64,000 nt of DNA, from assembly GCF_002735925.1 (NCBI RefSeq), contig NZ_PEDL01000014.1, positions 1 to 64,000 on the forward strand. Reading direction: 5' to 3'. Positions 1 through 64,000 of this stretch are shown here, piece after piece. A program made the position numbers and the translations under genes. How positions within the stretch are numbered: the first letter of the stretch is position 1; every line of letters starts with the position of its first letter. Under the pieces are notes generated by a model that was not told the origin of the DNA, ran no database searches, and saw only the letters and a list, made by a program, of their open reading frames with translations. This DNA comes from Sporanaerobium hydrogeniformans. GTDB taxonomy: Bacteria; Bacillota; Clostridia; Lachnospirales; Cellulosilyticaceae.

Positions 1-15
1 ATAAAGCTTCGGCTA

Positions 16-208
16 GCAAGTAAGGGAGCTCTTCGCAAGCTTCCTCCACAGGATGGATGTAAAATCTTAGAGAAGTCCTATAGGCTGTTTTTAGGGACGT
101 TATCACAAGTGCCTTTCTTGTGATAGGTAGGACCGTTAGCCTATTGGACTGAACTTAGATTTTACCCATCCGAGGACCGAGAAGCTGGTGAAGAGCTCCC
201 TTACTTGC
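16..208 (+). ncRNA. Candidate structured RNA, 6S-like rod
   Basis: The sequence folds into one long rod. The closing helix is a perfect 19-bp pairing of 16-34 with 190-208. It is followed by a purine/pyrimidine-unbalanced internal region (35-50 against 172-189). An apical arm then pairs 51-56/166-171, 59-67/157-165 and 75-86/138-149 (one mismatch), capped by 101-109/117-125 with a 7-nt loop. A rod with a central bubble is the architecture of 6S RNA. Short strings around the bubble (TTCGCAAGC at 32-40, CCGAGAAGC at 178-186) resemble ones I remember from enterobacterial 6S RNA. The strand is chosen on that likeness only, because perfect pairing would also fold on the minus strand. No ORF covers the region. 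Confidence 0.45.
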
Positions 209-283
209 GGTTCCTGAGAATACCCCCTATCCCTTTCCTTTTAGTAGTCTAATGTGTAAAACACCCCAACAAACTGTAATTTA

Positions 284-1057
284 TTAGAAAGAAATCTGCT
301 GATGTTTATTATAAAGTGTTCGATAGCCAAAGTATAAAGAACAAAAAACAGAAAGACACACCACTGTACAAATGGCAATCATAATAGCTATCTGATAGAG
401 AATAGCTATAGTAGGTAGAGTTCCTGAGAGGATTTGCCCAGTCATCATACCAGGAAGAGAGATAATACCCATTCCTAACATTGAATTAAGGGTAGGCAGT
501 AGTGCTGTTTCTAAAGCATTATTAACAAAAGGAATAAGTATTTTTTTAGGAGACACACCTAGATTAAGAAGTGTATCTATTTTAGGTTTTTGGGTTCTTA
601 GGCTTTCATTAAAGGTTTTAAGACCTAATGATACACCTGTCATAGCGTTTCCCATAATCATGCCACTAAGTGGGATGGTATATTGGGGGGTAAAAAGGTC
701 CATACGAACAATGAATCCTATGAAAAAGAATAGAATGGAGAGACCTGATCCAGCTAGAGAAAGGGCAATAGCTAGCTTGAACTTAGGGTTCATATCTTTA
801 TGACGTGAAAGCACTCTGTGAATAGCAAAGGTTACCATAGCACAGAGGTAAAGCACTGTAAAAAGAGGATGTGGATTTTGAAAAATATAAGTGAGTAATA
901 GTCCAGCAATAACAAGCTGTACAGTCATTCGAAGACTTGCTACAAGTAGGAGTTTAGTTTGATTTATTTTGCTCTTCTTCATAATGGCTAAAACAATAAG
1001 AAGTAGAAGATAGACTGTACCAAATTGCAAAAGGTTTAATTGGATAATGCCTTGCAT
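284..1057 (-). CDS. fetB: FetB-like ABC transporter permease (UPF0014)
   Basis: A 257-residue polytopic membrane protein with about seven hydrophobic segments (first near residues 9-26, last near 215-240), the usual size for the FetB/YbbM (UPF0014) family. E. coli FetB works with FetA as an iron exporter; the metal here is not shown by sequence. The central stretch around residues 130-160 (PLSGMIMGNAMTG, then GLKTF) and the later LPGMMTGQILSG segment are typical of the family. It lies 8 bp downstream of the ATP-binding gene, whose stop codon sits inside the AGGTAGG ribosome binding site of this gene. The two are therefore one translationally linked operon. Confidence 0.85.
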   Translation of the reverse strand: MQGIIQLNLLQFGTVYLLLLIVLAIMKKSKINQTKLLLVASLRMTVQLVIAGLLLTYIFQNPHPLFTVLYLCAMVTFAIHRVLSRHKDMNPKFKLAIALSLAGSGLSILFFFIGFIVRMDLFTPQYTIPLSGMIMGNAMTGVSLGLKTFNESLRTQKPKIDTLLNLGVSPKKILIPFVNNALETALLPTLNSMLGMGIISLPGMMTGQILSGTLPTIAILYQIAIMIAICTVVCLSVFCSLYFGYRTLYNKHQQISF

Positions 1058-1065
1058 AGAAGCAC

Positions 1066-1686
1066 CTACCTTTCTAAAATAATTGTTTTATCGGCAAAGC
1101 AGTGAGTTAGACTTTGGTCATGACTAACTATGATAAGAGAGATACTCTTTTCCTTACAAAAGCTTTTTAAGTTATTAAGAACCAATTGCGAGCTTTGTGA
1201 ATCAAGGGCTGAAGTGGGTTCATCAAGCAAAAGTACCCTTGGCATAAAAGAAAGAAAGATAGCTAGATAGATTCGTTGACGTTCACCACCTGACATAGAA
1301 GTACAAAGGGTGTCTAAGGGAAAGTCTGCACCACAAAGAGCAAGAAAATATTGAATCGTTTCCTTGCTAGGTATAGATAAATCACGATAATGGTAATATT
1401 CCTCAAAATTTTCTTCAATAGTCTTATCAAAAAGATAGACAGCTTGGCTTACAAGGAGTACCTCTTGACGTAGAGCGATGGGCTCTAACTTTTGGATGTC
1501 TTGACCTTTATAGAGAAGGACTCCAGAAGTAGGTGAGAGTGTTCTGTTAAGGAACTTAAGCAAGGTGCTTTTACCACACCCACTTTTGCCAATGATAAAG
1601 GTTGTTTGTTTGTCTTCAATATGAAGGTTTGGATAACTTAAAATCGTTTGATAACGTACGTTTTGTAGTTCAAATAAAGGTGCCAT
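1066..1686 (-). CDS. fetA: FetA-like ABC transporter ATP-binding protein
   Basis: A single ABC nucleotide-binding domain with Walker A GKSGCGKST, signature MSGGERQR, Walker B VLLLDEPTSA and the switch histidine in VSHDQ. It pairs with the FetB-like permease directly downstream, as in the iron-export FetAB system. The reading frame extends upstream to 1761. I place the start at 1686 (MAPLFELQ) because AAAGGA precedes it at good spacing and the length, 206 residues, then aligns with the start of E. coli FetA. An ATG at 1725, preceded by AGGTG, is a credible alternative that adds 13 residues. Substrate (iron or another metal) is inferred from family only. Confidence 0.82.
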   Translation of the reverse strand: MAPLFELQNVRYQTILSYPNLHIEDKQTTFIIGKSGCGKSTLLKFLNRTLSPTSGVLLYKGQDIQKLEPIALRQEVLLVSQAVYLFDKTIEENFEEYYHYRDLSIPSKETIQYFLALCGADFPLDTLCTSMSGGERQRIYLAIFLSFMPRVLLLDEPTSALDSQSSQLVLNNLKSFCKEKSISLIIVSHDQSLTHCFADKTIILER

Positions 1687-1805
1687 GAGATGAATCCTTT
1701 CTGATATGAAAGAGTTTAGAGGCATGATAGCACACCTGCTTTTGAAATGCAATGGATACAAGATTAAAAAGAATGTAGAAAAGATAAGAGTCTTTATAAG
1801 AAAGT

Positions 1806-1834
1806 TTGATACATTTTTATAAATATGCTATTTT
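1806..1834 (+). promoter_or_regulatory. Sigma-A promoter for the flavodoxin-fold reductase
   Basis: TTGATA (1806-1811), 17-bp spacer, TATTTT (1829-1834), about 80 bp upstream of the start at 1914. Confidence 0.45.
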
Positions 1835-1913
1835 ATAAGAAGTAAAAGGTATAGGTACCAAAGCAAGTGTATAAAATGAAATAGAGTATGAAAGAGAAAG
1901 AGGGAGATAAGCG

Positions 1914-2534
1914 ATGAAAGTATTACTTATTAATGGAAGTCCAAATGAAAAGGGCTGTACGTACACTGCTTTATGTGAAGTTGAGAAGGCTTTACAAGCA
2001 GAGGGCATCGAAACAGAAATTTTCCATATTGGAGAGGGCGTTATAAGAGGCTGTATCGGGTGTGGTGGTTGCAAAATGATAGGTCGTTGTGTCTTTAATG
2101 AAGATACGGTTAATCGAGGTTTAGATAAGGCAGAAACAGCAGATGGGTATATTTTTGGTTCACCAGTACATTTTGCAGGGGCATCAGGAGCACTTACTTG
2201 TTTTATGGATCGTTTTTTCTATGCAGGTAAAAACAATGCATATAAACCAGCAGCGGCAATAGCTTCTGCTCGTCGTGGGGGGACAACGGCTACCTTTGAT
2301 CAGCTCAATAAGTATTTTACAATTCGTAATATGCCAGTTGTTTCCTCTCAATACTGGAACATGGTACATGGGAGCAAGCCAGAAGATGTTCAAAAAGATT
2401 TAGAAGGTATGCAAATTATGCGTACGCTAGGTAGGAATATGGCATGGATGCTTAAGTGCATTGAAGCAGGTAAAAATGCAGGGATTGAAGTACCACAAGG
2501 GGAAGCGCCTGTAAGAACAAACTTTATTCGTTAA
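1914..2534 (+). CDS. Flavodoxin-fold NAD(P)H-dependent FMN reductase
   Basis: A 206-residue protein opening with the FMN-phosphate-binding loop LLINGSPNEKGCT, followed by a Cys cluster CIGCGGCK (residues about 50-57) and the second flavin-contact stretch FGSPVHFAG. This is the pattern of the NADPH-dependent FMN reductase/iron-sulfur flavoprotein group. Members reduce quinones or other small acceptors with FMN, or pass electrons to an Fe-S cluster. Whether the cysteines here hold a cluster cannot be told. It is monocistronic, with a GAGGGAG-type ribosome binding site, its own promoter and a strong terminator. Its physiological substrate is unknown. Confidence 0.85.
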   Translation: MKVLLINGSPNEKGCTYTALCEVEKALQAEGIETEIFHIGEGVIRGCIGCGGCKMIGRCVFNEDTVNRGLDKAETADGYIFGSPVHFAGASGALTCFMDRFFYAGKNNAYKPAAAIASARRGGTTATFDQLNKYFTIRNMPVVSSQYWNMVHGSKPEDVQKDLEGMQIMRTLGRNMAWMLKCIEAGKNAGIEVPQGEAPVRTNFIR

Positions 2535-2553
2535 GCAAGGGAAATAAAACTTC

Positions 2554-2607
2554 TATGAGGGATACTTACAAAAGGAAAATTCATTTTGTAGATATCCCTC
2601 ATTTTAT
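2554..2607 (+). terminator. Rho-independent terminator
   Basis: The arms ATGAGGGATA (2555-2564) and TATCCCTCAT (2593-2602) are extended inwards by TACAAAA/TTTTGTA and followed by TTTATA. It ends the flavodoxin-fold gene. Confidence 0.75.
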
Positions 2608-2657
2608 ATGCTAAAAAATATAAAGAATAGAAGAATTAGAATGAATAGTAGTGATTA

Positions 2658-2686
2658 TTGAACAAAAGAGCATAAAATCGTATAAT
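2658..2686 (+). promoter_or_regulatory. Sigma-A promoter of the two-component operon
   Basis: TTGAAC (2658-2663), 17-bp spacer, perfect TATAAT (2681-2686), 48 bp before the kinase start. Confidence 0.7.
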
Positions 2687-2734
2687 GATTAAAAGGATAT
2701 AGCTTGAGAAGATTTAGAAATTGGAGGCGTGATA

Positions 2735-4498
2735 ATGCTGCATAGAAAAACGATTACATTTAAGATAACGACAGCAGTGACTTTATTAACCATTATCTTC
2801 TCTGTGCTTATAAGTGTTGTTTTTTATAATAACTTTAGGAAACTACTTATTAATAATATGCTGGAGGTTACAGAGGGTCAAATAAGACTTGTAATGGACA
2901 ACCTAGATGAACAACTTAAGCAAATTAATGGGATTATAGAATGGGCAACAATTAATAGTGACTTAGGGACTTTGCTGGTGATGGATACAAAGAGCCAGGA
3001 GTATGATGGGGAGATGCTAGAATTTATAAGAAAATTAAATTCTATGGTGAGTAGTTCTACAGTTAATGAGTATATAGATAAAGTTATTGTATATGGTGAG
3101 AATGGAGCGAGTATTCAAATAGGTGTTGTTCCAGGACATGGTACAGATGTAGAAAATTGTATGAATCAAGAGTGGTTCAAGGAGCTACAAGAACAAGAAA
3201 AGGCCTGGATAGGTATAGTTGACAATAGATTTAGATATAGAAGTACATCACACATGCTTCCTATACTAGATAAAGTTTATAACTATAAGGAGAAAAAGAA
3301 CGTAGGTTGGCTGATGGTTGCTTTAAATAGTAACTTGCCTTATGAAGGTATTCGTAAGTATGGTGCGACAGAAGACTCCAGTGTGATTATTTTTAATAGG
3401 AAGGGACGTATTATTGCCCACACCAATAAAGATAAGATTGGTACCTACTTAGACAATAAAGAAGTGCTAAAAACGATTTATGCGCACTCAAAAGGGCAGT
3501 TAACCTTAGATATAGAAAGTGAACCTAGACAAGCAGTTTATTATCAATCTCCTATAAGTGGTTGGTGTATCTTAAAAACCTTATCTAATATAGAAATAGA
3601 AAAACAGCAGCAGGTATTTATCAATATCATTGTCTTAACAGTTATTGCCATTATGGCGTTAGGAATGCTTTTATCAATTATATTAAGTTACTTTATAAAT
3701 AAACCGATTAAAATGATTAAAAATAAAATTCATAAGATTTCACAAGGTGATTTTACCGTAGAACCAAAGATTGAATCTTTAGATGAGATTGGAGAGATTG
3801 GTAGGGTTATTAACCATATGTCTATGGATATTCAAGAGTTAATGGATACAGTAGTAGCTAATGAGAGGACAAAAAGGGAGTTAGAGCTAAAGGTACTACA
3901 AACTCAAATTAATCCTCACTTTTTATATAACACCCTTAATTCAATTAAATGGATGGCTGTGATACAGAAAAACATGGGGATCAGTGAAGTAGCAACGGCT
4001 CTTTCTCGTCTTCTTAAAAATATGGCAAAGGGGGTATCGGAAGAGATTACCTTGCAGGAGGAAATAAGCCTTCTTAATGAGTACATATTAATTCAGAAGA
4101 TACGTTACAATAACTCCTTTGAGGTTTTGTATAGTATTGAAGAAGGTTTGGAAAGCTACAAGATTATTAAATTTACTATACAGCCCATTGTAGAAAATGC
4201 TATTTTTCACGGCATTGAGCCAAAGATGAAAAGTGGAATGATCTCTATAAGTATTAGAAAAGAAAAAGAGGACGTTCTCATCTGTGTAAAAGATGATGGA
4301 ATAGGGATGTCGCCTGAAAAGATAGAGGAAGTATTAAGTCAAAAGGGTAAACGAAGTAAAGAAGGTTTAAGTAGTATAGGTGTTAGTAATGTAGATGAAA
4401 GACTAAGACTAACCTATGGCGAAGACTATGGGTTAACCTTACAAAGTATAGAAGGTGAATTTACGGAAGTGACAATCAAGATACCACTAAGAAAGTAG
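2735..4498 (+). CDS. YesM-type sensor histidine kinase
   Basis: A membrane sensor kinase of 587 residues. It has an N-terminal membrane helix (about 11-30), a large extracytoplasmic dCache-like sensor (31-290) and a second helix (296-318). A HAMP region follows, then the His_kinase domain with His395 in QINPHFLYN and an HATPase domain (N-box ENAIFHGI, G-box DDGIGM). This order is that of the YesM/LytS-like kinases that pair with AraC-type YesN regulators and respond to extracellular glycans. The frame opens at GTG 2729, but GGAGG (2723-2727) is too close to it. ATG 2735 has proper spacing and is chosen. The response regulator starts 8 bp after the stop, so the pair is co-transcribed. Confidence 0.9.
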   Translation: MLHRKTITFKITTAVTLLTIIFSVLISVVFYNNFRKLLINNMLEVTEGQIRLVMDNLDEQLKQINGIIEWATINSDLGTLLVMDTKSQEYDGEMLEFIRKLNSMVSSSTVNEYIDKVIVYGENGASIQIGVVPGHGTDVENCMNQEWFKELQEQEKAWIGIVDNRFRYRSTSHMLPILDKVYNYKEKKNVGWLMVALNSNLPYEGIRKYGATEDSSVIIFNRKGRIIAHTNKDKIGTYLDNKEVLKTIYAHSKGQLTLDIESEPRQAVYYQSPISGWCILKTLSNIEIEKQQQVFINIIVLTVIAIMALGMLLSIILSYFINKPIKMIKNKIHKISQGDFTVEPKIESLDEIGEIGRVINHMSMDIQELMDTVVANERTKRELELKVLQTQINPHFLYNTLNSIKWMAVIQKNMGISEVATALSRLLKNMAKGVSEEITLQEEISLLNEYILIQKIRYNNSFEVLYSIEEGLESYKIIKFTIQPIVENAIFHGIEPKMKSGMISISIRKEKEDVLICVKDDGIGMSPEKIEEVLSQKGKRSKEGLSSIGVSNVDERLRLTYGEDYGLTLQSIEGEFTEVTIKIPLRK

Positions 4499-4506
4499 GG
4501 GACAGG

Positions 4507-5766
4507 ATGTATAAGCTACTTATTGTTGACGATGAACTCCTTGTACAAATAGGTGTAAAAAGCATGCTTAACTGGGAAAAAGAAGCTATTGAGGTAATAG
4601 GAATGGCACCCAATGGTATGCAGGCGTTTGAGATAATTCAAAGGGAAAGGCCGGAACTTATTATTACAGATATAAAAATGCCTGTGATGGATGGGATTGA
4701 GCTTATTAAAAAGTGTCATCAAGAATTAGATTATGAGCCCCAATTTATTTTACTTACTAGTCACGAGGATTTTAGCTTAGCTAAGGCAGCTGTTAATTTA
4801 GATGTAACAGAGTATCTTATAAAGCTAGAACTTAGTGAAGAGGTTCTAAAAGATGCGATTGACTTAGCTAAAAAGAGGTGGCATAAGAAAAATGTTAGAT
4901 TGGGCGAGGAGCAATTACCTTCATCACATAATCAGGGAAAGATTAAAGAACTGCTTAGAAATCTAATAGAAGAGGTTCCTATGTTAGTAGATGCCAAACA
5001 AGAGCTAGCTATCATGGCACCTGATTTGGTAATGGGTAAATTAGCTATACTCAGTTTTTATATACAATTGGAGGATGAAGAGACACTAGAAATCAAAGAA
5101 AAGGAAAGATGCTATGAATATACAATCAATGTAACTCATGAGATAATTCGCAAAGAATATAGTGCGCAGACAATAGTTTTTAAGAGAGGCTATTTTTGTG
5201 TGATTATAAGTACAGAAGCGAAGCAAGTAAGTGACTTGCAGCAGGTGGTAGAACGTATTATCACAAGCAGTCTGCAATACTTTGGAGTTCAGCTTAAAGT
5301 TGGTATAAGTGAGTTAGATTTGGGAATTGATAGGATCAGGGAAGGTTGGGAGCAAGCAAATAAGGTTTTGGAGGCCAATAGATTAGGTAAAACTATTTTA
5401 TTTTATAGTGAGCTAGATGAGAGCGAGTATGAGAAGAATAGCTATACGAGTAGGTTTATTTTTAAGGTAGAAAGTTATATCAAAGAAAATATTTATAATC
5501 GTCTAACACTTAATGAGGTGGCTTTGGCCCTTAATATAAGTCCTAATTATCTAAGTGTGATTTTTAAGAGGAAGCATCCGTGTGGCTTTTCCAATTATGT
5601 TTCTAAGGTAAAAATAAAAAAAGCTAAACAACTATTGGCTCAAGGTGATATGAAGATTTACGAGGTATCTGATTTGCTGAACTATACCAATGCGTACTAT
5701 TTCAGTAAGGTATTTAAAAAGGTAACAGGTCTTACACCAAAAGAATATATTTTGACACTCAGATAG
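4507..5766 (+). CDS. YesN-type response regulator, AraC family
   Basis: A 419-residue regulator. Its N-terminal receiver domain carries the phospho-acceptor Asp55 in ITDIKMPVMDG and the conserved Lys in EYLIKLEL. The middle is a variable linker. Two AraC-type helix-turn-helices close the protein (about 320-419; NEVALALNISPNYLSVIFK, then VSDLLNYTNAYYFSKVFKK). It is somewhat shorter than the roughly 500 residues common in YesN proteins because the middle region is short. Phosphorylated by the upstream kinase, it most likely activates the binding protein/permease/GH2 genes that follow the terminator at 5770. That target is inferred from adjacency. Confidence 0.9.
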   Translation: MYKLLIVDDELLVQIGVKSMLNWEKEAIEVIGMAPNGMQAFEIIQRERPELIITDIKMPVMDGIELIKKCHQELDYEPQFILLTSHEDFSLAKAAVNLDVTEYLIKLELSEEVLKDAIDLAKKRWHKKNVRLGEEQLPSSHNQGKIKELLRNLIEEVPMLVDAKQELAIMAPDLVMGKLAILSFYIQLEDEETLEIKEKERCYEYTINVTHEIIRKEYSAQTIVFKRGYFCVIISTEAKQVSDLQQVVERIITSSLQYFGVQLKVGISELDLGIDRIREGWEQANKVLEANRLGKTILFYSELDESEYEKNSYTSRFIFKVESYIKENIYNRLTLNEVALALNISPNYLSVIFKRKHPCGFSNYVSKVKIKKAKQLLAQGDMKIYEVSDLLNYTNAYYFSKVFKKVTGLTPKEYILTLR

Positions 5767-5769
5767 AGG

Positions 5770-5806
5770 AAAAGTAATACTTATCTTAAAAAAGTATTAC
5801 TTTTTT
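5770..5806 (+). terminator. Rho-independent terminator
   Basis: AAAAGTAATACTT and AAGTATTAC pair around a short A-rich loop and run into TTTTTT. It separates the regulator operon from the transporter operon, so the transporter genes need their own, presumably regulated, promoter in 5807-5924. Confidence 0.8.
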
Positions 5807-5861
5807 ATTGTTCTTATTAAAAATCAGTTAGATAGTATTACAAATCAAGATATAAAACATT

Positions 5862-5890
5862 TTGATTATTAGTTTAAAATTATATACTAA
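5862..5890 (+). promoter_or_regulatory. Weak candidate promoter of the GH2 transport operon
   Basis: TTGATT (5862-5867), 17 bp, TACTAA (5885-5890). The match is weak, which would fit a promoter needing the AraC-type activator. I could not pick out a clear activator site. Confidence 0.3.
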
Positions 5891-5924
5891 GTGAGTAAAT
5901 AAACAAATGAACGGAGGAAATGTG

Positions 5925-7247
5925 ATGAAAAAATTTAAAAAATTTGCGTCTTTTTTGGTATGTATGACAATGCTTACAGGATGTGGAGCTAGCAGTAGTG
6001 AACCAATTAAGGAAACTGGAGCACCTGAAAAGCAAGCACAAACAGAAAGTAGTAATAAAGGGGAAGTAACCACTTTAAATGTTGCTTTATGGGACTACAC
6101 TTCTTTGGAGTATCATAAAAAATTAGTAGCAGCTTATGAGAAAAGGAATCCAACTGTAAAGATTAACGTTATTGAGGCACCAGCTAACGATTATTCTGAT
6201 AAGGTAGCTGTTATGCTAGCAGGCAATAGTGATATTGACGTAGTCTTCATTAGAGATACAGCTTCTTACACAGGCTATATTAGCAAAGGACAGCTAGAAC
6301 CTCTTGATAGCTATATTACTGCAGATACAGTAGACTTATCAGCATATGGTGGAATGTGTGAGCAATATGGTGTAGATAACCAAATCTATGGCTTACCTTA
6401 TCGTAAAGATATTTGGATGTTATTCTATAATAAAGATCTTTTTGACCAAGCAGGGATAGCTTACCCAACGGATAATATGACTTTAGAACAATATAGAGAA
6501 ACGGCTAAAAAGTTAACATCAGGTGAAGGTAGTGACAAAATCTATGGTGCATTAAATAACAAATGGACACAATCTGTTTCTAACCTTGCTATGTTTGAAG
6601 GTACTCACTCCTTATTAGATGGTGATTATACGTTCCTAAAGCCTTATTATGATACAGTACTTGCTATGCAAAATGAAGATCAATCGACACTAGAGTATTC
6701 AACAATCATAGCAAGTAATATTCATTACAGTGGTCCTTTTTATAATGGGCAAGTAGCTATGATGCCTATGGGCTCTTGGTTTATTAATAATATGCTTGAA
6801 AACACAGCCAATGGTACAACAGCAGTAAACTGGGATGTAGCAGCTCTTCCAAGCTTAAACGGTGATATTGGTAATAAAGGTGTAGGAGCTATCACACCAG
6901 TATCTATTAGCTCAAAGTCTAAGAATAAAGATCTTGCATGGGATTTTGTCAAGTTTGTAACGACAGAAGAAGGAGCACAGATTCTTGCAGAATGTGGCAT
7001 CATGCCAGCGTATAGCTCTGAAAGTGTATTAAATACACTTACAAGTATCAAAGGCTTCCCAGTACATGGAAAAGACTTATTGCTTAATACAACAGATATT
7101 ACAATCGAATTTCCAGTAGACGAAAAATGGACATCTATCAATAAAATCATTGGGGAAGAGCATGAACTTATGATGATCAATGAAGTAGGTGTAGATGAAG
7201 AACTTGCTACATTAAGCCAACGTGTGAAAGATGAAGTACTTAACTAA
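5925..7247 (+). CDS. Sugar ABC transporter substrate-binding lipoprotein (family 1)
   Basis: An extracellular solute-binding protein of about 440 residues with a lipoprotein signal peptide (lipobox LTGC near residues 17-20) and a Ser/Glu-rich linker. Its MalE/family-1 fold is visible in the conserved block GQVAMMPMGSWF and in WDFVKFVTTEEGAQ. The lipid anchor holds it on the outer face of the membrane, where it delivers (oligo)saccharide to the two permeases encoded next. The frame opens at 5907, but ATG 5925 follows GGAGGA at correct spacing and begins a proper signal peptide. The co-encoded GH2 enzyme suggests a short glycoside ligand; the exact sugar is not readable. Confidence 0.9.
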   Translation: MKKFKKFASFLVCMTMLTGCGASSSEPIKETGAPEKQAQTESSNKGEVTTLNVALWDYTSLEYHKKLVAAYEKRNPTVKINVIEAPANDYSDKVAVMLAGNSDIDVVFIRDTASYTGYISKGQLEPLDSYITADTVDLSAYGGMCEQYGVDNQIYGLPYRKDIWMLFYNKDLFDQAGIAYPTDNMTLEQYRETAKKLTSGEGSDKIYGALNNKWTQSVSNLAMFEGTHSLLDGDYTFLKPYYDTVLAMQNEDQSTLEYSTIIASNIHYSGPFYNGQVAMMPMGSWFINNMLENTANGTTAVNWDVAALPSLNGDIGNKGVGAITPVSISSKSKNKDLAWDFVKFVTTEEGAQILAECGIMPAYSSESVLNTLTSIKGFPVHGKDLLLNTTDITIEFPVDEKWTSINKIIGEEHELMMINEVGVDEELATLSQRVKDEVLN

Positions 7248-7260
7248 GCTATAAGTAAAT

Positions 7261-7288
7261 GGGGTGTCTGGATGAAACAAGACACCCC
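7261..7288 (+). promoter_or_regulatory. Intercistronic hairpin after binding protein
   Basis: GGGGTGTCT (7261-7269) pairs with AGACACCCC (7280-7288) around a 10-nt loop. There is no T-run, so it is probably an mRNA-stabilising or processing hairpin. Such an element would raise binding-protein levels over the permeases. Confidence 0.6.
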
Positions 7289-7316
7289 CTATTCATTCTA
7301 TAAGGAGGAGTAAAAA

Positions 7317-8207
7317 GTGAAAGCTATTAATAATAAAAGTATAAAAAAATTCCTTACCGTCTGTGCATTTATTCTTCCTAATTTTATTGGATTATTTATT
7401 TTTACTCTTTTACCTATTCTCTTTGCCTTTGTACTAAGTGTAATGGAGTGGGATAGTGCTAATCCAATGACTTTTGTAGGAATAGATAATTTTTTAAGAT
7501 TATTTAAAGATAAAACTTTTCAGATTGCTTTTATGAATACAATTTATTATGTAATAGGAACAGTACCTATAACTTTAATGGCCTCTTTAGGCTTAGCGAT
7601 GGTTCTAAACAGCAAGATTAAAGGTAGAAATATCTTTAGGACTGTATTTTTCTTTCCTTATGTTGCCTCACTAATAGCCGTTGTAGTGGTATGGAATATG
7701 CTATTCCATCCTGATATGGGACCTATTAATAGTATGCTTAGCTTCTTAGGTGTAAAAAATCTACCTAAGTGGGCAGCATCTGTGAAGTGGGCCATGCCAA
7801 CTGTTATCTTGTTTAGTGTATGGAAATATATGGGATATTACATGGTCATGTATTTAGCAGCTCTTCAAGGGGTGCCAAAGGAATTATATGAAGCAGGAGA
7901 TATTGATGGAACCACTAAATGGCAACGCTTTAGGTACATTACCTTACCTACTTTAACACCTACTACTTTTTTTGTAGTCATTATGCTAACGATACAAGCC
8001 TTTAAGGTGTTTGACATCATTTATGCGATGACAGATGGTGGACCAGGTAGATCAACTACAGTACTCGTATCGTATATTTATGCTAAAGCTTTTACGGAAT
8101 TTGAGTTTGGGTATGCAAGTGCTATGTCGATTATCTTATTTGCTATTGTACTTGTGATTACGATTATTCAGTTCAGGACAGAGAAAAAATGGGTAAGTTA
8201 CATGTAG
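7317..8207 (+). CDS. Sugar ABC transporter permease, MalF/UgpA type
   Basis: A 296-residue inner-membrane permease with six predicted helices. The EAA loop that contacts the ATPase (ELYEAGDIDGTTKWQRF, about residues 190-206) and the following TLPTLTPTTFF helix are typical of the carbohydrate CUT1 family. Start is GTG at 7317 behind a perfect AAGGAGGAG. It is co-transcribed with the upstream binding protein and the downstream partner permease (15-bp gap). No ATP-binding gene lies in the operon, so it probably uses a shared MsmK/UgpC-like ATPase encoded elsewhere. Confidence 0.92.
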   Translation: MKAINNKSIKKFLTVCAFILPNFIGLFIFTLLPILFAFVLSVMEWDSANPMTFVGIDNFLRLFKDKTFQIAFMNTIYYVIGTVPITLMASLGLAMVLNSKIKGRNIFRTVFFFPYVASLIAVVVVWNMLFHPDMGPINSMLSFLGVKNLPKWAASVKWAMPTVILFSVWKYMGYYMVMYLAALQGVPKELYEAGDIDGTTKWQRFRYITLPTLTPTTFFVVIMLTIQAFKVFDIIYAMTDGGPGRSTTVLVSYIYAKAFTEFEFGYASAMSIILFAIVLVITIIQFRTEKKWVSYM

Positions 8208-8222
8208 AAAGGAGATGAAGTA

Positions 8223-9059
8223 ATGGAAACAGTGAGTTATAAAAAAATAATTAGCAAGGTTGTAGTGTATACTCTATTACTCCTACTCCTAGGAGTAGCA
8301 CTCATTCCTTTCTTATGGATGCTCTCAGCATCTTTAAAGGCAAATAAGGATGTCTTTTCATTCCCTATTCAGTGGATTCCACATCCTATTGTGTGGGAGA
8401 ATTATATTGAGATATGGAAGAAGATTCCCCTTATCACCTTTATTTTAAATACTATGAAACTAACGATAATCATTACAGTATTGCAAGTTGTGACAAGTAG
8501 TTTAGCTTCCTATGGTTTTGCAAAGCTAGAGTTTAAAGGTCGAGACCTTCTTTTTCTTTGTTATGTTTCTACCATTGCCATTCCATGGCAGGTTTATATG
8601 ATTCCACAGTACTTAATTATACAAAAGATGAATCTTGTAGATTCGCATTGGTCACTTATTATCTTGCAAGCCTTTTCAGCTTTTGGCGTGTTCCTTATGA
8701 GGCAATTCCTTATCAGTATTCCAAAAGAGCTTTCTGAGGCAGCTAAAATAGATGGCTTAAGTGAGTTTGGGATATTTGGTAAAATTATGATGCCTTTGGC
8801 AAAACCAGGACTTGCAACCTTAACAATCTTTACTTTTGTAACGATTTGGAATGACTTTATGGGTCCTCTTATCTACTTAAATTCAACAGATAAAAAGACT
8901 ATTCAATTAGGCCTAAGGTTATTTATTACACAATTCTCAGCAGAGTATTCGCTTATTATGGCAGCATCTATTGTGACATTGGTTCCAGTACTTATTGTCT
9001 TTCTGTCTTTACAAAAATATTTTGTTGAAGGTATTGCAACCAGTGGGCTTAAAGGTTAG
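8223..9059 (+). CDS. Sugar ABC transporter permease, MalG type
   Basis: A 278-residue permease with six helices. The EAA loop (ELSEAAKIDGLSEFGIFGKI, about residues 172-191) and a terminal LQKYFVEGIATSGLKG are the hallmark end of the MalG/CUT1 family. It forms the heterodimeric channel with the MalF-type protein upstream. An AGGAGATGAAGTA ribosome binding site precedes ATG 8223, and the GH2 gene starts 12 bp after its stop. The ligand is not readable; context points to a glycoside that the GH2 enzyme hydrolyses after uptake. Confidence 0.92.
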   Translation: METVSYKKIISKVVVYTLLLLLLGVALIPFLWMLSASLKANKDVFSFPIQWIPHPIVWENYIEIWKKIPLITFILNTMKLTIIITVLQVVTSSLASYGFAKLEFKGRDLLFLCYVSTIAIPWQVYMIPQYLIIQKMNLVDSHWSLIILQAFSAFGVFLMRQFLISIPKELSEAAKIDGLSEFGIFGKIMMPLAKPGLATLTIFTFVTIWNDFMGPLIYLNSTDKKTIQLGLRLFITQFSAEYSLIMAASIVTLVPVLIVFLSLQKYFVEGIATSGLKG

Positions 9060-9071
9060 AGGGGTGAGAAA

Positions 9072-10877
9072 ATGAAAGAAAATCATGAAGTACAAGTAAA
9101 AAGGAATTTTGATGAAAGTTTTGATAATGTGCTTATCTTTGATTATGATAAAGCTTATGAAGAAGGAACAGTAGGTGCAGAGGAGCTTATCTATAGTGAT
9201 GGAAGAGAAAGACTTTCTCTTAATGGGAAGTGGCGTTTTCATGTAGATGTATTTGATAGTGCTATTCGTGGAAGATTTTTTGATGAAGTCTTAAAGGATA
9301 GACAAGGGAGAGATATTCCTAGTGATTTTAGTTTTGAAACATGGGAAGAAGTAGAGGTACCAGGTCAATGGAATACAGTAAGACCAGAGTATGCCCTGTA
9401 TGAGGGTACATCCCTTTATCTCAAAGACTTTGATTATTCGACTCTTAAAGGAGAGGAAAAGGTTTTTCTAAGGATAGGTGCAGCGAACTATGAGTGTAGA
9501 GTGTGGCTTAATAAACAGTATTTAGGGAAGCATGTTGGTGGGTTCACACCTTTTATGTTTGATGTAACTCATCAACTTCAAGAAAAAAATAGGCTTTTAA
9601 TTTATGTAAATAATACAAGAAAAAGTGAAGCGGTACCTTCTCTTAACTTTGACTGGTTTAACTATGGCGGGCTAACGAGAGGGGTAGAGCTCATTAAGGT
9701 ACCTAGAGAATACATTAAAACATTTAAACTTAACCTTGTATCGGATAATCAGTATGATAAACTAGAACTTCAAGTAGAGTTAGGTGGCTATATAGGGAGA
9801 GCAAGAGTGTGTACTCTATCTATACCTGAATTAGGAATTAGTAGGGAGTTAGAAATAGATAATAAGGGTAAAGTCCAGGCAATTATAAAAGCAAAACCAG
9901 AGCTTTGGTCACCTGATAATCCTAAATGCTATCAAGTGAAGTTAAAGTGTGATGAAGATGAAGTTACTGACCAAATAGGGTTTAGACAGATTTCAACAAG
10001 TGGGCATCGGATTCTTCTCAATGGAAAGGATATCTTTCTTAAAGGGCTTTGTGTACATGAGGAGAGCCCTTTGCATCAGCGCTCTGTAAGTGAAGAAGAT
10101 ATTAGAGAAGTAATTAGAGAGGCTAAGACTTTAAATTGTAATTTCCTAAGGCTTACGCATTATCCGCATAGTGAAAAGATGTCACAACTAGCAGATGAAA
10201 TGGGGATTATGCTGTGGGAAGAGATTCCGGTTTACTGGTGTTTAGAATTTGCAAATCCTACTACTTATAAGAATGCGCAAAATCAGATGAGAGAATTAAT
10301 AAAACGAGATAACAATCGTGCCAGTGTGATTATATGGAGTATAGGAAATGAGAACCCAGATACTGAAGAACGATTAGCTTTTATGAGCGGACTTGCACAT
10401 ACAGTAAAAGAGATGGACGATTCAAGGCTAGTAGCAGCCTCTTGTCTCATTGATTTAGATTTATATCAAATCAAAGACCGTTTAACGGAACATATTGATA
10501 TCATAGGTGTTAATGAATATTATGGATGGTACTTTAGAGATTATGATGGTTTAATTAAAATATTAGATAATAGCCATGTAGATAAACCTGTTATCATTAC
10601 TGAAACAGGTGCAGAAGCTGTCTCTGGTCGTCACGGTCAAGCAGATGAACTTTATACAGAAGAGTGCCAAGACGCTATGTATCAAAATCAGTTTAAAGTA
10701 ATTAGTAAGTATGCTTACATTAGAGGGATAACACCTTGGATTATGTATGATCACGCTTCTATGCGCCGCATGAGTACTATACAAAAAGGATATAATTTAA
10801 AGGGAATTATCTCAAATGATAGAAAACACAAAAAGTTAGCTTATTATACTGTCCAAGAATTTTATAGTAAATATTAA
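9072..10877 (+). CDS. GH2 glycosidase, beta-glucuronidase-like
   Basis: A 601-residue glycoside hydrolase family 2 enzyme. It has an N-terminal jelly-roll sugar-binding domain (about 40-215), an Ig-like sandwich (216-310) and a TIM barrel. The acid/base is Glu427 in WSIGNENPD and the likely nucleophile is Glu511 in IITETGAEA. Length and the NWFNYGG-like region fit the beta-glucuronidase branch better than the about 1000-residue beta-galactosidases. There is no signal peptide, so it acts in the cytoplasm on imported glycosides, in line with the preceding ABC transporter. Specificity (glucuronide, galactoside or mannoside) is not proven. Last gene of its operon. Confidence 0.85.
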   Translation: MKENHEVQVKRNFDESFDNVLIFDYDKAYEEGTVGAEELIYSDGRERLSLNGKWRFHVDVFDSAIRGRFFDEVLKDRQGRDIPSDFSFETWEEVEVPGQWNTVRPEYALYEGTSLYLKDFDYSTLKGEEKVFLRIGAANYECRVWLNKQYLGKHVGGFTPFMFDVTHQLQEKNRLLIYVNNTRKSEAVPSLNFDWFNYGGLTRGVELIKVPREYIKTFKLNLVSDNQYDKLELQVELGGYIGRARVCTLSIPELGISRELEIDNKGKVQAIIKAKPELWSPDNPKCYQVKLKCDEDEVTDQIGFRQISTSGHRILLNGKDIFLKGLCVHEESPLHQRSVSEEDIREVIREAKTLNCNFLRLTHYPHSEKMSQLADEMGIMLWEEIPVYWCLEFANPTTYKNAQNQMRELIKRDNNRASVIIWSIGNENPDTEERLAFMSGLAHTVKEMDDSRLVAASCLIDLDLYQIKDRLTEHIDIIGVNEYYGWYFRDYDGLIKILDNSHVDKPVIITETGAEAVSGRHGQADELYTEECQDAMYQNQFKVISKYAYIRGITPWIMYDHASMRRMSTIQKGYNLKGIISNDRKHKKLAYYTVQEFYSKY

Positions 10878-10909
10878 AATACTAACCTTTTATAAAGTAA
10901 TTAAGCAAT

Positions 10910-10958
10910 AAAATACGCGTTACTAGGAATATGAATGTTCTAGTAGCGCGTATTTTAT
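10910..10958 (+). terminator. Rho-independent terminator
   Basis: AAAATACGCG-type arm (10910-10929) pairs with the arm ending in CGCGTATTTT (10938-10956), followed by ATT. It ends the GH2 operon. Confidence 0.8.
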
Positions 10959-11038
10959 TACTTGGTTGGATATATTTAACAATAAAAACATTTAAAATCA
11001 AGATATATAATATGTTTTTTATAAAAATGATATAAGTG

Positions 11039-11067
11039 TTGTTTAAAATAGTATTAAAAAGTATAAT
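11039..11067 (+). promoter_or_regulatory. Sigma-A promoter of the sugar-sensing operon
   Basis: TTGTTT (11039-11044), 17-bp spacer, perfect TATAAT (11062-11067), 70 bp before the first gene. Together with the terminator it accounts for the 260-bp gap after the GH2 gene. Confidence 0.6.
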
Positions 11068-11136
11068 TAATGTGAAAGTTTTTGTTGAAATTTTATTGTG
11101 ACTTATAAAGTTACTAATTATGTGTGGAGGATTTAT

Positions 11137-12105
11137 ATGAATTGGAAGTATAAGATACTTATCCTAGCATTTGTTTTTCTTTTTACTCTTACAGGGTGTC
11201 AGTCTAAAGCAATAAATCAAAAGGAACAAGTAAAAAAGGAAAAACATATCCCCCGAAAATTTGGAGCAACCTATATGACGATGAATAATCCTTATTTTAT
11301 AGCATTGGATAATAGTATAGAAGCAGTATTAGCGGCAAATGGGGATGTACTGATTACAAGAGACCCTGCTCAAGACCAAGAAAAACAGAATGCTCAGATT
11401 AAAGAAATGATTGAAGAGGGCGTGGTTTCTATTTTTGTAAATCCTGTTGATTGGAAGGGGATAAAGCCTGCACTTGAGATGTGTTATGAAGCGGGAATCC
11501 CTGTTTTTAATATTGATACATATGTATATGATTCGAAATATGTGGTTTCTTGTATCTTATCAGATAATTATAATGCTGGAGTTCAAATTGCAAAGGATGT
11601 AATGAAGAAGAAAGAAAGTGCTAAAATTGCTATTATTAATGATCAGAATATTAATTCTACTGCATTACGTGTGCAAGGTTTTTTAGATACCATAGAAGGT
11701 CATGCTGCGTATCAGGTCGTATTAAAGAATAGTATGACAGCAGAGCTTGAAGGGGCTATGGAAATTACAAAACAAATAATAGATGAAGGGATAACTTATG
11801 ATGTCATACTAGGGGGAAATGATCCTACTGCATTAGGTGCATTAGCGGCACTTCAACTTAGGCGAGTTGATTTACAAGATATACTGATTTACGGGATTGA
11901 TGGTTCGCCTGATGGAAAGGCTATGATTGAGCAAGGCTTTTTAGAGGGGACAAGTGCGCAATTTCCAATTGAAATAGGAAAGACAGCTGCGGAATTAGCT
12001 TATCAGTATTTAGAAGGGAATGAGATAGAAAGAGAAATTATTATCCCTGTACAATTAATTACTATAGATAACTTAACTGATTTTGATCCAGATGGTTGGC
12101 AGTAG
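11137..12105 (+). CDS. RbsB-like sugar-binding lipoprotein, probably sensory
   Basis: A 322-residue periplasmic-binding-protein type 1 (ribose-binding-like, Peripla_BP_4) lipoprotein; lipobox LTGC near residue 20. Ligand-contact landmarks include NPYF, FVNPVDW, DNYNAG and GGNDPTALGAL. It is a clear paralogue of the protein at 15677 (same NPxF, NPAE/NPVD, SDNYNAG and GNDPTALGALAA blocks). It is encoded directly before a sensor kinase with no sizeable sensor domain and far from the permease genes. I therefore infer that it presents sugar to the kinase rather than to the transporter. ATG 11137 follows GGAGG; the upstream in-frame extension to 11098 lacks a site. Confidence 0.85.
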   Translation: MNWKYKILILAFVFLFTLTGCQSKAINQKEQVKKEKHIPRKFGATYMTMNNPYFIALDNSIEAVLAANGDVLITRDPAQDQEKQNAQIKEMIEEGVVSIFVNPVDWKGIKPALEMCYEAGIPVFNIDTYVYDSKYVVSCILSDNYNAGVQIAKDVMKKKESAKIAIINDQNINSTALRVQGFLDTIEGHAAYQVVLKNSMTAELEGAMEITKQIIDEGITYDVILGGNDPTALGALAALQLRRVDLQDILIYGIDGSPDGKAMIEQGFLEGTSAQFPIEIGKTAAELAYQYLEGNEIEREIIIPVQLITIDNLTDFDPDGWQ

Positions 12106-12126
12106 AATGAAGAGGGAGAAAGACTA

Positions 12127-13464
12127 ATGAATGCTAGGAAAATAAGATATATTAAATTTCTCATGTTACTTATAAATATTCTAGCAGTAGCATTTCCAAC
12201 GGTATGCATTTATATAACAACTAATAGGATATGTGATTTTTATATAGCAAGGGAATTTATAGGAAAAGTTGCTACAATTCCTTCAAGACCGCATATGATT
12301 TTATGTCTTACAATCCTATTACTTGGTTGCCTTTTAATTTCTTTTCTATTTAGAGAATATCTATTTGGTGAAAGCAATTTATTAAAATACGGTTCATTGG
12401 CATTTGATTTTATACTATGTATGACGGTTATGGTCATCCAGCACTTTAATTATAATGGCATTTTATTTTGGGTGTTTGCTAACATTATTTATTATGTACG
12501 TGACAAAGTGAAAATACTTTTTATGTTGCTGGCAATGGGTATCTATGTAGGAACAAACTATGAAGTATTATCTATTCAATCAAGCCTTTTTAGATTTAGT
12601 GATTATGTGGATTATTATGGGACCACTACTCAACAATACTTGTTAGGAATATATAATATTTTAGTTTCATTAAATAGTATTGTGTTTATCCTATTTTGTA
12701 TTTACGTTATCCAGGAGCAACAGGGAGTTATTGAACAGGTAAATTCTCTTTACGCTAAATTAACAAAAACAAACACGGAGTTACAGCTTGCAAATGAGGA
12801 ATTAAAGCAGTATGCCGTTATGAAAGAAAAGATGGGTGAGACAAAAGAGAGGAATCGTTTAGCAAGAGAAATTCATGATACTTTAGGGCATACATTAACA
12901 GGCATTTCAGCAGGAATAGATGCATGCTTAACGACAATTGAAATGAATCCAATGGCTACAAAGAAGCAATTAGAAGTGATTTCTAAGGTGACGAGAGAAG
13001 GAATTGGAGAAGTAAGACGGTCCGTCAATCAATTAAGACCAGATGCACTAGAACGTTTAAGTCTAGACTCTGCACTTCAAACCATGATTGAAGATATGCA
13101 ATCTGTTACGAAGGCAGATATACAGTTAGAATACAATTTAGGAAGCTTTAGATTTCGAGAAGATGAAGAAACGACAATTTACCGTATTGTTCAAGAAAGC
13201 ATAACAAACTCTTTACGGCATGGAAAAGCAGATAAAATACAGATAACAATAGGTAAAAGAGAATCTTACATAGATATTGAAATACAAGATAATGGTATTG
13301 GCTGCCAAGAGATAAAAGAGGGATTTGGCATAAGGCATATGCAAGAGAGGATTCAAATGCTACATGGTAAGGTATCTTTTAAGGGTAATAAGGGCTTTTT
13401 GGTAAAAGCGATAATACCTGTTAGATGGGGGGAAGAATATGATGAAAGTCTTAATTGCAGATGA
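12127..13464 (+). CDS. NarL-family sensor histidine kinase, integral membrane
   Basis: A 445-residue kinase. The first 200 residues hold about five or six membrane helices joined by short loops. A coiled linker (200-235) leads to a HisKA_3 dimerisation domain with His250 in RLAREIHDTLGH and an HATPase domain (N-box ESITNSLRHG, G-box DNGIGC, FGIRHMQER). There is no sizeable extracellular sensor domain, so signal must come through the membrane or from partner proteins. The two adjacent anchored sugar-binding proteins are obvious candidates. Its stop lies 26 bp inside the response-regulator gene, showing translational coupling. Confidence 0.9.
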   Translation: MNARKIRYIKFLMLLINILAVAFPTVCIYITTNRICDFYIAREFIGKVATIPSRPHMILCLTILLLGCLLISFLFREYLFGESNLLKYGSLAFDFILCMTVMVIQHFNYNGILFWVFANIIYYVRDKVKILFMLLAMGIYVGTNYEVLSIQSSLFRFSDYVDYYGTTTQQYLLGIYNILVSLNSIVFILFCIYVIQEQQGVIEQVNSLYAKLTKTNTELQLANEELKQYAVMKEKMGETKERNRLAREIHDTLGHTLTGISAGIDACLTTIEMNPMATKKQLEVISKVTREGIGEVRRSVNQLRPDALERLSLDSALQTMIEDMQSVTKADIQLEYNLGSFRFREDEETTIYRIVQESITNSLRHGKADKIQITIGKRESYIDIEIQDNGIGCQEIKEGFGIRHMQERIQMLHGKVSFKGNKGFLVKAIIPVRWGEEYDESLNCR

Positions 13465-14119
13465 TCAAGAATTAATTCGGGAAAGCCTGAGGATTGTGTT
13501 AGATTCGAAGAAAAATATAGAGGTAACAGATGCAGTAGCCAATGGACAGGAAGTGCTTCGTAGTATAAAAGAATGTGTTCCAGATATTATTTTAATGGAT
13601 ATACGTATGCCTAAAATGGATGGAGTGCAATGTACACAAATCGTTAAAGAACTTAATCCTGCTATCAAAATTATTATTTTAACCACTTTTGATGATGATG
13701 AATTCGTATATGATGCCTTGAAATTTGGTGCTAGTGGTTATTTGCTAAAAGGGGTTTCGATGGATGGATTAGTAGAGGCTATTGAAACGGTTTATAGTGG
13801 TAGGGCAATGATTAATCCAGACATTGCAACAAAGGTAGTGCGTTTGTTTTCTCAAATGGCACAGGGGGATCACTCTATTCATGTAGAAGAGAAGTTAGTT
13901 TTGGAATTAACAAAAGCGGAGTGGAAAATCATACGTGAAGTAGGAAAGGGAGCATCTAATAAAGAAATTGCAGAAGCATTATTTTTATCAGAGGGTACCG
14001 TAAGAAATTATTTAAGTACCATCTTAAATAAACTTCAACTACGTGATCGTACCCAATTAGCCATATGGGTAGTTCAGTCTCATGAGTTTAAAAATCAGCA
14101 AAAGGTTTCAGGAAAGTAG
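13439..14119 (+). CDS. LuxR/NarL-type response regulator
   Basis: A 226-residue regulator. The receiver domain has acidic pair DD near residue 9, phospho-acceptor Asp54 in LMDIRMPKMDG and Lys in YLLKGVS. A C-terminal GerE/LuxR helix-turn-helix follows (about 155-215; GASNKEIAEALFLSEGTVRNYLS). Two ATGs in tandem (13439 and 13442) both sit behind GGGGGGAA; either may be used. It is the cognate partner of the overlapping kinase gene and the likely activator of the sugar transport and catabolic genes at 15677-22006, an inference from position. Confidence 0.92.
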   Translation: MMKVLIADDQELIRESLRIVLDSKKNIEVTDAVANGQEVLRSIKECVPDIILMDIRMPKMDGVQCTQIVKELNPAIKIIILTTFDDDEFVYDALKFGASGYLLKGVSMDGLVEAIETVYSGRAMINPDIATKVVRLFSQMAQGDHSIHVEEKLVLELTKAEWKIIREVGKGASNKEIAEALFLSEGTVRNYLSTILNKLQLRDRTQLAIWVVQSHEFKNQQKVSGK

Positions 14120-14127
14120 GATAAAAA

Positions 14128-15462
14128 ATGAGGTTTAGAGATTTAAAGAAGAGTAGATTAAGCTGGAGGCCCATTGGGTATATAGGAATAATGATTTTTT
14201 CTTGTGTGATGGGCTATTTAGTTTATTTATCTCAAAAGCCCATTGTATTAGAGTTTGGGATGTTTGTAGGGAGCAACTGGGATGTAGCCAATGCTAATAG
14301 CTATGTCATTATTGATAAAGTAATTGAACAATTTGAGAAAGAACACCCTGGTGTAACTGTTCACTATACCAGTGGAATTAGGAAAAGTGATTATTCAGAA
14401 TGGTTCGCTCAAAAGGTATTAAAGGGAGAAATGCCAGATGTAGCCATGATCCTTTCAGATGATTTTGATCAGTTAGTTTCTTTAGGTGTACTTCAAAATT
14501 TAGATGAATTATCCAAGAAAGACCGAAGCTTTGAACCAAGCAAATTTTATCAAAGTGCATTAAAGATTGGTTCCTATGAAGGGGGGCAATATGCACTTCC
14601 ATATGAAATTGTTCCTATGCTGATGTTCGTAAATAAATCTCTACTTAATGATGAAGGCTTTATGGTTCCAGAGGAAAATTGGACATGGGATGATTTGTAT
14701 GAGATTTGTAGCAAAATTACAAAGGATACGGATAACGATGGAAGAATAGATCAGTTTGGAACCTATAACTATGGATGGTCAGAAGCTGTTTATGCTAACG
14801 GTGAGAAATTATTTAATGAAGATGGGAGTGAAGTTTATTTTACAGACAAAAAGGTTATCGACTCTATAAAATTTTTAAAAAAACTCACAGAGCTAAATAA
14901 GGGAGTAAAGGTAACACAGAATGACTTTGATGCTGGAAATGTAGCATTTATGCCACTATCCTTTGCAGAGTATCGTACATATAAAGCATATCCTTATAAG
15001 ATTAAAAAATATAGTACATTTAAATGGGATTGTATAACTATGCCGTCTGGTGAAAGTGGAGATAATTTATCAGAAGTGAGTGCGTTGTTAATGGGGATTA
15101 GCAGTCACAGTAAGCATAAGAAGCTAGCTTGGGAACTTCTTAAAATGTTTACCTACAATGAAGCGTTTCAAATGGATATATTTCGCTATTCTCAAGGTGC
15201 TTCAGCATTAAAAGCAGTAACAAACTCTAAAGAAGCAGAGCAGATATTAAGCGAAGATACTGATGATAGAGAAAGAGTAATTGACACTAGATTGCTTCAT
15301 AATGTTATTGAAAATGGAGTAATTACCCCTAAGTTTCCTCAATATAGGCAGATTATGGCACTGGCAGGTGGAGAGGTCGATAAGATTTTGAGTGATGAAA
15401 AGGATGTAGAAAGTACACTAAAGATTACTCAAAGGACAGTTGAGTCGCTGATACAAAAATAA
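14128..15462 (+). CDS. Membrane-anchored family-1 solute-binding protein
   Basis: A 444-residue MalE-like extracellular solute-binding protein. It has a single N-terminal transmembrane segment (about residues 18-36) and no lipobox cysteine, so it is a signal-anchored rather than lipidated protein. The fold is visible in FEKEHPGVTVHY, MPDVAMILSDDF, YALPYEIVPMLMF and KLAWELLKMF. It is the third product of a kinase/regulator operon and belongs to a different binding-protein family from the RbsA/RbsC transporter downstream. I infer a sensory role with the kinase. No permease of the matching MalF/MalG type is adjacent. A T-rich hairpin terminator follows. Confidence 0.82.
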   Translation: MRFRDLKKSRLSWRPIGYIGIMIFSCVMGYLVYLSQKPIVLEFGMFVGSNWDVANANSYVIIDKVIEQFEKEHPGVTVHYTSGIRKSDYSEWFAQKVLKGEMPDVAMILSDDFDQLVSLGVLQNLDELSKKDRSFEPSKFYQSALKIGSYEGGQYALPYEIVPMLMFVNKSLLNDEGFMVPEENWTWDDLYEICSKITKDTDNDGRIDQFGTYNYGWSEAVYANGEKLFNEDGSEVYFTDKKVIDSIKFLKKLTELNKGVKVTQNDFDAGNVAFMPLSFAEYRTYKAYPYKIKKYSTFKWDCITMPSGESGDNLSEVSALLMGISSHSKHKKLAWELLKMFTYNEAFQMDIFRYSQGASALKAVTNSKEAEQILSEDTDDRERVIDTRLLHNVIENGVITPKFPQYRQIMALAGGEVDKILSDEKDVESTLKITQRTVESLIQK

Positions 15463-15473
15463 TAAGGTTAAGT

Positions 15474-15527
15474 AAAAGATATTTTTAGATGTCTGACGAA
15501 AAGGATATTTAAAGGTATCTTTTTTTT
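15474..15527 (+). terminator. Probable terminator after the sensing operon
   Basis: AAAAGATA (15474-15481) pairs with TATCTTTT (15516-15523) across a long loop; a competing inner hairpin uses 15498-15507. Eight T residues close it. Confidence 0.5.
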
Positions 15528-15564
15528 GTTTATTTAGTAATTTTTATAAATTAAATAAAATATA

Positions 15565-15594
15565 TTACAAATGTCATATACATTATGTTATAAA
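15565..15594 (+). promoter_or_regulatory. Promoter of the sugar transport/catabolic operon
   Basis: TTACAA (15565-15570), 18-bp spacer, TATAAA (15589-15594). The imperfect match and 18-bp spacing suit an activator-dependent promoter. Confidence 0.45.
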
Positions 15595-15676
15595 ATGCAG
15601 ATGTTTTTTAAAGTAGTTTTTAATATTATTAACATATAAGTTGTTTTTAGAAACAAAAATTAGAGGAGGTATAAAA

Positions 15677-16702
15677 ATGAAAAGAAAAATGTTAAGTGTT
15701 TTGCTAAGTATGGTATTGCTCCCTGTAATGCTGATAGGATGTGGTAGCAAGGAAACATCCTCTTCACAAGCTCCTGCGAATACAGCAGATGCTGTAGCTG
15801 AAAAGGCGGTAGATACAGCAAAAGATACAGTAGGTAGTGAAAAAGAAAGTTATGTATTTGGTTATACATGTATGGATGGAACGAATCCTTTCTTTGTTAT
15901 CTTAGAAAAAACAATTAGAGAAAAAGTAGAAGCAAATGGCGATAAATTAATTTCTACAGACCCTGCTAATGATGTTACTTTGCAAATAACACAAATTGAA
16001 GATATGATTTCTCAAGGAATTGATGCTATTTTCTTAAATCCTGCAGAAGCAGAAGGTATCCTTCCAGCCCTTGATCAATTAAAAGAAGCAGGTATTCCAA
16101 TCATTAACTTTGATACAGAGGTAGCAGATTTAGATTATGTAGTATCTTATGCAGGCTCTGATAACTACAATGCAGGTAAAGTTTGTGGTGAAGATCTTGT
16201 AGCTAAATGCCCAGAAGGTGGAGATGTTATTATTTTAGATTCTCCTACGATGAACTCAATAGTTGATAGAACCAATGGTTTCTTAGATGCTATCAAAGAT
16301 AAAGGGTTCAATATTGTTGCACAACAAGATGCAAAAGGTAATCTTGAAGTAGCAATGGGGATTACAGAAGATTTATTACAAGCACATGGGGATGTAGTTG
16401 CAATCTTTGGTGGAAACGACCCTACAGCCCTTGGTGCATTAGCAGCGGCCAATGCAGCTGGATTAAAAGAGGTTAAGATTTATGGAGTAGATGGTTCTCC
16501 CGATATTAAAGCAGAGTTAGCTTCTGGTGATTCTTTAATTGCAGGTACAGGAGCACAATCACCAATTAATATTGCAAACAAGTCTGTTGAGATTATGTAT
16601 AAGGTTATGGCTGGAGAGAAAGTAGATGCTAGATATCCCGTAGAAACATTCTTAATTTCAGCAGATAATGTAAATGAATATGGGACAGATGGATGGCAAT
16701 AA
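15677..16702 (+). CDS. RbsB-like sugar ABC transporter binding lipoprotein
   Basis: A 341-residue ribose-binding-type (Peripla_BP_4) lipoprotein; lipobox LIGC near residues 17-20, then a Ser/Ala-rich linker. Contact landmarks NPFF, FLNPAEAEG, GSDNYNAG and GGNDPTALGALAA. It is the transport binding protein of the RbsA/RbsC system that follows. ATG 15677 is taken because a perfect AGAGGAGGT precedes it; the frame extends to 15641 without a site. Ligand likely a pentose or hexose monosaccharide, with D-lyxose or a relative suggested by the isomerase at the end of the operon. Confidence 0.9.
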   Translation: MKRKMLSVLLSMVLLPVMLIGCGSKETSSSQAPANTADAVAEKAVDTAKDTVGSEKESYVFGYTCMDGTNPFFVILEKTIREKVEANGDKLISTDPANDVTLQITQIEDMISQGIDAIFLNPAEAEGILPALDQLKEAGIPIINFDTEVADLDYVVSYAGSDNYNAGKVCGEDLVAKCPEGGDVIILDSPTMNSIVDRTNGFLDAIKDKGFNIVAQQDAKGNLEVAMGITEDLLQAHGDVVAIFGGNDPTALGALAAANAAGLKEVKIYGVDGSPDIKAELASGDSLIAGTGAQSPINIANKSVEIMYKVMAGEKVDARYPVETFLISADNVNEYGTDGWQ

Positions 16703-16740
16703 TAGGTTGACCTAGTGCAGAAGTGAGAGATTAATAGAGG

Positions 16741-16780
16741 AAAAGTGCTTTGTTCTTAAGTAGTAGGATAAGGCACTTTT
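16741..16780 (+). promoter_or_regulatory. Intercistronic hairpin between binding protein and ATPase
   Basis: AAAAGTGC (16741-16748) pairs with GCACTTTT (16773-16780), with further interrupted pairing inside. There is only a short T tract, so it is probably a partial terminator or mRNA-stability hairpin that makes binding-protein mRNA more abundant than ATPase/permease mRNA. Confidence 0.55.
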
Positions 16781-16807
16781 CTAGCATAGAAAGAAGTAGG
16801 TGATAAC

Positions 16808-18292
16808 TTGAAGAATAGCATATTGCTTAAAATGAAAAATATTCATAAAAAATTCCCTGGAGTATACGCCTTAAATGCCATCGATTTTGAACTTAAAAAA
16901 GGAGAAGTGCATGCTTTATTAGGAGAAAATGGAGCAGGTAAGTCTACTTTGATTAAAGTATTAGGTGGGATTTACAGAGCGGATGAGGGTGAGATTTTTA
17001 TTGAAGGTAAAAAGGTAGAAATCAATGATGTACATTCCTCTCATGCTCATGGAATTGCTATTATCCATCAAGAATTAGTACTTGTACCACATATGACTGT
17101 GGCTGAAAATATATTTTTAGGACGTGAGCCAAAGGTCGCAGGACTTGTAAATAAAGATAAAATGAATCAAGATGCGCAGGAATTACTAAATACATATGAG
17201 ATGAATATTGATGCAGAAGCATTGATAAAGAATTTGACAATCGCACAACAGCAAATGGTTGAGATTGTTAAGGCCATATCTTTTAATTCTAAAATCTTAG
17301 TTATGGATGAACCGACTTCTTCTATTTCTGATAAGGAAGTAGCATTTTTATTTTCAACTATGAAAACGTTGACAGCTAAAGGGGTAGGTATCATTTATAT
17401 ATCTCATAAGATGAGTGAATTAGAAGCCATTTGTGATCGTGTAACCGTGCTTAGAGATGGGATGTATGTTGGGACAGAGGTTGTAGAGGAAGTTAGTAAA
17501 GACAAATTAATAGCCATGATGGTTGGACGTGAATTAGCCAATTACTATACAAGAGATTACCAAATAACAGAAGAAGTAATTCTAGAATGTAGAGACATCC
17601 ATGATGGCAAGATGGTAAAAGGTGCCTCTTTCTACTTAAAGAAGGGTGAAATTGTAGGTTTTGCTGGATTAGTTGGTGCTGGGCGAAGTGAATTGATGAA
17701 GTGCTTGTTTGGATTAACAAAAGATTACTCAGGTAGCATCCTTATGGAAGGACGAGAAATAAAGATTTCTTGTCCAACTCAAGCTATGAAAATAGGTATA
17801 GCTCTTGTGCCAGAAGATAGAAAATTAGAAGGCTTATATAAGATACAAAGCGTAAGATATAATTCTACAATAGAAGTATTAGGGCAATTTATTAAAGGTA
17901 TCTTTGTAGATAGTCATAAGGAAGATGAAATCACTCAAAAATATGTTGATAGGATGCGTACTAAGACGCCTACTCTGGATGAGAAGATTGGTAATTTATC
18001 AGGTGGAAATCAGCAAAAGGTAATGATAGGGCGTTGGCTTGCCATGAATCCTAAAGTATTGATTTTAGATGAACCGACGCGTGGAGTAGATGTACATGCA
18101 AAAGCTGAGATTTACTCTATTATGAATGATTTGGTGAAAAAAGGAATGTCTATTATTATGATTTCTTCAGAACTACCGGAGATTATTAATATGAGTGATC
18201 GCGTCTATGTAATGGCTTATGGAAAGGTAAAAGGGTGTCTAGATCATACAGAAGTAACACAAGAACAAATCATGAAATTAGCTGCTGAATAA
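16808..18292 (+). CDS. Sugar ABC transporter ATP-binding protein, RbsA type
   Basis: A 494-residue tandem ABC ATPase, the length and layout of RbsA/MglA/XylG (CUT2 family). The first half has Walker A GENGAGKST and Walker B LVMDEPTSS, but its signature is altered (LTIAQQQM). The second half has a degenerate Walker A (GLVGAGRSE), a good signature LSGGNQQKV and Walker B LILDEPTRG. Such asymmetry is normal for the family. Start is TTG at 16808 behind AGGTGAT; an in-frame ATG at 16832 lacks a site. It works with the RbsC-type permease 22 bp downstream. Confidence 0.93.
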   Translation: MKNSILLKMKNIHKKFPGVYALNAIDFELKKGEVHALLGENGAGKSTLIKVLGGIYRADEGEIFIEGKKVEINDVHSSHAHGIAIIHQELVLVPHMTVAENIFLGREPKVAGLVNKDKMNQDAQELLNTYEMNIDAEALIKNLTIAQQQMVEIVKAISFNSKILVMDEPTSSISDKEVAFLFSTMKTLTAKGVGIIYISHKMSELEAICDRVTVLRDGMYVGTEVVEEVSKDKLIAMMVGRELANYYTRDYQITEEVILECRDIHDGKMVKGASFYLKKGEIVGFAGLVGAGRSELMKCLFGLTKDYSGSILMEGREIKISCPTQAMKIGIALVPEDRKLEGLYKIQSVRYNSTIEVLGQFIKGIFVDSHKEDEITQKYVDRMRTKTPTLDEKIGNLSGGNQQKVMIGRWLAMNPKVLILDEPTRGVDVHAKAEIYSIMNDLVKKGMSIIMISSELPEIINMSDRVYVMAYGKVKGCLDHTEVTQEQIMKLAAE

Positions 18293-18314
18293 GAAGAGTC
18301 AGGGGAGGTAAGCG

Positions 18315-19316
18315 ATGAAACAGCAATTAACAATGAGAAGCAATAAGGCTTTAACAAAATTTAATAAAACAGTAAAAATCTATTTAAAAGATAATTTTGG
18401 AATTCTTATAGCCTTTTTTATACTATGTGCATTCTTAGCAATTAATCCAGCAACAAGTAACTCATTTCTATCTACTAAAAATATATTTAATATATTGCGC
18501 CAGATTTCAACGAATCTTTATTTAGCTTGTGGTATGACAATGGTTATCATTTTGGGTGGAATTGATTTGTCAGTAGGTTCTATCATTGCACTTTCAGGGT
18601 GTATTTCAGCAGGATGTGTAGCTAGGTATAACTTACCACTAGCTGTTGCCATTCTTATAGGTATAAGTATTGGCCTTATTGTTGGGATGTTAAATGGTGC
18701 CATTATTTGTAAAACGACGATCCCAGCATTTATCGTAACATTAGCAACAATGAATATAATGAAAGGTTTAGCTTATGTTTATACAGGGGGTTCACCTGTG
18801 CGTGTTGTATCCAAGGAATGGCAATTCCTTGGGGCGGGTTATATAGGCCCTTTCCCAACTCCAGTTATTATCTTAATGATTGTGCTTATTACAACAGCTA
18901 TTATTATGAATAAAACAAAGTTTGGGCGTCATATCTATGCAGTAGGTGGTAATCAGCAGGCAGCACAATTTTCTGGAATTAATGTGGCAAAAGTGAAATT
19001 CTGGGTACATGCCTTTTCAGGCTTAATGGCTGGTCTTGCAGGTGTTGTATTAGCATCTCGTATGTATTCAGGTCAACCAACAGCAGGTGATGGTGCAGAG
19101 ATGGATGCAATTGCAGCTGTTGTAGTAGGTGGAACAAGTATGGCTGGTGGTTATGGAAAGATTGGTGGAACAATTATTGGGGCCTTAATTATAGGTGTAC
19201 TCAATAATGGATTAAACCTTATGAATATTAATTCTTTCTGGCAATACGTTGTAAAAGGTTCCGTTATTCTACTGGCTGTTTATATCGATTACTTTAGAAC
19301 AAAGAAGGATAAATAA
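18315..19316 (+). CDS. Sugar ABC transporter permease, RbsC type
   Basis: A 333-residue CUT2 permease with eight to ten hydrophobic segments. Family blocks GGIDLSVGSI, ALSGCISAG, TTIPAFIVTLATM, GGNQQAAQFSGI and AVVVGGTSMAGGYGKIGGT match RbsC/XylH proteins. It starts behind GGGGAGGTAAGCG. It forms a homodimeric channel fed by the RbsB-like protein and powered by the RbsA-type ATPase. Downstream catabolic genes follow within 53 bp, so import and catabolism are co-expressed. Confidence 0.93.
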   Translation: MKQQLTMRSNKALTKFNKTVKIYLKDNFGILIAFFILCAFLAINPATSNSFLSTKNIFNILRQISTNLYLACGMTMVIILGGIDLSVGSIIALSGCISAGCVARYNLPLAVAILIGISIGLIVGMLNGAIICKTTIPAFIVTLATMNIMKGLAYVYTGGSPVRVVSKEWQFLGAGYIGPFPTPVIILMIVLITTAIIMNKTKFGRHIYAVGGNQQAAQFSGINVAKVKFWVHAFSGLMAGLAGVVLASRMYSGQPTAGDGAEMDAIAAVVVGGTSMAGGYGKIGGTIIGALIIGVLNNGLNLMNINSFWQYVVKGSVILLAVYIDYFRTKKDK

Positions 19317-19369
19317 AGAATTTCAGTGATAAGTATAAAAAGTATAGGGAAAATAAGGAGGGATAAAAG

Positions 19370-20251
19370 GTGCTAGTAACACTTAAAGAAGTAATGAAGG
19401 ATGCTCTTGAGAAGGGATATGCGGTTGGTGCTTTTAATGTATGTAACCTAGAGTCTGCTATGGCAATTGTTCAAGCAGCGGAAGAAATGGATAAAGCAGT
19501 TATTTTAAACTTTGCAGAAGTACACAGCCCTTTCCTTTCTATGGAAATTGCAGCAAATATTATGCTATATTTTGCAAAAAAAGCGAAGGTTCCTGTTTGT
19601 GTTCATTTAGATCATGGTACCTCCATAGAAAGTTGTATTAAAGCAATCCAGCTTGGCTTTACATCTGTTATGATTGATGCTTCTTCTGATGATTATGAAA
19701 AAAATGTTACGACAACAGCAGAAGTTGTAAAACTTGCTCACAGTGTAGGTGTGACAGTAGAAGCGGAATTAGGACATATTTTTTCTTCTGATATTGGAGT
19801 AGGAGAATCTGCAGAGAAGATAGAAACTGTCAACGGATGTGAAGATCTTGAAGGCATATATACTAACCCAATTTTAGCAAAAGATTTTGTAGAAAGAACA
19901 GGAGTAGATGCACTAGCCATTGCCTTTGGAACGTCTCATGGTATCTATACAACAAAGCCTGTATTAGATTTAAATAGAATTACTAAAATTAGAAAGCAAA
20001 TTGATATTCCATTTGTAATGCATGGTGGTTCTGGATTAAGTAAAGAAGAATTCCAAACTGCTATTAAGAATGGAGTTCGTAAGATTAATTACTATACGTA
20101 TATGACATTAGCTGGTGGAAAGGCTGTAAAGGAAAGTCTAGACAAGATAAAATCAGGAGATAATATTTTCTTTCATGACATTCCACTCATTGGTATAAAA
20201 GCAATGAAAGAAAATGTGAAAGAGGCTATAAGGATGTTCAGTATGATGTAG
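19370..20251 (+). CDS. Class II ketose-phosphate aldolase (FbaA/GatY/KbaY-like)
   Basis: A 293-residue zinc-dependent class II aldolase. Visible active-site elements are CVHLDHGTS (zinc ligand and catalytic Asp), EAELGHIFSSD, FGTSHGIY and the phosphate-binding FVMHGGSGLS and INYYTYM. These enzymes cleave ketose 1-phosphates or 1,6-bisphosphates to dihydroxyacetone phosphate plus an aldehyde. The GTG start at 19370 follows AAGGAGG. Set between a sugar transporter and a PfkB kinase, it probably cleaves the phosphorylated sugar made by the next two enzymes. The bisphosphate or 1-phosphate preference cannot be read from the sequence. Confidence 0.88.
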   Translation: MLVTLKEVMKDALEKGYAVGAFNVCNLESAMAIVQAAEEMDKAVILNFAEVHSPFLSMEIAANIMLYFAKKAKVPVCVHLDHGTSIESCIKAIQLGFTSVMIDASSDDYEKNVTTTAEVVKLAHSVGVTVEAELGHIFSSDIGVGESAEKIETVNGCEDLEGIYTNPILAKDFVERTGVDALAIAFGTSHGIYTTKPVLDLNRITKIRKQIDIPFVMHGGSGLSKEEFQTAIKNGVRKINYYTYMTLAGGKAVKESLDKIKSGDNIFFHDIPLIGIKAMKENVKEAIRMFSMM

Positions 20252-20274
20252 CGGGAGGAAAAAGGGGGTAAGGT

Positions 20275-21282
20275 ATGAGTAAAAGAGGGATTACTGTTGC
20301 TGGTAGCTTAATTGTAGATAATTACTTTTTGATAGATACTTATCCAGAACAGGGTAAGTTAACAAATATTAGAGGTACAAATATGGATATAGGGGGTTCA
20401 GGTAACCTCATTGTTGATTTAGCAAAACTAGACCCAGTTATCCCTATTAAAGTAAGCGCAATCATTGGTAAGGATAACTATGGTGCATTTATTAAGAAGA
20501 TATTAAGTAAATACCCCAACATAATACAAGACAATATTACGGAGCAAGGAAATAGCTGTGTCACAATGGTGATGGATGCCCAAGATAATCATCAAAGGAC
20601 CTTCTTTTATTTACCTGAAGGCAGTGATAGATATGATGAAAGCTATATTAATTGGGAGATGATAGATGCCACTATTTTTCACCTGGAATATTTACTATTA
20701 ATGAAGAAAGTAGATGCCAGTGATCCAGAGTATGGCACCCATGGTGCAAGAATTCTTCATAATGCAAAGATGAGAAATATGAAAACATCTATTGATATAG
20801 TATCAGAGGTGAGTCAGCGTGGTAGGGATAGTGTGAGGGCAGCATTAAAGTATACAGATTATTGTACTATTAATGAGATAGAAGCAGAAATGATTACAGG
20901 ACTAACTTTGCTAGAGAACGAAAAATTGATAGAAGATAATATGTATAAAGCCCTTTATAAGCTAAAAAAATTAGGAGTTTCTACTTGGGCAATTATTCAT
21001 TCGCCTACGTGTAGCTATGGCTTGGATTGTACCACTGGTAAAATTTCAAGAGTTAAAAGTTTAAAACTACCGAAAGACTATATTAAAGGTTCAACGGGTG
21101 CAGGAGATGCATTTTGTAGCGGGGTACTTTATACAGCATATCATGATGGAGACATTGAAGATGCAATGAAACTAGGGTGTGCATGTGCAGCATGCTCCTT
21201 ATCAGAAGTAAGTGGCACAGCAGGAATGCGGTCTTATGAAGAAGTGCGAGCTGTCTATAAAAAATATTGTGAGCAAGAATAA
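20275..21282 (+). CDS. PfkB-family sugar kinase
   Basis: A 335-residue ribokinase/PfkB-family kinase. The N-terminal GGSGNLIVDLAKL block is the first PfkB signature; the second, GSTGAGDAFCSGVL, supplies the anion hole and catalytic Asp. The central YCTINEIEAEMITG stretch is also typical. It phosphorylates a keto-sugar or sugar with ATP. In this operon the substrate is plausibly the ketose from the downstream isomerase (D-xylulose or D-fructose), giving the substrate for the upstream aldolase. It starts at ATG 20275 behind a GGGGGTAAGG run, 23 bp after the aldolase stop. Confidence 0.85.
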   Translation: MSKRGITVAGSLIVDNYFLIDTYPEQGKLTNIRGTNMDIGGSGNLIVDLAKLDPVIPIKVSAIIGKDNYGAFIKKILSKYPNIIQDNITEQGNSCVTMVMDAQDNHQRTFFYLPEGSDRYDESYINWEMIDATIFHLEYLLLMKKVDASDPEYGTHGARILHNAKMRNMKTSIDIVSEVSQRGRDSVRAALKYTDYCTINEIEAEMITGLTLLENEKLIEDNMYKALYKLKKLGVSTWAIIHSPTCSYGLDCTTGKISRVKSLKLPKDYIKGSTGAGDAFCSGVLYTAYHDGDIEDAMKLGCACAACSLSEVSGTAGMRSYEEVRAVYKKYCEQE

Positions 21283-21325
21283 TAGCTTCATTAATAGAAA
21301 GTTTATAGTGGAAGGATGGGGTTAA

Positions 21326-22006
21326 ATGAAACGTTCTGAGATAAATAAAGCATTAAAAGAAATGGAAAGTATGCTAAAAATGCAACAGATTTACCTTCCT
21401 GCATTTTGCCATTTCACTCCTGAGGAATGGAAAGAAAAAGGGAATGAATATAATGAGATTAGGGACAATATGCTTGGTTGGGATATTACAGATTTTGGTT
21501 TAGGGAAATTTGACGAGGTAGGATTTTCTTTAATCACCCTTAGAAATGGTAATGTAAAGGATAATAAATATAAGAAGCCCTATGCGGAAAAATTACTTTA
21601 TATGCGAGAAGGGCAAACAGCACCTATGCACTTTCATTGGAATAAGATGGAGGATATCATCAATAAAGGAGGAGGGAATGTTTATATTCGGGTATATAAT
21701 GCCGATGAAGAAGGTGATTTGTCAGATAAGCCAGTTAGCATTAGTTGTGATGGCAAAGAACAAACAGTACCAGCTGGGACACAGGTGTTGTTACGACCAG
21801 GAGAATCTATTTGCATTCCACCCTATATGTATCATGATTTTGCACTACAAGAAGGGACAGGACCTGTACTCTTAGGAGAGGTTTCAATGTGTAATGATGA
21901 TCAGACAGATAATAGATTTTATGAGAAAATAGGTCGTTTTCCTCAGATAGAAGAAGATGAAAGGCCTTATCGCTTATTATGTAATGAGTATCCGTTAGCA
22001 AAATAA
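21326..22006 (+). CDS. D-lyxose ketol-isomerase-like cupin enzyme
   Basis: A 226-residue cupin-fold sugar isomerase. It opens KRSEINKALKEME and carries IRDNMLGWDITDFG, a strong likeness to the D-lyxose isomerases of Providencia stuartii and pathogenic E. coli (about 227 residues). Metal ligands are readable as the two His of MHFHW, Glu in KMEDII and His in MYHDF. Those enzymes interconvert D-lyxose with D-xylulose and D-mannose with D-fructose using Mn2+. It is the last gene of the transport/aldolase/kinase operon and is followed by a strong terminator. In-cell substrate is inferred, not shown. Confidence 0.88.
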   Translation: MKRSEINKALKEMESMLKMQQIYLPAFCHFTPEEWKEKGNEYNEIRDNMLGWDITDFGLGKFDEVGFSLITLRNGNVKDNKYKKPYAEKLLYMREGQTAPMHFHWNKMEDIINKGGGNVYIRVYNADEEGDLSDKPVSISCDGKEQTVPAGTQVLLRPGESICIPPYMYHDFALQEGTGPVLLGEVSMCNDDQTDNRFYEKIGRFPQIEEDERPYRLLCNEYPLAK

Positions 22007-22026
22007 AAGATAGAAGTAGAATACAT

Positions 22027-22077
22027 AAAATACGCCGTATGAGGAAATAAAGTAAACCCTCATACGGCGTATTTTGT
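22027..22077 (+). terminator. Strong Rho-independent terminator
   Basis: An 18-bp perfect stem pairs 22027-22044 with 22057-22074 (core TACGCCGTATGAGG), ending TTTTGT. It closes the sugar operon. Confidence 0.85.
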
Positions 22078-22159
22078 CTGGTTCCAGGTGTTTTTGTCCA
22101 ACAGGTAAAATAGCCTAAGCAGTGCTCTAGTAGAGTGCTTGCTGAGGGTTTCCTACAGT

Positions 22160-22191
22160 TTGACACTATTCCACAAGTAGAATAGTGTCAA
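22160..22191 (-). terminator. Hairpin downstream of the 22210 gene
   Basis: TTGACACTATTC (22160-22171) pairs perfectly with GAATAGTGTCAA (22180-22191) around 8 nt. It lies just after the stop of the minus-strand gene. No clear T-run follows on either strand, so terminator function is uncertain. The rest of 22078-22209 holds no gene I can support. Confidence 0.4.
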
Positions 22192-22209
22192 TGCCAAATA
22201 AATAAAATA

Positions 22210-22845
22210 TTAAAGTTTATTTTTCTTTCGGTTAAGTGCCTGATAAAATTGCAATTGAGCTTTTGTGAGCTCTTGCTCATTTTTTGTAGAGCGAAGCGCA
22301 TGAATATAAAAGACAAGTTGACGAATAATAAGAGGTAAAGTTGCCATCATCATAAGGCAACCCATATTTTTAATACTTAAAAGGAGTAAAGGGGATAAAA
22401 ACCAGTGACCTAATAAAGTTACATAAGCTTCTAGGCCGATAGTAAAAACAAAGGCAAGCCAGCAAATAACTTCTAGAAAGGTTTCAAACTGCATTTCCTT
22501 AAGGTAAGAGCAAGGAGAGGCGTCTTCAAGTTGTGAGGAAATAGCCTTTGAGGAAGTGTTTTTTTTCTTTTTAAGAGGGGTAGGAGACATAAGATGTAGC
22601 AAAAGAGAGCCAACTACAATGCCTCCTATAGCCCAGAGTGTATTGCTATTTGTATAGTATTCAAAGGAAAAATAATCAGGATAAGAGGCAGATAATATCC
22701 CATTAATGGTCACACTCATAAAGAGCAAGGTACACCAATAAAGGATTTTGCTGGTCATAATTCCTAGATGTTGTTTGAAGCAGTGATAAAGGATATAAAC
22801 GGTAAGCCCAATGCATAGGGTAAAAAGTTCTAATAATAAAATCAT
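22210..22845 (-). CDS. Membrane protein of unknown function
   Basis: I do not recognise this 211-residue protein. It has about five hydrophobic segments (near 1-20, 32-52, 72-88, 124-146 and 150-175). A Lys/Ser-rich cytoplasmic stretch (about 93-105, KKKKNTSSKA) lies between the third and fourth. A charged C-terminal tail (NEQELTKAQLQFYQALNRKKNK) may be coiled. Its ATG overlaps the stop of the upstream gene by 4 bp (ATGA). The two proteins are therefore translationally coupled and probably form a complex in the membrane. Confidence 0.7.
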   Translation of the reverse strand: MILLLELFTLCIGLTVYILYHCFKQHLGIMTSKILYWCTLLFMSVTINGILSASYPDYFSFEYYTNSNTLWAIGGIVVGSLLLHLMSPTPLKKKKNTSSKAISSQLEDASPCSYLKEMQFETFLEVICWLAFVFTIGLEAYVTLLGHWFLSPLLLLSIKNMGCLMMMATLPLIIRQLVFYIHALRSTKNEQELTKAQLQFYQALNRKKNKL

Positions 22846-24698
22846 GATTTGTCCTCCTTAAGTACATAACCTTTTTCAAGGATGGGGTGAGGTAGATAGG
22901 TTTGTTTTGGCTCTTTAAGTTCAGCAATTTGCTCATTCATCCAAATGATAAGTTTAGTTTTAATGAGGACATAACGTTCTTTGGTAGAAGTGGGAATGAC
23001 CTCCTCTAATTCTTCAGCAGAAACAATGCTAGCTAAGTTAAATTGACAAAGTATAGCTAAAAAAGAATGATGCTCCTCTAGCTGGCTTAAGTTGCACCAC
23101 ATGGAGTAGCCACTATTTAAGCTAGGAGCAAAGAGTTTAAATGGACTTATAAAGCTTTCTAAGTAGTGGAGAACTTGAATATTCTCACTAAGAGAAGACT
23201 CTTTAGGAGAGGTAGCTTTAATAGTAGAAAGGAGGAGTCCTTCCATCGCTTCTTTAGAATGACCAATAATGTCTTTGTTACGTTTTGCAAATAAAGGTGT
23301 TTTTGCTTTGGCATTCATAAGGGCAAAGACTAGGGTTAGTCCATCAACTAAGATAGCAAAGCTTAGGGCGAACCAAGACATAACCTTACTACTTCCATTT
23401 TCTAAAAGGTTTTTAATGGGCAAAACATAGAGATTATGCATGGCATAGGTACTATCTGTGAGGTCGATAGGTTTCTCTAATCTATTAAGTCCATTAAGAA
23501 GATAAGCAGCATTTTTCAGCTCACTTTGTAGAGCAGTATAAAGTGGCATAGCATCCTCTTCTGTTAAAAGCGGAGGAGAAGTGGTAGAAGAGCCATGAGC
23601 TATTTCGTAAACTTGTTTTTTAACAGTATCTAGTGGCTGCATAAGCTGTGTATCTTTGGACATAAGTGTGGTAAATTCCATAAGATCTTCTTTAAAGGTA
23701 GGATATTTATCTTGAAGCTCAAGTAGTTCAAGTCCTGTATAAAGTTGTGTGAGCAGAGTAGAGAAATGACTACCTTCTTCTTGCTTTAAAATAAAGTTTA
23801 AGGTATGTTCTTGAATAGCTTGAAGCTCCTCAGAAGGGGTAAGCTCAGAAGTAGGTGAAGAAGTAAGACTGTACATACTGTGAATGAGTTTTTCGATTTG
23901 CTCCTTTTTAGTAGTTGTAGCAATACTTTGAGCAGTAAATTCCTCTTTGGTTTTGCCACCTAAAACGACTCTTACTTCATTTTCATAAAGTTCATTTTTA
24001 AGGGCAGCATCTTGCTTAGTTGTGTCACTTACCATAGTACCAAGTGCAGCATTATATTTTGCCATGGCATCATAATAAGCATCTAAATCATCTCCAAAAC
24101 TAGCTTTATTAGGTTTTTGAAGGGCATTGGTTTGTGCATTTATTTTACCACCATTTACCTCTATGGCATTTATCTTTTTGTTTAAAGTGGCATTTTCCTC
24201 AGTTTGCAGGGTAAGGGCAGCATAAGAATGATCTAAGGAACTAACAAAATCAAAGACATAGCCTTTCATCGTATTTTGAGATTCTTCTCGAAGCGCCTCA
24301 TATTTCTCAGAAAGATTGCTATAAATTTGGCTATAGCGCTCCTCAAGATAGCTAATAGGTGAGTTAATGTGACTGTAGATACCTATATAAGAAAAGTAGG
24401 TTGAGCAAAGTGTAGCAAGGAGTAAAACAAGAATAAGACCGGCTTTGAAATACCGTTTGATAGTATGGCTTGTACAAAATACGGTAAGCTGAATCGCTAA
24501 GGAAAAAAGGAGGGGTGCACTTAAGAAAAAAGGAAGCTTCACTCCGCCAAAGTAGACTTTACTTCCTTCAAAGGTAGTGGCTAAAGAAATCACTTGTAAG
24601 AAAATAGTTACAAGGACGATTAGCCAATCTAGAGTTGTTTCATTAAATAATGTATCAGCACTTATTAATTTACTGCGGGTATGTTTTTTAAAAAGCAT
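22842..24698 (-). CDS. Large membrane protein with coiled-coil domain, unknown
   Basis: I do not recognise this 618-residue protein. Three helices lie near the N-terminus (about 25-43, 52-77, 83-106). A long, mostly helical, Glu/Lys/Gln-rich region follows (110-425; stretches such as SEKYEALREESQ and QTEENATLNKKINAIE suggest coiled coil). A fourth helix (about 430-452) leads to a cytoplasmic C-terminal domain of some 160 residues. With an odd number of turns before the coiled region, that region probably lies outside the cell. It starts behind AAGGTG and is coupled by a 4-bp overlap to the small membrane protein downstream. No enzyme motif seen. Confidence 0.7.
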   Translation of the reverse strand: MLFKKHTRSKLISADTLFNETTLDWLIVLVTIFLQVISLATTFEGSKVYFGGVKLPFFLSAPLLFSLAIQLTVFCTSHTIKRYFKAGLILVLLLATLCSTYFSYIGIYSHINSPISYLEERYSQIYSNLSEKYEALREESQNTMKGYVFDFVSSLDHSYAALTLQTEENATLNKKINAIEVNGGKINAQTNALQKPNKASFGDDLDAYYDAMAKYNAALGTMVSDTTKQDAALKNELYENEVRVVLGGKTKEEFTAQSIATTTKKEQIEKLIHSMYSLTSSPTSELTPSEELQAIQEHTLNFILKQEEGSHFSTLLTQLYTGLELLELQDKYPTFKEDLMEFTTLMSKDTQLMQPLDTVKKQVYEIAHGSSTTSPPLLTEEDAMPLYTALQSELKNAAYLLNGLNRLEKPIDLTDSTYAMHNLYVLPIKNLLENGSSKVMSWFALSFAILVDGLTLVFALMNAKAKTPLFAKRNKDIIGHSKEAMEGLLLSTIKATSPKESSLSENIQVLHYLESFISPFKLFAPSLNSGYSMWCNLSQLEEHHSFLAILCQFNLASIVSAEELEEVIPTSTKERYVLIKTKLIIWMNEQIAELKEPKQTYLPHPILEKGYVLKEDKS

Positions 24699-24832
24699 AT
24701 ATTATTCACCTTACTCTCTTTAATTAATCTTTAGCTTTTATTATAAAAAGAAATTCTTACAACTTATGGGATAGAAATCTTAAGATTTCTTCATAAATTC
24801 CTTAAATTATTTTAAGAACTAGTAGCGGATGC

Positions 24833-24861
24833 TTGTTCGAGGCTTACCTAAATGATAAGAT
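24833..24861 (+). promoter_or_regulatory. Sigma-A promoter for aldo/keto reductase
   Basis: TTGTTC (24833-24838), 17 bp, TAAGAT (24856-24861), 31 bp before the start codon. Confidence 0.45.
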
Positions 24862-24892
24862 AAAGGAAGAAAAACAAGGAGGAGAGTAGGTA

Positions 24893-25879
24893 ATGTATAG
24901 AGCAGATGATAAAAGATATGAAACCATGCAGTATAAAAGATGTGGCAGAAGTGGAATCAAGCTACCTGTTATTTCTTTGGGTTTATGGCATAATTTTGGG
25001 GGCGTAGATGTCTTTGAAAATAGTCGTCAAATGGTAAGAAGAGCCTTTGATTTAGGCATCACTCATTTTGATTTAGCGAATAATTATGGTCCTCCAGCAG
25101 GAACAGCAGAAGAGAATTTTGGTAAGTTATTAAAAGAAGATTTAAAACCCTATAGGGATGAGTTGATTATTTCTACTAAGGCAGGATACACCATGTGGCC
25201 AGGACCCTATGGTGATTGGGGATCTAAAAAATATTTGGTTTCTAGCCTTGATAAAAGTTTAAAAAGGATGGGATTAGATTACGTAGATATTTTTTATCAC
25301 CATCGCCCTGACCCTGATACACCTTTAGAAGAGACAATGAAGGCGTTAGACCTTATTGTAAGACAGGGGAAAGCTCTTTATGTAGGGATTTCAAACTACA
25401 AAAAAGAGGAAGCAAAAGAAGCTATTGCTATCTTAAAGGACTTAGGAACACCTTGCCTTATTCATCAGCCGAAGTACTCCATGTTTGAAAGATGGGTAGA
25501 AGACGGTCTTTTAGATACCCTAGGAGATGAAGGCGTAGGTTGTATTGCTTTTTCACCTCTAGCAGGAGGTAAACTAACGGGTAGATACTTAGAGGGGATT
25601 CCTAAAGATTCAAGAGCTGCTAGCCAAAGTCCTTTTTTAAGTAGCAAGGATATTACACCAGAGCTTATTAGTAAGCTTCAAAAGCTTAATGCTATTGCGA
25701 CACGTAGAGGGCAAACCCTCGCTCAGATGGCTCTTGCTTGGGTACTGCGTAAGCAGCAGATGACATCTGTACTTATTGGAGCGAGCAAGGTGAGTCAAAT
25801 TGAGGACTGTGTAGGTGTGCTTGAGAATATGAAGTTTACGACAGAAGAATTACAAGCTATCGAAGTTATTTTAAATTAA
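24893..25879 (+). CDS. Aldo/keto reductase, YghZ/GAP-reductase-like
   Basis: A 328-residue NADPH-dependent aldo/keto reductase with a TIM-barrel. The catalytic tetrad can be traced as Asp in FDLANNYG, Tyr in the same motif, Lys in ISTKAGY and His in IFYHHRPDP. The N-terminal YRADDKRYETMQYKRCG and the PPAGTAEENFG loop match the E. coli YghZ (L-glyceraldehyde 3-phosphate reductase) group, which also detoxifies methylglyoxal. The C-terminus VLIGASKVSQIEDC binds the NADPH 2'-phosphate. Start behind GGAGGAGAGTAGGTA. Followed at 33 bp by a DUF1294 gene. Confidence 0.9.
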   Translation: MYRADDKRYETMQYKRCGRSGIKLPVISLGLWHNFGGVDVFENSRQMVRRAFDLGITHFDLANNYGPPAGTAEENFGKLLKEDLKPYRDELIISTKAGYTMWPGPYGDWGSKKYLVSSLDKSLKRMGLDYVDIFYHHRPDPDTPLEETMKALDLIVRQGKALYVGISNYKKEEAKEAIAILKDLGTPCLIHQPKYSMFERWVEDGLLDTLGDEGVGCIAFSPLAGGKLTGRYLEGIPKDSRAASQSPFLSSKDITPELISKLQKLNAIATRRGQTLAQMALAWVLRKQQMTSVLIGASKVSQIEDCVGVLENMKFTTEELQAIEVILN

Positions 25880-25912
25880 AAAGGAGTTTATTTCTAAAGA
25901 AGATGAGGGAAA

Positions 25913-26182
25913 ATGGATAAGTATATAGTAGTTTATTTAAGCATCATAAATGTATTAGGTCTATGGAGCATGTTCAGTGATAAAAAACGTGCACAAAAAC
26001 AAAGATATCGTTGGTCAGAGAAGTCTTTATTTCTGATTGCACTTTTAGGTGGTAGCTTAGGAAGTTTAGTAGGTATGCACTATTTTAGGCATAAAACAAA
26101 GCATTGGTATTTTATGTGGGGTATTCCTATTATCCTGTGTGCTCAAGTAGTACTAGGCTTTTGGCTTGCTATAAACGTTTGA
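25913..26182 (+). CDS. DUF1294 small membrane protein
   Basis: An 89-residue protein with two or three hydrophobic segments. The family block SDKKRAQKQRYRWSEKSL, then LLGGSLGSLVGMHYFRHKTKH, is diagnostic of DUF1294 proteins. Their function is unknown; some members are fused to cold-shock domains. The ribosome binding site is modest (GATGAGGG). It probably shares the transcript of the aldo/keto reductase. Confidence 0.85.
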   Translation: MDKYIVVYLSIINVLGLWSMFSDKKRAQKQRYRWSEKSLFLIALLGGSLGSLVGMHYFRHKTKHWYFMWGIPIILCAQVVLGFWLAINV

Positions 26183-26205
26183 TTTTCTCGAACTAAAAGT
26201 TGTGC

Positions 26206-26211
26206 TATACT
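26206..26211 (+). promoter_or_regulatory. Extended -10 promoter for threonine aldolase
   Basis: TGCTATACT: an extended TGn next to TATACT (26206-26211), 37 bp before the ATG. There is no good -35, as is usual for extended -10 promoters. Confidence 0.4.
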
Positions 26212-26247
26212 AGACCATATTAATCAAAAGCATATGGAGGAAGCAAG

Positions 26248-27276
26248 ATGTATAGTTTCAAAAATGACTATAGCGAAGGAGCACATCCTAATTTATTAGA
26301 GGGTTTAATGAAATATAACCTTGAGCAGGTAGAAGGATATGGGTTAGATAGCTGGAGTGAAAAAGCACGAGAAGCTATTAAAGGAAAGCTTGAAAATGAA
26401 GAAGTAGATATTCACTTTTTAGTGGGTGGTACTCAGACCAATTTACTAGCTATTTCAGCTTTTTTAAGGCCTCATGAAGCAGTTATTGCTACAACATCGG
26501 GACATATTTTTGTGCATGAAACAGGGGCTATAGAAGCGACAGGACATAAAGTAATAACGGTAAAAGGGAAAAAGGGTAAACTATCTACAGAAGATATAGA
26601 AGAAGTACTGATCTACCATACAGATGAGCATATGGTCAAACCTAAGTTTGTTTATATATCTCAATCAACAGAAATAGGAACTATTTATACAAAGGCAGAA
26701 TTAGAAGCTTTAAGTGAATATTGTAAGAAGCAAAATTTACTTTTCTATATGGATGGTGCGCGTTTGGGGTCAGCTCTCACTGCAGAAGGGAATGATGTGA
26801 GCCTAAAGGATTTAGCTAGGCTTTTGGATGCTTTTTATATAGGAGGAACTAAAAATGGAGCTTTAATGGGAGAAGCACTTGTTATTTGTAATCCTAGCTT
26901 AAAGGAAGACTTTAGGTATCATATAAAGCAAAAAGGAGCATTGCTTGCAAAGGGAAGTGTGCTAGGCATCCAATTTTTAGAGCTTTTTAAGGAAGATTTA
27001 TTTTTTGAACTAGCAGACCATGCAAATCGTATGGCAGCACTTTTAAGACAGGCTATCAAGGAAGAAGGCTATAGCTTCTTTACAGATTCACCAACCAATC
27101 AAATATTTCCTATTTTCCCTAATCTGTTAATTGAAAAGCTACAAGCAACCTATGATTTTTATAAATGGGAGAAATGGGATGAAGGACACTCTGCTGTAAG
27201 GTTGGTAACTTCTTGGGCAACCCCAGAAGAGAAGGTAAGGGATTTTATCAAGGATTTAAAAGAGTGGAAAAAATAA
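26248..27276 (+). CDS. Low-specificity L-threonine aldolase
   Basis: A 342-residue fold-type I PLP enzyme of the threonine aldolase/beta-eliminating lyase family. The PLP lysine is in FYIGGTKNGALMGEA; the substrate region LLFYMDGARLGSAL and early NDYSEGAHPNLLE match the family. It cleaves L-threonine or L-allo-threonine to glycine and acetaldehyde. Length is normal. GGAGGAAGCAAG precedes the ATG and a clear terminator follows, so it is monocistronic. Confidence 0.9.
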   Translation: MYSFKNDYSEGAHPNLLEGLMKYNLEQVEGYGLDSWSEKAREAIKGKLENEEVDIHFLVGGTQTNLLAISAFLRPHEAVIATTSGHIFVHETGAIEATGHKVITVKGKKGKLSTEDIEEVLIYHTDEHMVKPKFVYISQSTEIGTIYTKAELEALSEYCKKQNLLFYMDGARLGSALTAEGNDVSLKDLARLLDAFYIGGTKNGALMGEALVICNPSLKEDFRYHIKQKGALLAKGSVLGIQFLELFKEDLFFELADHANRMAALLRQAIKEEGYSFFTDSPTNQIFPIFPNLLIEKLQATYDFYKWEKWDEGHSAVRLVTSWATPEEKVRDFIKDLKEWKK

Positions 27277-27299
27277 AAACAAGTTTTTAGGAATACAAG

Positions 27300-27341
27300 T
27301 AATCTCTTAAGTGAACTTTCTATCACTTAAGAGATTTTTTA
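27300..27341 (+). terminator. Rho-independent terminator
   Basis: AATCTCTTAAGTGA (27301-27314) pairs with TCACTTAAGAGATT (27323-27336), then TTTT. Confidence 0.85.
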
Positions 27342-27472
27342 GTTTTAAATAGAAATTTTTAGAGGGGTTCTTAAAGAAAAGCTTTAAAGAGTTCACTAAG
27401 TTTAAAGGACAGGAAAGAACTTAAATAAACATTTTTTGAAGGAAAAAGTCGAAAAGTTTAATTGTAAATATA

Positions 27473-27500
27473 TTGAATTTTTAAAAAATAGTTTTATAAT
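27473..27500 (+). promoter_or_regulatory. Promoter of the SLH surface protein
   Basis: TTGAAT (27473-27478), 16 bp, perfect TATAAT (27495-27500), in a very A/T-rich upstream stretch, 66 bp before the GTG start. This and the preceding terminator account for the 27277-27565 gap. Confidence 0.5.
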
Positions 27501-27565
27501 TAAGAAAGAAAATAAAATAGAATACAATTTTTTACATTTTAGCAGGATTATAGGGGGGAAAGCAT

Positions 27566-30500
27566 GTGAAATTAGGAACAGGAAGGAAAAAAATCTTAGT
27601 AGTATTATTAGCTATAACTACGGCAGCAAGTATGCAAATGACAACCTTTGCATCAGATTATGAGCAGCATTGGGCAGGGCAAGCTATAAAGGAATGGGTA
27701 GACTATGGTATTGTTAAAGGATATGAAGATGGACAGTTTAAACCCAACAATAAAGTAACTAGGGCAGAGCTTGCAACCTTTTTAGTGCAGGTATTTGGCG
27801 TTTCAGGAAAAAAGAGTCCAGTAGGTTACCTAGATGTAGCAGAAGGAGCATGGTATAAAGAATATGTAGACCAAGTAACGGCAATGGGGTGGATGCAGGG
27901 GAAAGAGGGTAATTTTGAGCCCAATCAGCCAGCTACAAGGCAGGAGATGATGGTTGCTTTAGCAAGGGCTTATAGTTTAAAAGGTACAACCGAGGTAAAC
28001 TTTAAAGATGCCAATCAAATAGCACCTGAAGCGCTAAGTGATATAACAGCACTCATTGCAAATGGTTACATAAAGGGGAATCCAGATGGTTCCTTAAGAC
28101 CAAATGATAACTTAACAAGAGGTGAATTCGTTTCCATACTAGATAGATTAACAGATAACTTTATCTATAAAGCAGGTACTTATACAGGAGATAGAAAAGG
28201 GAATGTAGTCATTAATACACCTGGTGTGACATTAGAAAATATGACTATTGAGGGAAATCTCTATTTAGCACCAGGTATAGGTAAAGGAGAAGCTACCCTT
28301 CATCAAGTGACTGTCAAAGGTCAGACCTTTGTAGAGGGTGGAGGAGTAAATACCGTTTTATTTAATGACTGTAACTTTGAACAACCCGTTCAAGTACAAA
28401 GTATTGATCCTGTACGTATTGTGTCTCAAGGAAAGGCATGCTCTCTTGTAACCATATCAGGTGCACATTTGATTTTAACAGGCAATTTTACTAACCTAGA
28501 ATTTTTAGGAGATATAGGAGTAGAGTTTAGGGATGCTAAGGCAAAACAAGTTATTATACAACCTACAAATGCTCAGTTAGCTCAAATAGCTGATATCAAG
28601 TCTACTGGTACAAGTGATATAAATCTTACTGCTAAGGCGGGTATAACCCTCCATTTACAAGGGGACTTTAGACGTTTAGAGCTTCTAGCAGGTGCTAGAA
28701 CAATACTTAAGGAAGTAGATTTAGAGCAACTTATAATTATGTCATTAAGAGATAACCCTCAAGCAGTTACTTTTATTGAGGCAGATAAGGCAAGTCAGAT
28801 TGGACAAATAGAAGCAAATGCCGCAGCAACAATACAAGGTGAAGCCAAGATAAAAGTATTAACAATTAATGCAGAAGGCGTAAATTCTCACATTGCAGCT
28901 GCTACAAACACAGTAAAAGAGGGAATTAAGGCCATTATTAGTGGTAAAGAAGTCACAAAGGATACTGCTAAAACGGTCAATACGGCTCCTTCAAGCTCTG
29001 GTGGTGGTGGCGGCGGTGGTGGCACATCACCTACTACTCCAGAAGAAAAGACTTATAAGTTAAGCTATGATTTAAATGGTGAAAAAGGAACAGTTCCAAC
29101 AGTCGTTATTCGGAAAAAAGGTGAAATAATTAGAGTAGCAGAGAGTATTGAAGTTCCAGCTGGCAAAGGGCTTAAAGAATGGAATACTCAAAGAGATGGA
29201 AAGGGGACCTCTTATTTACCCGGTTCAACACTGACAATGGGAACAGCTGATATTATTCTCTATGCTATTTGGGAAAATGTAGAGCCTATTACTTTTGATT
29301 TATATGGAGTAGAGGATTGCTGGACGGATGCCGTATATAATGAGAGTGAACATCGTATAGGCTTCGTGGTAAAAGGTGATGCAACGAAAAGTGTCATTGA
29401 TTGGACCAAGTTAAAGTACAGTACAATCAGGTATACTGAATGGCCTAAATTTGAAGTATGTGCATCAGGTAAATTAACCTCCAGTTATGTGTTAGAGAGT
29501 GATGAAAAACAAGGTTCAGGTACGTATGGCGTTTATGTTGAAACCAATCATAAAAATGGAATTTTCACTTATGTTGAAGTACGACTAACAGAAGATGATG
29601 AGGAAATTATTAATCATCTTTGGGATGATAAGGCACAAGAAGAACGGATCACTGTAGAAGCAGGCTGGATAAAGGGACTTGTAAAACGCACAATACCTGA
29701 GGATGGCTATGAGGGTAAACGGCTAGAGAGAGAAAATACTTTTACGATAGAAGATTCCTCCTTTGATATAAATACTATCAAGCAAATTTGTCAATACAAT
29801 AGTTTATTTGACTGGATAAAAGAAGAATTTGATACAGAGGATTCTAATAGGGCTAAAGCCATTACTATCAATAAACGCTTTAATCATGTCATACTATATA
29901 AAGATGAAATAGATGAAGAAGAATTTATAAGTATTCCAAAAGAAGGCAAACGATTAGCTATTGAGATATCACATCAAGGACCATTTAGTGTTACTATACC
30001 TCCGATAGATGAATGGGAGGACATCATTAAAATTGATAAGATAGAAGTTACGAATCCTAATCTTATTAAAGTATTCCTTACTGGAGAAAAAGAAGGCTTA
30101 ACTAAAGATGATTTCGAATTAGGTGTTTATGCACCAGGTGCAGAAAATCCACGATTACAACCAAGCGATTTATGGGAAATTAAGAAAGATAAGGAAAATG
30201 GTTCTATATATTGGATAAGTCTTGAGCCAGACTTAACCCTTCAAAATGGGAGAGTAATATTAAGTACTAAAGGAATCGCGATAGACCCTAGTGCAGAAGA
30301 AATAGATATACCTCAGGAAGGAGACGCTGTAGTCTCTGACTGGGAAGCGCTTAAGGCTGCACTGGATAATACAGAGATAAGGAATATTATTGTAACAGCA
30401 GATATAGAAATAAGTGAAAATACAGTATTTGTAGAGGGAAAGAACATTTCTATTCAGCCTAATGCTTGTCTAAGTGTCAAAGAAGAAGTTACGTTGGGGA

Positions 30501-31123
30501 TAGAAAGTTTTATTAATAATGAAGGCACTTTTATTAATAAGGGACATTTAGACGTACCACCAACAGGAGCCATAGCTATTATAGGAAATAATGCTAAAGT
30601 GCAAGGTCTTGGGATAATAGGTGAGGTGGATACAGATAATGAGCCTATTATCATTGAAGAAGGAATCTATAGGTGCAAAGGGGATGCTTGGGGGTTAGAA
30701 GTAGATTTAGAAGATGGAGCTACATGGGAAGATGTTAATTTTACACTAGCTAATAGCTCTGTACGAGTAGCTAATCTCTTTGTAGATGTTGAAATACCTA
30801 CAGGGAAGAGTGTTATCATTCCAACAGGTAAGGAGCTTGTTATAAGTGAAGAGAGTGAGTTAATGATTACTTCAGGTTCAGTTCTTGAATTAGAAGGGAT
30901 TCTTGTTAATCGTGGAAGTTTAAATAATGAAGGAACTATTGAAGTAACAACAGGAAGTATGCTTGTACTTATGCCAGGTAGCAGTGTAAAGGGGTTAGGA
31001 AAAGTAGATGGTGTAGATACTAATGAGGAGGTAACCGTTGACGACTGGGTAGATGGAGGGGAACCTATTCGTGGAGGGGAATATATACTTGATAGTACAG
31101 ATGTATGGGTGCGCAAAGAGTAG
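27566..31123 (+). CDS. SLH-domain surface protein with InlB-type repeat
   Basis: A secreted 1185-residue protein. A signal peptide (about 1-28, ending TTFASD) precedes three S-layer homology domains (about 30-75, 88-138 and 146-198; motifs KGYEDGQFKPNNKVTRAEL, GYIKGNPDGSLRPNDNLTRGE). These dock to pyruvylated wall polymer. A beta-helical-looking region (200-465) leads to a Ser/Gly linker with eight glycines (about 478-485) and a Listeria-Bacteroides (Flg_new) repeat (YDLNGEKG to YAIWE, about 497-570). The remainder is unrecognised but contains two related C-terminal units. The start is GTG behind GGGGGGAAA; the overlapping ATG at 27564 is out of frame. A cell-envelope role is sure; ligand is not. 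Confidence 0.88.
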   Translation: MKLGTGRKKILVVLLAITTAASMQMTTFASDYEQHWAGQAIKEWVDYGIVKGYEDGQFKPNNKVTRAELATFLVQVFGVSGKKSPVGYLDVAEGAWYKEYVDQVTAMGWMQGKEGNFEPNQPATRQEMMVALARAYSLKGTTEVNFKDANQIAPEALSDITALIANGYIKGNPDGSLRPNDNLTRGEFVSILDRLTDNFIYKAGTYTGDRKGNVVINTPGVTLENMTIEGNLYLAPGIGKGEATLHQVTVKGQTFVEGGGVNTVLFNDCNFEQPVQVQSIDPVRIVSQGKACSLVTISGAHLILTGNFTNLEFLGDIGVEFRDAKAKQVIIQPTNAQLAQIADIKSTGTSDINLTAKAGITLHLQGDFRRLELLAGARTILKEVDLEQLIIMSLRDNPQAVTFIEADKASQIGQIEANAAATIQGEAKIKVLTINAEGVNSHIAAATNTVKEGIKAIISGKEVTKDTAKTVNTAPSSSGGGGGGGGTSPTTPEEKTYKLSYDLNGEKGTVPTVVIRKKGEIIRVAESIEVPAGKGLKEWNTQRDGKGTSYLPGSTLTMGTADIILYAIWENVEPITFDLYGVEDCWTDAVYNESEHRIGFVVKGDATKSVIDWTKLKYSTIRYTEWPKFEVCASGKLTSSYVLESDEKQGSGTYGVYVETNHKNGIFTYVEVRLTEDDEEIINHLWDDKAQEERITVEAGWIKGLVKRTIPEDGYEGKRLERENTFTIEDSSFDINTIKQICQYNSLFDWIKEEFDTEDSNRAKAITINKRFNHVILYKDEIDEEEFISIPKEGKRLAIEISHQGPFSVTIPPIDEWEDIIKIDKIEVTNPNLIKVFLTGEKEGLTKDDFELGVYAPGAENPRLQPSDLWEIKKDKENGSIYWISLEPDLTLQNGRVILSTKGIAIDPSAEEIDIPQEGDAVVSDWEALKAALDNTEIRNIIVTADIEISENTVFVEGKNISIQPNACLSVKEEVTLGIESFINNEGTFINKGHLDVPPTGAIAIIGNNAKVQGLGIIGEVDTDNEPIIIEEGIYRCKGDAWGLEVDLEDGATWEDVNFTLANSSVRVANLFVDVEIPTGKSVIIPTGKELVISEESELMITSGSVLELEGILVNRGSLNNEGTIEVTTGSMLVLMPGSSVKGLGKVDGVDTNEEVTVDDWVDGGEPIRGGEYILDSTDVWVRKE

Positions 31124-31207
31124 ATAAGTAGGTAATGGATAAAATGACAAAGAAATATCTGTAATATACAAATGAAGTATTTTAGGTTATAATAAAGTGA
31201 CATAACA

Positions 31208-31255
31208 AAAAAGAAAAAAGCTGTTTTAGTTGCTAAAGCGGCTTTTTCTTTTTGC
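31208..31255 (+). terminator. Rho-independent terminator
   Basis: AAAAAAGC plus TTTTAG arm pairs with the CTAAAGCGGCTTTTT arm (31233-31247), followed by CTTTTT. It ends the SLH gene. Confidence 0.75.
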
Positions 31256-31280
31256 CTAAAATAAGTAAAATAGTTATAGG
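31252..31280 (+). promoter_or_regulatory. Candidate promoter for the YitT gene
   Basis: TTGCCT (31252-31257), 17 bp, TATAGG (31275-31280), 30 bp before the start. A TATAAT at 31188-31193 lies before the terminator and so is less likely to serve this gene. Confidence 0.35.
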
Positions 31281-31310
31281 GCATACTGAGAAAAAAGGTT
31301 GGAGGAAACG

Positions 31311-32198
31311 ATGAAACGATTATTTTTAACACAAAAGGAATTTATATATATACTAGTAGGTACAACATTGCTGGCTCTTGGTATCAACTGGTTTACAGCG
31401 CCTATGGGGTTGGTAACGGGAGGAATTTCAGGGGTATCTATTGTGGTGCAAGAGGTGTCTACACAGACAATAGGCTATGGTATTCCACTTTGGATGACGA
31501 ATCTAATACTAAATATTCCGTTATTTGTCATTAGCATCAAACAACGTGGCTTTGATTTTGCTAGAAAATCCTTATGGGCAGTCATACTGCTTTCTGTAGC
31601 ATTATGGTATACCGAGTTTATACCTCGTATTTTTGACACTAGAAATGATTTGCTTCTAACAGGTGTATTTGGTGGGGCACTATTAGGCTTAGGGATTGGA
31701 ACCGTTCTGAAGTCGGGGGCAACCACAGGTGGAACGGATATGTTAGCATCGATCATTAAGTTTAAAAGGCCTACCTTCCCTATTGCTAAGTTAATGTTAG
31801 GGATTGATGCCATTATTATTTTAAGTGGTTTCTTTATTTTTGGTTCTACTAAAGCCATGTATGCTATTATTTCTGTCTTTATTACTTCGAAAGTCATTAG
31901 TAGTGTTCTAGAGGGGATGAATTATGCTAAGGCAGCATTTATTATTTCAGATAAAAGTGAAGAGCTGGCTAAGATGATTATGGAAAAAATACCAAGAGGT
32001 TCTACCGGACTTAAAGCTAAAGGGATGTACTCAAGGGAAGATAAGGAAATGCTCTTTGTCGTTGTTTCTCAAAAAGAAATTACAAGACTCCGTGACCTTA
32101 TTAGAGAAATAGACCCTCATGCCTTTGTGACTATTGCTGACGTTAGAGAAGTATTAGGGGAAGGTTTTATCCAAGATTATAATTCTTTAGCCTTATAA
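31311..32198 (+). CDS. YitT family membrane protein
   Basis: A 295-residue protein of the YitT/DUF161 family with a C-terminal DUF2179 domain. It has about five membrane helices (first about 12-30), the family glycine-rich blocks GLVTGGISGVSIV and SGATTGGTDMLASII, then a soluble C-terminal domain (about 205-295) ending in IADVREVLGEGF. Molecular function is not established; such genes are common in multiple copies in Firmicutes. The frame extends to TTG 31299, but GGAGG at 31301-31305 clearly serves ATG 31311. Confidence 0.88.
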   Translation: MKRLFLTQKEFIYILVGTTLLALGINWFTAPMGLVTGGISGVSIVVQEVSTQTIGYGIPLWMTNLILNIPLFVISIKQRGFDFARKSLWAVILLSVALWYTEFIPRIFDTRNDLLLTGVFGGALLGLGIGTVLKSGATTGGTDMLASIIKFKRPTFPIAKLMLGIDAIIILSGFFIFGSTKAMYAIISVFITSKVISSVLEGMNYAKAAFIISDKSEELAKMIMEKIPRGSTGLKAKGMYSREDKEMLFVVVSQKEITRLRDLIREIDPHAFVTIADVREVLGEGFIQDYNSLAL

Positions 32199-32200
32199 AT

Positions 32201-32255
32201 AAAAGAACAGCTGATCACTTTAGCAAACATAAGTAATCAGCTGTTCTTTTATTTG
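32201..32255. terminator. Bidirectional terminator between yitT and coat gene
   Basis: AAAAGAACAGCTGAT (32201-32215) pairs with ATCAGCTGTTCTTTT (32236-32250). A-tracts and T-tracts flank both sides, so it can serve the two convergent genes. Confidence 0.8.
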
Positions 32256-32260
32256 ACTAT

Positions 32261-32710
32261 TTAATAATACCCTTTTTGCTCCATATAATTATAGATTTGC
32301 TCACCATGCTCTTGTTCTTCTTTTTGAATGTGGTTGAGCATTTGACGTGAGTTGGTATTTGTAAATTCAAAAATAGCAGTATTGTAAGTAGAAGAGATGA
32401 ATTTTTCAGTGGCTAAGGCATCTTGGCACATGTCACAATCTCTTTGGCTAAAACCTGTTTGGCTAGTAGGTGCATTGTTAGAAGCACTTTGTGAATTAGA
32501 GTTTTGTCCACTGCTTGGAGAAGGAACCTCTCCCTTTAGCATACTGTTAATCGTGTCTAGGTGTTGCTGTTCGTGCTTTAAGATATTAGAAAAAACTGTT
32601 TGGAGTGCAGGGTCTTCTGCCTCACTCGCATATTGTGTGTATTTTTTTACACAGAGCTCTTCATGCTTTTTTTCATCTTCAAGTAAAGATCTTTCTTTTT
32701 GTGTTAACAT
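32261..32710 (-). CDS. CotF-like spore coat protein
   Basis: A 149-residue ferritin-like four-helix protein of the CotF spore coat family. Two helical pairs (about 1-60 and 85-149) are split by a Ser/Asn/Gln-rich linker. Conserved acidic/His positions include EDEKKHEELC, KHEQQHLD and KEEQEHGEQIY. It points to a spore-forming host. The frame extends to GTG 32722, but that codon lies within AGGTGATT, the ribosome binding site of ATG 32710, which is chosen. It is monocistronic. I could not pick out a sporulation sigma promoter with confidence. Confidence 0.82.
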   Translation of the reverse strand: MLTQKERSLLEDEKKHEELCVKKYTQYASEAEDPALQTVFSNILKHEQQHLDTINSMLKGEVPSPSSGQNSNSQSASNNAPTSQTGFSQRDCDMCQDALATEKFISSTYNTAIFEFTNTNSRQMLNHIQKEEQEHGEQIYNYMEQKGYY

Positions 32711-32860
32711 GTAATAAATCACCTCTTTTATTTAGTTAAAGAATATCAATCCTAGTTAGTATATCCTTGAAATAAAAAAACATACATCAAGAGAAGTGGT
32801 GAAATAAAAGCTAGATAAGAAGTGTCTATATTAAGGAAGATAGACAAACGGAGGGGAGTT

Positions 32861-33418
32861 ATGACGGATAAGGAATTAATAGAGCAACTAAAAAGAGGAG
32901 ACCTACCTAGCTATGAAGCTTTAATGGAGCGTTATACCCCTTATGTGCTAGCGGTCATTAAGCGTGTAGGAAAAGAAAGACTTACTTATGAAGATTTAGA
33001 AGAAATAGCATCAGAGGTTTTCCTAAAGCTGTGGCAAAAAAGAAAAAAATTAGAAATACAGGCTGGTAAGGAAAAAGCATACATAGGAGTAATGACACGG
33101 AATGAAACGCTTAATTATTTAAGGAAATGTAAACGGTTAGAGGAATTACCGTTAGAAGAAGATTGGCTAGAGCTTTCGGAGGAATTAGGGCCTGAGCAGC
33201 AGCTTCTTAATAAAGAAAAAAGGTCATTAATAAGAGATGCCTTAGAGCAGCTATCTGAAACTGAGCAAACCCTTTTTGTAAGGCGCTACTTTTACTTTGA
33301 AAAAGTAATGGATATTGCCAAAAGTCTTGGGATGAAAGAGCAAACTGTAGCAACTAAACTCTTTAGGGGAAAACAAAAATTGGAAGCTTTACTAAGGGAA
33401 AGGGGGATTAAAGGATGA
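32861..33418 (+). CDS. ECF-type RNA polymerase sigma factor
   Basis: A 185-residue sigma-70 family protein with region 2 (about 20-85; TYEDLEEIASEVFLKLWQKR) and region 4 (about 125-180; LSETEQTLFVRRYFYFEKVMDIAKSLGMKEQTVATKLFRGKQKL) and nothing between or outside them, as in extracytoplasmic-function sigma factors. GGAGGGG precedes ATG 32861; the in-frame extension to 32822 lacks a site. Its stop overlaps the start of the DUF4179 membrane protein by 4 bp, typical of a sigma/anti-sigma pair. The inducing signal is unknown. Confidence 0.9.
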   Translation: MTDKELIEQLKRGDLPSYEALMERYTPYVLAVIKRVGKERLTYEDLEEIASEVFLKLWQKRKKLEIQAGKEKAYIGVMTRNETLNYLRKCKRLEELPLEEDWLELSEELGPEQQLLNKEKRSLIRDALEQLSETEQTLFVRRYFYFEKVMDIAKSLGMKEQTVATKLFRGKQKLEALLRERGIKG

Positions 33419-34905
33419 GGCTTAAAGTATCTAATTTAGTAGAAAGCTTACAAGAAGAAATACTTAAAGAAATAGATGAAGTTTATGTAGAGGAAGAGTT
33501 AAAGTTAAATATCAAAAGAAAGACACTTGAAAAGATATATGCAAATAATGAATCTTCCTTCAAACAGGAAGCATCTAAAAAAGTTTATAGAAGAACTACT
33601 AAAAGATTTTTAGCTTTAGTAGCTGTTTTAATTGGCTCAGTAGGGATTTTAGTTGGGGCAATGAGTGTAAATGACTCAATCTATGAATGGTTTAGTGAAA
33701 ACATCTCTGTTATTTTACCTCATGCTCAAGAGATTAATGCTTCTGTTAGTCAAAATGGACTTACGGTCACGGTGGATACGGCTGTGGCAGGAAATAGTGG
33801 TGGACTTATCCTTATTAGTGTAACAAAGGATGATGGCAGTAGTTTTGAAGGTAATGAAGAGTTTAAGACGTTTAAAGTAATGGTAGATGAAGTTGGTTCG
33901 GCAGGAAGCTCTTATGAATGGGACTTTAGTCAAGATAAAAAGAAGATGACTTATATAGTGAACCTTTCGGTGTTAGATACCCTTACTTATAAGCCGGTAA
34001 CACTTAAAGCAAGTGACCTTGCTATTGTAACACCTAAGGAAAAGGAAGTGCCTATTAACCTAAAGGAGATTCTACAAAAAGAGCCACCTACTCAAGATGT
34101 TTTTGATAGGCCAGAAGGAGAGGGAATCAGCTTACAGCACCCCGATTGTGATGCAAGGCTTCAAGCAGTGTACTTTGAAGGCGATAAGCTTTGTATTGAA
34201 ATGGCCTATACTTCTAAGGAAAAAGGGTTATGGCAGAGAGTTTCTTTAGTAGATACACGTACAGGTAAATTAATAGATACCAGCAGAGGGTCATCTGAGT
34301 CTTCTACCGGGGAGAGTAACCTTTCTTTTACAAAGGATATTTATGAAGGCTTAACAGTAGCAGATTTACCTTACTTGAAGTTAATGAATCAGTATAACGA
34401 CTATGAGTATCTTGCTTTAGGTGAGTGGGAACTTCACTTTAAGTTAAACCCAAATGAAAATGTTAAGAAATCTAAGAGAACTTATAAGATTCCTGTAGAA
34501 GAAGGTTATGTTGAAGTAAATCAAGTAGAATTATCTATTGTTGGAGGTAGCATTGAAGGAAAAGCTGTTTATAATGAAACAAAAGAAGGAAAGGATATCT
34601 CACTAACAGAAGATTTTACGAGTCAACTTCCTATTATTTTAAGGATGAAGGATGGAACCAAGGTGCAGATGTATCACTATCTTTCTAGCTATGGAGGGGA
34701 TAACGGTGAATATGGTTCCTATATCAAGCCAGGTAAACCGTGGGAAAGCTATGCAGAAGAAGAAAAGGAAAGACTAAGAGAAGAGGCTCTTGAGAAACGT
34801 TATGTAAGGGTGCCAGGGTTTACAAGCATTTTACCCGAACAATTTATTGCTATTGAAAAAGTAGAAAGTCTTCAAATTAAAGATGTAGTCATTCCACTCT
34901 ATTAA
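33415..34905 (+). CDS. DUF4179 membrane protein, probable anti-sigma factor
   Basis: A 496-residue single-pass protein. An N-terminal cytoplasmic segment (about 1-60, Glu/Lys rich) precedes one membrane helix (about 64-83, FLALVAVLIGSVGILVGAM). An extracellular DUF4179-type domain and further beta-rich sequence follow. Proteins of this layout are encoded behind ECF sigma factors in Clostridia and are taken to hold the sigma factor at the membrane. The 4-bp ATGA overlap supports that role here. No zinc-binding anti-sigma (HxxxCxxC) motif is present in the N-terminus, so the inhibitory contact would be of another kind. Confidence 0.78.
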   Translation: MRLKVSNLVESLQEEILKEIDEVYVEEELKLNIKRKTLEKIYANNESSFKQEASKKVYRRTTKRFLALVAVLIGSVGILVGAMSVNDSIYEWFSENISVILPHAQEINASVSQNGLTVTVDTAVAGNSGGLILISVTKDDGSSFEGNEEFKTFKVMVDEVGSAGSSYEWDFSQDKKKMTYIVNLSVLDTLTYKPVTLKASDLAIVTPKEKEVPINLKEILQKEPPTQDVFDRPEGEGISLQHPDCDARLQAVYFEGDKLCIEMAYTSKEKGLWQRVSLVDTRTGKLIDTSRGSSESSTGESNLSFTKDIYEGLTVADLPYLKLMNQYNDYEYLALGEWELHFKLNPNENVKKSKRTYKIPVEEGYVEVNQVELSIVGGSIEGKAVYNETKEGKDISLTEDFTSQLPIILRMKDGTKVQMYHYLSSYGGDNGEYGSYIKPGKPWESYAEEEKERLREEALEKRYVRVPGFTSILPEQFIAIEKVESLQIKDVVIPLY

Positions 34906-34925
34906 GTAAGTTTTGGTAGATTATC

Positions 34926-34954
34926 TTCATAAAAAGTAACGTTTGGTTTATACT
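34926..34954 (+). promoter_or_regulatory. Promoter of oligoendopeptidase gene
   Basis: TTCATA (34926-34931), 17 bp, TATACT (34949-34954), 33 bp before the ATG. Confidence 0.4.
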
Positions 34955-34987
34955 ATGCTTAGAATTTTATGAAAGAGGAGATGGATA

Positions 34988-36766
34988 ATGGAACTGAATT
35001 GGAGTCTAAAAGAACTATACACTTCTTTTGAAGAGGAAGCCTTTAAGGCAGATATGAAAAAACTAGATGAGCTCATTGCTCAAAATAAAAAATGGGTAGA
35101 GGAGCATACCGTTAATCATGAGAATGAAAAACAAAAGCTAGAAGAATACATCACTCTTACAAAGGAGCTATTAATGGTGCATGAGAAGCTTTCTAACTTT
35201 GCTTCTCTTACAGTAAGTATTGAATCACAAAATGAGACGGCTAATAAAATAGATGCTGTTTTAGAAGAAAAGATAAGTCACCTTGCTAGTAGTGATGCTA
35301 AAATGAGTAAATGGATAAGTGAAATAAAGGAACTAGAAGGACAAATCGCAGAATCAGATTTACTAAAGGAACATGCTTTTTATCTTCATGAAGCAGTAAA
35401 AGCACACAAGCATATGCTAAGTGAAAAGGAAGAAGCTATCCTTGCACGCATGCAAAACACAGGTTCAAGTGCCTGGGTAACCTATAAGAATCTTTTAATA
35501 GCTACCCATAAAGTAGAACTTGAACTTAAAGGAGAAAAGAAAGAGCTACCTCTTACAGAAGTTTTAAATCTTGCTTACGAGGATGACAAAGAAACACGTA
35601 AAAAGGCATATGAAGCAGAACTTGCTTCCTATAAAAAAATCGAGGAAGGTGTAGCTGCTGCTCTGAATGCCATTAAAGGAGAGGTGCTTACCATTACTCA
35701 ATTAAGGAAGTATACTTCACCTCTTGAGATGACACTAGAAGAGTCGCGTATGGATAGGGAAACACTTGATGCCATGCTAGAAGCCATCAAAGAAAAACTC
35801 CCTAGCTTTAGAAAATATTTAAGGGCTAAGGCTAAGAAGTTAGGCTATGAGGGTGGGCTTCCTTTTTATGAACTTTATGCACCAGTGGTAGATAAAGAAA
35901 TGAAGTTCCCTTATGAAAAGGGCACTGCTTTTGTGGAGAAGAACTTCTATACCTTTAGTAAAAATTTAGGGGATTTTGCTAAATATGCTATAGAACATCA
36001 ATGGATTGATGTGATGCCTAAAGCAGGAAAGGTGGGAGGTGCGTTTTGTGCGGCAGTACACAGTATCGGAGAAAGCAGGGTTATGCTAAATTATGGTAAT
36101 AATCTAAGTGATGTGGTGACCATGGCTCACGAACTAGGACATGGCTTTCACGACCATTGTTTGAAAAATGAAAGTATCCTCAATATTAACCTCCCTATGT
36201 CACTTGCAGAAACAGCTTCTAATTTCTGCGAAACGATTATTAAAAAAGCTGCACTAGAAGAGGCTGATAAAGAAGAACGCTTAGCTATACTTGAAACAGA
36301 AATCAGTGATTCTACTCAAGTGATTGTAGATATTTACTCACGTTTTCTCTTTGAAAGTGCTGTTTTTGATGAACGTAAGAAAGGACCACTTTCTGTTAAA
36401 GAAATAAATGAGTATATGTTAGAAGCGCAAAAAGAAGCTTATGGAGAGGGGTTAGATTCTAATTATCTTCATCCTTATATGTGGACATGGAAACCACACT
36501 ATTATTATGCAGATGCCAACTTCTACAACTTCCCTTATGCCTTTGGACTGCTTTTTGCAAAGGGGCTCTACAATGAATATCTAAAGGATAAGGAAGGTTT
36601 CCCGGAGAGGTATGAGCATCTTTTAGAAGTAACCGGTAAAATGAGTGTAAAGGATGTACTTGGCACTGTAAATATTGATGCCTCAGATAAAAACTTTTGG
36701 CTAGGTTCTTTAGAAATTATAGAGCAAGAGATTGAGGAATTTATTCAATTAATTGAAGAAGCTTAA
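34988..36766 (+). CDS. pepF: Oligoendopeptidase F, M3 family
   Basis: A 592-residue cytoplasmic zinc metallopeptidase. The zinc site is HELGH with His381, Glu382 and His385, and the third ligand is the Glu in SLAETASNF about 25 residues on. The helical lid (about 1-180), GKVGGAFCAAVH and the C-terminal WTWKPHYYYADANFYNFPYAFG block are those of PepF. It degrades peptides of roughly 7-17 residues taken up or released in the cell. Normal length, no signal peptide, GAGGAGATGGATA ribosome binding site. Confidence 0.94.
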   Translation: MELNWSLKELYTSFEEEAFKADMKKLDELIAQNKKWVEEHTVNHENEKQKLEEYITLTKELLMVHEKLSNFASLTVSIESQNETANKIDAVLEEKISHLASSDAKMSKWISEIKELEGQIAESDLLKEHAFYLHEAVKAHKHMLSEKEEAILARMQNTGSSAWVTYKNLLIATHKVELELKGEKKELPLTEVLNLAYEDDKETRKKAYEAELASYKKIEEGVAAALNAIKGEVLTITQLRKYTSPLEMTLEESRMDRETLDAMLEAIKEKLPSFRKYLRAKAKKLGYEGGLPFYELYAPVVDKEMKFPYEKGTAFVEKNFYTFSKNLGDFAKYAIEHQWIDVMPKAGKVGGAFCAAVHSIGESRVMLNYGNNLSDVVTMAHELGHGFHDHCLKNESILNINLPMSLAETASNFCETIIKKAALEEADKEERLAILETEISDSTQVIVDIYSRFLFESAVFDERKKGPLSVKEINEYMLEAQKEAYGEGLDSNYLHPYMWTWKPHYYYADANFYNFPYAFGLLFAKGLYNEYLKDKEGFPERYEHLLEVTGKMSVKDVLGTVNIDASDKNFWLGSLEIIEQEIEEFIQLIEEA

Positions 36767-36853
36767 GCTTGTATAAAAATAGATAATCCAACAAAAAGAT
36801 CCCGTAAATCCACACCATCATAGGGATAATTTAAAAAAGTAAATGGAATATGG

Positions 36854-36900
36854 AAAAGTAAGGGAGGGAACCAATGTCTGGCTCCCTCCCTTACTTTTTG
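36854..36900. terminator. Bidirectional terminator
   Basis: AAAAGTAAGGGAGGGA (36855-36870) pairs with TCCCTCCCTTACTTTT (36882-36897), flanked by A and T runs. It serves the convergent pepF and surface-protein genes. Confidence 0.85.
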
Positions 36901-36911
36901 AGTATTTCTAG

Positions 36912-39900
36912 CTATTTGCTTTTTTCTATTCCAGTTTCATCGAGTAGTGGTGCTTTTAACGAGAGATTCATCAACATTGAAGTAATAGCGTTTGTATTAG
37001 TAATTATTTTATTGCCGGAATAGTACCTCCATTTGTTACCGTCCTTCACCCAGCCGTCTTTCAAAATGCCTGTATTTTCGAAGAAATACTTCATGCCGTC
37101 AATGATCTGTGTACCGATGAGAGCTTTGCCATCTTTATAGTAAAGATACTGTCCGGTGTCATTTTTAGCCCAACCCTGTGTGGTGGCAGGATCGATGGTC
37201 AACTTGATATACCTATGAAGCATGGAAGCAACCTCTGCACGGGTGGCATTGGATTTTGGATGGAACCTATTTTCATCGTCACCCATCATGATGCCTGCCT
37301 GTTGCATGAGTGTAACCGCTGTTTTGTAGGCATTATCGATGCTGGAAGCGTCCACGAAAGTAACTGCATTGCGGTTTACGGACAACTTGTAGCCGGTGGC
37401 CTTGGCGTAGTTTTGTAGAATCATCGCAATTTCTTCACGGGTAACTGCTCTATCAGGGGCAAACTGATTAGTAGCCATGCCCTGTATAATATTTTTTTTA
37501 TAAGCCCATTCAATATAGGGATGGAAGCTGCTATCTTCCTTTATATCTACGAAGTTATTGCCAGTGTAGGCTTTTGTGTCTATACCTGCCAATCTGCCAA
37601 GGGCTGTTACCAACATCCCCCGAGTCATAGCCATATTGGGTAAGAATGTGGTTTCGGTGGTTTCCACTAGTAGCCCACGGCCTACGACATAATCAATGCT
37701 GTCCTTTGCCCAATGATCCTTAATATCGGTTAAATGAGTACTGGGGGGTATATAGCTTACACCGTATACTGAAAAATGATTGGTGGACAATAGCATGCGC
37801 CTACTGTTTGTGTCGTAAGCAGAATCAGCAATGCGATTGATTTTTTTGTCAGCACCTATATATACGCCGTAAAGATAACCGATAAACTCATTTCTATCGG
37901 GAGTCGTGGAGATACCGAGGGTGGAAGTGCCGGTTTCCAGCGAGGTAATATTGACATTTTTCCCATCTTTTATAGAACGGAGGGTGATGTCAAAAGTGTT
38001 ACGCAGATTGGGTACTGTTACGGACTTTATGCTGATAGTGACATCGCTGTTACTTTGCACTTGAATTTGTTTAAGGGCCGTTGAGTCAAAGCTCATGTTG
38101 ACTGGTAGGCTAGAAAGACTGAAGGATTTTACTCCGGTATTTAGAAGGCGCATCAGGGCAGCACGCTCCAAGGTAATAGAAAAGCTGGTGGCTTTGGTAG
38201 CTGAAACTGGAATATCAACACTGACCTCATTTGTGGTGTTATTCTTGACCTTGGCATCCCCTAATGCCTTCTCAATCGCTGCCTTTATTATGCTGTCAGT
38301 GATGGTTACTATTGCGTTGTTGTTGATTACCTGTGCGGTAACAATTGCACTATCAGTAGAAGGTTGGTTGGGTTTTACCGAGGGGACGATAATGGGATCT
38401 TGTGAGCTACTGTTTTCGCCGCTGGAGTGGCTAACGGCATTAAAGGTAATAGTGAGCCCGGATATCTGTGTATAAAGGACAGAATCATCAGGCACAAAAC
38501 GGGCTTCAAAGGTATTTAAGCCATATACGGCTGTTGACCATGGATTTACCCATTCGAAGTGTCCGCTGACACTGGCCTCTCCTCCTATGAGTGAAATTTG
38601 CGACAATGCCGTTCCAGTATAAACTATGCTGCTAACAGTGGGGGGCATTGTAATATGAGGTGTAGCCCCACCAATGGTAAAGGTTACAAAGCCCATACTT
38701 CCTTCATAGTTTCCAATCCCGATAGCGTTGATGGTTGCAGAAGTCCCGACATGAGTATTGTTATGGTAGACGTAGGTAAAATGTGTCCCTTCGGTCAGAA
38801 CCATAGTTCCATCCATGATGTGAGGCATAGGAGTGATGGTGCTACCTGTGTAGATCTGTTTCTCTACAGGAGCTACCGTAAAGGTAATGATACGAGGATT
38901 TACCTTCACCTTGAAGGTGGCGGATTGGGCGTTATAGTCGTTATCAGCCATCTTGGTTACGGCTATTTCTACCTCACCTACGCCAGTAGAATTTAGCAGC
39001 GTGCCGTTTATTTCTCCGGGGCCATCAATCACGGTAAAACTGAAAGCACCTGTACCAGAGCCACCACTGACCAAAGCAGACAACTCTAATGTGTCACCAT
39101 AGTTAATCGTACCATCTAAAGCGTCCAATGCCACTTGATCGGATTTTATAAAACTATAGGCTATTGCTGTGCTGGTCACACCGTTGTAATTACTGTTCCC
39201 ACTGTACTCTACAGTAAAGCTGCATGTGTTAGACGCGCTTGTTGGGGTAAAAGTTGCAGTATTGGCTGGGAGAGTCACAGTTGTTAGGATATTCGTCTCA
39301 GTCTTGAAGGTGAGAGTTCCCGTCGCGTCGCCAGGAACCACTGCTATTAGTTCTACGCTACCAGGGCGGATCTGTGTACTTTTGGGATTAGTTGACAGGG
39401 ATATGGGAGGCAGTGCTTTTTCTACGTTTACTGTAATATTTCCTGTTATGATTTCATAGTTTCCACTGGGGTGGGTATAAATAGCTTCATAGCTTTGGTT
39501 ATCACCAGTAACCAATGAAGTGGATGGCATAACCCAATCATATTCTTCAGGTAGGCTAATATTGCCCAATTTCAGTATAGGAGTATAGGTAGCAGAGATA
39601 GGGGGTAGTTGCACAAAAATACCGGATGCTTTGGCCACATTTACTATAATATCTCCAGTTGCAGCGTCGTAGTTTTTGCTAGGATCCGTATAAATAGCCT
39701 GATATCTCTGCCCATTTCCTGCATGCAGTACAGTGGAAGGATTACTCCACTCATAGTATGCAGGCAAGCTGATATCCCCTAGTTTCAACATCGGTGCATA
39801 GGTAACCAAAACCTCAGGTAAAGCAACAAAGGTACCAGCCGCCTTGTGGATGGTAAATGCCTTGGAGCCGGTACTACCTGCGTAATTACCAATGCCCGTA

Positions 39901-42900
39901 ATCTGGACAGTTGCGGATGCCCCTGCGTTAATATTGTTTTCATAACTATAGATAAAATCAATTCCCTTTACCAGAATCTTGCCATGATCTTTTACTTCCG
40001 GTTCAGGAGTAAAGGCGCTTCCACTATAGGTCTGGTTAGGAATATCCCCAATAGCAAAGGTAGCGCTACTTTTAGGTTTAATCGAGAAGTGGATTCCATC
40101 TCTAAAAGTAAGCCTGTAATTGCTGCCACCGGTGAGTGTCCCTAACAGAATAGCATAGGTTCCGGTATTCTCTCCAACTACGCGGGTCAGAGATCCAGTC
40201 AAGAAGTCCCCAGAGGCCAGTGTAGGAGATAAAGTATACTGTAGGGCGGGATCCGTCTGCCCATAAATTTTGCTCTGTCCGGGAACCGGTGTAACAGTGA
40301 CTGGATTAGGGAGTATACTGTAAGTCACAAGTGGGATACTTGCCGCATTCACGTTTGCATCCCCAGAGATGTCTGCTATCACATTATAATTCCCAACATT
40401 CCTGGGAGGAGTCGTTGATTTGGGGTAGATTGTTCCGTCCACACCCACATAATATACCGTTATTGGTAGATTCATTCCTTTCGTATCAGTTACTGCTCCG
40501 ATGCCGGTATTGGTACCGTCATAAACACGATCCGTTACAGCTTTGAACTGCAAATCACTGAGCCTTGGCGTATATTTCGTGACGGTCAGGGTAAAATTCT
40601 GCAGTGCATGGGTTAATGCACCGTTTGAAACCATAATAGTAAAGTTATGGGTCCCCGCAGGGATTCTGTCCCCAAAGAATAGAGAGCCGGTATCCTCAAT
40701 GCTAACTCCAGTCGGTGCGTTGGGGGAAAGGGTATAGGTAAAAGGGGGTGTCCCGATAACAGACATGCCGAAGACATGAGCACTGCCATAAGTCAAATTG
40801 AGGTTTGATGGATTCAAAATCTGAGGAGCCTCCCGAGGAATAGCCATACTAGCAGCTGACTCCCCGTAGGTGTAATCCGTGTTTCGTGCCCGAACTTGAA
40901 AGCGATAAGGCTCTCCGTTAGTAAGTCCGCTATAAACGTAGCTGAAAGTCGGCCCGACTGAAAACCATGTATTATTGAGTGGATTATAGATATGATAATC
41001 CATTATGGGGGATTTGCCCGTACTTGCAGGTTTACTCCAGGAGAGAGTGACCTTGCCACTGCCAGGGACTACAGTAAAATTTTGTGGAGGAGATGGACTT
41101 CCTGAAGAAATAAAAAGACTCTCAGAAGAACCAAAGCTATTTACAGCACATACAACGATTTGATAGCTACTTGTATCCGATATTCCTGAAAACTCATGTA
41201 AGAAGGCATCCTCTACACAAACACTCAAGACGCTGGAATTCGTATACAATGTTAATTCATAATATTCTACTCCTCCAGTTCCCAGATCAAGTGGCTGTGT
41301 CCAGGTGATAGTCAACTTATTTACTGATGGGGTTACAGCGACCGTTAGGGGCGCTGAAGGCTTCTTGCCTGGTGGTTTTCGAATCGCTGACTCGGAGCCT
41401 ATTCCATTACTATTGACAGCACGTACCCGAAAAGTATAAATAGTGCCGTTTGTCAGACCAGTAAAAGTATAAGTCAATAGGCTCTTATCAACGGGTATCC
41501 ATGCCTCATTATCTTTTTTTACCTCATAACGAAGGAGGCTGCTTTCTCCAACGCTCATGGGTACATTCCAGCTTATGGTTACCTGTTTGTCACCATGCGC
41601 AGCCGTAAGGTTACGCGGTGCGGTTGGCAGGATGGGGGATAAATGGAGTGGTAATTCCCCCTGTTGCAATCCTTCTGGGAATCCTAAGAGAATAGGGAGG
41701 TGATAAGGCAAAACCTCCCACGCTGGGAGAGAAAAACCCTGTGCTTCGAAAAATCCCATTGCCTTAATCTCGGTAGCAGTTTTTTCTTCTCCATCGTTTC
41801 CTCCATCACCGGTTTTGGTCATACCAGAAAAGGAGATGACGTCCGTGATATCTATATACCAATCGTCAACAGCTCCAGCAAGCTGGCCTACTTTTGGACC
41901 GCCGTATGCACTGGTGTTACCACTTACTTGACTATTCAGTGCAGCACAGTTTCTTATCTCAGACGGGGTGTTGTAGTTACCAGAAATGAAGCCTACTATA
42001 CCACCAACATTTATGTAGCCGCTGACCGTACCCGTAGCGAAGCAACTTTTAATGGAAGAACCATTATGTGCCGAACCAACAATACCACCATATGAACTAC
42101 TGTAGTTTGGAGCACTCACGCTTCCTGTTGAATAGCAATTTATTACATTACCGCTAAGAGACCCTACAATTCCTCCTGCATTAGCTGGGGAAGAACCTGA
42201 GAGTGTGACGTTGCAGGTTGTGAAGCTACCTGCAATCGTATTGCCTGAGTTGTAATCGCTACCTAGTTTACCAACCAGGCCACCTACCCGGTAATTACCC
42301 CGAACCGTGCCGCCAATAACTGCACAATGAGTAATATTACCCAAGCTCTGACCAGCTAGTGCACCTACATGCTCATACCCCGTCACGTTTACAGTTGTTA
42401 GGAGGAGGTCGGATATCGAACCTGTTACGTTCCCAAACAAGCCGACATAGTTGGTGGATGGGGAATTAATGGTAAAGCTACTGATGGTATGAAAATTACC
42501 TATAAAAGAGCCTGCAAAAGGTGTGTACTGCCCTCCAATAGGTGTCCAGTTTGTGGTATACTTCGAAAGACTGATATCAGTTGTAAGTTTAATTGTTTTT
42601 CCTGAAAAATCAAATTCACTACCACGTGTACCGTTTACGATATCTGCAAGTCCTTTAAGCTGTGCGGCGCTGCCAATTTCAAATTCGGTCGCAGTTGGAT
42701 TAGCATCATACCAGGAATAGTCCGCATCTGTGCTAGTTAAGGCTAGCTGCATAACCAGTTCCACTGTTACATGAATTTGTGGTAGTTCGACTTCATCTGC
42801 TAAAGCATAGCCCTCCGGCAAGTTAGGAGTAAAGCTATAGGTACCTGCTGTTTCCTTGTCGTATACCGGTTCGGAAATCCATGTGACAGGAATAGTGGTC

Positions 42901-43298
42901 TTTGTATCAGAGAGAGGTGTGACGGTATCTTCCTTGTTGCCGTTGGTTTCCATTTCACCTATTTCGTCAATGTCTATGGCGGAACCAGTCACCATGTCGG
43001 TACTACTCTTCTCAAAATACGTTTCCTCGTCATCCAGTACGGGTTTTTTCTCCAAGGCTACAAGACTTACTGTTGCATTTAAAGTATTTGGTAGGTCTAA
43101 ATCTGTTTCAAGTGTGCCAAGAGATACGCTTTGCATTGTAGTAGACTTAGGTAGTGGTTCAAAAGAAAGAATCTCACCGGTTATGCCAATGGGGAGTGCA
43201 ACTGTTTCGGCTGTAGCAGAAACAGACGTCATGCCCACGGTCATAATGACAGACATCATCATGACCGTTAGTCTTTGATTTGTTTTGAATTTGCTCAT
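36912..43298 (-). CDS. Giant SLH/FN3/GLUG surface protein
   Basis: A secreted 2128-residue surface protein: signal peptide (about 1-31, ending SVSATAE), several GLUG-type repeats (about 280-430; VGGLVGKLG, AGGIVGSLSG, VGGIVGFISG), three fibronectin type III domains (about 558-830; PTAPRNLTAAHG, VNKLTITWTQP, GKVTLSWSKP), MBG/YDG-like and Ig-like modules (about 840-1650), a Ser-rich spacer (SSGENSSSQ), three SLH domains (about 1856-2030) and C-terminal Trp/Tyr-rich wall-binding-like repeats (GWAKNDTGQYLYY, GWVKDGNKWRYY). GGAGG precedes ATG 43298; the frame continues to 43358 without a site. The gene is clearly more G+C-rich than most neighbours. Adhesion or envelope structure is inferred. Confidence 0.88.
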   Translation of the reverse strand: MSKFKTNQRLTVMMMSVIMTVGMTSVSATAETVALPIGITGEILSFEPLPKSTTMQSVSLGTLETDLDLPNTLNATVSLVALEKKPVLDDEETYFEKSSTDMVTGSAIDIDEIGEMETNGNKEDTVTPLSDTKTTIPVTWISEPVYDKETAGTYSFTPNLPEGYALADEVELPQIHVTVELVMQLALTSTDADYSWYDANPTATEFEIGSAAQLKGLADIVNGTRGSEFDFSGKTIKLTTDISLSKYTTNWTPIGGQYTPFAGSFIGNFHTISSFTINSPSTNYVGLFGNVTGSISDLLLTTVNVTGYEHVGALAGQSLGNITHCAVIGGTVRGNYRVGGLVGKLGSDYNSGNTIAGSFTTCNVTLSGSSPANAGGIVGSLSGNVINCYSTGSVSAPNYSSSYGGIVGSAHNGSSIKSCFATGTVSGYINVGGIVGFISGNYNTPSEIRNCAALNSQVSGNTSAYGGPKVGQLAGAVDDWYIDITDVISFSGMTKTGDGGNDGEEKTATEIKAMGFFEAQGFSLPAWEVLPYHLPILLGFPEGLQQGELPLHLSPILPTAPRNLTAAHGDKQVTISWNVPMSVGESSLLRYEVKKDNEAWIPVDKSLLTYTFTGLTNGTIYTFRVRAVNSNGIGSESAIRKPPGKKPSAPLTVAVTPSVNKLTITWTQPLDLGTGGVEYYELTLYTNSSVLSVCVEDAFLHEFSGISDTSSYQIVVCAVNSFGSSESLFISSGSPSPPQNFTVVPGSGKVTLSWSKPASTGKSPIMDYHIYNPLNNTWFSVGPTFSYVYSGLTNGEPYRFQVRARNTDYTYGESAASMAIPREAPQILNPSNLNLTYGSAHVFGMSVIGTPPFTYTLSPNAPTGVSIEDTGSLFFGDRIPAGTHNFTIMVSNGALTHALQNFTLTVTKYTPRLSDLQFKAVTDRVYDGTNTGIGAVTDTKGMNLPITVYYVGVDGTIYPKSTTPPRNVGNYNVIADISGDANVNAASIPLVTYSILPNPVTVTPVPGQSKIYGQTDPALQYTLSPTLASGDFLTGSLTRVVGENTGTYAILLGTLTGGSNYRLTFRDGIHFSIKPKSSATFAIGDIPNQTYSGSAFTPEPEVKDHGKILVKGIDFIYSYENNINAGASATVQITGIGNYAGSTGSKAFTIHKAAGTFVALPEVLVTYAPMLKLGDISLPAYYEWSNPSTVLHAGNGQRYQAIYTDPSKNYDAATGDIIVNVAKASGIFVQLPPISATYTPILKLGNISLPEEYDWVMPSTSLVTGDNQSYEAIYTHPSGNYEIITGNITVNVEKALPPISLSTNPKSTQIRPGSVELIAVVPGDATGTLTFKTETNILTTVTLPANTATFTPTSASNTCSFTVEYSGNSNYNGVTSTAIAYSFIKSDQVALDALDGTINYGDTLELSALVSGGSGTGAFSFTVIDGPGEINGTLLNSTGVGEVEIAVTKMADNDYNAQSATFKVKVNPRIITFTVAPVEKQIYTGSTITPMPHIMDGTMVLTEGTHFTYVYHNNTHVGTSATINAIGIGNYEGSMGFVTFTIGGATPHITMPPTVSSIVYTGTALSQISLIGGEASVSGHFEWVNPWSTAVYGLNTFEARFVPDDSVLYTQISGLTITFNAVSHSSGENSSSQDPIIVPSVKPNQPSTDSAIVTAQVINNNAIVTITDSIIKAAIEKALGDAKVKNNTTNEVSVDIPVSATKATSFSITLERAALMRLLNTGVKSFSLSSLPVNMSFDSTALKQIQVQSNSDVTISIKSVTVPNLRNTFDITLRSIKDGKNVNITSLETGTSTLGISTTPDRNEFIGYLYGVYIGADKKINRIADSAYDTNSRRMLLSTNHFSVYGVSYIPPSTHLTDIKDHWAKDSIDYVVGRGLLVETTETTFLPNMAMTRGMLVTALGRLAGIDTKAYTGNNFVDIKEDSSFHPYIEWAYKKNIIQGMATNQFAPDRAVTREEIAMILQNYAKATGYKLSVNRNAVTFVDASSIDNAYKTAVTLMQQAGIMMGDDENRFHPKSNATRAEVASMLHRYIKLTIDPATTQGWAKNDTGQYLYYKDGKALIGTQIIDGMKYFFENTGILKDGWVKDGNKWRYYSGNKIITNTNAITSMLMNLSLKAPLLDETGIEKSK

Positions 43299-43344
43299 AT
43301 CATTCCTCCCTTTTACATCCTGGAAGTCCCTGCTAAATTTAAAA

Positions 43345-43350
43345 ATTATA
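43345..43350 (-). promoter_or_regulatory. -10 element of the giant surface-protein gene
   Basis: A perfect TATAAT on the minus strand at 43345-43350, 47 bp before the ATG. I see no convincing -35. Confidence 0.35.
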
Positions 43351-43404
43351 CAGCACATATTATCAAGAAAATTTAAAATAATTAAACCGCATCCCCTTGA
43401 ACGC

Positions 43405-43433
43405 TTGAGTTTCAGGTTAACAAGTGCTATATT
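43405..43433 (+). promoter_or_regulatory. Promoter of the TetR gene
   Basis: TTGAGT (43405-43410), 17 bp, TATATT (43428-43433) with an extended TGC before it. A loose inverted repeat (TAACC at 43444-43448, GGTTA at 43464-43468) lies just downstream and could be an operator, but its arms are only 5 bp. Confidence 0.5.
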
Positions 43434-43526
43434 AAAATTAATATAACCGATTTTAGTAAACAGGGTTAGCTATTTATTTTATTATATTTTATTTTTCTGA
43501 AAAATACAATAATTAGGAGAACAATC

Positions 43527-44180
43527 ATGAAAAAAAAGCTAGATAAAAGAAAGGTGCAAGGAGCTGAAACTAAAAAGAAATTATATGAAATTGCTGAAAG
43601 GATGTTTACAGAACACGATTTTGCTACTGTCAATGTGGAAGATATTACTGATGAAGCAGGTATTACCAAGGGAGCCTTTTATGTACATTTTGAGTCTAAG
43701 GATGCACTGATTGCCCTATTAATTAGGGATTATGTTGCTCGTGCTGATACGGATTACAAGGCATTCTTGGAAAAGCTACCTATTGATATGCCAGCATCTG
43801 AGGTGCTACTCACCTTAATTGAAAAAATTGCCAATGTGCTCATGGATACAATCGGCTATGAAAAAATGAAGAAGGTTTACCAGATGTTGCTGGATGGAGT
43901 CGTGGATACCGAAGCGGTCAAGGGCTATGGACGGGAGCTTTATACGTTATTTCATGGGATATTGGAGAGAGGAATTCAAAACAGAGAATTCAAAAACACC
44001 TTGCCAGTAGAAAGACTTGCCCAGCACTTTGTCATGGCAATCCGGGGAGTCAGTTATGAGTGGTGTGTCCGCTATCCTGATTTTGATTTAAAAGCCCAGG
44101 CGACGGAGCATTGCCTACTGCTCTTGCATGGGATATGCTCTCACGAAAATAACAGGCCTAACATTTCTAACCTATACTGA
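43527..44180 (+). CDS. TetR/AcrR family regulator
   Basis: A 217-residue TetR-type repressor. Its N-terminal helix-turn-helix (about 10-57) includes VNVEDITDEAGITKGAFYVHFESKDAL, the canonical TetR block. The C-terminal ligand domain is helical and unassigned. It is transcribed divergently from the giant surface-protein gene, with 228 bp between the starts, and shares that gene's raised G+C content. It is therefore the likely regulator of that gene and of itself. Ligand unknown. AGGAGAACAATC precedes the ATG. Confidence 0.88.
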   Translation: MKKKLDKRKVQGAETKKKLYEIAERMFTEHDFATVNVEDITDEAGITKGAFYVHFESKDALIALLIRDYVARADTDYKAFLEKLPIDMPASEVLLTLIEKIANVLMDTIGYEKMKKVYQMLLDGVVDTEAVKGYGRELYTLFHGILERGIQNREFKNTLPVERLAQHFVMAIRGVSYEWCVRYPDFDLKAQATEHCLLLLHGICSHENNRPNISNLY

Positions 44181-44196
44181 AAGTAAATTAAATATT

Positions 44197-44235
44197 TAGG
44201 GAGCATCTGCAGAGATATGTGGGTGCTCCCTATTG
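44197..44235 (+). terminator. Probable terminator after TetR gene
   Basis: TAGGGAGCA-C arm pairs with the G-TGCTCCCTA arm (44222-44232). The T tract after it is weak. Confidence 0.5.
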
Positions 44236-44329
44236 TAGTTATTTCCTAGCAATTATAATACTGGCTTTAGTCAAGTAATAAGTCCTTTGGGTGTTACGAA
44301 CTGCCATACAGGATTTATAGACGTAGTTT

Positions 44330-44536
44330 TTAGTTGACTGTTTTTAAATAGTCATTAATTCTAGTAATGAGTTCGTCAACATTAATTCCGTGTACCATGC
44401 AGGCATCTTCAAGAGACTCCATTTGTGAAGAAGGACAACCTAGGCAGTGCATCCCTGCTTCCATAAGAATAGGGGCAATTCCTGCATCTAAATGTAAAAT
44501 TTCTCCAATTATCATTTGTTTTGTTACTTGTTTCAT
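44330..44536 (-). CDS. DUF1858 small redox-type protein
   Basis: A 68-residue DUF1858 domain (hybrid-cluster-protein-associated redox domain). It has the typical opening VTKQMIIGEIL, the HCLGCPSSQMESLEDACMVHG core with a CxxC pair (residues about 31-34) and a helical end. Family members are linked by genome context with nitrosative/oxidative stress proteins. It lies 180 bp from, and divergent to, the gene pair ending in a hemerythrin, which fits an oxygen or nitric-oxide response. Molecular function unknown. Confidence 0.88.
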   Translation of the reverse strand: MKQVTKQMIIGEILHLDAGIAPILMEAGMHCLGCPSSQMESLEDACMVHGINVDELITRINDYLKTVN

Positions 44537-44716
44537 ATTTAAAATCCTCTCTATAAATAAATTTATGATTTATTGCTTATAAATTAGTATGAACGATAGG
44601 TGGGTAAATTATAGCATAGATTTTATTTTAAAATGTAGCTATAGCAACAAGTTAGAAAAAGAAAATAGGTTATAATAAATTTAATGGAAAACTAGCAGAA
44701 TATAGGAGGTAATAAA

Positions 44717-45331
44717 ATGAGTGCTTTTTTAGGACCTATTCATTATTGGTTATATCATAAAATTCAATTACAACAAGATTGGGTAGAGGAGATTATAACA
44801 CTTGCTCAGTCTAAATATCATATTGATTTAAGAAAAGAATGTGATATACGCTATGGCGTATCTGAAAGGAGGGCCTTGGAAGAGGTAATCGATGAAAGCA
44901 ACATTCATGGATGGCTTCAAAGTCAAGTAACTCAGGTAGAATATAAACTAGCTTATACAGTAACCAGTCTTATTGAGGCAAAAGCTGAAAGTCTTCAGGA
45001 GTTAGAAGCTCTTTTTAAAGCAAAAGGGCAAGCTACTCGAATGGCCTTACAAGATAATTTAGATGCGCAGCAATTATATGGTGTGATTTCAGACAGCTTA
45101 TTAGATGGAATGCCTTGTGATCATGCGAGTTCTATTATTAGCCAAAATGAAAAAAAGGTAGTTTGGCAACGCAATAAATGTGTACATCAAAAGTATTGGG
45201 AGGCTGTTCAAGGGGATGTTGCACACTACTACTGTTTGAGGGATGCGTGGCTTAGCGGTTTTGTGGAATCGAAGGGAGATACTTGGGGAAAAATAGATGA
45301 AAAGACATATTGGATTCAAAAAGGAGAATAG
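44717..45331 (+). CDS. Unrecognised soluble protein next to hemerythrin
   Basis: I do not recognise this 204-residue protein. It has no signal peptide or membrane helix and looks largely helical. Cys and His residues recur (KECDIRYG, GMPCDHASS, RNKCVHQKYW, VAHYYCLRDAW), which could bind metal or a cluster. AGGAGGTAATAAA precedes the ATG. The next gene, a hemerythrin, begins 2 bp after its stop, so the two are tightly coupled. The DUF1858 gene is divergent upstream. A role in handling O2/NO or in iron-centre repair is a guess from context only. Confidence 0.75.
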   Translation: MSAFLGPIHYWLYHKIQLQQDWVEEIITLAQSKYHIDLRKECDIRYGVSERRALEEVIDESNIHGWLQSQVTQVEYKLAYTVTSLIEAKAESLQELEALFKAKGQATRMALQDNLDAQQLYGVISDSLLDGMPCDHASSIISQNEKKVVWQRNKCVHQKYWEAVQGDVAHYYCLRDAWLSGFVESKGDTWGKIDEKTYWIQKGE

Positions 45332-45333
45332 TT

Positions 45334-45891
45334 ATGAATAGTATAGATATTATGATGGAAGAGCATAAGTATATTTGTCGCATGTTAAAAGTAGTACGCA
45401 AGGTTTGCTGGAGGATTTTAAAAGGAGAAGAACCTTGCTTTGAAGACTTCTATAAAATAATTGATTTTATTAAAAATTATGCAGATGCACATCATCACGG
45501 CAAAGAAGAGAAATTTCTATTTCAAGCTATGACAGATCACTTAGGTGAATTGGGGAGTAAATTGGTTCGAAATGGTATGCTAGTGGAGCATGATTTAGGA
45601 AGGCTTTATATCAAAGAGCTTACAGAGGCGCTTGAGCGTGTTAAAAATGGAGATGAGGAAAGCAAACTAGATGTTCTTGCCAATGCCATAAGTTACACCC
45701 ATCTTCTAGAGCGTCATATTGCTAAAGAAGATGAAGTAGTTTATACCTTTGGGATGCGTCAGCTACCTAATGAAATACTAGAACAAGTGCATCATCAATC
45801 CGCTCAGTTTGAGAAGGAAGCACAATTAAAAGAGATACAAAATAATTATATTGGGCTCCTTAAAGAGCTTGAAGGAAAATATTTAGATTAA
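45334..45891 (+). CDS. Hemerythrin-like di-iron protein
   Basis: A 185-residue HHE-domain protein (four-helix bundle binding two irons). Candidate ligands are His in MEEHKYI, His-His in DAHHHGKEEKFLF, His in LVEHDLG and His/Glu in LLERHIAKEDEVVY; the spacing fits hemerythrins. Such proteins bind O2 or NO or scavenge peroxides in anaerobes. ATG 45334 follows AAGGAG; the longer frame from 45310 would overlap the previous gene. Operon with the unrecognised protein upstream; terminator follows. Confidence 0.9.
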   Translation: MNSIDIMMEEHKYICRMLKVVRKVCWRILKGEEPCFEDFYKIIDFIKNYADAHHHGKEEKFLFQAMTDHLGELGSKLVRNGMLVEHDLGRLYIKELTEALERVKNGDEESKLDVLANAISYTHLLERHIAKEDEVVYTFGMRQLPNEILEQVHHQSAQFEKEAQLKEIQNNYIGLLKELEGKYLD

Positions 45892-45898
45892 AAGTAAG

Positions 45899-45933
45899 AA
45901 AGGTGTGGGATGTATTTACCCATACCTTTTTTG
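45899..45933 (+). terminator. Rho-independent terminator
   Basis: AAAGGTGTGGG (45900-45910 region) pairs with CCCATACCTTT (45919-45929), then TTTT. Confidence 0.8.
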
Positions 45934-45954
45934 AGTTTTTTATATATAATCTAC

Positions 45955-45983
45955 TTGAGAATAACATATTCTAATTATAAAAT
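45955..45983 (+). promoter_or_regulatory. Promoter of the FUSC-type gene
   Basis: TTGAGA (45955-45960), 17 bp, TAAAAT (45978-45983), 46 bp before the start. Confidence 0.4.
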
Positions 45984-46029
45984 ACTTTTTATGACAACAT
46001 TGCTAAAACATAGGTAGAGAGGAAAGCAT

Positions 46030-47913
46030 ATGGATAAGAGAATTATTTTAAAAAACACTATTTTATTTATAGTGATGATTAGTTTTATTGTTATTTTTAA
46101 AAGTATTTTCGGAGAAGAAAATGTACTCATAGGCGTAACATCGCTGACTGCTATGTTAATGTTTTTAGGGCGTGACTTAAGCCTTTCTCCTCTAAAGTAT
46201 ACCTTGCGTTTTGTAGGGATTAATGTGACGATGGGTATAGGAGCCTTTCTAGCTAACCAAAATATGTGGTTAGCTATTCCTATTAATTTTACTATTATGT
46301 TCTTTTTAAGCTATAGTTTTGTTTACAACTTACAAAAGCCAATTTACTTACCCTTTTCTTTACAATACTTATTTATAGTATCAACACCTATTTCCATAGA
46401 ACAATTACCTATGAGGCTTTTGGCTTTAGTTACAGGTGGTGTGCTTATTATGGTTTTGCAGGTCCTGCTTAATAAAAGAAAGATGACAAAGGCAGGAGGT
46501 AAACTTTTAGAAAACCTTTGCGAAATGTTAATTCAACAGATAGATTGTTTATTGGAAGATAAAAAAGCCGAGCTTTTAAAGCAACAAATAGCAGCTGACC
46601 TAAGTACTATTCGGCGTATGATTTATGAAAAAAGAGAGGAAGACTTTTATCTTACAGAGCAAGGGAGTGTACAATTAAATTTATCTTCTGCACTAGAACA
46701 ACTTTATCTACTTTTGGGGAAAGAAGAGAGCAAAGCTTTACCTCAGGATTTTTTAAATGAAGTAAAGCACTGCCTAGAGGTAGCAAAAAGGGTAATTAAG
46801 AAAGAAATAGAGGTAGGAGAATACAAAAAATGTTTGGAGTATATGCTTGAAGTGTACCAGCATTTAGGCGCTGAAGCAGGAATGCCTCTGTATATGATTA
46901 AAACCCTTGGCTTCCTTGAAGAAAGCTTATTAGAACTGGTTAATTTAAAAAAGGAAAGGTACAATTTAGTAGGTAAGATAGCACATGTTTCGGAATATTA
47001 TCAAGGAGTACGAACACGTCATAAGGGTTTAAAAGAGCATTCTTTAAAATTTTCTTATGCTATGCGTATGGGGGTAGCTATAAGTATAGGGGCTTTTATT
47101 ATGGATGGGTTACAGCTTTCGGAAGGAAGGTGGATACTCTTTACTATTTTATCTGTTATGGTGCCAATCTATGATATGATGGGACCTAAGATAAAAGATC
47201 GGCTTTTTGCTACTTTAGTAGGAGCGATTAGTGTGGTTTTACTTTTTTCTGTTTTTACTCAACCGATTATAAGAACAGTCATCTTACTTTTATCTGGTTA
47301 TATCAATAGTTATATTAAGAAATACCGTTACAGTACAATTTTAGTAACATTATCTGCAGTAGGGTCGGCTGCATTAAGTAGTAGGGGCGCTGAGGTGCTG
47401 AGTATCACTCGCATTTTTATGGTGGGAGTGGGTGTCATCATTGCTTGGGTGATTAGTCGTTTTCTTTTTACCTATAAATTAGAGGACGAAAGTAGGGACT
47501 TAGATTGTTTCTATCAATTAACATTAAAAGAAATGCTTATAGAAATTGAAAAAGTTATAGAAAAAAAAGGAGATGGTCAGCACTTTAAAAACCTTTTTAT
47601 ACGTACAACGCTTATTGAAGAAAGTTTAAAACAAAATAAGCAGCTTTTAAACCAAGGGCAACAGACTATTAAACCTAAGCGAATGCTCGTAAATAGTCTT
47701 TATGAACTATACAGATGGTTAGAGCATCATGAGATGACCGTGCAAGATAAAAAAATACTTCATAAGGATTTGCAGATGTTATTAGAAGGAGATAAAAGCA
47801 AGAAATATAACATCTTGGAACAAGTAAAAAAACAAATACCTCTTATGGAAAATATGAAAGATAAGCTTGTTTTAAGTAGTGTATTGCAGATTGCATATGA
47901 TATAGAGCTATAA
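46030..47913 (+). CDS. FUSC/aromatic acid exporter family membrane protein
   Basis: A 627-residue membrane protein with two clusters of helices (about 8-145 and 345-475). These alternate with two long, charged, helical cytoplasmic regions (150-340 and 480-627). The duplicated half-and-half layout and the second cluster's RMGVAISIGAFIMDGLQLSEGRWILFT are typical of the FUSC/YccS group related to aromatic-acid exporters. Substrate unknown. It is monocistronic, with its own promoter and a strong terminator. Confidence 0.78.
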   Translation: MDKRIILKNTILFIVMISFIVIFKSIFGEENVLIGVTSLTAMLMFLGRDLSLSPLKYTLRFVGINVTMGIGAFLANQNMWLAIPINFTIMFFLSYSFVYNLQKPIYLPFSLQYLFIVSTPISIEQLPMRLLALVTGGVLIMVLQVLLNKRKMTKAGGKLLENLCEMLIQQIDCLLEDKKAELLKQQIAADLSTIRRMIYEKREEDFYLTEQGSVQLNLSSALEQLYLLLGKEESKALPQDFLNEVKHCLEVAKRVIKKEIEVGEYKKCLEYMLEVYQHLGAEAGMPLYMIKTLGFLEESLLELVNLKKERYNLVGKIAHVSEYYQGVRTRHKGLKEHSLKFSYAMRMGVAISIGAFIMDGLQLSEGRWILFTILSVMVPIYDMMGPKIKDRLFATLVGAISVVLLFSVFTQPIIRTVILLLSGYINSYIKKYRYSTILVTLSAVGSAALSSRGAEVLSITRIFMVGVGVIIAWVISRFLFTYKLEDESRDLDCFYQLTLKEMLIEIEKVIEKKGDGQHFKNLFIRTTLIEESLKQNKQLLNQGQQTIKPKRMLVNSLYELYRWLEHHEMTVQDKKILHKDLQMLLEGDKSKKYNILEQVKKQIPLMENMKDKLVLSSVLQIAYDIEL

Positions 47914-47945
47914 AAGGAGTAGAAAAGAGCTTTAAACAAAGTAAA

Positions 47946-47994
47946 TGAAACAAGAAACGCTTTCTTATGAGTAGAAAGCGTTTCTTGTTTCATT
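47946..47994. terminator. Strong bidirectional terminator
   Basis: TGAAACAAGAAACGCTTTC (47946-47964) pairs perfectly with 47972-47990 around a 7-nt loop. It serves the FUSC gene and possibly the convergent TRAP operon. Confidence 0.8.
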
Positions 47995-48019
47995 AAGAAT
48001 AAATAAGTAGGAGGTCTAA

Positions 48020-49306
48020 CTAGTAAATTAAATTAACGACTCCTGTAGAAAAAATGGGGACAAAAGTTAGAAGTAATAGGCAGCCTACAAGTAAAAGATA
48101 AAAAGGTACAGCTTCCTTAATAAAGTCTTTTGTTTTGCAATTTGTTACTCCACAAGTAACAAACATTAAAGTACCCATAGGTGGGGAGAAAGCACCGATA
48201 GCATTAGCAAAGATAAAGGTCATAGCAAAATGAATTTCATTAATACCATAAGCGGAAGCTACAGGCGCTAATAGAGGTACAAGTACAATCATAGAAGCAT
48301 TTCCTTCAATAAACATACCTACAATAAGTAAGAAGATATCTACAACGATTAAAAATACCCATTTGTTATTAATCGTACCAATCATCCATTGCGTTAAGGT
48401 TTGAGGAATTTCTTCTTTCGTTAAAATCCAAGAAAACAAAGAGGCTGCTGCTACAATAAGCATGATGGAAGAAGTAGTTGTAATAGTTTCACGTATGCCA
48501 GTAATAAAATCTTTTAATTTTAAATCACGATAGATAAAACCTAAAAGTAAGGCATAAATAATCGCTACAGCACCTGCTTCAGTGGCAGTAAAAATCCCTA
48601 AACGTACACCACCAATAATGATGATAGGTAGTAAAAGAGGTAAGAAAGCAGGTTTAAAAGCATCCATGAAAGAAGTAAAGTTTATCTTCTCGGTTCTAAT
48701 AGGGAGATAGCCTCTCTTTTTAGAAATATGAGATACCATAAGCATCATAGAAAGGCAAAGTAATACACCAGGTCCGATGCCTGCAATAAATAGTTTACCA
48801 ATGGATACATTAGCAATACAACCATATAAAATTAAGCCTATCCCAGGAGGGATTAAAGGGGTAATCATACTAGAGGCAGCAGTTACAACAGTAGAAAAAG
48901 ATTTAGAAAAACCACTCTTCTCCATTTCAGGTACAAGCATCTTAGCCTCCATGGCAGCATCAGCTAGGGCAGAGCCGGATAAGCCACCCATTAATGTAGA
49001 TAAAAGAATATTAACTTGTGCAAGACCACCGGTCATACGTCCAGTGAGGACGGAGCAAAAATCCATAATACGTTTAGTTACACCCGTATAGTTCATTAGT
49101 GTCCCAGCACATACAAAAAATGGTATAGCAAGAAGTGAGACACTTTCGGTTCCGCTAATAGCTTTTTGAGCAAACATAGCCGCATTAATACCAGGTGTAA
49201 GGATAAAATAGGTAACGGAAGCTCCTAATACAGAGATGAAGACAGGAACTTTCATAAAAAGTAATACTAATAGTACGAAAGCTGCTAAAATAACGGCATA
49301 ATTCAT
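48020..49306 (-). CDS. dctM: TRAP transporter large permease (DctM)
   Basis: A 428-residue ion-transporter-superfamily membrane protein with about twelve hydrophobic segments. Family blocks include LSTLMGGLSGSALADAAMEAKML, ITPLIPPGIGLILYG, AGAVAIIYALLLGF and FANAIGAFSPPMGTLMFVTC. With the DctQ and DctP proteins encoded upstream it imports an organic or sugar acid driven by Na+/H+. Its start overlaps the dctQ stop by 4 bp. Last gene of the minus-strand operon starting at 53066. Confidence 0.94.
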   Translation of the reverse strand: MNYAVILAAFVLLVLLFMKVPVFISVLGASVTYFILTPGINAAMFAQKAISGTESVSLLAIPFFVCAGTLMNYTGVTKRIMDFCSVLTGRMTGGLAQVNILLSTLMGGLSGSALADAAMEAKMLVPEMEKSGFSKSFSTVVTAASSMITPLIPPGIGLILYGCIANVSIGKLFIAGIGPGVLLCLSMMLMVSHISKKRGYLPIRTEKINFTSFMDAFKPAFLPLLLPIIIIGGVRLGIFTATEAGAVAIIYALLLGFIYRDLKLKDFITGIRETITTTSSIMLIVAAASLFSWILTKEEIPQTLTQWMIGTINNKWVFLIVVDIFLLIVGMFIEGNASMIVLVPLLAPVASAYGINEIHFAMTFIFANAIGAFSPPMGTLMFVTCGVTNCKTKDFIKEAVPFYLLLVGCLLLLTFVPIFSTGVVNLIY

Positions 49307-49800
49307 TTCTGTTCCTCCTCTGTTTTAAAGTTATTTTTTATACCTTTATACCAAATGATACTATGATTAATTATCATAAATAGACAAGATATAGGAACAA
49401 TACTGTATATTAAAGTATAAGGTATTTTTAAGATAGCAGTTCCTCTACCTGTTCGCATGAAAACTTGAAGATAAACAATACTTTTATTAAGGAAAAAAAT
49501 TAATACAACGGAAACAGCAATTAAAATAAATATTTCTGCTAATTTTTGGGCCTTTTTAGGAAGGGTGTCCACTAGTATTTCTATAACTACATGACCACCA
49601 TATCTAAAGGTGGCTCCAGCTGCACAAAATACAATCCATACCATGCATGCTAATTGAATTTCTTCTAGCCAAGTAAAGGGATTTCCAAATACATAACGCA
49701 TAACAACACCTATAAAGGTTAGAGAAACTAAAAGTATAAGCATGAATGAAGAAATTGCGATTTCAATATTGCTTATAATGTTGCATATAAGTCTTTTCAT
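49303..49800 (-). CDS. dctQ: TRAP transporter small permease (DctQ)
   Basis: A 165-residue protein with four membrane helices (about 10-32, 48-64, 87-110, 130-150) and the DctQ landmark RYVFGNPFTWLEEIQ. It stabilises the large permease and binding protein. The reading frame extends to 49869, inside dctP, but GGGGGTATACT precedes ATG 49800, which gives the normal family length. Confidence 0.9.
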   Translation of the reverse strand: MKRLICNIISNIEIAISSFMLILLVSLTFIGVVMRYVFGNPFTWLEEIQLACMVWIVFCAAGATFRYGGHVVIEILVDTLPKKAQKLAEIFILIAVSVVLIFFLNKSIVYLQVFMRTGRGTAILKIPYTLIYSIVPISCLFMIINHSIIWYKGIKNNFKTEEEQK

Positions 49801-49816
49801 AGTATACCCCCAGTTA

Positions 49817-50908
49817 TTATTTACCCATAGCTTTTTGAACAGTGTCATATAACCCTTCAGACCAGCCAAACTTATCTCCTAATTCATAGAAACCTTTAGA
49901 TTTTTCTTTCCAAGCAGCAAGATTTTCTTCTGTCATCTCTGTAACGGTTACACCGGCTGAGGTAAGTTGATCAAGATATACTTGCTCATTTTCTGTTTGT
50001 AACTGGTTATTGTACAGACCAGCTTCTTCGCCTGTAGTGACTAATAATTCTTGCTGTTCAGGTGTAAGTTGATTGAAAAACTCTGTACCAGTAACCCAAG
50101 TGGTAAAGTTCTTAATGTGTCCAGTTAATAAAATATTTTTAGCAACTTCATGGAAGCTTTGACCATAAAGAGTAGAGAATGGATTTTCTACACCTTCTAC
50201 AACACCTGTTTGTAAAGCTTGATAAGTTTCACCTAAAGCTAATCCTGTAGCAACAGCTCCAAGTGAATTCCAACCTTCCATATAAATTTCAGTAGCAGCT
50301 ACGCGGATTTTCATACCTGCAACATCTTCAGGAGTAACAACTTTTTTAGTAGTCATTAAATGGCGTGAACCATAAATCCAGTTAGAAGCTAATAATTTTA
50401 ACCCTTTTTCCTCTAATTTTTTAGATTGGTCAGCATACCAATCACTTTCGATTAAAGTCCATACATCATCCCAAGATTCGAAGAAGAAAGGACCATACAT
50501 AATCCCCATATCTTTTACACCATAATCTGCATAAAAAGCGCCATCAGCTATAGTGACAACAGGTTCTCCCATTACCATCATATCAATAAGTTCAGTTTTA
50601 CTTCCTAAAGAACTATTGGGAAAAAGTTTAATCTCTAAGCTACCATCGCCTTTTTCAGCAACAAGCTCTTTCCATTTTGTAAGGGCTTGTCCAATGGGCT
50701 CATCCAGTGTATTTTCAAAACCGATTTGAACTATTACAGCCTCTTTATTAGCTGTAGGAGTGGTATTTCCAGCTTCTGCATTGTTGGAAGTTTGAGTAGG
50801 TGCTTCAGGAGTAGAAGTATTTGGATTTTGAGTAGTTCCCCCACATCCTACTAAAGTTGATAATGACATTGTTAATGCTAAAATTCCTAATAAAAAATTT
50901 TTTTTCAT
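49817..50908 (-). CDS. dctP: TRAP transporter substrate-binding lipoprotein (DctP)
   Basis: A 363-residue DctP-family binding protein. A lipoprotein signal peptide (lipobox LVGC near residue 22) and a Thr/Asn-rich linker are followed by the family fold (FPNSSLGSKTELIDMM, LKLLASNWIYGSRHLMTTKK, GMKIRVAATEIYMEGWNSLGA, VVEGVENPF). The Arg in KIRVA is the conserved carboxylate-binding residue, so the ligand is an organic acid. Context (acid-sugar dehydratase and dehydrogenase upstream) suggests an aldonate or uronate. ATG 50908 follows GGAG; the frame continues to 50947. Confidence 0.92.
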   Translation of the reverse strand: MKKNFLLGILALTMSLSTLVGCGGTTQNPNTSTPEAPTQTSNNAEAGNTTPTANKEAVIVQIGFENTLDEPIGQALTKWKELVAEKGDGSLEIKLFPNSSLGSKTELIDMMVMGEPVVTIADGAFYADYGVKDMGIMYGPFFFESWDDVWTLIESDWYADQSKKLEEKGLKLLASNWIYGSRHLMTTKKVVTPEDVAGMKIRVAATEIYMEGWNSLGAVATGLALGETYQALQTGVVEGVENPFSTLYGQSFHEVAKNILLTGHIKNFTTWVTGTEFFNQLTPEQQELLVTTGEEAGLYNNQLQTENEQVYLDQLTSAGVTVTEMTEENLAAWKEKSKGFYELGDKFGWSEGLYDTVQKAMGK

Positions 50909-50958
50909 ACCTAATCTCCTCACTTTTTTATAATTTTTAAGTTGCAATTGTTAATGGA

Positions 50959-51981
50959 TTAAAGAGCAATGATACCTTTAAACATAGCCGAACTCTTGTC
51001 CATTAGGCGTTTAAATTCATCTTTTATGTTAGCATCTAGTGTAATAATGTCTGTAATAAATAAGTTAGGATTGAGAGTACCTTCATGGATACAATTTATA
51101 ACATACTCAAAGTCATAGCGAGTAGCAGCACGACTACTATAAAGTTCAGTTTGCCTTTTGTGAAACTCTACATGATTAATTGTTAAAGGTGTACTACTAA
51201 TGCCTACATAAACTACTTTCCCACCATAGCTGAGATATTCAAATATGCTACTCATAGATTTACCATTTCCAGTGGCATCAATAATTGTATCGGGCATATT
51301 ACCCTTAGTAAGGGTTGCAAGGTCTTGCTTGAAGGTTTCATCTAAAGGATTTAAGACGTTGGAGTAGTCTAAAGTTTTTTTAGCAAAAGCTCTTCTTTCT
51401 TCACTAATATCAGCTAAAATCACATTTGCATTATAAGTTTTAGAAATTTCTGCAGCACCCATTCCTATAGGACCTATCCCCATTACTAATACATTCTCAC
51501 CTGCTTGAACTTTTGCATTATGAACAGCGTGGGCACTGATAGCAAGAGGTTCTACGAGACTTAAGCTAGTAGAGTCTATTGTGTTAGGTACTTTTAATAA
51601 GTAACATTCTTTGATGGCACAATATTCAGCTAACCCACCATCTACATGAACTCCCATAACCTTGAGTTCTTCACAACAACCAGGCTTTCCCTTTTTACAT
51701 GCTATACAGTTTCCACAATGTGAATAGGGAATGACAACCACCTTATCCCCTAATTGAAAGGAAGAAGAAGGGTTATTAATTTTTTCAACAGTACCACAAA
51801 TTTCATGACCAATTACTCGAGGGTAGATAAAAAGGGCTTGTCTACCATGATAAGCATGGATATCAGAACCACAAATAGCTACAGCTGAAACCTTAATGAG
51901 TATTTCATCATCCTTTAGAGTGGGAATATCTTTTTCTTGAATTTCGATTTCATAAGGTGCTTTAAAACAAACAGCTTTCAT
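50959..51981 (-). CDS. Zinc-dependent medium-chain dehydrogenase
   Basis: A 340-residue MDR-family alcohol dehydrogenase. Catalytic zinc ligands are visible in AICGSDIHAY and GHEICG(TVE). The structural zinc site is four cysteines in the SHCGNCIACKKGKPGCC stretch, and the NAD-binding glycine motif is VMGIGPIGMGAAEI. The closest groups are L-threonine 3-dehydrogenase, L-idonate/galactitol and sorbitol dehydrogenases. Between a dehydratase and a TRAP importer it probably oxidises a sugar-acid hydroxyl. Its ATG overlaps the dehydratase stop by 1 bp (TAATG). Confidence 0.88.
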   Translation of the reverse strand: MKAVCFKAPYEIEIQEKDIPTLKDDEILIKVSAVAICGSDIHAYHGRQALFIYPRVIGHEICGTVEKINNPSSSFQLGDKVVVIPYSHCGNCIACKKGKPGCCEELKVMGVHVDGGLAEYCAIKECYLLKVPNTIDSTSLSLVEPLAISAHAVHNAKVQAGENVLVMGIGPIGMGAAEISKTYNANVILADISEERRAFAKKTLDYSNVLNPLDETFKQDLATLTKGNMPDTIIDATGNGKSMSSIFEYLSYGGKVVYVGISSTPLTINHVEFHKRQTELYSSRAATRYDFEYVINCIHEGTLNPNLFITDIITLDANIKDEFKRLMDKSSAMFKGIIAL

Positions 51982-53066
51982 TACTTGACCTCCTCAAGGA
52001 ATTCTTCTTTAAAGTTAAAGCCCCATCCAGCCCCCTCTCTTGGGTAAGCAAACCCATTCTCAATACGCATGGCGTTGTCAATAATGCCATCAATCCAATC
52101 AAAAGATTCAGCACCATAAGCCATAGGTACAGTACAAAGTAATGGCACATCGTAATCTTTATAGTAGTGAGGTAAAACAGGTAAATGATAAGCACTAGCT
52201 AAAGCAGCAGACTTTCGCCATTCTTCTACACCCCCTAGTCTTACAATATCTGGTTGCCATAAATCCAGAGCATTTTTAGAAATAAGGGCTTTAAGAGCTT
52301 CACAATCATATTCCCGTTCACCCATTGCTAAAGAAATACCACATTTATTACGCAATAATTCATAGCCTGCAAAATCTGTATGAGTAATAGGTTCTTCAAA
52401 CCAATGAATACCAATTTTAACAGCTTGCTCCGCTAATTTTAAAGCAGTAGGAACATCCATACCTTGATTAGCATCCATCATAATCTTTACAGAATCCCCG
52501 AGAGCTTCCCTGCATTTACTTAGACGTTGTAAGTCTTTTTCTATGCTTCCAGAACCTACTTTAATCTTAACTGCAGTAAAACCACGGCGTTTATAATCTA
52601 AAACCTCTTCTAATAATTCCTCATCCGTATAAGAAATCCATCCTCCGCTTCCATAAACAGGAATTTTCTTAGAACTACTACCAAGCATTTTCCAAATAGG
52701 CGTATTAAGAGATTTACCCCAAGCATCCCACATGGCAATATTAATAGCAGCAATAGCACAGGTATTAATACCTGTGTTACCAAAATATTCAGCCTCCATA
52801 TCCCAATCTTGCTTAACTTTTACCGTTTCAAAAACCTCATAATTTCTTTCATTAATAAATTGGCAAGCATCTTTTAATGCACCTTCAATAGCATTAGGAG
52901 AGTAGTGGAAAGATAATAAGTAACCTTGCCCTATTACGCCATTTTCTAATTGCATTTGTACAATATAAAAGGCAATTTTGCTAATGGAATGAGTAGAATC
53001 TGCTATTGGTTTACTAATTTTAGATGTTGCACGATAAAAATTAACATTTTTAATTTTGTAATTCAT
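51981..53066 (-). CDS. Enolase-superfamily acid-sugar dehydratase (MR subgroup)
   Basis: A 361-residue mandelate racemase/muconate lactonising enzyme family member. The barrel shows KIKVG (catalytic Lys), metal ligands Asp in MMDANQ, Glu in WFEEP and Glu in MGEREYD, then Asp in WQPDIVRLGG and His in LPHYY, the His-Asp dyad of the mandelate racemase subgroup. Most such enzymes dehydrate aldonic acids (for example galactonate, rhamnonate) to 2-keto-3-deoxy acids. The substrate cannot be read. First gene of the operon, AAAGGAGTTAACT before the ATG, controlled by the operators upstream. Confidence 0.88.
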   Translation of the reverse strand: MNYKIKNVNFYRATSKISKPIADSTHSISKIAFYIVQMQLENGVIGQGYLLSFHYSPNAIEGALKDACQFINERNYEVFETVKVKQDWDMEAEYFGNTGINTCAIAAINIAMWDAWGKSLNTPIWKMLGSSSKKIPVYGSGGWISYTDEELLEEVLDYKRRGFTAVKIKVGSGSIEKDLQRLSKCREALGDSVKIMMDANQGMDVPTALKLAEQAVKIGIHWFEEPITHTDFAGYELLRNKCGISLAMGEREYDCEALKALISKNALDLWQPDIVRLGGVEEWRKSAALASAYHLPVLPHYYKDYDVPLLCTVPMAYGAESFDWIDGIIDNAMRIENGFAYPREGAGWGFNFKEEFLEEVK

Positions 53067-53152
53067 AGTTAACTCCTTTCAGATTATATAAAGTTGTATT
53101 AAGCTTTTTCTAATTGGTTACCGGCCTAATCCATATAGAAAACAAAATATCA

Positions 53153-53168
53153 AACAGATATATCTATT
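53153..53168. promoter_or_regulatory. Second GntR operator candidate
   Basis: AACAGATATATCTATT differs by one base from the perfect palindrome at 53228 and lies in the untranslated leader of the dehydratase operon. Confidence 0.5.
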
Positions 53169-53227
53169 TTTGATAAAAAAATACCGTATTCATAGGTTTT
53201 TTATAAAAACAAATAATTAAATGATTA

Positions 53228-53243
53228 AACAGATATATCTGTT
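53228..53243. promoter_or_regulatory. Palindromic operator over the dehydratase operon start site
   Basis: AACAGATATATCTGTT is a perfect 16-bp palindrome immediately downstream of the minus-strand -10 box. It would cover about +1 to +16, a classic repressor position. The divergent GntR/FadR gene is the obvious regulator. Confidence 0.65.
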
Positions 53244-53249
53244 AAATGG

Positions 53250-53278
53250 ATTATAGCATTAGGGTTAATAAATATCAA
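53250..53278 (-). promoter_or_regulatory. Promoter of the dehydratase-TRAP operon
   Basis: On the minus strand TTGATA (53273-53278), 17-bp spacer, perfect TATAAT (53250-53255). It leaves a leader of about 175 nt containing the second operator copy. Confidence 0.65.
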
Positions 53279-53328
53279 TATATTTTAAAAAATATTAAAA
53301 ATTTGAAAGTGTATATAAAGCTTATGTA

Positions 53329-53357
53329 TTGATTTCTAAGTAAGATTATAGTATTCT
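53329..53357 (+). promoter_or_regulatory. Promoter of the GntR gene
   Basis: TTGATT (53329-53334), 17 bp, TATTCT (53352-53357). Confidence 0.5.
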
Positions 53358-53382
53358 GAGTAATGTATAGTAAAATAATTCC

Positions 53383-53399
53383 AAATATATCTGATATTT
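53383..53399. promoter_or_regulatory. Third, degenerate operator-like repeat
   Basis: AAATAT-ATCTG-ATATTT, a 6-bp-arm inverted repeat sharing ATATATCTG with the two better operators. It lies between the GntR promoter and start codon, so autoregulation is possible. Confidence 0.35.
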
Positions 53400-53425
53400 A
53401 ATTATAAAATAAAAGGAGCATTCAA

Positions 53426-54115
53426 TTGAGTAAAGAGGGGTTAAAAAAAGAAAATCTTGCAAGAACGCAGATGGCATATGAACACCTTAAAAGAAAAATT
53501 CAAATATGTGATTATATGCCAGGACAAAAGCTTTATGAAAAACAGCTCAATGAAGAGTTAGGATATGGGAGAACGCCTATTAGGGAGGCTATTCTGGCTT
53601 TAAAAAGTGAGAAGTTATTAGAAATTTATCCACGAAGTGGGATGCGCGTAACGCCTATTACACTGGAAGATGTTAATGAAATCTATCAAGTAAGAAAGAT
53701 TATGGAACCTGCTATTGTACAAGAATTTAAATCAATGTATTCTAAAACAGCTCTTTTAGAGTTTGAAGCAAGATTTAGAGAAGAGGCAAAGAATGATAGT
53801 AGTAGCTTTGAAAGTGATATCCAATTTTACAACTTAGATATTGAATTTCATATGTTTTTAGTGCAAATAACAAATAATAAAATTTTAACTAATATCTATG
53901 ATAAGTTAATGGAGCAACAATACCGTCTAGCGATTTATGGGGCTAAAATCAAATATACAAAAAGAAGTAGTAATTTCTCTCAGCATCAGGATATTATTAA
54001 GGCCTTACTTAATGAGGATAGTGAACAAATTAGAAAGTGCTTAATTACCCATATTAATCATTCTCTAGTCTCTTCTCTAAACATTATAAGACTTATTCAG
54101 CTGGAAAATGAGTGA
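53426..54115 (+). CDS. GntR family regulator, FadR subfamily
   Basis: A 229-residue regulator. The N-terminal winged helix (about 10-75) has YMPGQKLYEKQLNEELGYGRTPIREAI, the GntR signature. The C-terminal FCD domain (about 85-215) shows the metal/ligand residues Asp and His in LDIEFHMFL, and His in HQDIIKALL and THINHSL. FCD regulators bind small carboxylates, which fits control of the divergent acid-sugar dehydratase/TRAP operon. Start is TTG at 53426 behind AAGGAGCATTCAA. Confidence 0.9.
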   Translation: MSKEGLKKENLARTQMAYEHLKRKIQICDYMPGQKLYEKQLNEELGYGRTPIREAILALKSEKLLEIYPRSGMRVTPITLEDVNEIYQVRKIMEPAIVQEFKSMYSKTALLEFEARFREEAKNDSSSFESDIQFYNLDIEFHMFLVQITNNKILTNIYDKLMEQQYRLAIYGAKIKYTKRSSNFSQHQDIIKALLNEDSEQIRKCLITHINHSLVSSLNIIRLIQLENE

Positions 54116-54188
54116 AAATAGGTGAGAAATTTATCCTAAAAAGTTAAAATATTTTTTAAGAAACCTAAAAATATTTTAGAATAGCGTA

Positions 54189-54217
54189 TTTTGTAAAAAG
54201 AAAGAGAATGCTATAAT
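54189..54217 (+). promoter_or_regulatory. Promoter of the HIT gene
   Basis: Perfect TATAAT (54212-54217) with extended TGC, and TTTTGT (54189-54194) at 17 bp, 38 bp before the ATG. Confidence 0.55.
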
Positions 54218-54255
54218 AGAAGAGTAACTATTACACAATGATAAGGAGAATAAAA

Positions 54256-54681
54256 ATGAGTTTTGATAACACATGTTTTTACTGCGCTAAAGATGAGAGA
54301 TTAGATAACCTAATGCTTGAAATTTGTGAGTTAGACGCTTCAACTGTTTACTTATTTAAAGAACAAACTTATAGAGGTCGTTGCTTGCTTGCTTACAAAG
54401 GTCATGTGAATGAACTTTTTGAATTAAGTGATGAGCAAAGAAATGCCTTTATGAAAGATGTAGCACGTGTGGCAAAAGCAATGAAGGAAGCTTTCGGTGC
54501 CCATAAAATTAATTATGGAGCTTATTCCGACAAGCTTCCTCACTTACATTTTCATTTAATTCCTAAATATGAAGATGGACCAGGCTTCGGTGGAACATTT
54601 GAAATGATGCCTGATCCAAAAGTACTTTTATCAGATGCAGAATATGCTACACTTATTGAAAAAGTAAAAGCACATCTTTAA
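54256..54681 (+). CDS. HIT family nucleotide-binding protein
   Basis: A 141-residue histidine-triad protein. The triad is HLHFHLIPK near residues 95-103 (HxHxH followed by two hydrophobics); the N-terminal CFYC pair with later His residues may bind zinc, as in some HIT proteins. The family hydrolyses nucleotide-phosphate conjugates such as AMP-NH2 or diadenosine polyphosphates. AAGGAG precedes ATG 54256; the upstream in-frame ATG at 54238 lacks a site. Its stop codon overlaps the end of the convergent trkH region. Confidence 0.9.
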   Translation: MSFDNTCFYCAKDERLDNLMLEICELDASTVYLFKEQTYRGRCLLAYKGHVNELFELSDEQRNAFMKDVARVAKAMKEAFGAHKINYGAYSDKLPHLHFHLIPKYEDGPGFGGTFEMMPDPKVLLSDAEYATLIEKVKAHL

Positions 54682-54956
54682 TTCTTTTTCCAAAGGTCTG
54701 GTGTTAAGAGTAGAAGAATAGGGTAAATTTCTAGGCGTCCTATAATCATTAAGATAGAGAAGACGACTTTACTGAAATCACTAAAGGTAGAGAAATTACC
54801 CGTAGGTCCTACAAGACCGAGACCAGGTCCAATGTTATTAAGTGTAGTAACTACCGAAGTAAGGGTAGTAGTAAAGTCAAATCCATTTAAGGAAATGAGC
54901 AATAATCCTATTGTAAAAATAATCATATAGACGAAGAAATAGGTAAGGACATCCAA
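54678..54956 (-). pseudogene. trkH: trkH C-terminal fragment, out of frame
   Basis: A 92-residue reading frame that matches the end of TrkH: one helix (VYMIIFTIGLLLISL), the fourth pore loop with its selectivity-filter segment (TTLNNIGPGLG) and the final helix pair. It has no ribosome binding site of its own. In the same frame it continues upstream to the shift point at about 54980 (reading KIDEKTVLDVLT). Adding one A to the run of six A residues just before the N-terminal part's TAG would join the two frames into a normal TrkH of about 480 residues. It is therefore a fragment of one gene, not an independent gene. Confidence 0.85.
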
Positions 54957-54970
54957 TACCGTTTTTTCGT

Positions 54971-56125
54971 CTATTTTTTGCCATCCATGCGTACAGAATA
55001 ATAACCATTAGGATGAACAATTTGTTTTAAAGAGTACTTCATACTTTTTAAACAAATAATAGCACGAGATACTTTAAGACCACCTGCTGTAGAGCCGGCA
55101 CATCCACCGATAAACATTAAAAGAAGTAGAAGCATTCTACTAAACATAGACCATTTATCAAAGTCTGTTGTAGCATAGCCAGTGGTTGTCATAACGGAAG
55201 CTACTTGGAAAGAAGAGAATCTAAGAGCTTCTGTAAAGGAACCATAAGTATTGCGTGCCAATAGGTCAAGTGTGATAAGCAAGATAGCTCCAAATAAAAT
55301 AAAAAGATAAACTCTTAGCTCGTTATTTTTAAAGAAAGTTTTAATATTCCCTTTAAGAATCAGATAATAAAGAGAGAAGTTAACACCACACAGTATCATA
55401 AAGATGGTGATAATCCAGTCAATAAGTGCACTGTTATAATGGCCTACACTAGCATTCATATTAGAGAAACCACCTGTACCTACTGTTCCTAGTGTATGAA
55501 TGAAAGCATCAAACAGATTCATACCAGCAAGATAAAGGAGAAGAACCTCTAAGAGAGTAATACCTAGATAAATACTATATAAGATTTTAGCTGTTTGCCC
55601 CAGTTTAGGCACAATACGACCAACGATAGGACCAGGGCTTTCAGCTTTCATAACTTGCATAGAACCTGTACCAAGAGAAGGTAAAATAGCCATAGTAAGA
55701 ACTAAGATACCCATACCGCCTACCCAGTGAGTAAAGCTTCGCCAAAAGAGAATACCGTGAGGCAATCCTTCAACAGCACTTAAAATAGAGGAACCTGTAG
55801 TTGTAAGACCAGAGCTTGATTCAAAGAAACTATCGATAAAAGATGGAAAAGCTCCACTTATGTAAAAGGGAAAGGCTCCAAAAAAAGACATAAGAAGCCA
55901 ACCCAAAGCTACAATAGCAAACCCGTCTCTTGCATAAATATTTTTAGAAGTTGGTTTAATTAAGGAGAGTATACTTCCTACTGCTAGAACGATACCAATT
56001 GTTATGAGAAAAGCAGGTAAGTCTCCATCCCCATATATGAAGGCCACTAGAGTAGGAGGAAGTAAGGCAATAGACTCACATATTAATAACATTCCCAAGC
56101 TTCTTAATACTATTTTTAAGTTCAC
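54971..56125 (-). CDS. trkH: TrkH potassium channel subunit, truncated by frameshift
   Basis: The N-terminal 384 residues of TrkH, carrying three of the four pore loops (STTGSSILS, GTVGTGGFSN, TTTGYATTDF) and the KTrAP block MGILVLTMAILPSLGTGSMQ. The frame ends HPNGYYSVRMDGKK-stop, exactly where intact TrkH proteins continue. GTG 56125 is chosen because GGAGG lies 7-8 bp before it and the product begins like other TrkH proteins; the frame itself extends to 56152. The gene overlaps the end of trkA by 50 bp. Without the fourth pore loop the product should not form a channel unless the shift is bypassed. Confidence 0.88.
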   Translation of the reverse strand: MNLKIVLRSLGMLLICESIALLPPTLVAFIYGDGDLPAFLITIGIVLAVGSILSLIKPTSKNIYARDGFAIVALGWLLMSFFGAFPFYISGAFPSFIDSFFESSSGLTTTGSSILSAVEGLPHGILFWRSFTHWVGGMGILVLTMAILPSLGTGSMQVMKAESPGPIVGRIVPKLGQTAKILYSIYLGITLLEVLLLYLAGMNLFDAFIHTLGTVGTGGFSNMNASVGHYNSALIDWIITIFMILCGVNFSLYYLILKGNIKTFFKNNELRVYLFILFGAILLITLDLLARNTYGSFTEALRFSSFQVASVMTTTGYATTDFDKWSMFSRMLLLLLMFIGGCAGSTAGGLKVSRAIICLKSMKYSLKQIVHPNGYYSVRMDGKK

Positions 56126-57479
56126 CGGTAAATCCTCCTGATGTAATATCAATAATATCTTTTAAGTTAGATATATTTTTATTAGTAATAACAAGAACTC
56201 TATCTCCTGGATTGATAGTTGTTTGACCATTTGGTACAACAATCTCATCTTTTTTTACAATAGTAGCAATGAGTACATCTGGGATAAGACGGAGTTTATA
56301 AAGAGGTGTATGAATAAGAGGATCGTTAGCTGATGCAATAAATTCGATGATCTCACCTTCACCACCTACAATGCGGTGGAGGGCTTCTACAGACTCGCCG
56401 CGTACATATCTAAGAATACGATTCGTGATAATGTCATGAGGAGTAATGATGGTATCTAGTCCTAAACTTCCTACAACAGCGTTACCATAATTACGGCTGA
56501 TTTTGGTAATAACACGAGGCACATGATTTTGTTTAGCAATTAAAGAAGAGATAATATTTTCTTCATCACGTCCTGTAAGAGCAATGAAGCTATCTACAGC
56601 TTCAAGATGTTCTTCAGCGAGAAGCTCACTATCTGTTCCATCTCCATTAATAATAAGTGTATTAGGTAATTCTTCAGAAAGCTTCTCACAAACGGCACTA
56701 TCATTTTCTATGATTTTTACTTTAATGTGCATTTCATTAAGAAGACGTGCTAGGTAATAGGTGATTTTACCCCCACCCACAATCATGATGTTTTTAGTCT
56801 TTGAAGGTTTATCATGGATGCGTTTGCAAAATGTATAGATAGCAGCAGATTTCCCAATAGCGTAAATGGTATCCTGTACTTCTAGCACGGTATCCCCTGT
56901 TGGAATAATAAGCTTATCTTCTCGGATAATAGCACCAATTAAAACGGAAACACCAAACTTATCACCAAAGTGCTTCATTTTAGTGCCAATTAAAGAAGAG
57001 CCCTCTTTAAGGAGGACCTCTACCATACGCACACGGCCTTTAGCGAAATTTTCAAGGCGGATTGCACCAGGAACAGTTAGGACTCTGGCAATTTCATCAG
57101 CAGCAGCTTCTTCGGGATTAATAACCATATCTAGACCTAGGTCTTCTTTAATAAGAAGGAGCTCTTTAGCGTATTGTGGGTCACGGATACGTGCAATAGT
57201 ACGATGTGCACCTAATTTTTTTGCAGTTAAACAACAGAGCATATTGACTTCGTCGCTTCCAGTTACAGCGATGATGAGGTCAATGCTCTGACAACCGTTC
57301 TCAAGTAAGGTACTTGTACTTATGCCTGTTCCTTTAATAGGAAGTACATCTAAGTTGTTTTCAACTTTTTCTAAGGCTTTGGGATTCTTGTCGATAATTG
57401 TAATGTCATTTCCTTGGGCGGAGAGGTGAGTGGCTAATGCATAGCCAACTTTGCCGGCGCCAATAATAATGATTTTCAT
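56076..57479 (-). CDS. trkA: TrkA, regulatory NAD-binding subunit of K+ uptake
   Basis: A 467-residue cytoplasmic protein made of two RCK units. Each has a Rossmann NAD-binding domain (IIIGAGKVGYALA at residues 2-14; IMIVGGGKITYYLA near 229-242) and a TrkA-C domain (about 140-220 and 370-450). It gates the TrkH channel in response to nucleotides. Four-domain length matches bacterial TrkA. GGAGTCATT precedes the ATG. Its 3' end overlaps the trkH start, so the two are co-translated. Confidence 0.94.
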   Translation of the reverse strand: MKIIIIGAGKVGYALATHLSAQGNDITIIDKNPKALEKVENNLDVLPIKGTGISTSTLLENGCQSIDLIIAVTGSDEVNMLCCLTAKKLGAHRTIARIRDPQYAKELLLIKEDLGLDMVINPEEAAADEIARVLTVPGAIRLENFAKGRVRMVEVLLKEGSSLIGTKMKHFGDKFGVSVLIGAIIREDKLIIPTGDTVLEVQDTIYAIGKSAAIYTFCKRIHDKPSKTKNIMIVGGGKITYYLARLLNEMHIKVKIIENDSAVCEKLSEELPNTLIINGDGTDSELLAEEHLEAVDSFIALTGRDEENIISSLIAKQNHVPRVITKISRNYGNAVVGSLGLDTIITPHDIITNRILRYVRGESVEALHRIVGGEGEIIEFIASANDPLIHTPLYKLRLIPDVLIATIVKKDEIVVPNGQTTINPGDRVLVITNKNISNLKDIIDITSGGFTGELKNSIKKLGNVINM

Positions 57480-57518
57480 AATGACTCCTCATAAATATAA
57501 AAATAATTTAGTATAAGC

Positions 57519-57544
57519 GTATTATACAACATATTATATAATAC
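57519..57544. promoter_or_regulatory. Inverted repeat upstream of trkA
   Basis: GTATTATA (57519-57526) and TATAATAC (57537-57544) form an 8-bp-arm inverted repeat overlapping the trkA promoter. Possible operator; AT-richness makes chance occurrence likely. Confidence 0.3.
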
Positions 57545-57561
57545 AGCTAGTAGATTAATAA
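57533..57561 (-). promoter_or_regulatory. Promoter of trkAH
   Basis: Minus-strand TTATTA (57556-57561), 17 bp, TATAAT (57533-57538), 54 bp before the trkA start. Confidence 0.4.
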
Positions 57562-57607
57562 GAAAAGAATAAAAAGAATGGTAAGTCGTAATTTAGTTTG
57601 CTAAAGG

Positions 57608-57636
57608 TTGCTTTTGACGTAAAGCACTTTTATAAT
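57608..57636 (+). promoter_or_regulatory. Promoter of uppP
   Basis: TTGCTT (57608-57613), 17 bp, perfect TATAAT (57631-57636). Confidence 0.55.
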
Positions 57637-57719
57637 AAAAGAAGTGGATTTATAAAAAGATAATTCAAAATATTATTTAGAAGTTCAATAACAGACCTTA
57701 TTAAGGAGGATAAAACGAT

Positions 57720-58541
57720 ATGGAATGGATTGAAATAATGAAGGCCGTCATTTTAGGTATAGTGGAAGGCATAACAGAATGGCTACCTATCAGTAGTACA
57801 GGACATATGATTTTGGTAGATGAATTTTTAAAGCTTAATATGAGCCCAGCATTTAAAGAAATGTTTTTTGTAGTTATTCAGTTAGGGGCTATTTTAGCGG
57901 TTGTTTTACTTTTCTGGAATAAGCTCTTTCCTTTTTCATTAAAAAGAGGAATTAAGATAAGACCAGATATTATGTCTATATGGATGAAAATTCTAGTAGC
58001 GTCTGTACCAGCTGGTATAATAGGTGTATTTTTTAATGACAAGATTGATGAACTTTTTTACAATCCTTGGACAGTAGCCATTACTCTTATTATTTACGGT
58101 GTTTTGTTTATTATCGTGGAAAATAAAAACAAAGGGCAAGCTCCAAGGGTACGGACACTGTCATCCCTTGATTTTAGAACAGTGTTTATTATTGGTATTT
58201 TTCAAATGCTAGCACTCATTCCAGGAACCTCTCGTTCAGGTGCAACTATTGTAGGAGCCATGATGATTGGGACTTCGCGTACAGTAGCTGCTGAATTTAC
58301 CTTTTTCTTAGCCATTCCAGTTATGTTTGGTGCAAGCTTTTTGAAGCTTTTAAAATTTGGGTTAGCTTTTACTTCTATAGAAGTAGCTGTTTTATTGATA
58401 GGTTCAGTAGTTGCTTTTATAGTTTCTGTTTTAGCGATTAAATTTTTAATGGGTTACATCAAAAAACATGACTTTAAGGTATTTGGCTGGTATCGTATTA
58501 TACTAGGAGTTACAGTGGCAGTTTATTTTTTACTCATTTAA
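57720..58541 (+). CDS. uppP: Undecaprenyl-diphosphatase UppP (BacA)
   Basis: A 273-residue integral membrane phosphatase that recycles undecaprenyl diphosphate to the monophosphate for wall synthesis and can confer bacitracin resistance. Both family active-site motifs are present: [17 protein letters not shown] (about 16-32) and [14 protein letters not shown] (about 167-180), with about seven to eight helices. AAGGAGG precedes the ATG. Its stop overlaps the stop of the convergent MocR gene by 4 bp and no terminator lies between. Confidence 0.95.
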
Positions 58542-59941
58542 AACAAAGTTAAATCTATATCTTGCTCTAGGATAGATTTGAGAATTATAAGTGCTTTATA
58601 AAGGTCTTCTTTTGTTTTAGGAGTTGCAATGGAAAGTCTTACAGCAGCAGGCAAAGGTGCATTGCCTACGGCGAAACGTTCGCCGCAATACACCTGAACG
58701 CCTGCCTTTTTTGCGCACATTTCAAAGGCTTTACCACTCCAACCTTCTGGAAGAAGTAAAAAGCGAAAGTTGCAATCAAGTGCACCAAGTAGTGGGTAGC
58801 CTCTAAAAATAGAGTTAGCTAGTTCATTACGTTCTAAAATATCACTTTGGCGCTCTTTGAGGATTTGTTCAGCCATAGATGAATAAATGAGCTCTGTTGC
58901 TATCTGTGCAGTAAAAGGAGAAATCATCATGTTCACGTTATAAAGACCCAGTTCTAGAGTTCTAATATGCCTTAAAGGGCAAGCGATAAAGCTAATACGA
59001 AGAGCGGGACAAAGAGACTTAGAAGTGCTAGAAATATAGAAGGTTTGTTCGGGGGCAAAGCTAGCGATAGGTGGTAAAAGCTCATGGACGAATGCACTAT
59101 TAATGGCATCTTCAATGAGGAGTAAGTCTTCTTCTTTAGCAAACTTGGCAATAGCTTCTCGCGTAGCCAAAGACATAGTATGGGTAGTAGGGTTATGAAA
59201 GTCAGGTATTAAGTAGAGGGCTTTCAGTCCTTCTTTCTTGCAGAAGCCCCTAAGAAGGCTAGGAGATATTTCATCATTTGCTTGAGGAACAGGAACAAGT
59301 TGAATGCCAAGCATTTTTGCTAAGGTTTTAAAGCCTGCATAAATAAGAGGGTCTGTACCAATGCGATCCCCAGGTTCAAAAAAAGATGTTAGTATGGCAC
59401 AAAGGGCATTTTGACCACCAGAAGCAAGAAGGATATGATTAGTATCAGTGGAAAGTTTTAAATTTTTAAGCCACTTAAGACCAGCCATGCGTTGTTTTTG
59501 AGTACCACAAGTAGAGGTGTACTCAAGATGAGAAGAAGCATCCTTTGAAGTGAGAAAATCTTGAAGAGTGCTTAGGACATAGGCGTTTTGTGTATAGGTA
59601 GGGTGGATAGCTCCTAAATCAATAAGATGATTGACGGGGGTTGGGTGAAGTAAGCGACTACTTACACCTACATCTGATGCGATAAAGGTACCTTTTCCTA
59701 CAGTTGCGCTAATTAGCCCCCTTTGCTCACAAAGTTTGAAGGCCTTAGTGACAGTACTTAGATTAATATCTAGAAAATCAGCCAGTTCTCTTTGTGGTGG
59801 CAGCATATCGCCAGGCTTTAGGTTGCCCTTTTGAATATCTTCTTCTAAAAGCTGAGCAAGAGCTTTATAAAGTGGTAATTTAGTGTGAGATAAACAAGGT
59901 TTCCAAGTCATAGGATAATTTTCAAAAGAATTAATAGGCAT
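58538..59941 (-). CDS. MocR/PdxR-type PLP-dependent regulator
   Basis: A 467-residue protein. Its N-terminal GntR winged helix (about 15-80; [28 protein letters not shown]) is fused to a fold-type I aminotransferase domain. The PLP lysine is in [15 protein letters not shown], with Asn in [12 protein letters not shown] and Asp in [11 protein letters not shown]. MocR proteins sense PLP or amino compounds. The nearest likely targets are the divergent azlCD genes and itself, through the palindrome at 59959-59987. ATG 59941 follows GGGGAGAG; the frame extends to 59980 without a site and would run through the promoter. Confidence 0.9.
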
Positions 59942-59958
59942 ACAAATCTCTCCCCAAT

Positions 59959-59987
59959 TGTATAATTGTCTTGCATACAATTATACA
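59959..59987. promoter_or_regulatory. Palindromic operator between MocR and azlCD genes
   Basis: TGTATAATTGT (59959-59969) and ACAATTATACA (59977-59987) form perfect 11-bp inverted arms with a 7-bp spacer. The right arm contains the -10 of the MocR promoter and abuts the -35 of the azlC promoter. Confidence 0.65.
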
Positions 59988-60008
59988 GTTGAAGCCATAC
60001 AATGACAA
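59980..60008 (-). promoter_or_regulatory. Promoter of the MocR gene
   Basis: Minus-strand TTGTCA (60003-60008), 17 bp, perfect TATAAT (59980-59985), overlapping the divergent azlC promoter. Confidence 0.65.
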
Positions 60009-60017
60009 TGCTATAAT
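59989..60017 (+). promoter_or_regulatory. Promoter of azlCD
   Basis: TTGAAG (59989-59994), 17 bp, perfect TATAAT (60012-60017). It leaves a leader of about 108 nt of A/T-rich sequence. Confidence 0.65.
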
Positions 60018-60131
60018 TTGAAAAAGCAAATTATTTAAATAAGTACAATTACTTGAATTAGAACAAATAATTAAAATATAAGAATTTAAAATAATATTAT
60101 ATTGAGAAGAGAAATAAAGGAGGAGAAAGGA

Positions 60132-60848
60132 ATGAATGAGAAAGTAAAAGCATTAAAGGCTGCTTTTCCGTGTACCTTACCTGTGCTTACAGGGTTTGGT
60201 TTTTTAGGAATAGCTTATGGAATACTGATGCAGAGTAAAGGGTATGGAGCAATTTGGTCGCTCTTAATGAGTCTTATTGCCTTTGGGGGTAGCATGCAAT
60301 TTGTAGCCGTTACCTTATTAGCTACAGGGTTTGACCCTTTACAAGCCTTTTATCTTTCTTTAATTGTCAATGCAAGGCATCTTTTTTATGGGATATCCAT
60401 GCTTGAAAAGTATAGAGGGTTAGATAAGCTTAAATTCTTTTTGATATATACTTTATGTGATGAGACTTTTTCAATCGTTTGTAATCAAAAAGTACCCGAA
60501 GGAGTAGAACCAAAGTGGTTTTATTTCTTTGTTTCTTTACTAGATTATAGTTACTGGGCGATAGCAAGCTTTTTAGGGGGATGCTTAGGACAACTGATAG
60601 ATATAAAAACGAAAGGATTAGATTTTGCCCTAACAGCTTTATTTGTTGTGATTTTTGTAGAGGGCTGGAAAGATAAGAAAAATAGGATACCAGCTGTAAT
60701 CGGTGTAGTTACTTCTATTCTTTGTTTGGTTTGCTTTGGTGAAGGTAATTTTATTATTCCAGCTATGGTGCTTATACTGGTACAGTTAACTTTACTTAGA
60801 AAGTCATTAACCAAAGTGTATAGAGGGGAGGAGATAATATGCTCTTAA
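60132..60848 (+). CDS. azlC: AzlC family branched-chain amino acid exporter subunit
   Basis: A 238-residue membrane protein with about six helices. Family landmarks are the early LPVLTGFGFLGIAYGILM, IAFGGSMQFVAV and VNARHLFYGISML. AzlC and AzlD together export branched-chain amino acids (or analogues such as azaleucine). ATG 60132 sits behind AGGAGGAGAAAGGA; the frame extends to 60102 without a site. It overlaps azlD by 10 bp. Confidence 0.92.
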   Translation: MNEKVKALKAAFPCTLPVLTGFGFLGIAYGILMQSKGYGAIWSLLMSLIAFGGSMQFVAVTLLATGFDPLQAFYLSLIVNARHLFYGISMLEKYRGLDKLKFFLIYTLCDETFSIVCNQKVPEGVEPKWFYFFVSLLDYSYWAIASFLGGCLGQLIDIKTKGLDFALTALFVVIFVEGWKDKKNRIPAVIGVVTSILCLVCFGEGNFIIPAMVLILVQLTLLRKSLTKVYRGEEIICS

Positions 60849-61174
60849 ATTCAACGCAGACTTTGATTATGATTGGCGCTGTAGCTTTAGGTATGATTAT
60901 AAATCGTTTTTTACCCTTTTTACTTTTTCCTGAGAACAAGAAAGTACCTAATTATGTATCTTATTTAGGGAAAGTTCTACCTTATGCTGTTATGGGACTC
61001 CTTGTTGTTTTTTGTCTGAAAAGTATTTCCTTTATAAAGGCACCTTTTGGGGTTCCAGAGTTTTTGTGTGTAGCCTTTACAGCCTTTTTGCATTACTGGA
61101 AAGGCAATACACTACTTAGTATAAGTACGGGTACAGTTCTTTATATGATTTTAATTCAATTTATTTTTGTGTAG
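60839..61174 (+). CDS. azlD: AzlD family transporter small subunit
   Basis: A 111-residue protein with four helices and the AzlD signature MIINRFLPFLLFPENKKVPNY (split here as MIINRFLPFLLFP then NKKVPNYVSYLGKVLPYAVMG). It is the partner of AzlC. GGAGGAGATAAT precedes the ATG, which lies within the end of azlC, giving coupled translation. Confidence 0.9.
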   Translation: MLLNSTQTLIMIGAVALGMIINRFLPFLLFPENKKVPNYVSYLGKVLPYAVMGLLVVFCLKSISFIKAPFGVPEFLCVAFTAFLHYWKGNTLLSISTGTVLYMILIQFIFV

Positions 61175-61194
61175 TACAAAAGTGCTTTTCGAAA

Positions 61195-61224
61195 TTGACA
61201 CATAAAGTCATTAAAGCGTATACT
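61195..61224 (+). promoter_or_regulatory. Promoter of the LacI-type regulator gene
   Basis: Perfect TTGACA (61195-61200), 18 bp, TATACT (61219-61224). Confidence 0.7.
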
Positions 61225-61310
61225 CGTTTTATAAAGGACATTCTGCTAGTATATAAGGTAGTGTAATGTTTTTGAATGAGTTAAAAATAACCCAGAGGGT
61301 AGGATGGGCA

Positions 61311-62393
61311 ATGAGAGAAAAGGATAAGACGCTTGGTAAAAAGCGCATTACAATTAAAGATATTGCAGAACAGGTAGGGGTATCCTATGGTACTGTGCAC
61401 CGTGCCTTATATGGCAAAAAAGGAGTGGGTGAAGAGCTGCGAAACAAAATACTGCGTACAGCTGCAGAAAGTGGTTATATCCCTAATGAAGCAGCGGCAG
61501 CTCTTAAACGTAAAATGCAGCGTATTTTAGTAGCTATCCCTGGCCCACATGCGCAAAATCGCTTTTTTTATTCCCATGTTTGGCAAGGATTTCGTGACTA
61601 TGCGAATGAATTTGGTAATTATAATTTTGATATTATAGAGATTCCTTATTACAATGTCAGTGGTAATCGGGTAGAAGAAGAGTTGGCATCTGCTTATAGA
61701 CACTATGAAGGAGATATTGATGGGATTATTGTGGCAGGACCTTTAAGTGAAGCCGCACATGCCGCACTTCGTACGTTTGCAAAGAAGGATATTGCTATAG
61801 TCATGATAACGGATAAAAGTTCAGATGCACTTGCAAGTGTACTTGCTAATTATGAAGTGACGGGCAGGCTAGCAGCAGAGCTTCTAACAGGACAACTTTC
61901 GCAGGGAGATAAAGTTCTTGTTTTAGCAGGAGATATGCAAGTTCCTAATCATAGCTTGGTAACGCAAGGTTTTGCCGACTATTTAGAGGAGCATAAAACA
62001 GGAATAGAATGTGTTTATATTTATGCTTATGGAGATAAACACATTGCACAAATTGAAACACGTATTATAGAGCTTTTAAAAGAAGACAGTAGTATTCGTG
62101 CTGCCTTTAGTGTAAATGCACGCTGTAGCGTTATTCTCAGTGAAGTTATTCGTAGGCAAGGCTATGCAGGTAAACTAAAAGTAGTGGGAAGTGACGTATT
62201 TGAAGAAAATGTACAAAGTATGAAAGATGGAGTCATGCAAAACATTATATGTAAGCATCCTTATGAGCAGGCTTATCAAGCAACAAAAATAATGTTTGAG
62301 TATCTGATACGTGGAGTCGTACCAGTACAAAGAACACATTATGTAGAAAGCAATGTTATTTTTAATAGCAATCTGTCGATGTATCTTAAATAA
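61311..62393 (+). CDS. LacI family transcriptional regulator
   Basis: A regulator of 360 residues. Its N-terminal LacI helix-turn-helix (ITIKDIAEQVGVSYGTVHRALYGKKGVGEELRNKI, in pieces about 13-47) and hinge helix (AAAALKRKMQ) precede a Peripla_BP_4-type ligand domain (about 65-355). The sugar-binding-like domain resembles RbsB-type folds (RPH-like start replaced by ILVAIPG). ATG 61311 follows AGGATGG. An upstream ATG at 61266 behind AAGGTAGTG is possible and would add 15 residues. It probably regulates itself and the esterase gene 36 bp downstream. Ligand unknown. Confidence 0.85.
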   Translation: MREKDKTLGKKRITIKDIAEQVGVSYGTVHRALYGKKGVGEELRNKILRTAAESGYIPNEAAAALKRKMQRILVAIPGPHAQNRFFYSHVWQGFRDYANEFGNYNFDIIEIPYYNVSGNRVEEELASAYRHYEGDIDGIIVAGPLSEAAHAALRTFAKKDIAIVMITDKSSDALASVLANYEVTGRLAAELLTGQLSQGDKVLVLAGDMQVPNHSLVTQGFADYLEEHKTGIECVYIYAYGDKHIAQIETRIIELLKEDSSIRAAFSVNARCSVILSEVIRRQGYAGKLKVVGSDVFEENVQSMKDGVMQNIICKHPYEQAYQATKIMFEYLIRGVVPVQRTHYVESNVIFNSNLSMYLK

Positions 62394-62428
62394 ATCTTAT
62401 AGAGGGATTTTTAGGAAGGAAAAAGAAT

Positions 62429-63205
62429 ATGCAAAAGATAAATTGTCCTTTTGGAACAGCTACCTTGAGTGTCTATCCTTGCAAGGGTGGAGCTGCAGTA
62501 GTCATTTGCCCTGGAGGAGGATATCGTTTTACTTCACCTAGGGAAGCGGAACCTATAGCTAAAGCGTGGAATAGAGCTGGCTTTGCGGCATTTGTGCTTG
62601 ATTATGACTGCTCAACAGGTGAAAGGCTAGATACTCTCCCTTTAAGGCAGCTGGCGTGGGCAGTAAAAACAATTCGAGAAAGAGCAGAGGAGTTTGAGTG
62701 TACTCAACAAGTAGCAGTGTGTGGATTTTCAGCGGGTGGTCACTTGGCGGCTAGTTTGGGGGTGTTTTGGGCAGATGATGAAAGATTTGACGAAACAACG
62801 ACAGCTAATCAGAGAAGACCAGATGCCATGGTGCTTTCCTATCCTGTTATAAGTGCAGGTGAATTTGCGCACTTAGGAAGTTTTTTGAATTTAGCAGGAG
62901 AAGAAAAAAGTGAGCAAGCAAAATGGTCTCTTGAAAATTTTGTAACAGAAAAAGTGCCTCCAGTTTTTGTGTGGCATACTATGGATGATGAAGCCGTACC
63001 AGTTGAAAATACTTTGTTACTTAGTAAGGCTCTTAGAAAATATCAGGTTTCACATGAAGTGCATTTATTCCCACATGGTGTACATGGTTTATCCTTAGCG
63101 ACTGAAGAGGTGAATGAAGAGGCATGTGGGCGTATGGCAGATCCTCATGTGGCACATTGGTTTGAACTAGCGACGGAATGGTTAAAGAGTGTTTTAAATA
63201 AATAG
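62429..63205 (+). CDS. Alpha/beta hydrolase, acetyl-esterase-like
   Basis: A 258-residue cytoplasmic alpha/beta hydrolase. It has an oxyanion loop VICPGGGYRF (about 30-39), nucleophile Ser in GFSAGGHLA, acid Asp in WHTMDDEAVP and His in FPHGVHGLSL, the pattern of small acetyl-xylan/carbohydrate esterases (BD-FAE-like). No signal peptide, so it would act on imported acetylated sugars. AGGAAGGAAAAAGAAT precedes the ATG. It lies directly behind a LacI-type regulator, which fits a sugar-related role. Confidence 0.87.
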   Translation: MQKINCPFGTATLSVYPCKGGAAVVICPGGGYRFTSPREAEPIAKAWNRAGFAAFVLDYDCSTGERLDTLPLRQLAWAVKTIRERAEEFECTQQVAVCGFSAGGHLAASLGVFWADDERFDETTTANQRRPDAMVLSYPVISAGEFAHLGSFLNLAGEEKSEQAKWSLENFVTEKVPPVFVWHTMDDEAVPVENTLLLSKALRKYQVSHEVHLFPHGVHGLSLATEEVNEEACGRMADPHVAHWFELATEWLKSVLNK

Positions 63206-63224
63206 ATTTTAATGCAATGATAAG

Positions 63225-63278
63225 AAGGAGGCTACTATACAAATGACTGAATAGTCATTTGTATAGTAGCCTCCTTTC
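63225..63278. terminator. Very long perfect hairpin, likely bidirectional terminator
   Basis: Perfect 24-bp arms at 63225-63248 and 63253-63276 with a GAAT loop, between two convergent genes. T-tracts on both sides are poor. Confidence 0.6.
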
Positions 63279-63296
63279 TAGTTTTTAAAATTAAAG

Positions 63297-63830
63297 TTAA
63301 TCCTTCTTGCTACATTTATCAAAAAGACGAACAGACGGAAGGTTTTTTTGGGCCAATGCCAATAATTCTTCTGGTGTACCTTGTGTAAAGTCCTTATAAG
63401 GTAAGATAAAGGCACGCGCTTTTGTAAGGTAAATATAGATAGAATCATCCATAACAAATAAACGATAAATTTGATTCCAACGGTAGTGTGCTTTTTCTGT
63501 TTGGCTTGTAATATATAGCCCTTTAGTATTAACTATTAGACTGTAAACTTTTTTAGGGGTATCAAGACCATGGAGAGTTATCTGACGTTCCATAGCGACC
63601 TTATAGAAAATCAAATAACTGCTAGGTAATAGGATACCTAAACTAATAAGAAGCCAAAAGAAAAGTGAACTTCCAGTAACCGCATTAATGACGGCTAAAC
63701 CAAACATTACCACAGGAAATAAAGCAAGCGTTATAAAACGATTATTAAGCTTAAAGGAATTAAAATGGCTAAAGGCGCGAAAGGTAGCCACATCCATATG
63801 TGTATCGATCTGAATAGGTATTTTCTCCAT
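63297..63830 (-). CDS. YcxB-like membrane protein
   Basis: A 177-residue protein with two adjacent helices (about 33-51 and 56-75) and a cytoplasmic C-terminal domain (about 85-165). The YcxB-like features are the KGLYITSQTEKAHYRWNQIYRLF segment and IYIYLTKARAFILPYKDF. The family's function is unknown. TAGGAGGAATAGACTT precedes the ATG. It has its own promoter. Confidence 0.82.
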   Translation of the reverse strand: MEKIPIQIDTHMDVATFRAFSHFNSFKLNNRFITLALFPVVMFGLAVINAVTGSSLFFWLLISLGILLPSSYLIFYKVAMERQITLHGLDTPKKVYSLIVNTKGLYITSQTEKAHYRWNQIYRLFVMDDSIYIYLTKARAFILPYKDFTQGTPEELLALAQKNLPSVRLFDKCSKKD

Positions 63831-63864
63831 AAGTCTATTCCTCCTAAGGAAAGCGTTTTCTCTA

Positions 63865-63893
63865 TTATAAGATGTTTGATTCAGAGTTACAAT
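63865..63893 (-). promoter_or_regulatory. Promoter of the YcxB-like gene
   Basis: Minus-strand TTGTAA (63888-63893), 17 bp, perfect TATAAT (63865-63870). The remaining bases to 64000 are very A/T-rich and hold no gene I can see. Confidence 0.6.
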
Positions 63894-64000
63894 AAAACAG
63901 TTTGTTAATATAAAAAATTAGTTATATTTAAACAATTAATAAAATGTATTTTAGTAAAAAATAATAAAATAAATTTAAAAAATCAAAAAACATTGACATA

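Follow-up and report, generated by a model that had tools for sequence, protein, structure and literature searches.

The four-gene locus in the window (the whole stretch of 64,000 nucleotides of Sporanaerobium hydrogeniformans DNA analysed here) is best explained as a four-component sensor of the LevQRST type, a reading to which we give a probability of roughly 0.86. Its gene set, gene order, homology and co-occurrence, together with a conserved box, are directly established. The family to which the locus belongs splits into a PTS-linked and an ABC-linked branch, and the window lies in the latter.

In the mechanism that we propose, the RbsB-type (LevT-like) protein would bind a monosaccharide outside the cell, and this protein and the anchored LevQ-like protein would both contact the kinase at its short outside loops and its membrane helices. 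The kinase, presumably devoid of a ligand domain of its own, would phosphorylate the NarL-type regulator, which would bind tandem TKACANNTGTCA boxes and switch on the operon for RbsABC, aldolase, PfkB and lyxose isomerase.

Table 1. Features of the sensor operon and its predicted target operon (positions in the window)
Feature	Position	Strand	Evidence
RbsB-type (PF13407) sugar-binding lipoprotein, LevT-like sensor	11137..12105	+	gene call, Pfam, pocket positions, tree
LevS-like histidine kinase, HisKA_3 + HATPase_c	12127..13464	+	Pfam, structure model, alignment
LevR-like NarL/GerE response regulator	13439..14119	+	gene call, Pfam
LevQ-like family-1 (SBP_bac_1) binding protein, N-terminal membrane anchor	14128..15462	+	Pfam, model
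Terminator-like hairpin, closes sensor operon	15469..15528	+	folding z -6.0
Predicted LevR-type operator: half-site TTACAAATGTCA (15565-15576) and weaker half-site (15588-15599)	15565..15599	+	
Transport RbsB-type lipoprotein, first gene of predicted target operon	15677..16702	+	Pfam, tree, anchor rule
RbsA-type ABC ATPase, predicted target operon	16808..18292	+	Pfam
RbsC-type permease, predicted target operon	18315..19316	+	Pfam
Class II aldolase (PF01116), predicted target operon	19370..20251	+	
PfkB-family sugar kinase (PF00294), predicted target operon	20275..21282	+	
D-lyxose isomerase family (PF07385, E 2.7e-100), predicted target operon	21326..22006	+	

Gene content and organization of the sensor operon

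Gene calls and Pfam searches confirm the initial annotation of an RbsB-like lipoprotein, a kinase, a NarL-type regulator and a family-1 binding protein in one operon. Pfam assigns PF13407 (E 2.4e-38) to the first protein, HisKA_3 (4.2e-19) and HATPase_c to the kinase, Response_reg and GerE to the regulator and SBP_bac_1 (4.6e-31) to the family-1 protein; the kinase and regulator genes share 26 bp. The terminator said to close the operon is absent from the output of a simple terminator scan, and the hairpin at this place is strong relative to shuffled sequences (-21.5 kcal/mol for the stretch, 0/200 shuffles as good). A third RbsB-type protein, of the transport type, does start the next operon, followed by RbsA and RbsC.

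The kinase had been described as having helices and almost no extracellular domain. Its structure model (pLDDT 77.8, pTM 0.44) bears this out with about six membrane helices and, by our topology assignment on the model, outside loops at residues ~39-54, 106-111 and 145-166 that amount to ~44 residues in all. Conservation within its N-terminal half peaks at the outside loop HFNYNG (3.46 bits in the alignment), and H250 is the candidate phospho-acceptor, assigned by its position in HisKA_3. Plasmid searches for relatives gave no match for the N-terminal half of the kinase; for the family-1 protein, the 30 matches listed of 834 were all distant (<30% identity).

Anchoring of the family-1 protein by a membrane helix, also part of the initial annotation, agrees with its structure model (pLDDT 89.8), in which helix 14-36 precedes the binding domain, and with the lack of a lipobox by our later anchor rule. 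An earlier, looser rule scored this protein as carrying a lipobox because Cys26 sits inside the helix.

Comparison with LevQRST and other sensor systems

XylFII-LytS had been named as an example of a kinase that senses sugars through a binding protein, and pairing two unrelated binding-protein folds with one kinase had been regarded as unusual. The LevQRST system of Streptococcus mutans is a closer precedent than XylFII-LytS: its two binding proteins share one kinase, an arrangement already described by Zeng, Das and Burne 2011 (PMC3043104), whose paper calls it unusual and gives at least six relatives. That the sensing binding proteins of LevQRST would belong to two different families comes from the present sequence comparison. 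The same paper reports the order levT-S-R-Q, followed by a mannose-type PTS. Fructose or mannose induces the targets, which are fruA and levDEFG (the mannose-type PTS), and the authors emphasize the absence of a functional ABC transporter from the surroundings of LevQRST (PMC3043104). LevR is of the NarL type and LevS is an HPK7 kinase (PMC3353171).

The window shares with LevQRST (i) binding proteins that flank a kinase and a NarL-type regulator in the order T-S-R-Q, (ii) a kinase that crosses the membrane several times and exposes little of itself outside, (iii) a membrane-bound LevQ, (iv) an adjoining transporter operon and (v) a palindromic box upstream of the transporter, as seen in inferred relatives. 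By contrast, the LevT-like protein of the window is a lipoprotein, and in place of a mannose-type PTS the sensor is predicted to control RbsABC together with aldolase, PfkB and D-lyxose isomerase; no PTS genes occur among the window neighbours. Because a single kinase tree contains both PTS-linked and ABC-linked branches, we read PTS control as a property of one branch. This split is new relative to the cited LevQRST papers, as far as their available parts go.

Our link to S. mutans LevQRST rests on residue positions, neighbours and profiles rather than on S. mutans sequences. In family f149, which we infer to be Streptococcaceae, all 13 loci examined carry the four genes in order, followed by PTS IIA, IIB, IIC and IID, with ssb upstream in 10/13 and groES downstream in 8/13. 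Profiles seeded from members of the order (window included) recover all four proteins in each of these 13 loci, and together with the residue positions they indicate that each of the four is homologous to its streptococcal counterpart. For LevQ, the family-1 protein matches 8/8 positions in L220 and L222, and the 11 remaining f149 loci reach 0 to 5 of 8. LevS positions are matched by the kinase at 5/6 in L220 and 1/6 in L222, and LevT positions at no more than 2/5 in any locus. The low values among these count against the link.

CuaDSR of Ruminiclostridium cellulolyticum and XylFII-LytS (the latter named in PMC10384115 and PMC9602780) have one sensing binding protein each, according to PMC10384115. 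In CuaDSR, as in the window, a binding protein dedicated to sensing stands next to a two-component system in control of an ABC transporter. CuaDSR differs in its single sensing binding protein, its YesN/AraC-type regulator and a kinase that has HAMP and a large outside section but only two membrane helices (PMC10384115). With XylFII-LytS the window shares a sugar-binding protein that signals to the kinase. There, however, the kinase has an outside domain on which one binding protein, XylFII, docks, whereas the window has two such proteins and a kinase with short loops only. The type of kinase and how many binding proteins it has ruled out XylFII-LytS as the parent family.

Distribution and co-evolution of the two binding proteins

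The module extends over numerous families of the phylum, which belong to more than one class. Recurrence of the four-gene order, and variation of its neighbours, were checked in 107 loci (window included): the order is exact in 81, contig ends truncate 13 loci, and the other 13 deviate from it. This recurrence places the order beyond chance. It also argues against an improbable alternative, namely a three-component system with a single signalling binding protein, the second being a transport protein or an operon passenger, as the single sensing proteins of CuaDSR and XylFII-LytS (PMC10384115) might suggest. Loci L013-L015, in which kinase, regulator and family-1 genes occur with no RbsB-type gene beside the kinase, fit that alternative and indicate that LevT is not strictly required. 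Nevertheless, the trees of both binding proteins follow that of the kinase better than does the tree of the transport protein from the same loci: in 58 loci, the tree-distance correlation with the kinase is 0.92 for the family-1 protein, 0.84 for the RbsB-type sensor and 0.83 for the regulator, against 0.57 for the transport RbsB-type protein.

Membrane anchors point the same way. By the later rule, a lipobox is lacking in 71/93 RbsB-type sensors, and 83/93 family-1 members have a hydrophobic anchor without lipobox, whereas 49/58 transport proteins carry the motif. A cruder rule, applied to 81 loci, gave 53 TM, 22 lipobox and 6 weak for the sensor and 60 TM, 16 lipobox and 5 weak for the family-1 protein; it failed its transport control (61/62 without the motif used) and was replaced. 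In S. mutans, moreover, induction is lost on levQ deletion and lowered on levT deletion, so that loss of either protein alters output (PMC3043104). The comparative data and the experimentally studied LevQRST thus support the four-component sensor first proposed for this locus, with both binding proteins acting on the kinase.

The family-1 protein is folded like Lmo0181, AbnE and other oligosaccharide-binding proteins, and a family-1 ABC transporter is encoded upstream at 5907-9059. It could accordingly be part of an oligosaccharide importer that uses a transporter elsewhere and sits in the operon for co-regulation only. We consider this highly unlikely, given the anchors without lipobox described above, the presence of a permease like that of the window near only 7/107 loci (window included, listed neighbourhoods) and the restriction of the protein to genomes with this kinase: it was found in 31/392 genomes of the order, each of them one of the 33 that have the kinase.

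The LevT-like sensor of the window is identical at 8, and conservative at 1, of 12 positions that we take to be pocket sites of ribose-binding protein. In a FastTree tree, 93 sensors and 58 transport RbsB proteins fall on opposite sides of one branch (support 100), with long branches flagged and 21 rows from variant loci outside the count; a recent duplication of the transport protein as the origin of the sensor was ruled out on this split.

Pocket position 15 is Y in 54/60 sensors of the ABC branch and F in 58/58 transport proteins, a difference that counts against the LevQRST-type reading.

Conserved palindromic box and predicted target operon

The box TKACANNTGTCA precedes the transporter in 59/61 ABC-linked upstream regions, compared with 1/61 shuffled regions and 60/1111 other genes; it is also found in 13/15 other PTS-linked and 13/13 inferred streptococcal regions, and ahead of some unrelated genes. 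A first operator pattern with a gap of N8-10 gave no matches; the gap is N11. In the window the half-sites are 23 bp apart, start to start, and the tandem box at 15565 is the only zero-mismatch tandem site in its own genome. A second site there, on contig C15 and with 2 mismatches, falls within an open frame of 596 aa and was taken as chance. From its conservation in sequence, the box at 15565 is a predicted operator. In S. mutans, fruA requires a dyad that spans -72 to -59, probably the target of LevR (PMC9241797). Upstream of the window's own sensor operon the search gave no half-site with 2 or fewer mismatches, and autoregulation by a TKACANNTGTCA-type box is therefore unsupported there.

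A single regulatory box predicts the target, and the PTS-linked versus ABC-linked split runs across the family. Family spread, box and branch split make it testable (i) how two binding proteins of different fold share one kinase and (ii) how sensor logic survives an exchange of transporter class. Speculatively, and with a low probability, the LevQRST module might be a general, swappable sugar sensor of Bacillota, in which a kinase without ligand domain is gated jointly by two proteins of unrelated folds, a LevQ-like obligatory core and a LevT-like specificity reader, giving a joint signal from two ligands under one operator code while PTS and ABC transporters are exchanged.

Among the literature matches listed for lyxose isomerase together with kinases, nothing relevant was found. 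The gene content of the predicted target operon weakly suggests that the inducing sugar may be one handled by D-lyxose isomerase (i.e. D-lyxose, D-mannose, D-fructose or a relative).

The sensor operon and its neighbours

The initial annotation described an RbsB-type lipoprotein, a kinase, a regulator and a family-1 binding protein in one operon, and the four genes are indeed co-directional and closely packed. A terminator-like hairpin closes the operon as described, and the third RbsB-type protein (hereafter the transport RbsB protein) does head the next one. Downstream of it this operon continues with RbsA and RbsC, then an aldolase of class II, a PfkB kinase and a member of the D-lyxose isomerase family.

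Features of the sensor operon and its surroundings (window coordinates)
Feature	Position	Remark
Sensor operon	11137-15462	four genes
RbsB-type lipoprotein (sensor)	11137-12105	same direction as other three
Kinase	12127-13464	same direction as other three
Regulator	13439-14119	same direction; start inside kinase gene
Family-1 binding protein	14128-15462	same direction as other three
Hairpin ending sensor operon	15469-15528	z -6.0
Predicted tandem operator	15565-15599	112 bp from its start to the ATG at 15677
Transport RbsB gene	15677 (start)	head of next operon
Separate sugar locus	2729-10877	just upstream
PF13407 binding protein	61542-62306	
PF13407 binding protein	64326-65090	just past the window

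The separate sugar locus has a two-component system of the YesM/YesN type, the binding protein and two permeases of a family-1 ABC transporter, and a beta-glucuronidase-like GH2 enzyme. The two further PF13407 binding proteins on the contig have starts ∼2.8 kb apart, and the whole genome holds 34 PF13407 matches.

Probable LevQRST-type identity

The window system is of the LevQRST type and ABC-linked, and both an operator and a target can be predicted for it. The four-component sensor that had been proposed is supported, as a system of known kind. In LevQRST of Streptococcus mutans, two sugar-binding proteins flank a regulator and a kinase for which up to five membrane helices are predicted (PMC3043104). 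The LevQRST genes are ordered levTSRQ and followed by the levDEFG PTS, whereas the window has an RbsABC-type operon in that place. Without LevQ there is no output; without LevT, output with inducing sugars falls and the sugar response is altered; at least six relatives, Clostridium acetobutylicum and Dorea longicatena among them, are mentioned, and primers for the stretch upstream of levT are named ssbA (PMC3043104).

In an inferred Streptococcaceae family (f149), reached via genome G679, 41 of 147 genomes have the kinase. All 13 loci examined there (12 fetched plus L089) have RbsB-type, kinase, regulator and family-1 genes in that order, then PTS IIA, IIB, IIC and IID, and the stretches contain ssb in 10/13 and groES in 8/13 cases. 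When shifts of start codons are permitted, the family-1 protein matches 8/8 LevQ positions given in PMC3043104 in L220 and L222 and 0 to 5 in the other 11 loci; of six LevS positions, the kinase shares 5 in both L220 and L229, 4 in a further seven loci and either 1 or 2 in the remaining four, including L222; and LevT positions are matched at most 2/5. L222 belongs to genus g437 and all others to g387. Gene order and position matches together identify LevT as the RbsB-type and LevQ as the family-1 protein.

Recurrence of the gene order

Matches to the N-terminal half of the kinase occur in 4/24 family genomes and 33/392 sampled order genomes (E <= 1e-5), and with an alignment query in 10/398 genomes sampled from the phylum (E <= 1e-8), the window's genome being counted each time. 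Named relatives add 70 loci (e.g. Lacrimispora, Faecalicatena, Lachnoanaerobaculum, Herbinix and Thermoclostridium); this search was seeded with close kin of the window, so that locus counts are no census. The four-gene order recurs: of 107 loci (window included, five duplicates removed), 81 match the order RbsB-type, kinase, regulator, family-1 exactly, 13 run off the end of a contig and 13 differ.

The variants are (i) L013-L015, with kinase, regulator and family-1 genes and no RbsB-type gene adjoining the kinase; (ii) L045 and L047, with kinase, regulator, RbsB-type and ABC genes, the family-1 gene lying further along in L045 and beyond the fetched stretch in L047; (iii) L046, which is similar, with a split regulator frame and ABC genes absent from the stretch; (iv) L049, with kinase, regulator, family-1 and RbsB-type genes; (v) L052, L054 and L057, with kinase, family-1 and RbsB-type genes and the regulator elsewhere in the locus; and (vi) L062, L063 and L152, with shortened or interrupted frames. 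In L014 the RbsB-type protein further on lies closest to the transport proteins; in L013 and L015 it is distant from sensors and transport proteins alike. A 687-aa YesM-like protein adjoins the kinase in L052, L054 and L057, where the regulator lies beyond the RbsA and RbsC genes; the L057 kinase frame is split. L062 has a shortened kinase and lacks an adjoining regulator or family-1 gene of LevQRST kind, L063 has a stop within the kinase and L152 a broken kinase frame.

The window's family-1 protein, with up to four candidates scored per genome, is found in 31/392 order genomes (E <= 1e-25; weakest 4e-86), all among the 33 that bear the kinase. Of the two remaining kinase genomes, G191 has a shortened kinase (L062) and G262 a 3 kb contig (L069). 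Across the 58 loci in which the transport RbsB protein is also present, distances in FastTree trees correlate with those of the kinase at 0.92 for the family-1 protein, 0.84 for the RbsB-type sensor, 0.83 for the regulator and 0.57 for the transport RbsB protein, a fair control for shared ancestry because it comes from the same loci.

ABC-linked and PTS-linked branches

The 81 exact loci comprise 60 ABC-linked, 16 PTS-linked and five with neither transporter. A window-like lyxose isomerase, aldolase or PfkB gene lies nearby in 44/60, 0/16 and 1/5 of them, respectively. The kinase tree joins 59 of 60 ABC-linked loci with three unlabelled ones in one clade (SH-aLRT 99), opposite which lie all 28 PTS-linked loci (13 from f149); ABC-linked L056 joins next to the PTS branch, and its own branch is very long. 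The tree accommodates the transporter labels with a single change (branch support 71), and quick trees need one for the family-1 protein, one for the RbsB-type sensor and two for the regulator. No description of ABC-linked LevQRST was found in the open-access literature among the matches listed. In the same kinase tree, two metagenome bins labelled Paenibacillaceae (L122 and L141) are placed inside Lacrimispora, and these labels are therefore probably wrong.

A predicted operator before the transporter genes

Word pairs of a tandem element precede the transport RbsB gene in 30/48 non-redundant upstream regions vs at most 13 in six shuffles. A strict pattern derived from ABC-linked loci, counted up to 450 bases from gene starts, gives 54 sites vs three in one shuffle of loci, including those before the transport RbsB gene (37 loci), RbsA (2), PTS IIA (6) and the RbsB-type sensor (2). 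The box TKACANNTGTCA, with up to one mismatch and widened once the f149 sites had been seen, precedes the transport RbsB gene in 59/61 regions and PTS IIA in 14/16 (13/15 without L089 of f149; absent in L055 and L065), and all 13 f149 PTS IIA genes. It precedes 11/106 RbsB-type sensor genes and 1/13 f149 levT genes. Other genes have it in 60/1111 (24 in shuffles) and 4/132 cases; the excess over shuffles suggests that further targets may exist.

In 48 other f149 genomes, many of them close kin, a long form of the f149 site matches exactly once in 24 of 28 kinase-bearing genomes and in none of the 20 without the kinase, only two of which belong to g387. All 24 matches are on the same strand as the kinase, 3301-3314 bases downstream of its start. 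The window's genome contains the zero-mismatch tandem once, before the transport RbsB gene. For S. mutans fruA, a dyad at -72 to -59 is required and probably serves as the target of LevR (PMC9241797).

Protein shapes and membrane anchors

The predicted family-1 model (pLDDT 89.8, 38-sequence alignment) has a helix at 14-36 and then a complete binding-protein fold, with Lmo0181 and AbnE as best PDB matches by E-value. The kinase model, which is less sure (pLDDT 77.8, pTM 0.44), agrees with the earlier description of helices and almost no extracellular domain, in that it shows short loops and some six membrane helices by our own topology assignment. Under this assignment, the outside loop HFNYNG has the top mean conservation of the N-terminal half among 93 relatives (3.46 bits; the membrane helices have 1.67-2.67 and the remaining two outside loops 2.06 and 2.27). 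The 20 most conserved positions of this half comprise seven in outside loops (A41, F44, Y109, G111, Y160, V161 and Y164), nine in helices and four in coil.

The window's RbsB-type sensor is a lipoprotein and its family-1 protein is helix-anchored. By our own lipobox rule, 71/93 RbsB-type sensors lack a lipobox (20 have one, two are too short), as do 83/93 family-1 proteins (10 have one), while 49/58 transport RbsB proteins possess one, six do not and three have no hydrophobic segment.

Possible ligand

The window sensor was compared with 12 pocket positions of ribose-binding protein: eight are identical, one is conservative, and positions 9, 90 and 214 differ. At position 90, where ribose-binding protein has arginine, threonine is found in both the sensor and the transport protein, which makes ribose itself an unlikely ligand. 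Position 90 is T in 58/60 ABC-branch sensors and 58/58 transport proteins (S in 16, T in nine and A in three PTS-branch sensors), and position 16 is F in 59/60 and 58/58, respectively, and Y in 28/28 PTS-branch sensors. Position 15 is Y in 54/60 ABC-branch sensors vs F in 58/58 transport proteins and 27/28 PTS-branch sensors. With positions 16 and 90 in agreement and position 15 against, these residues make a ligand common to sensor and transporter plausible.
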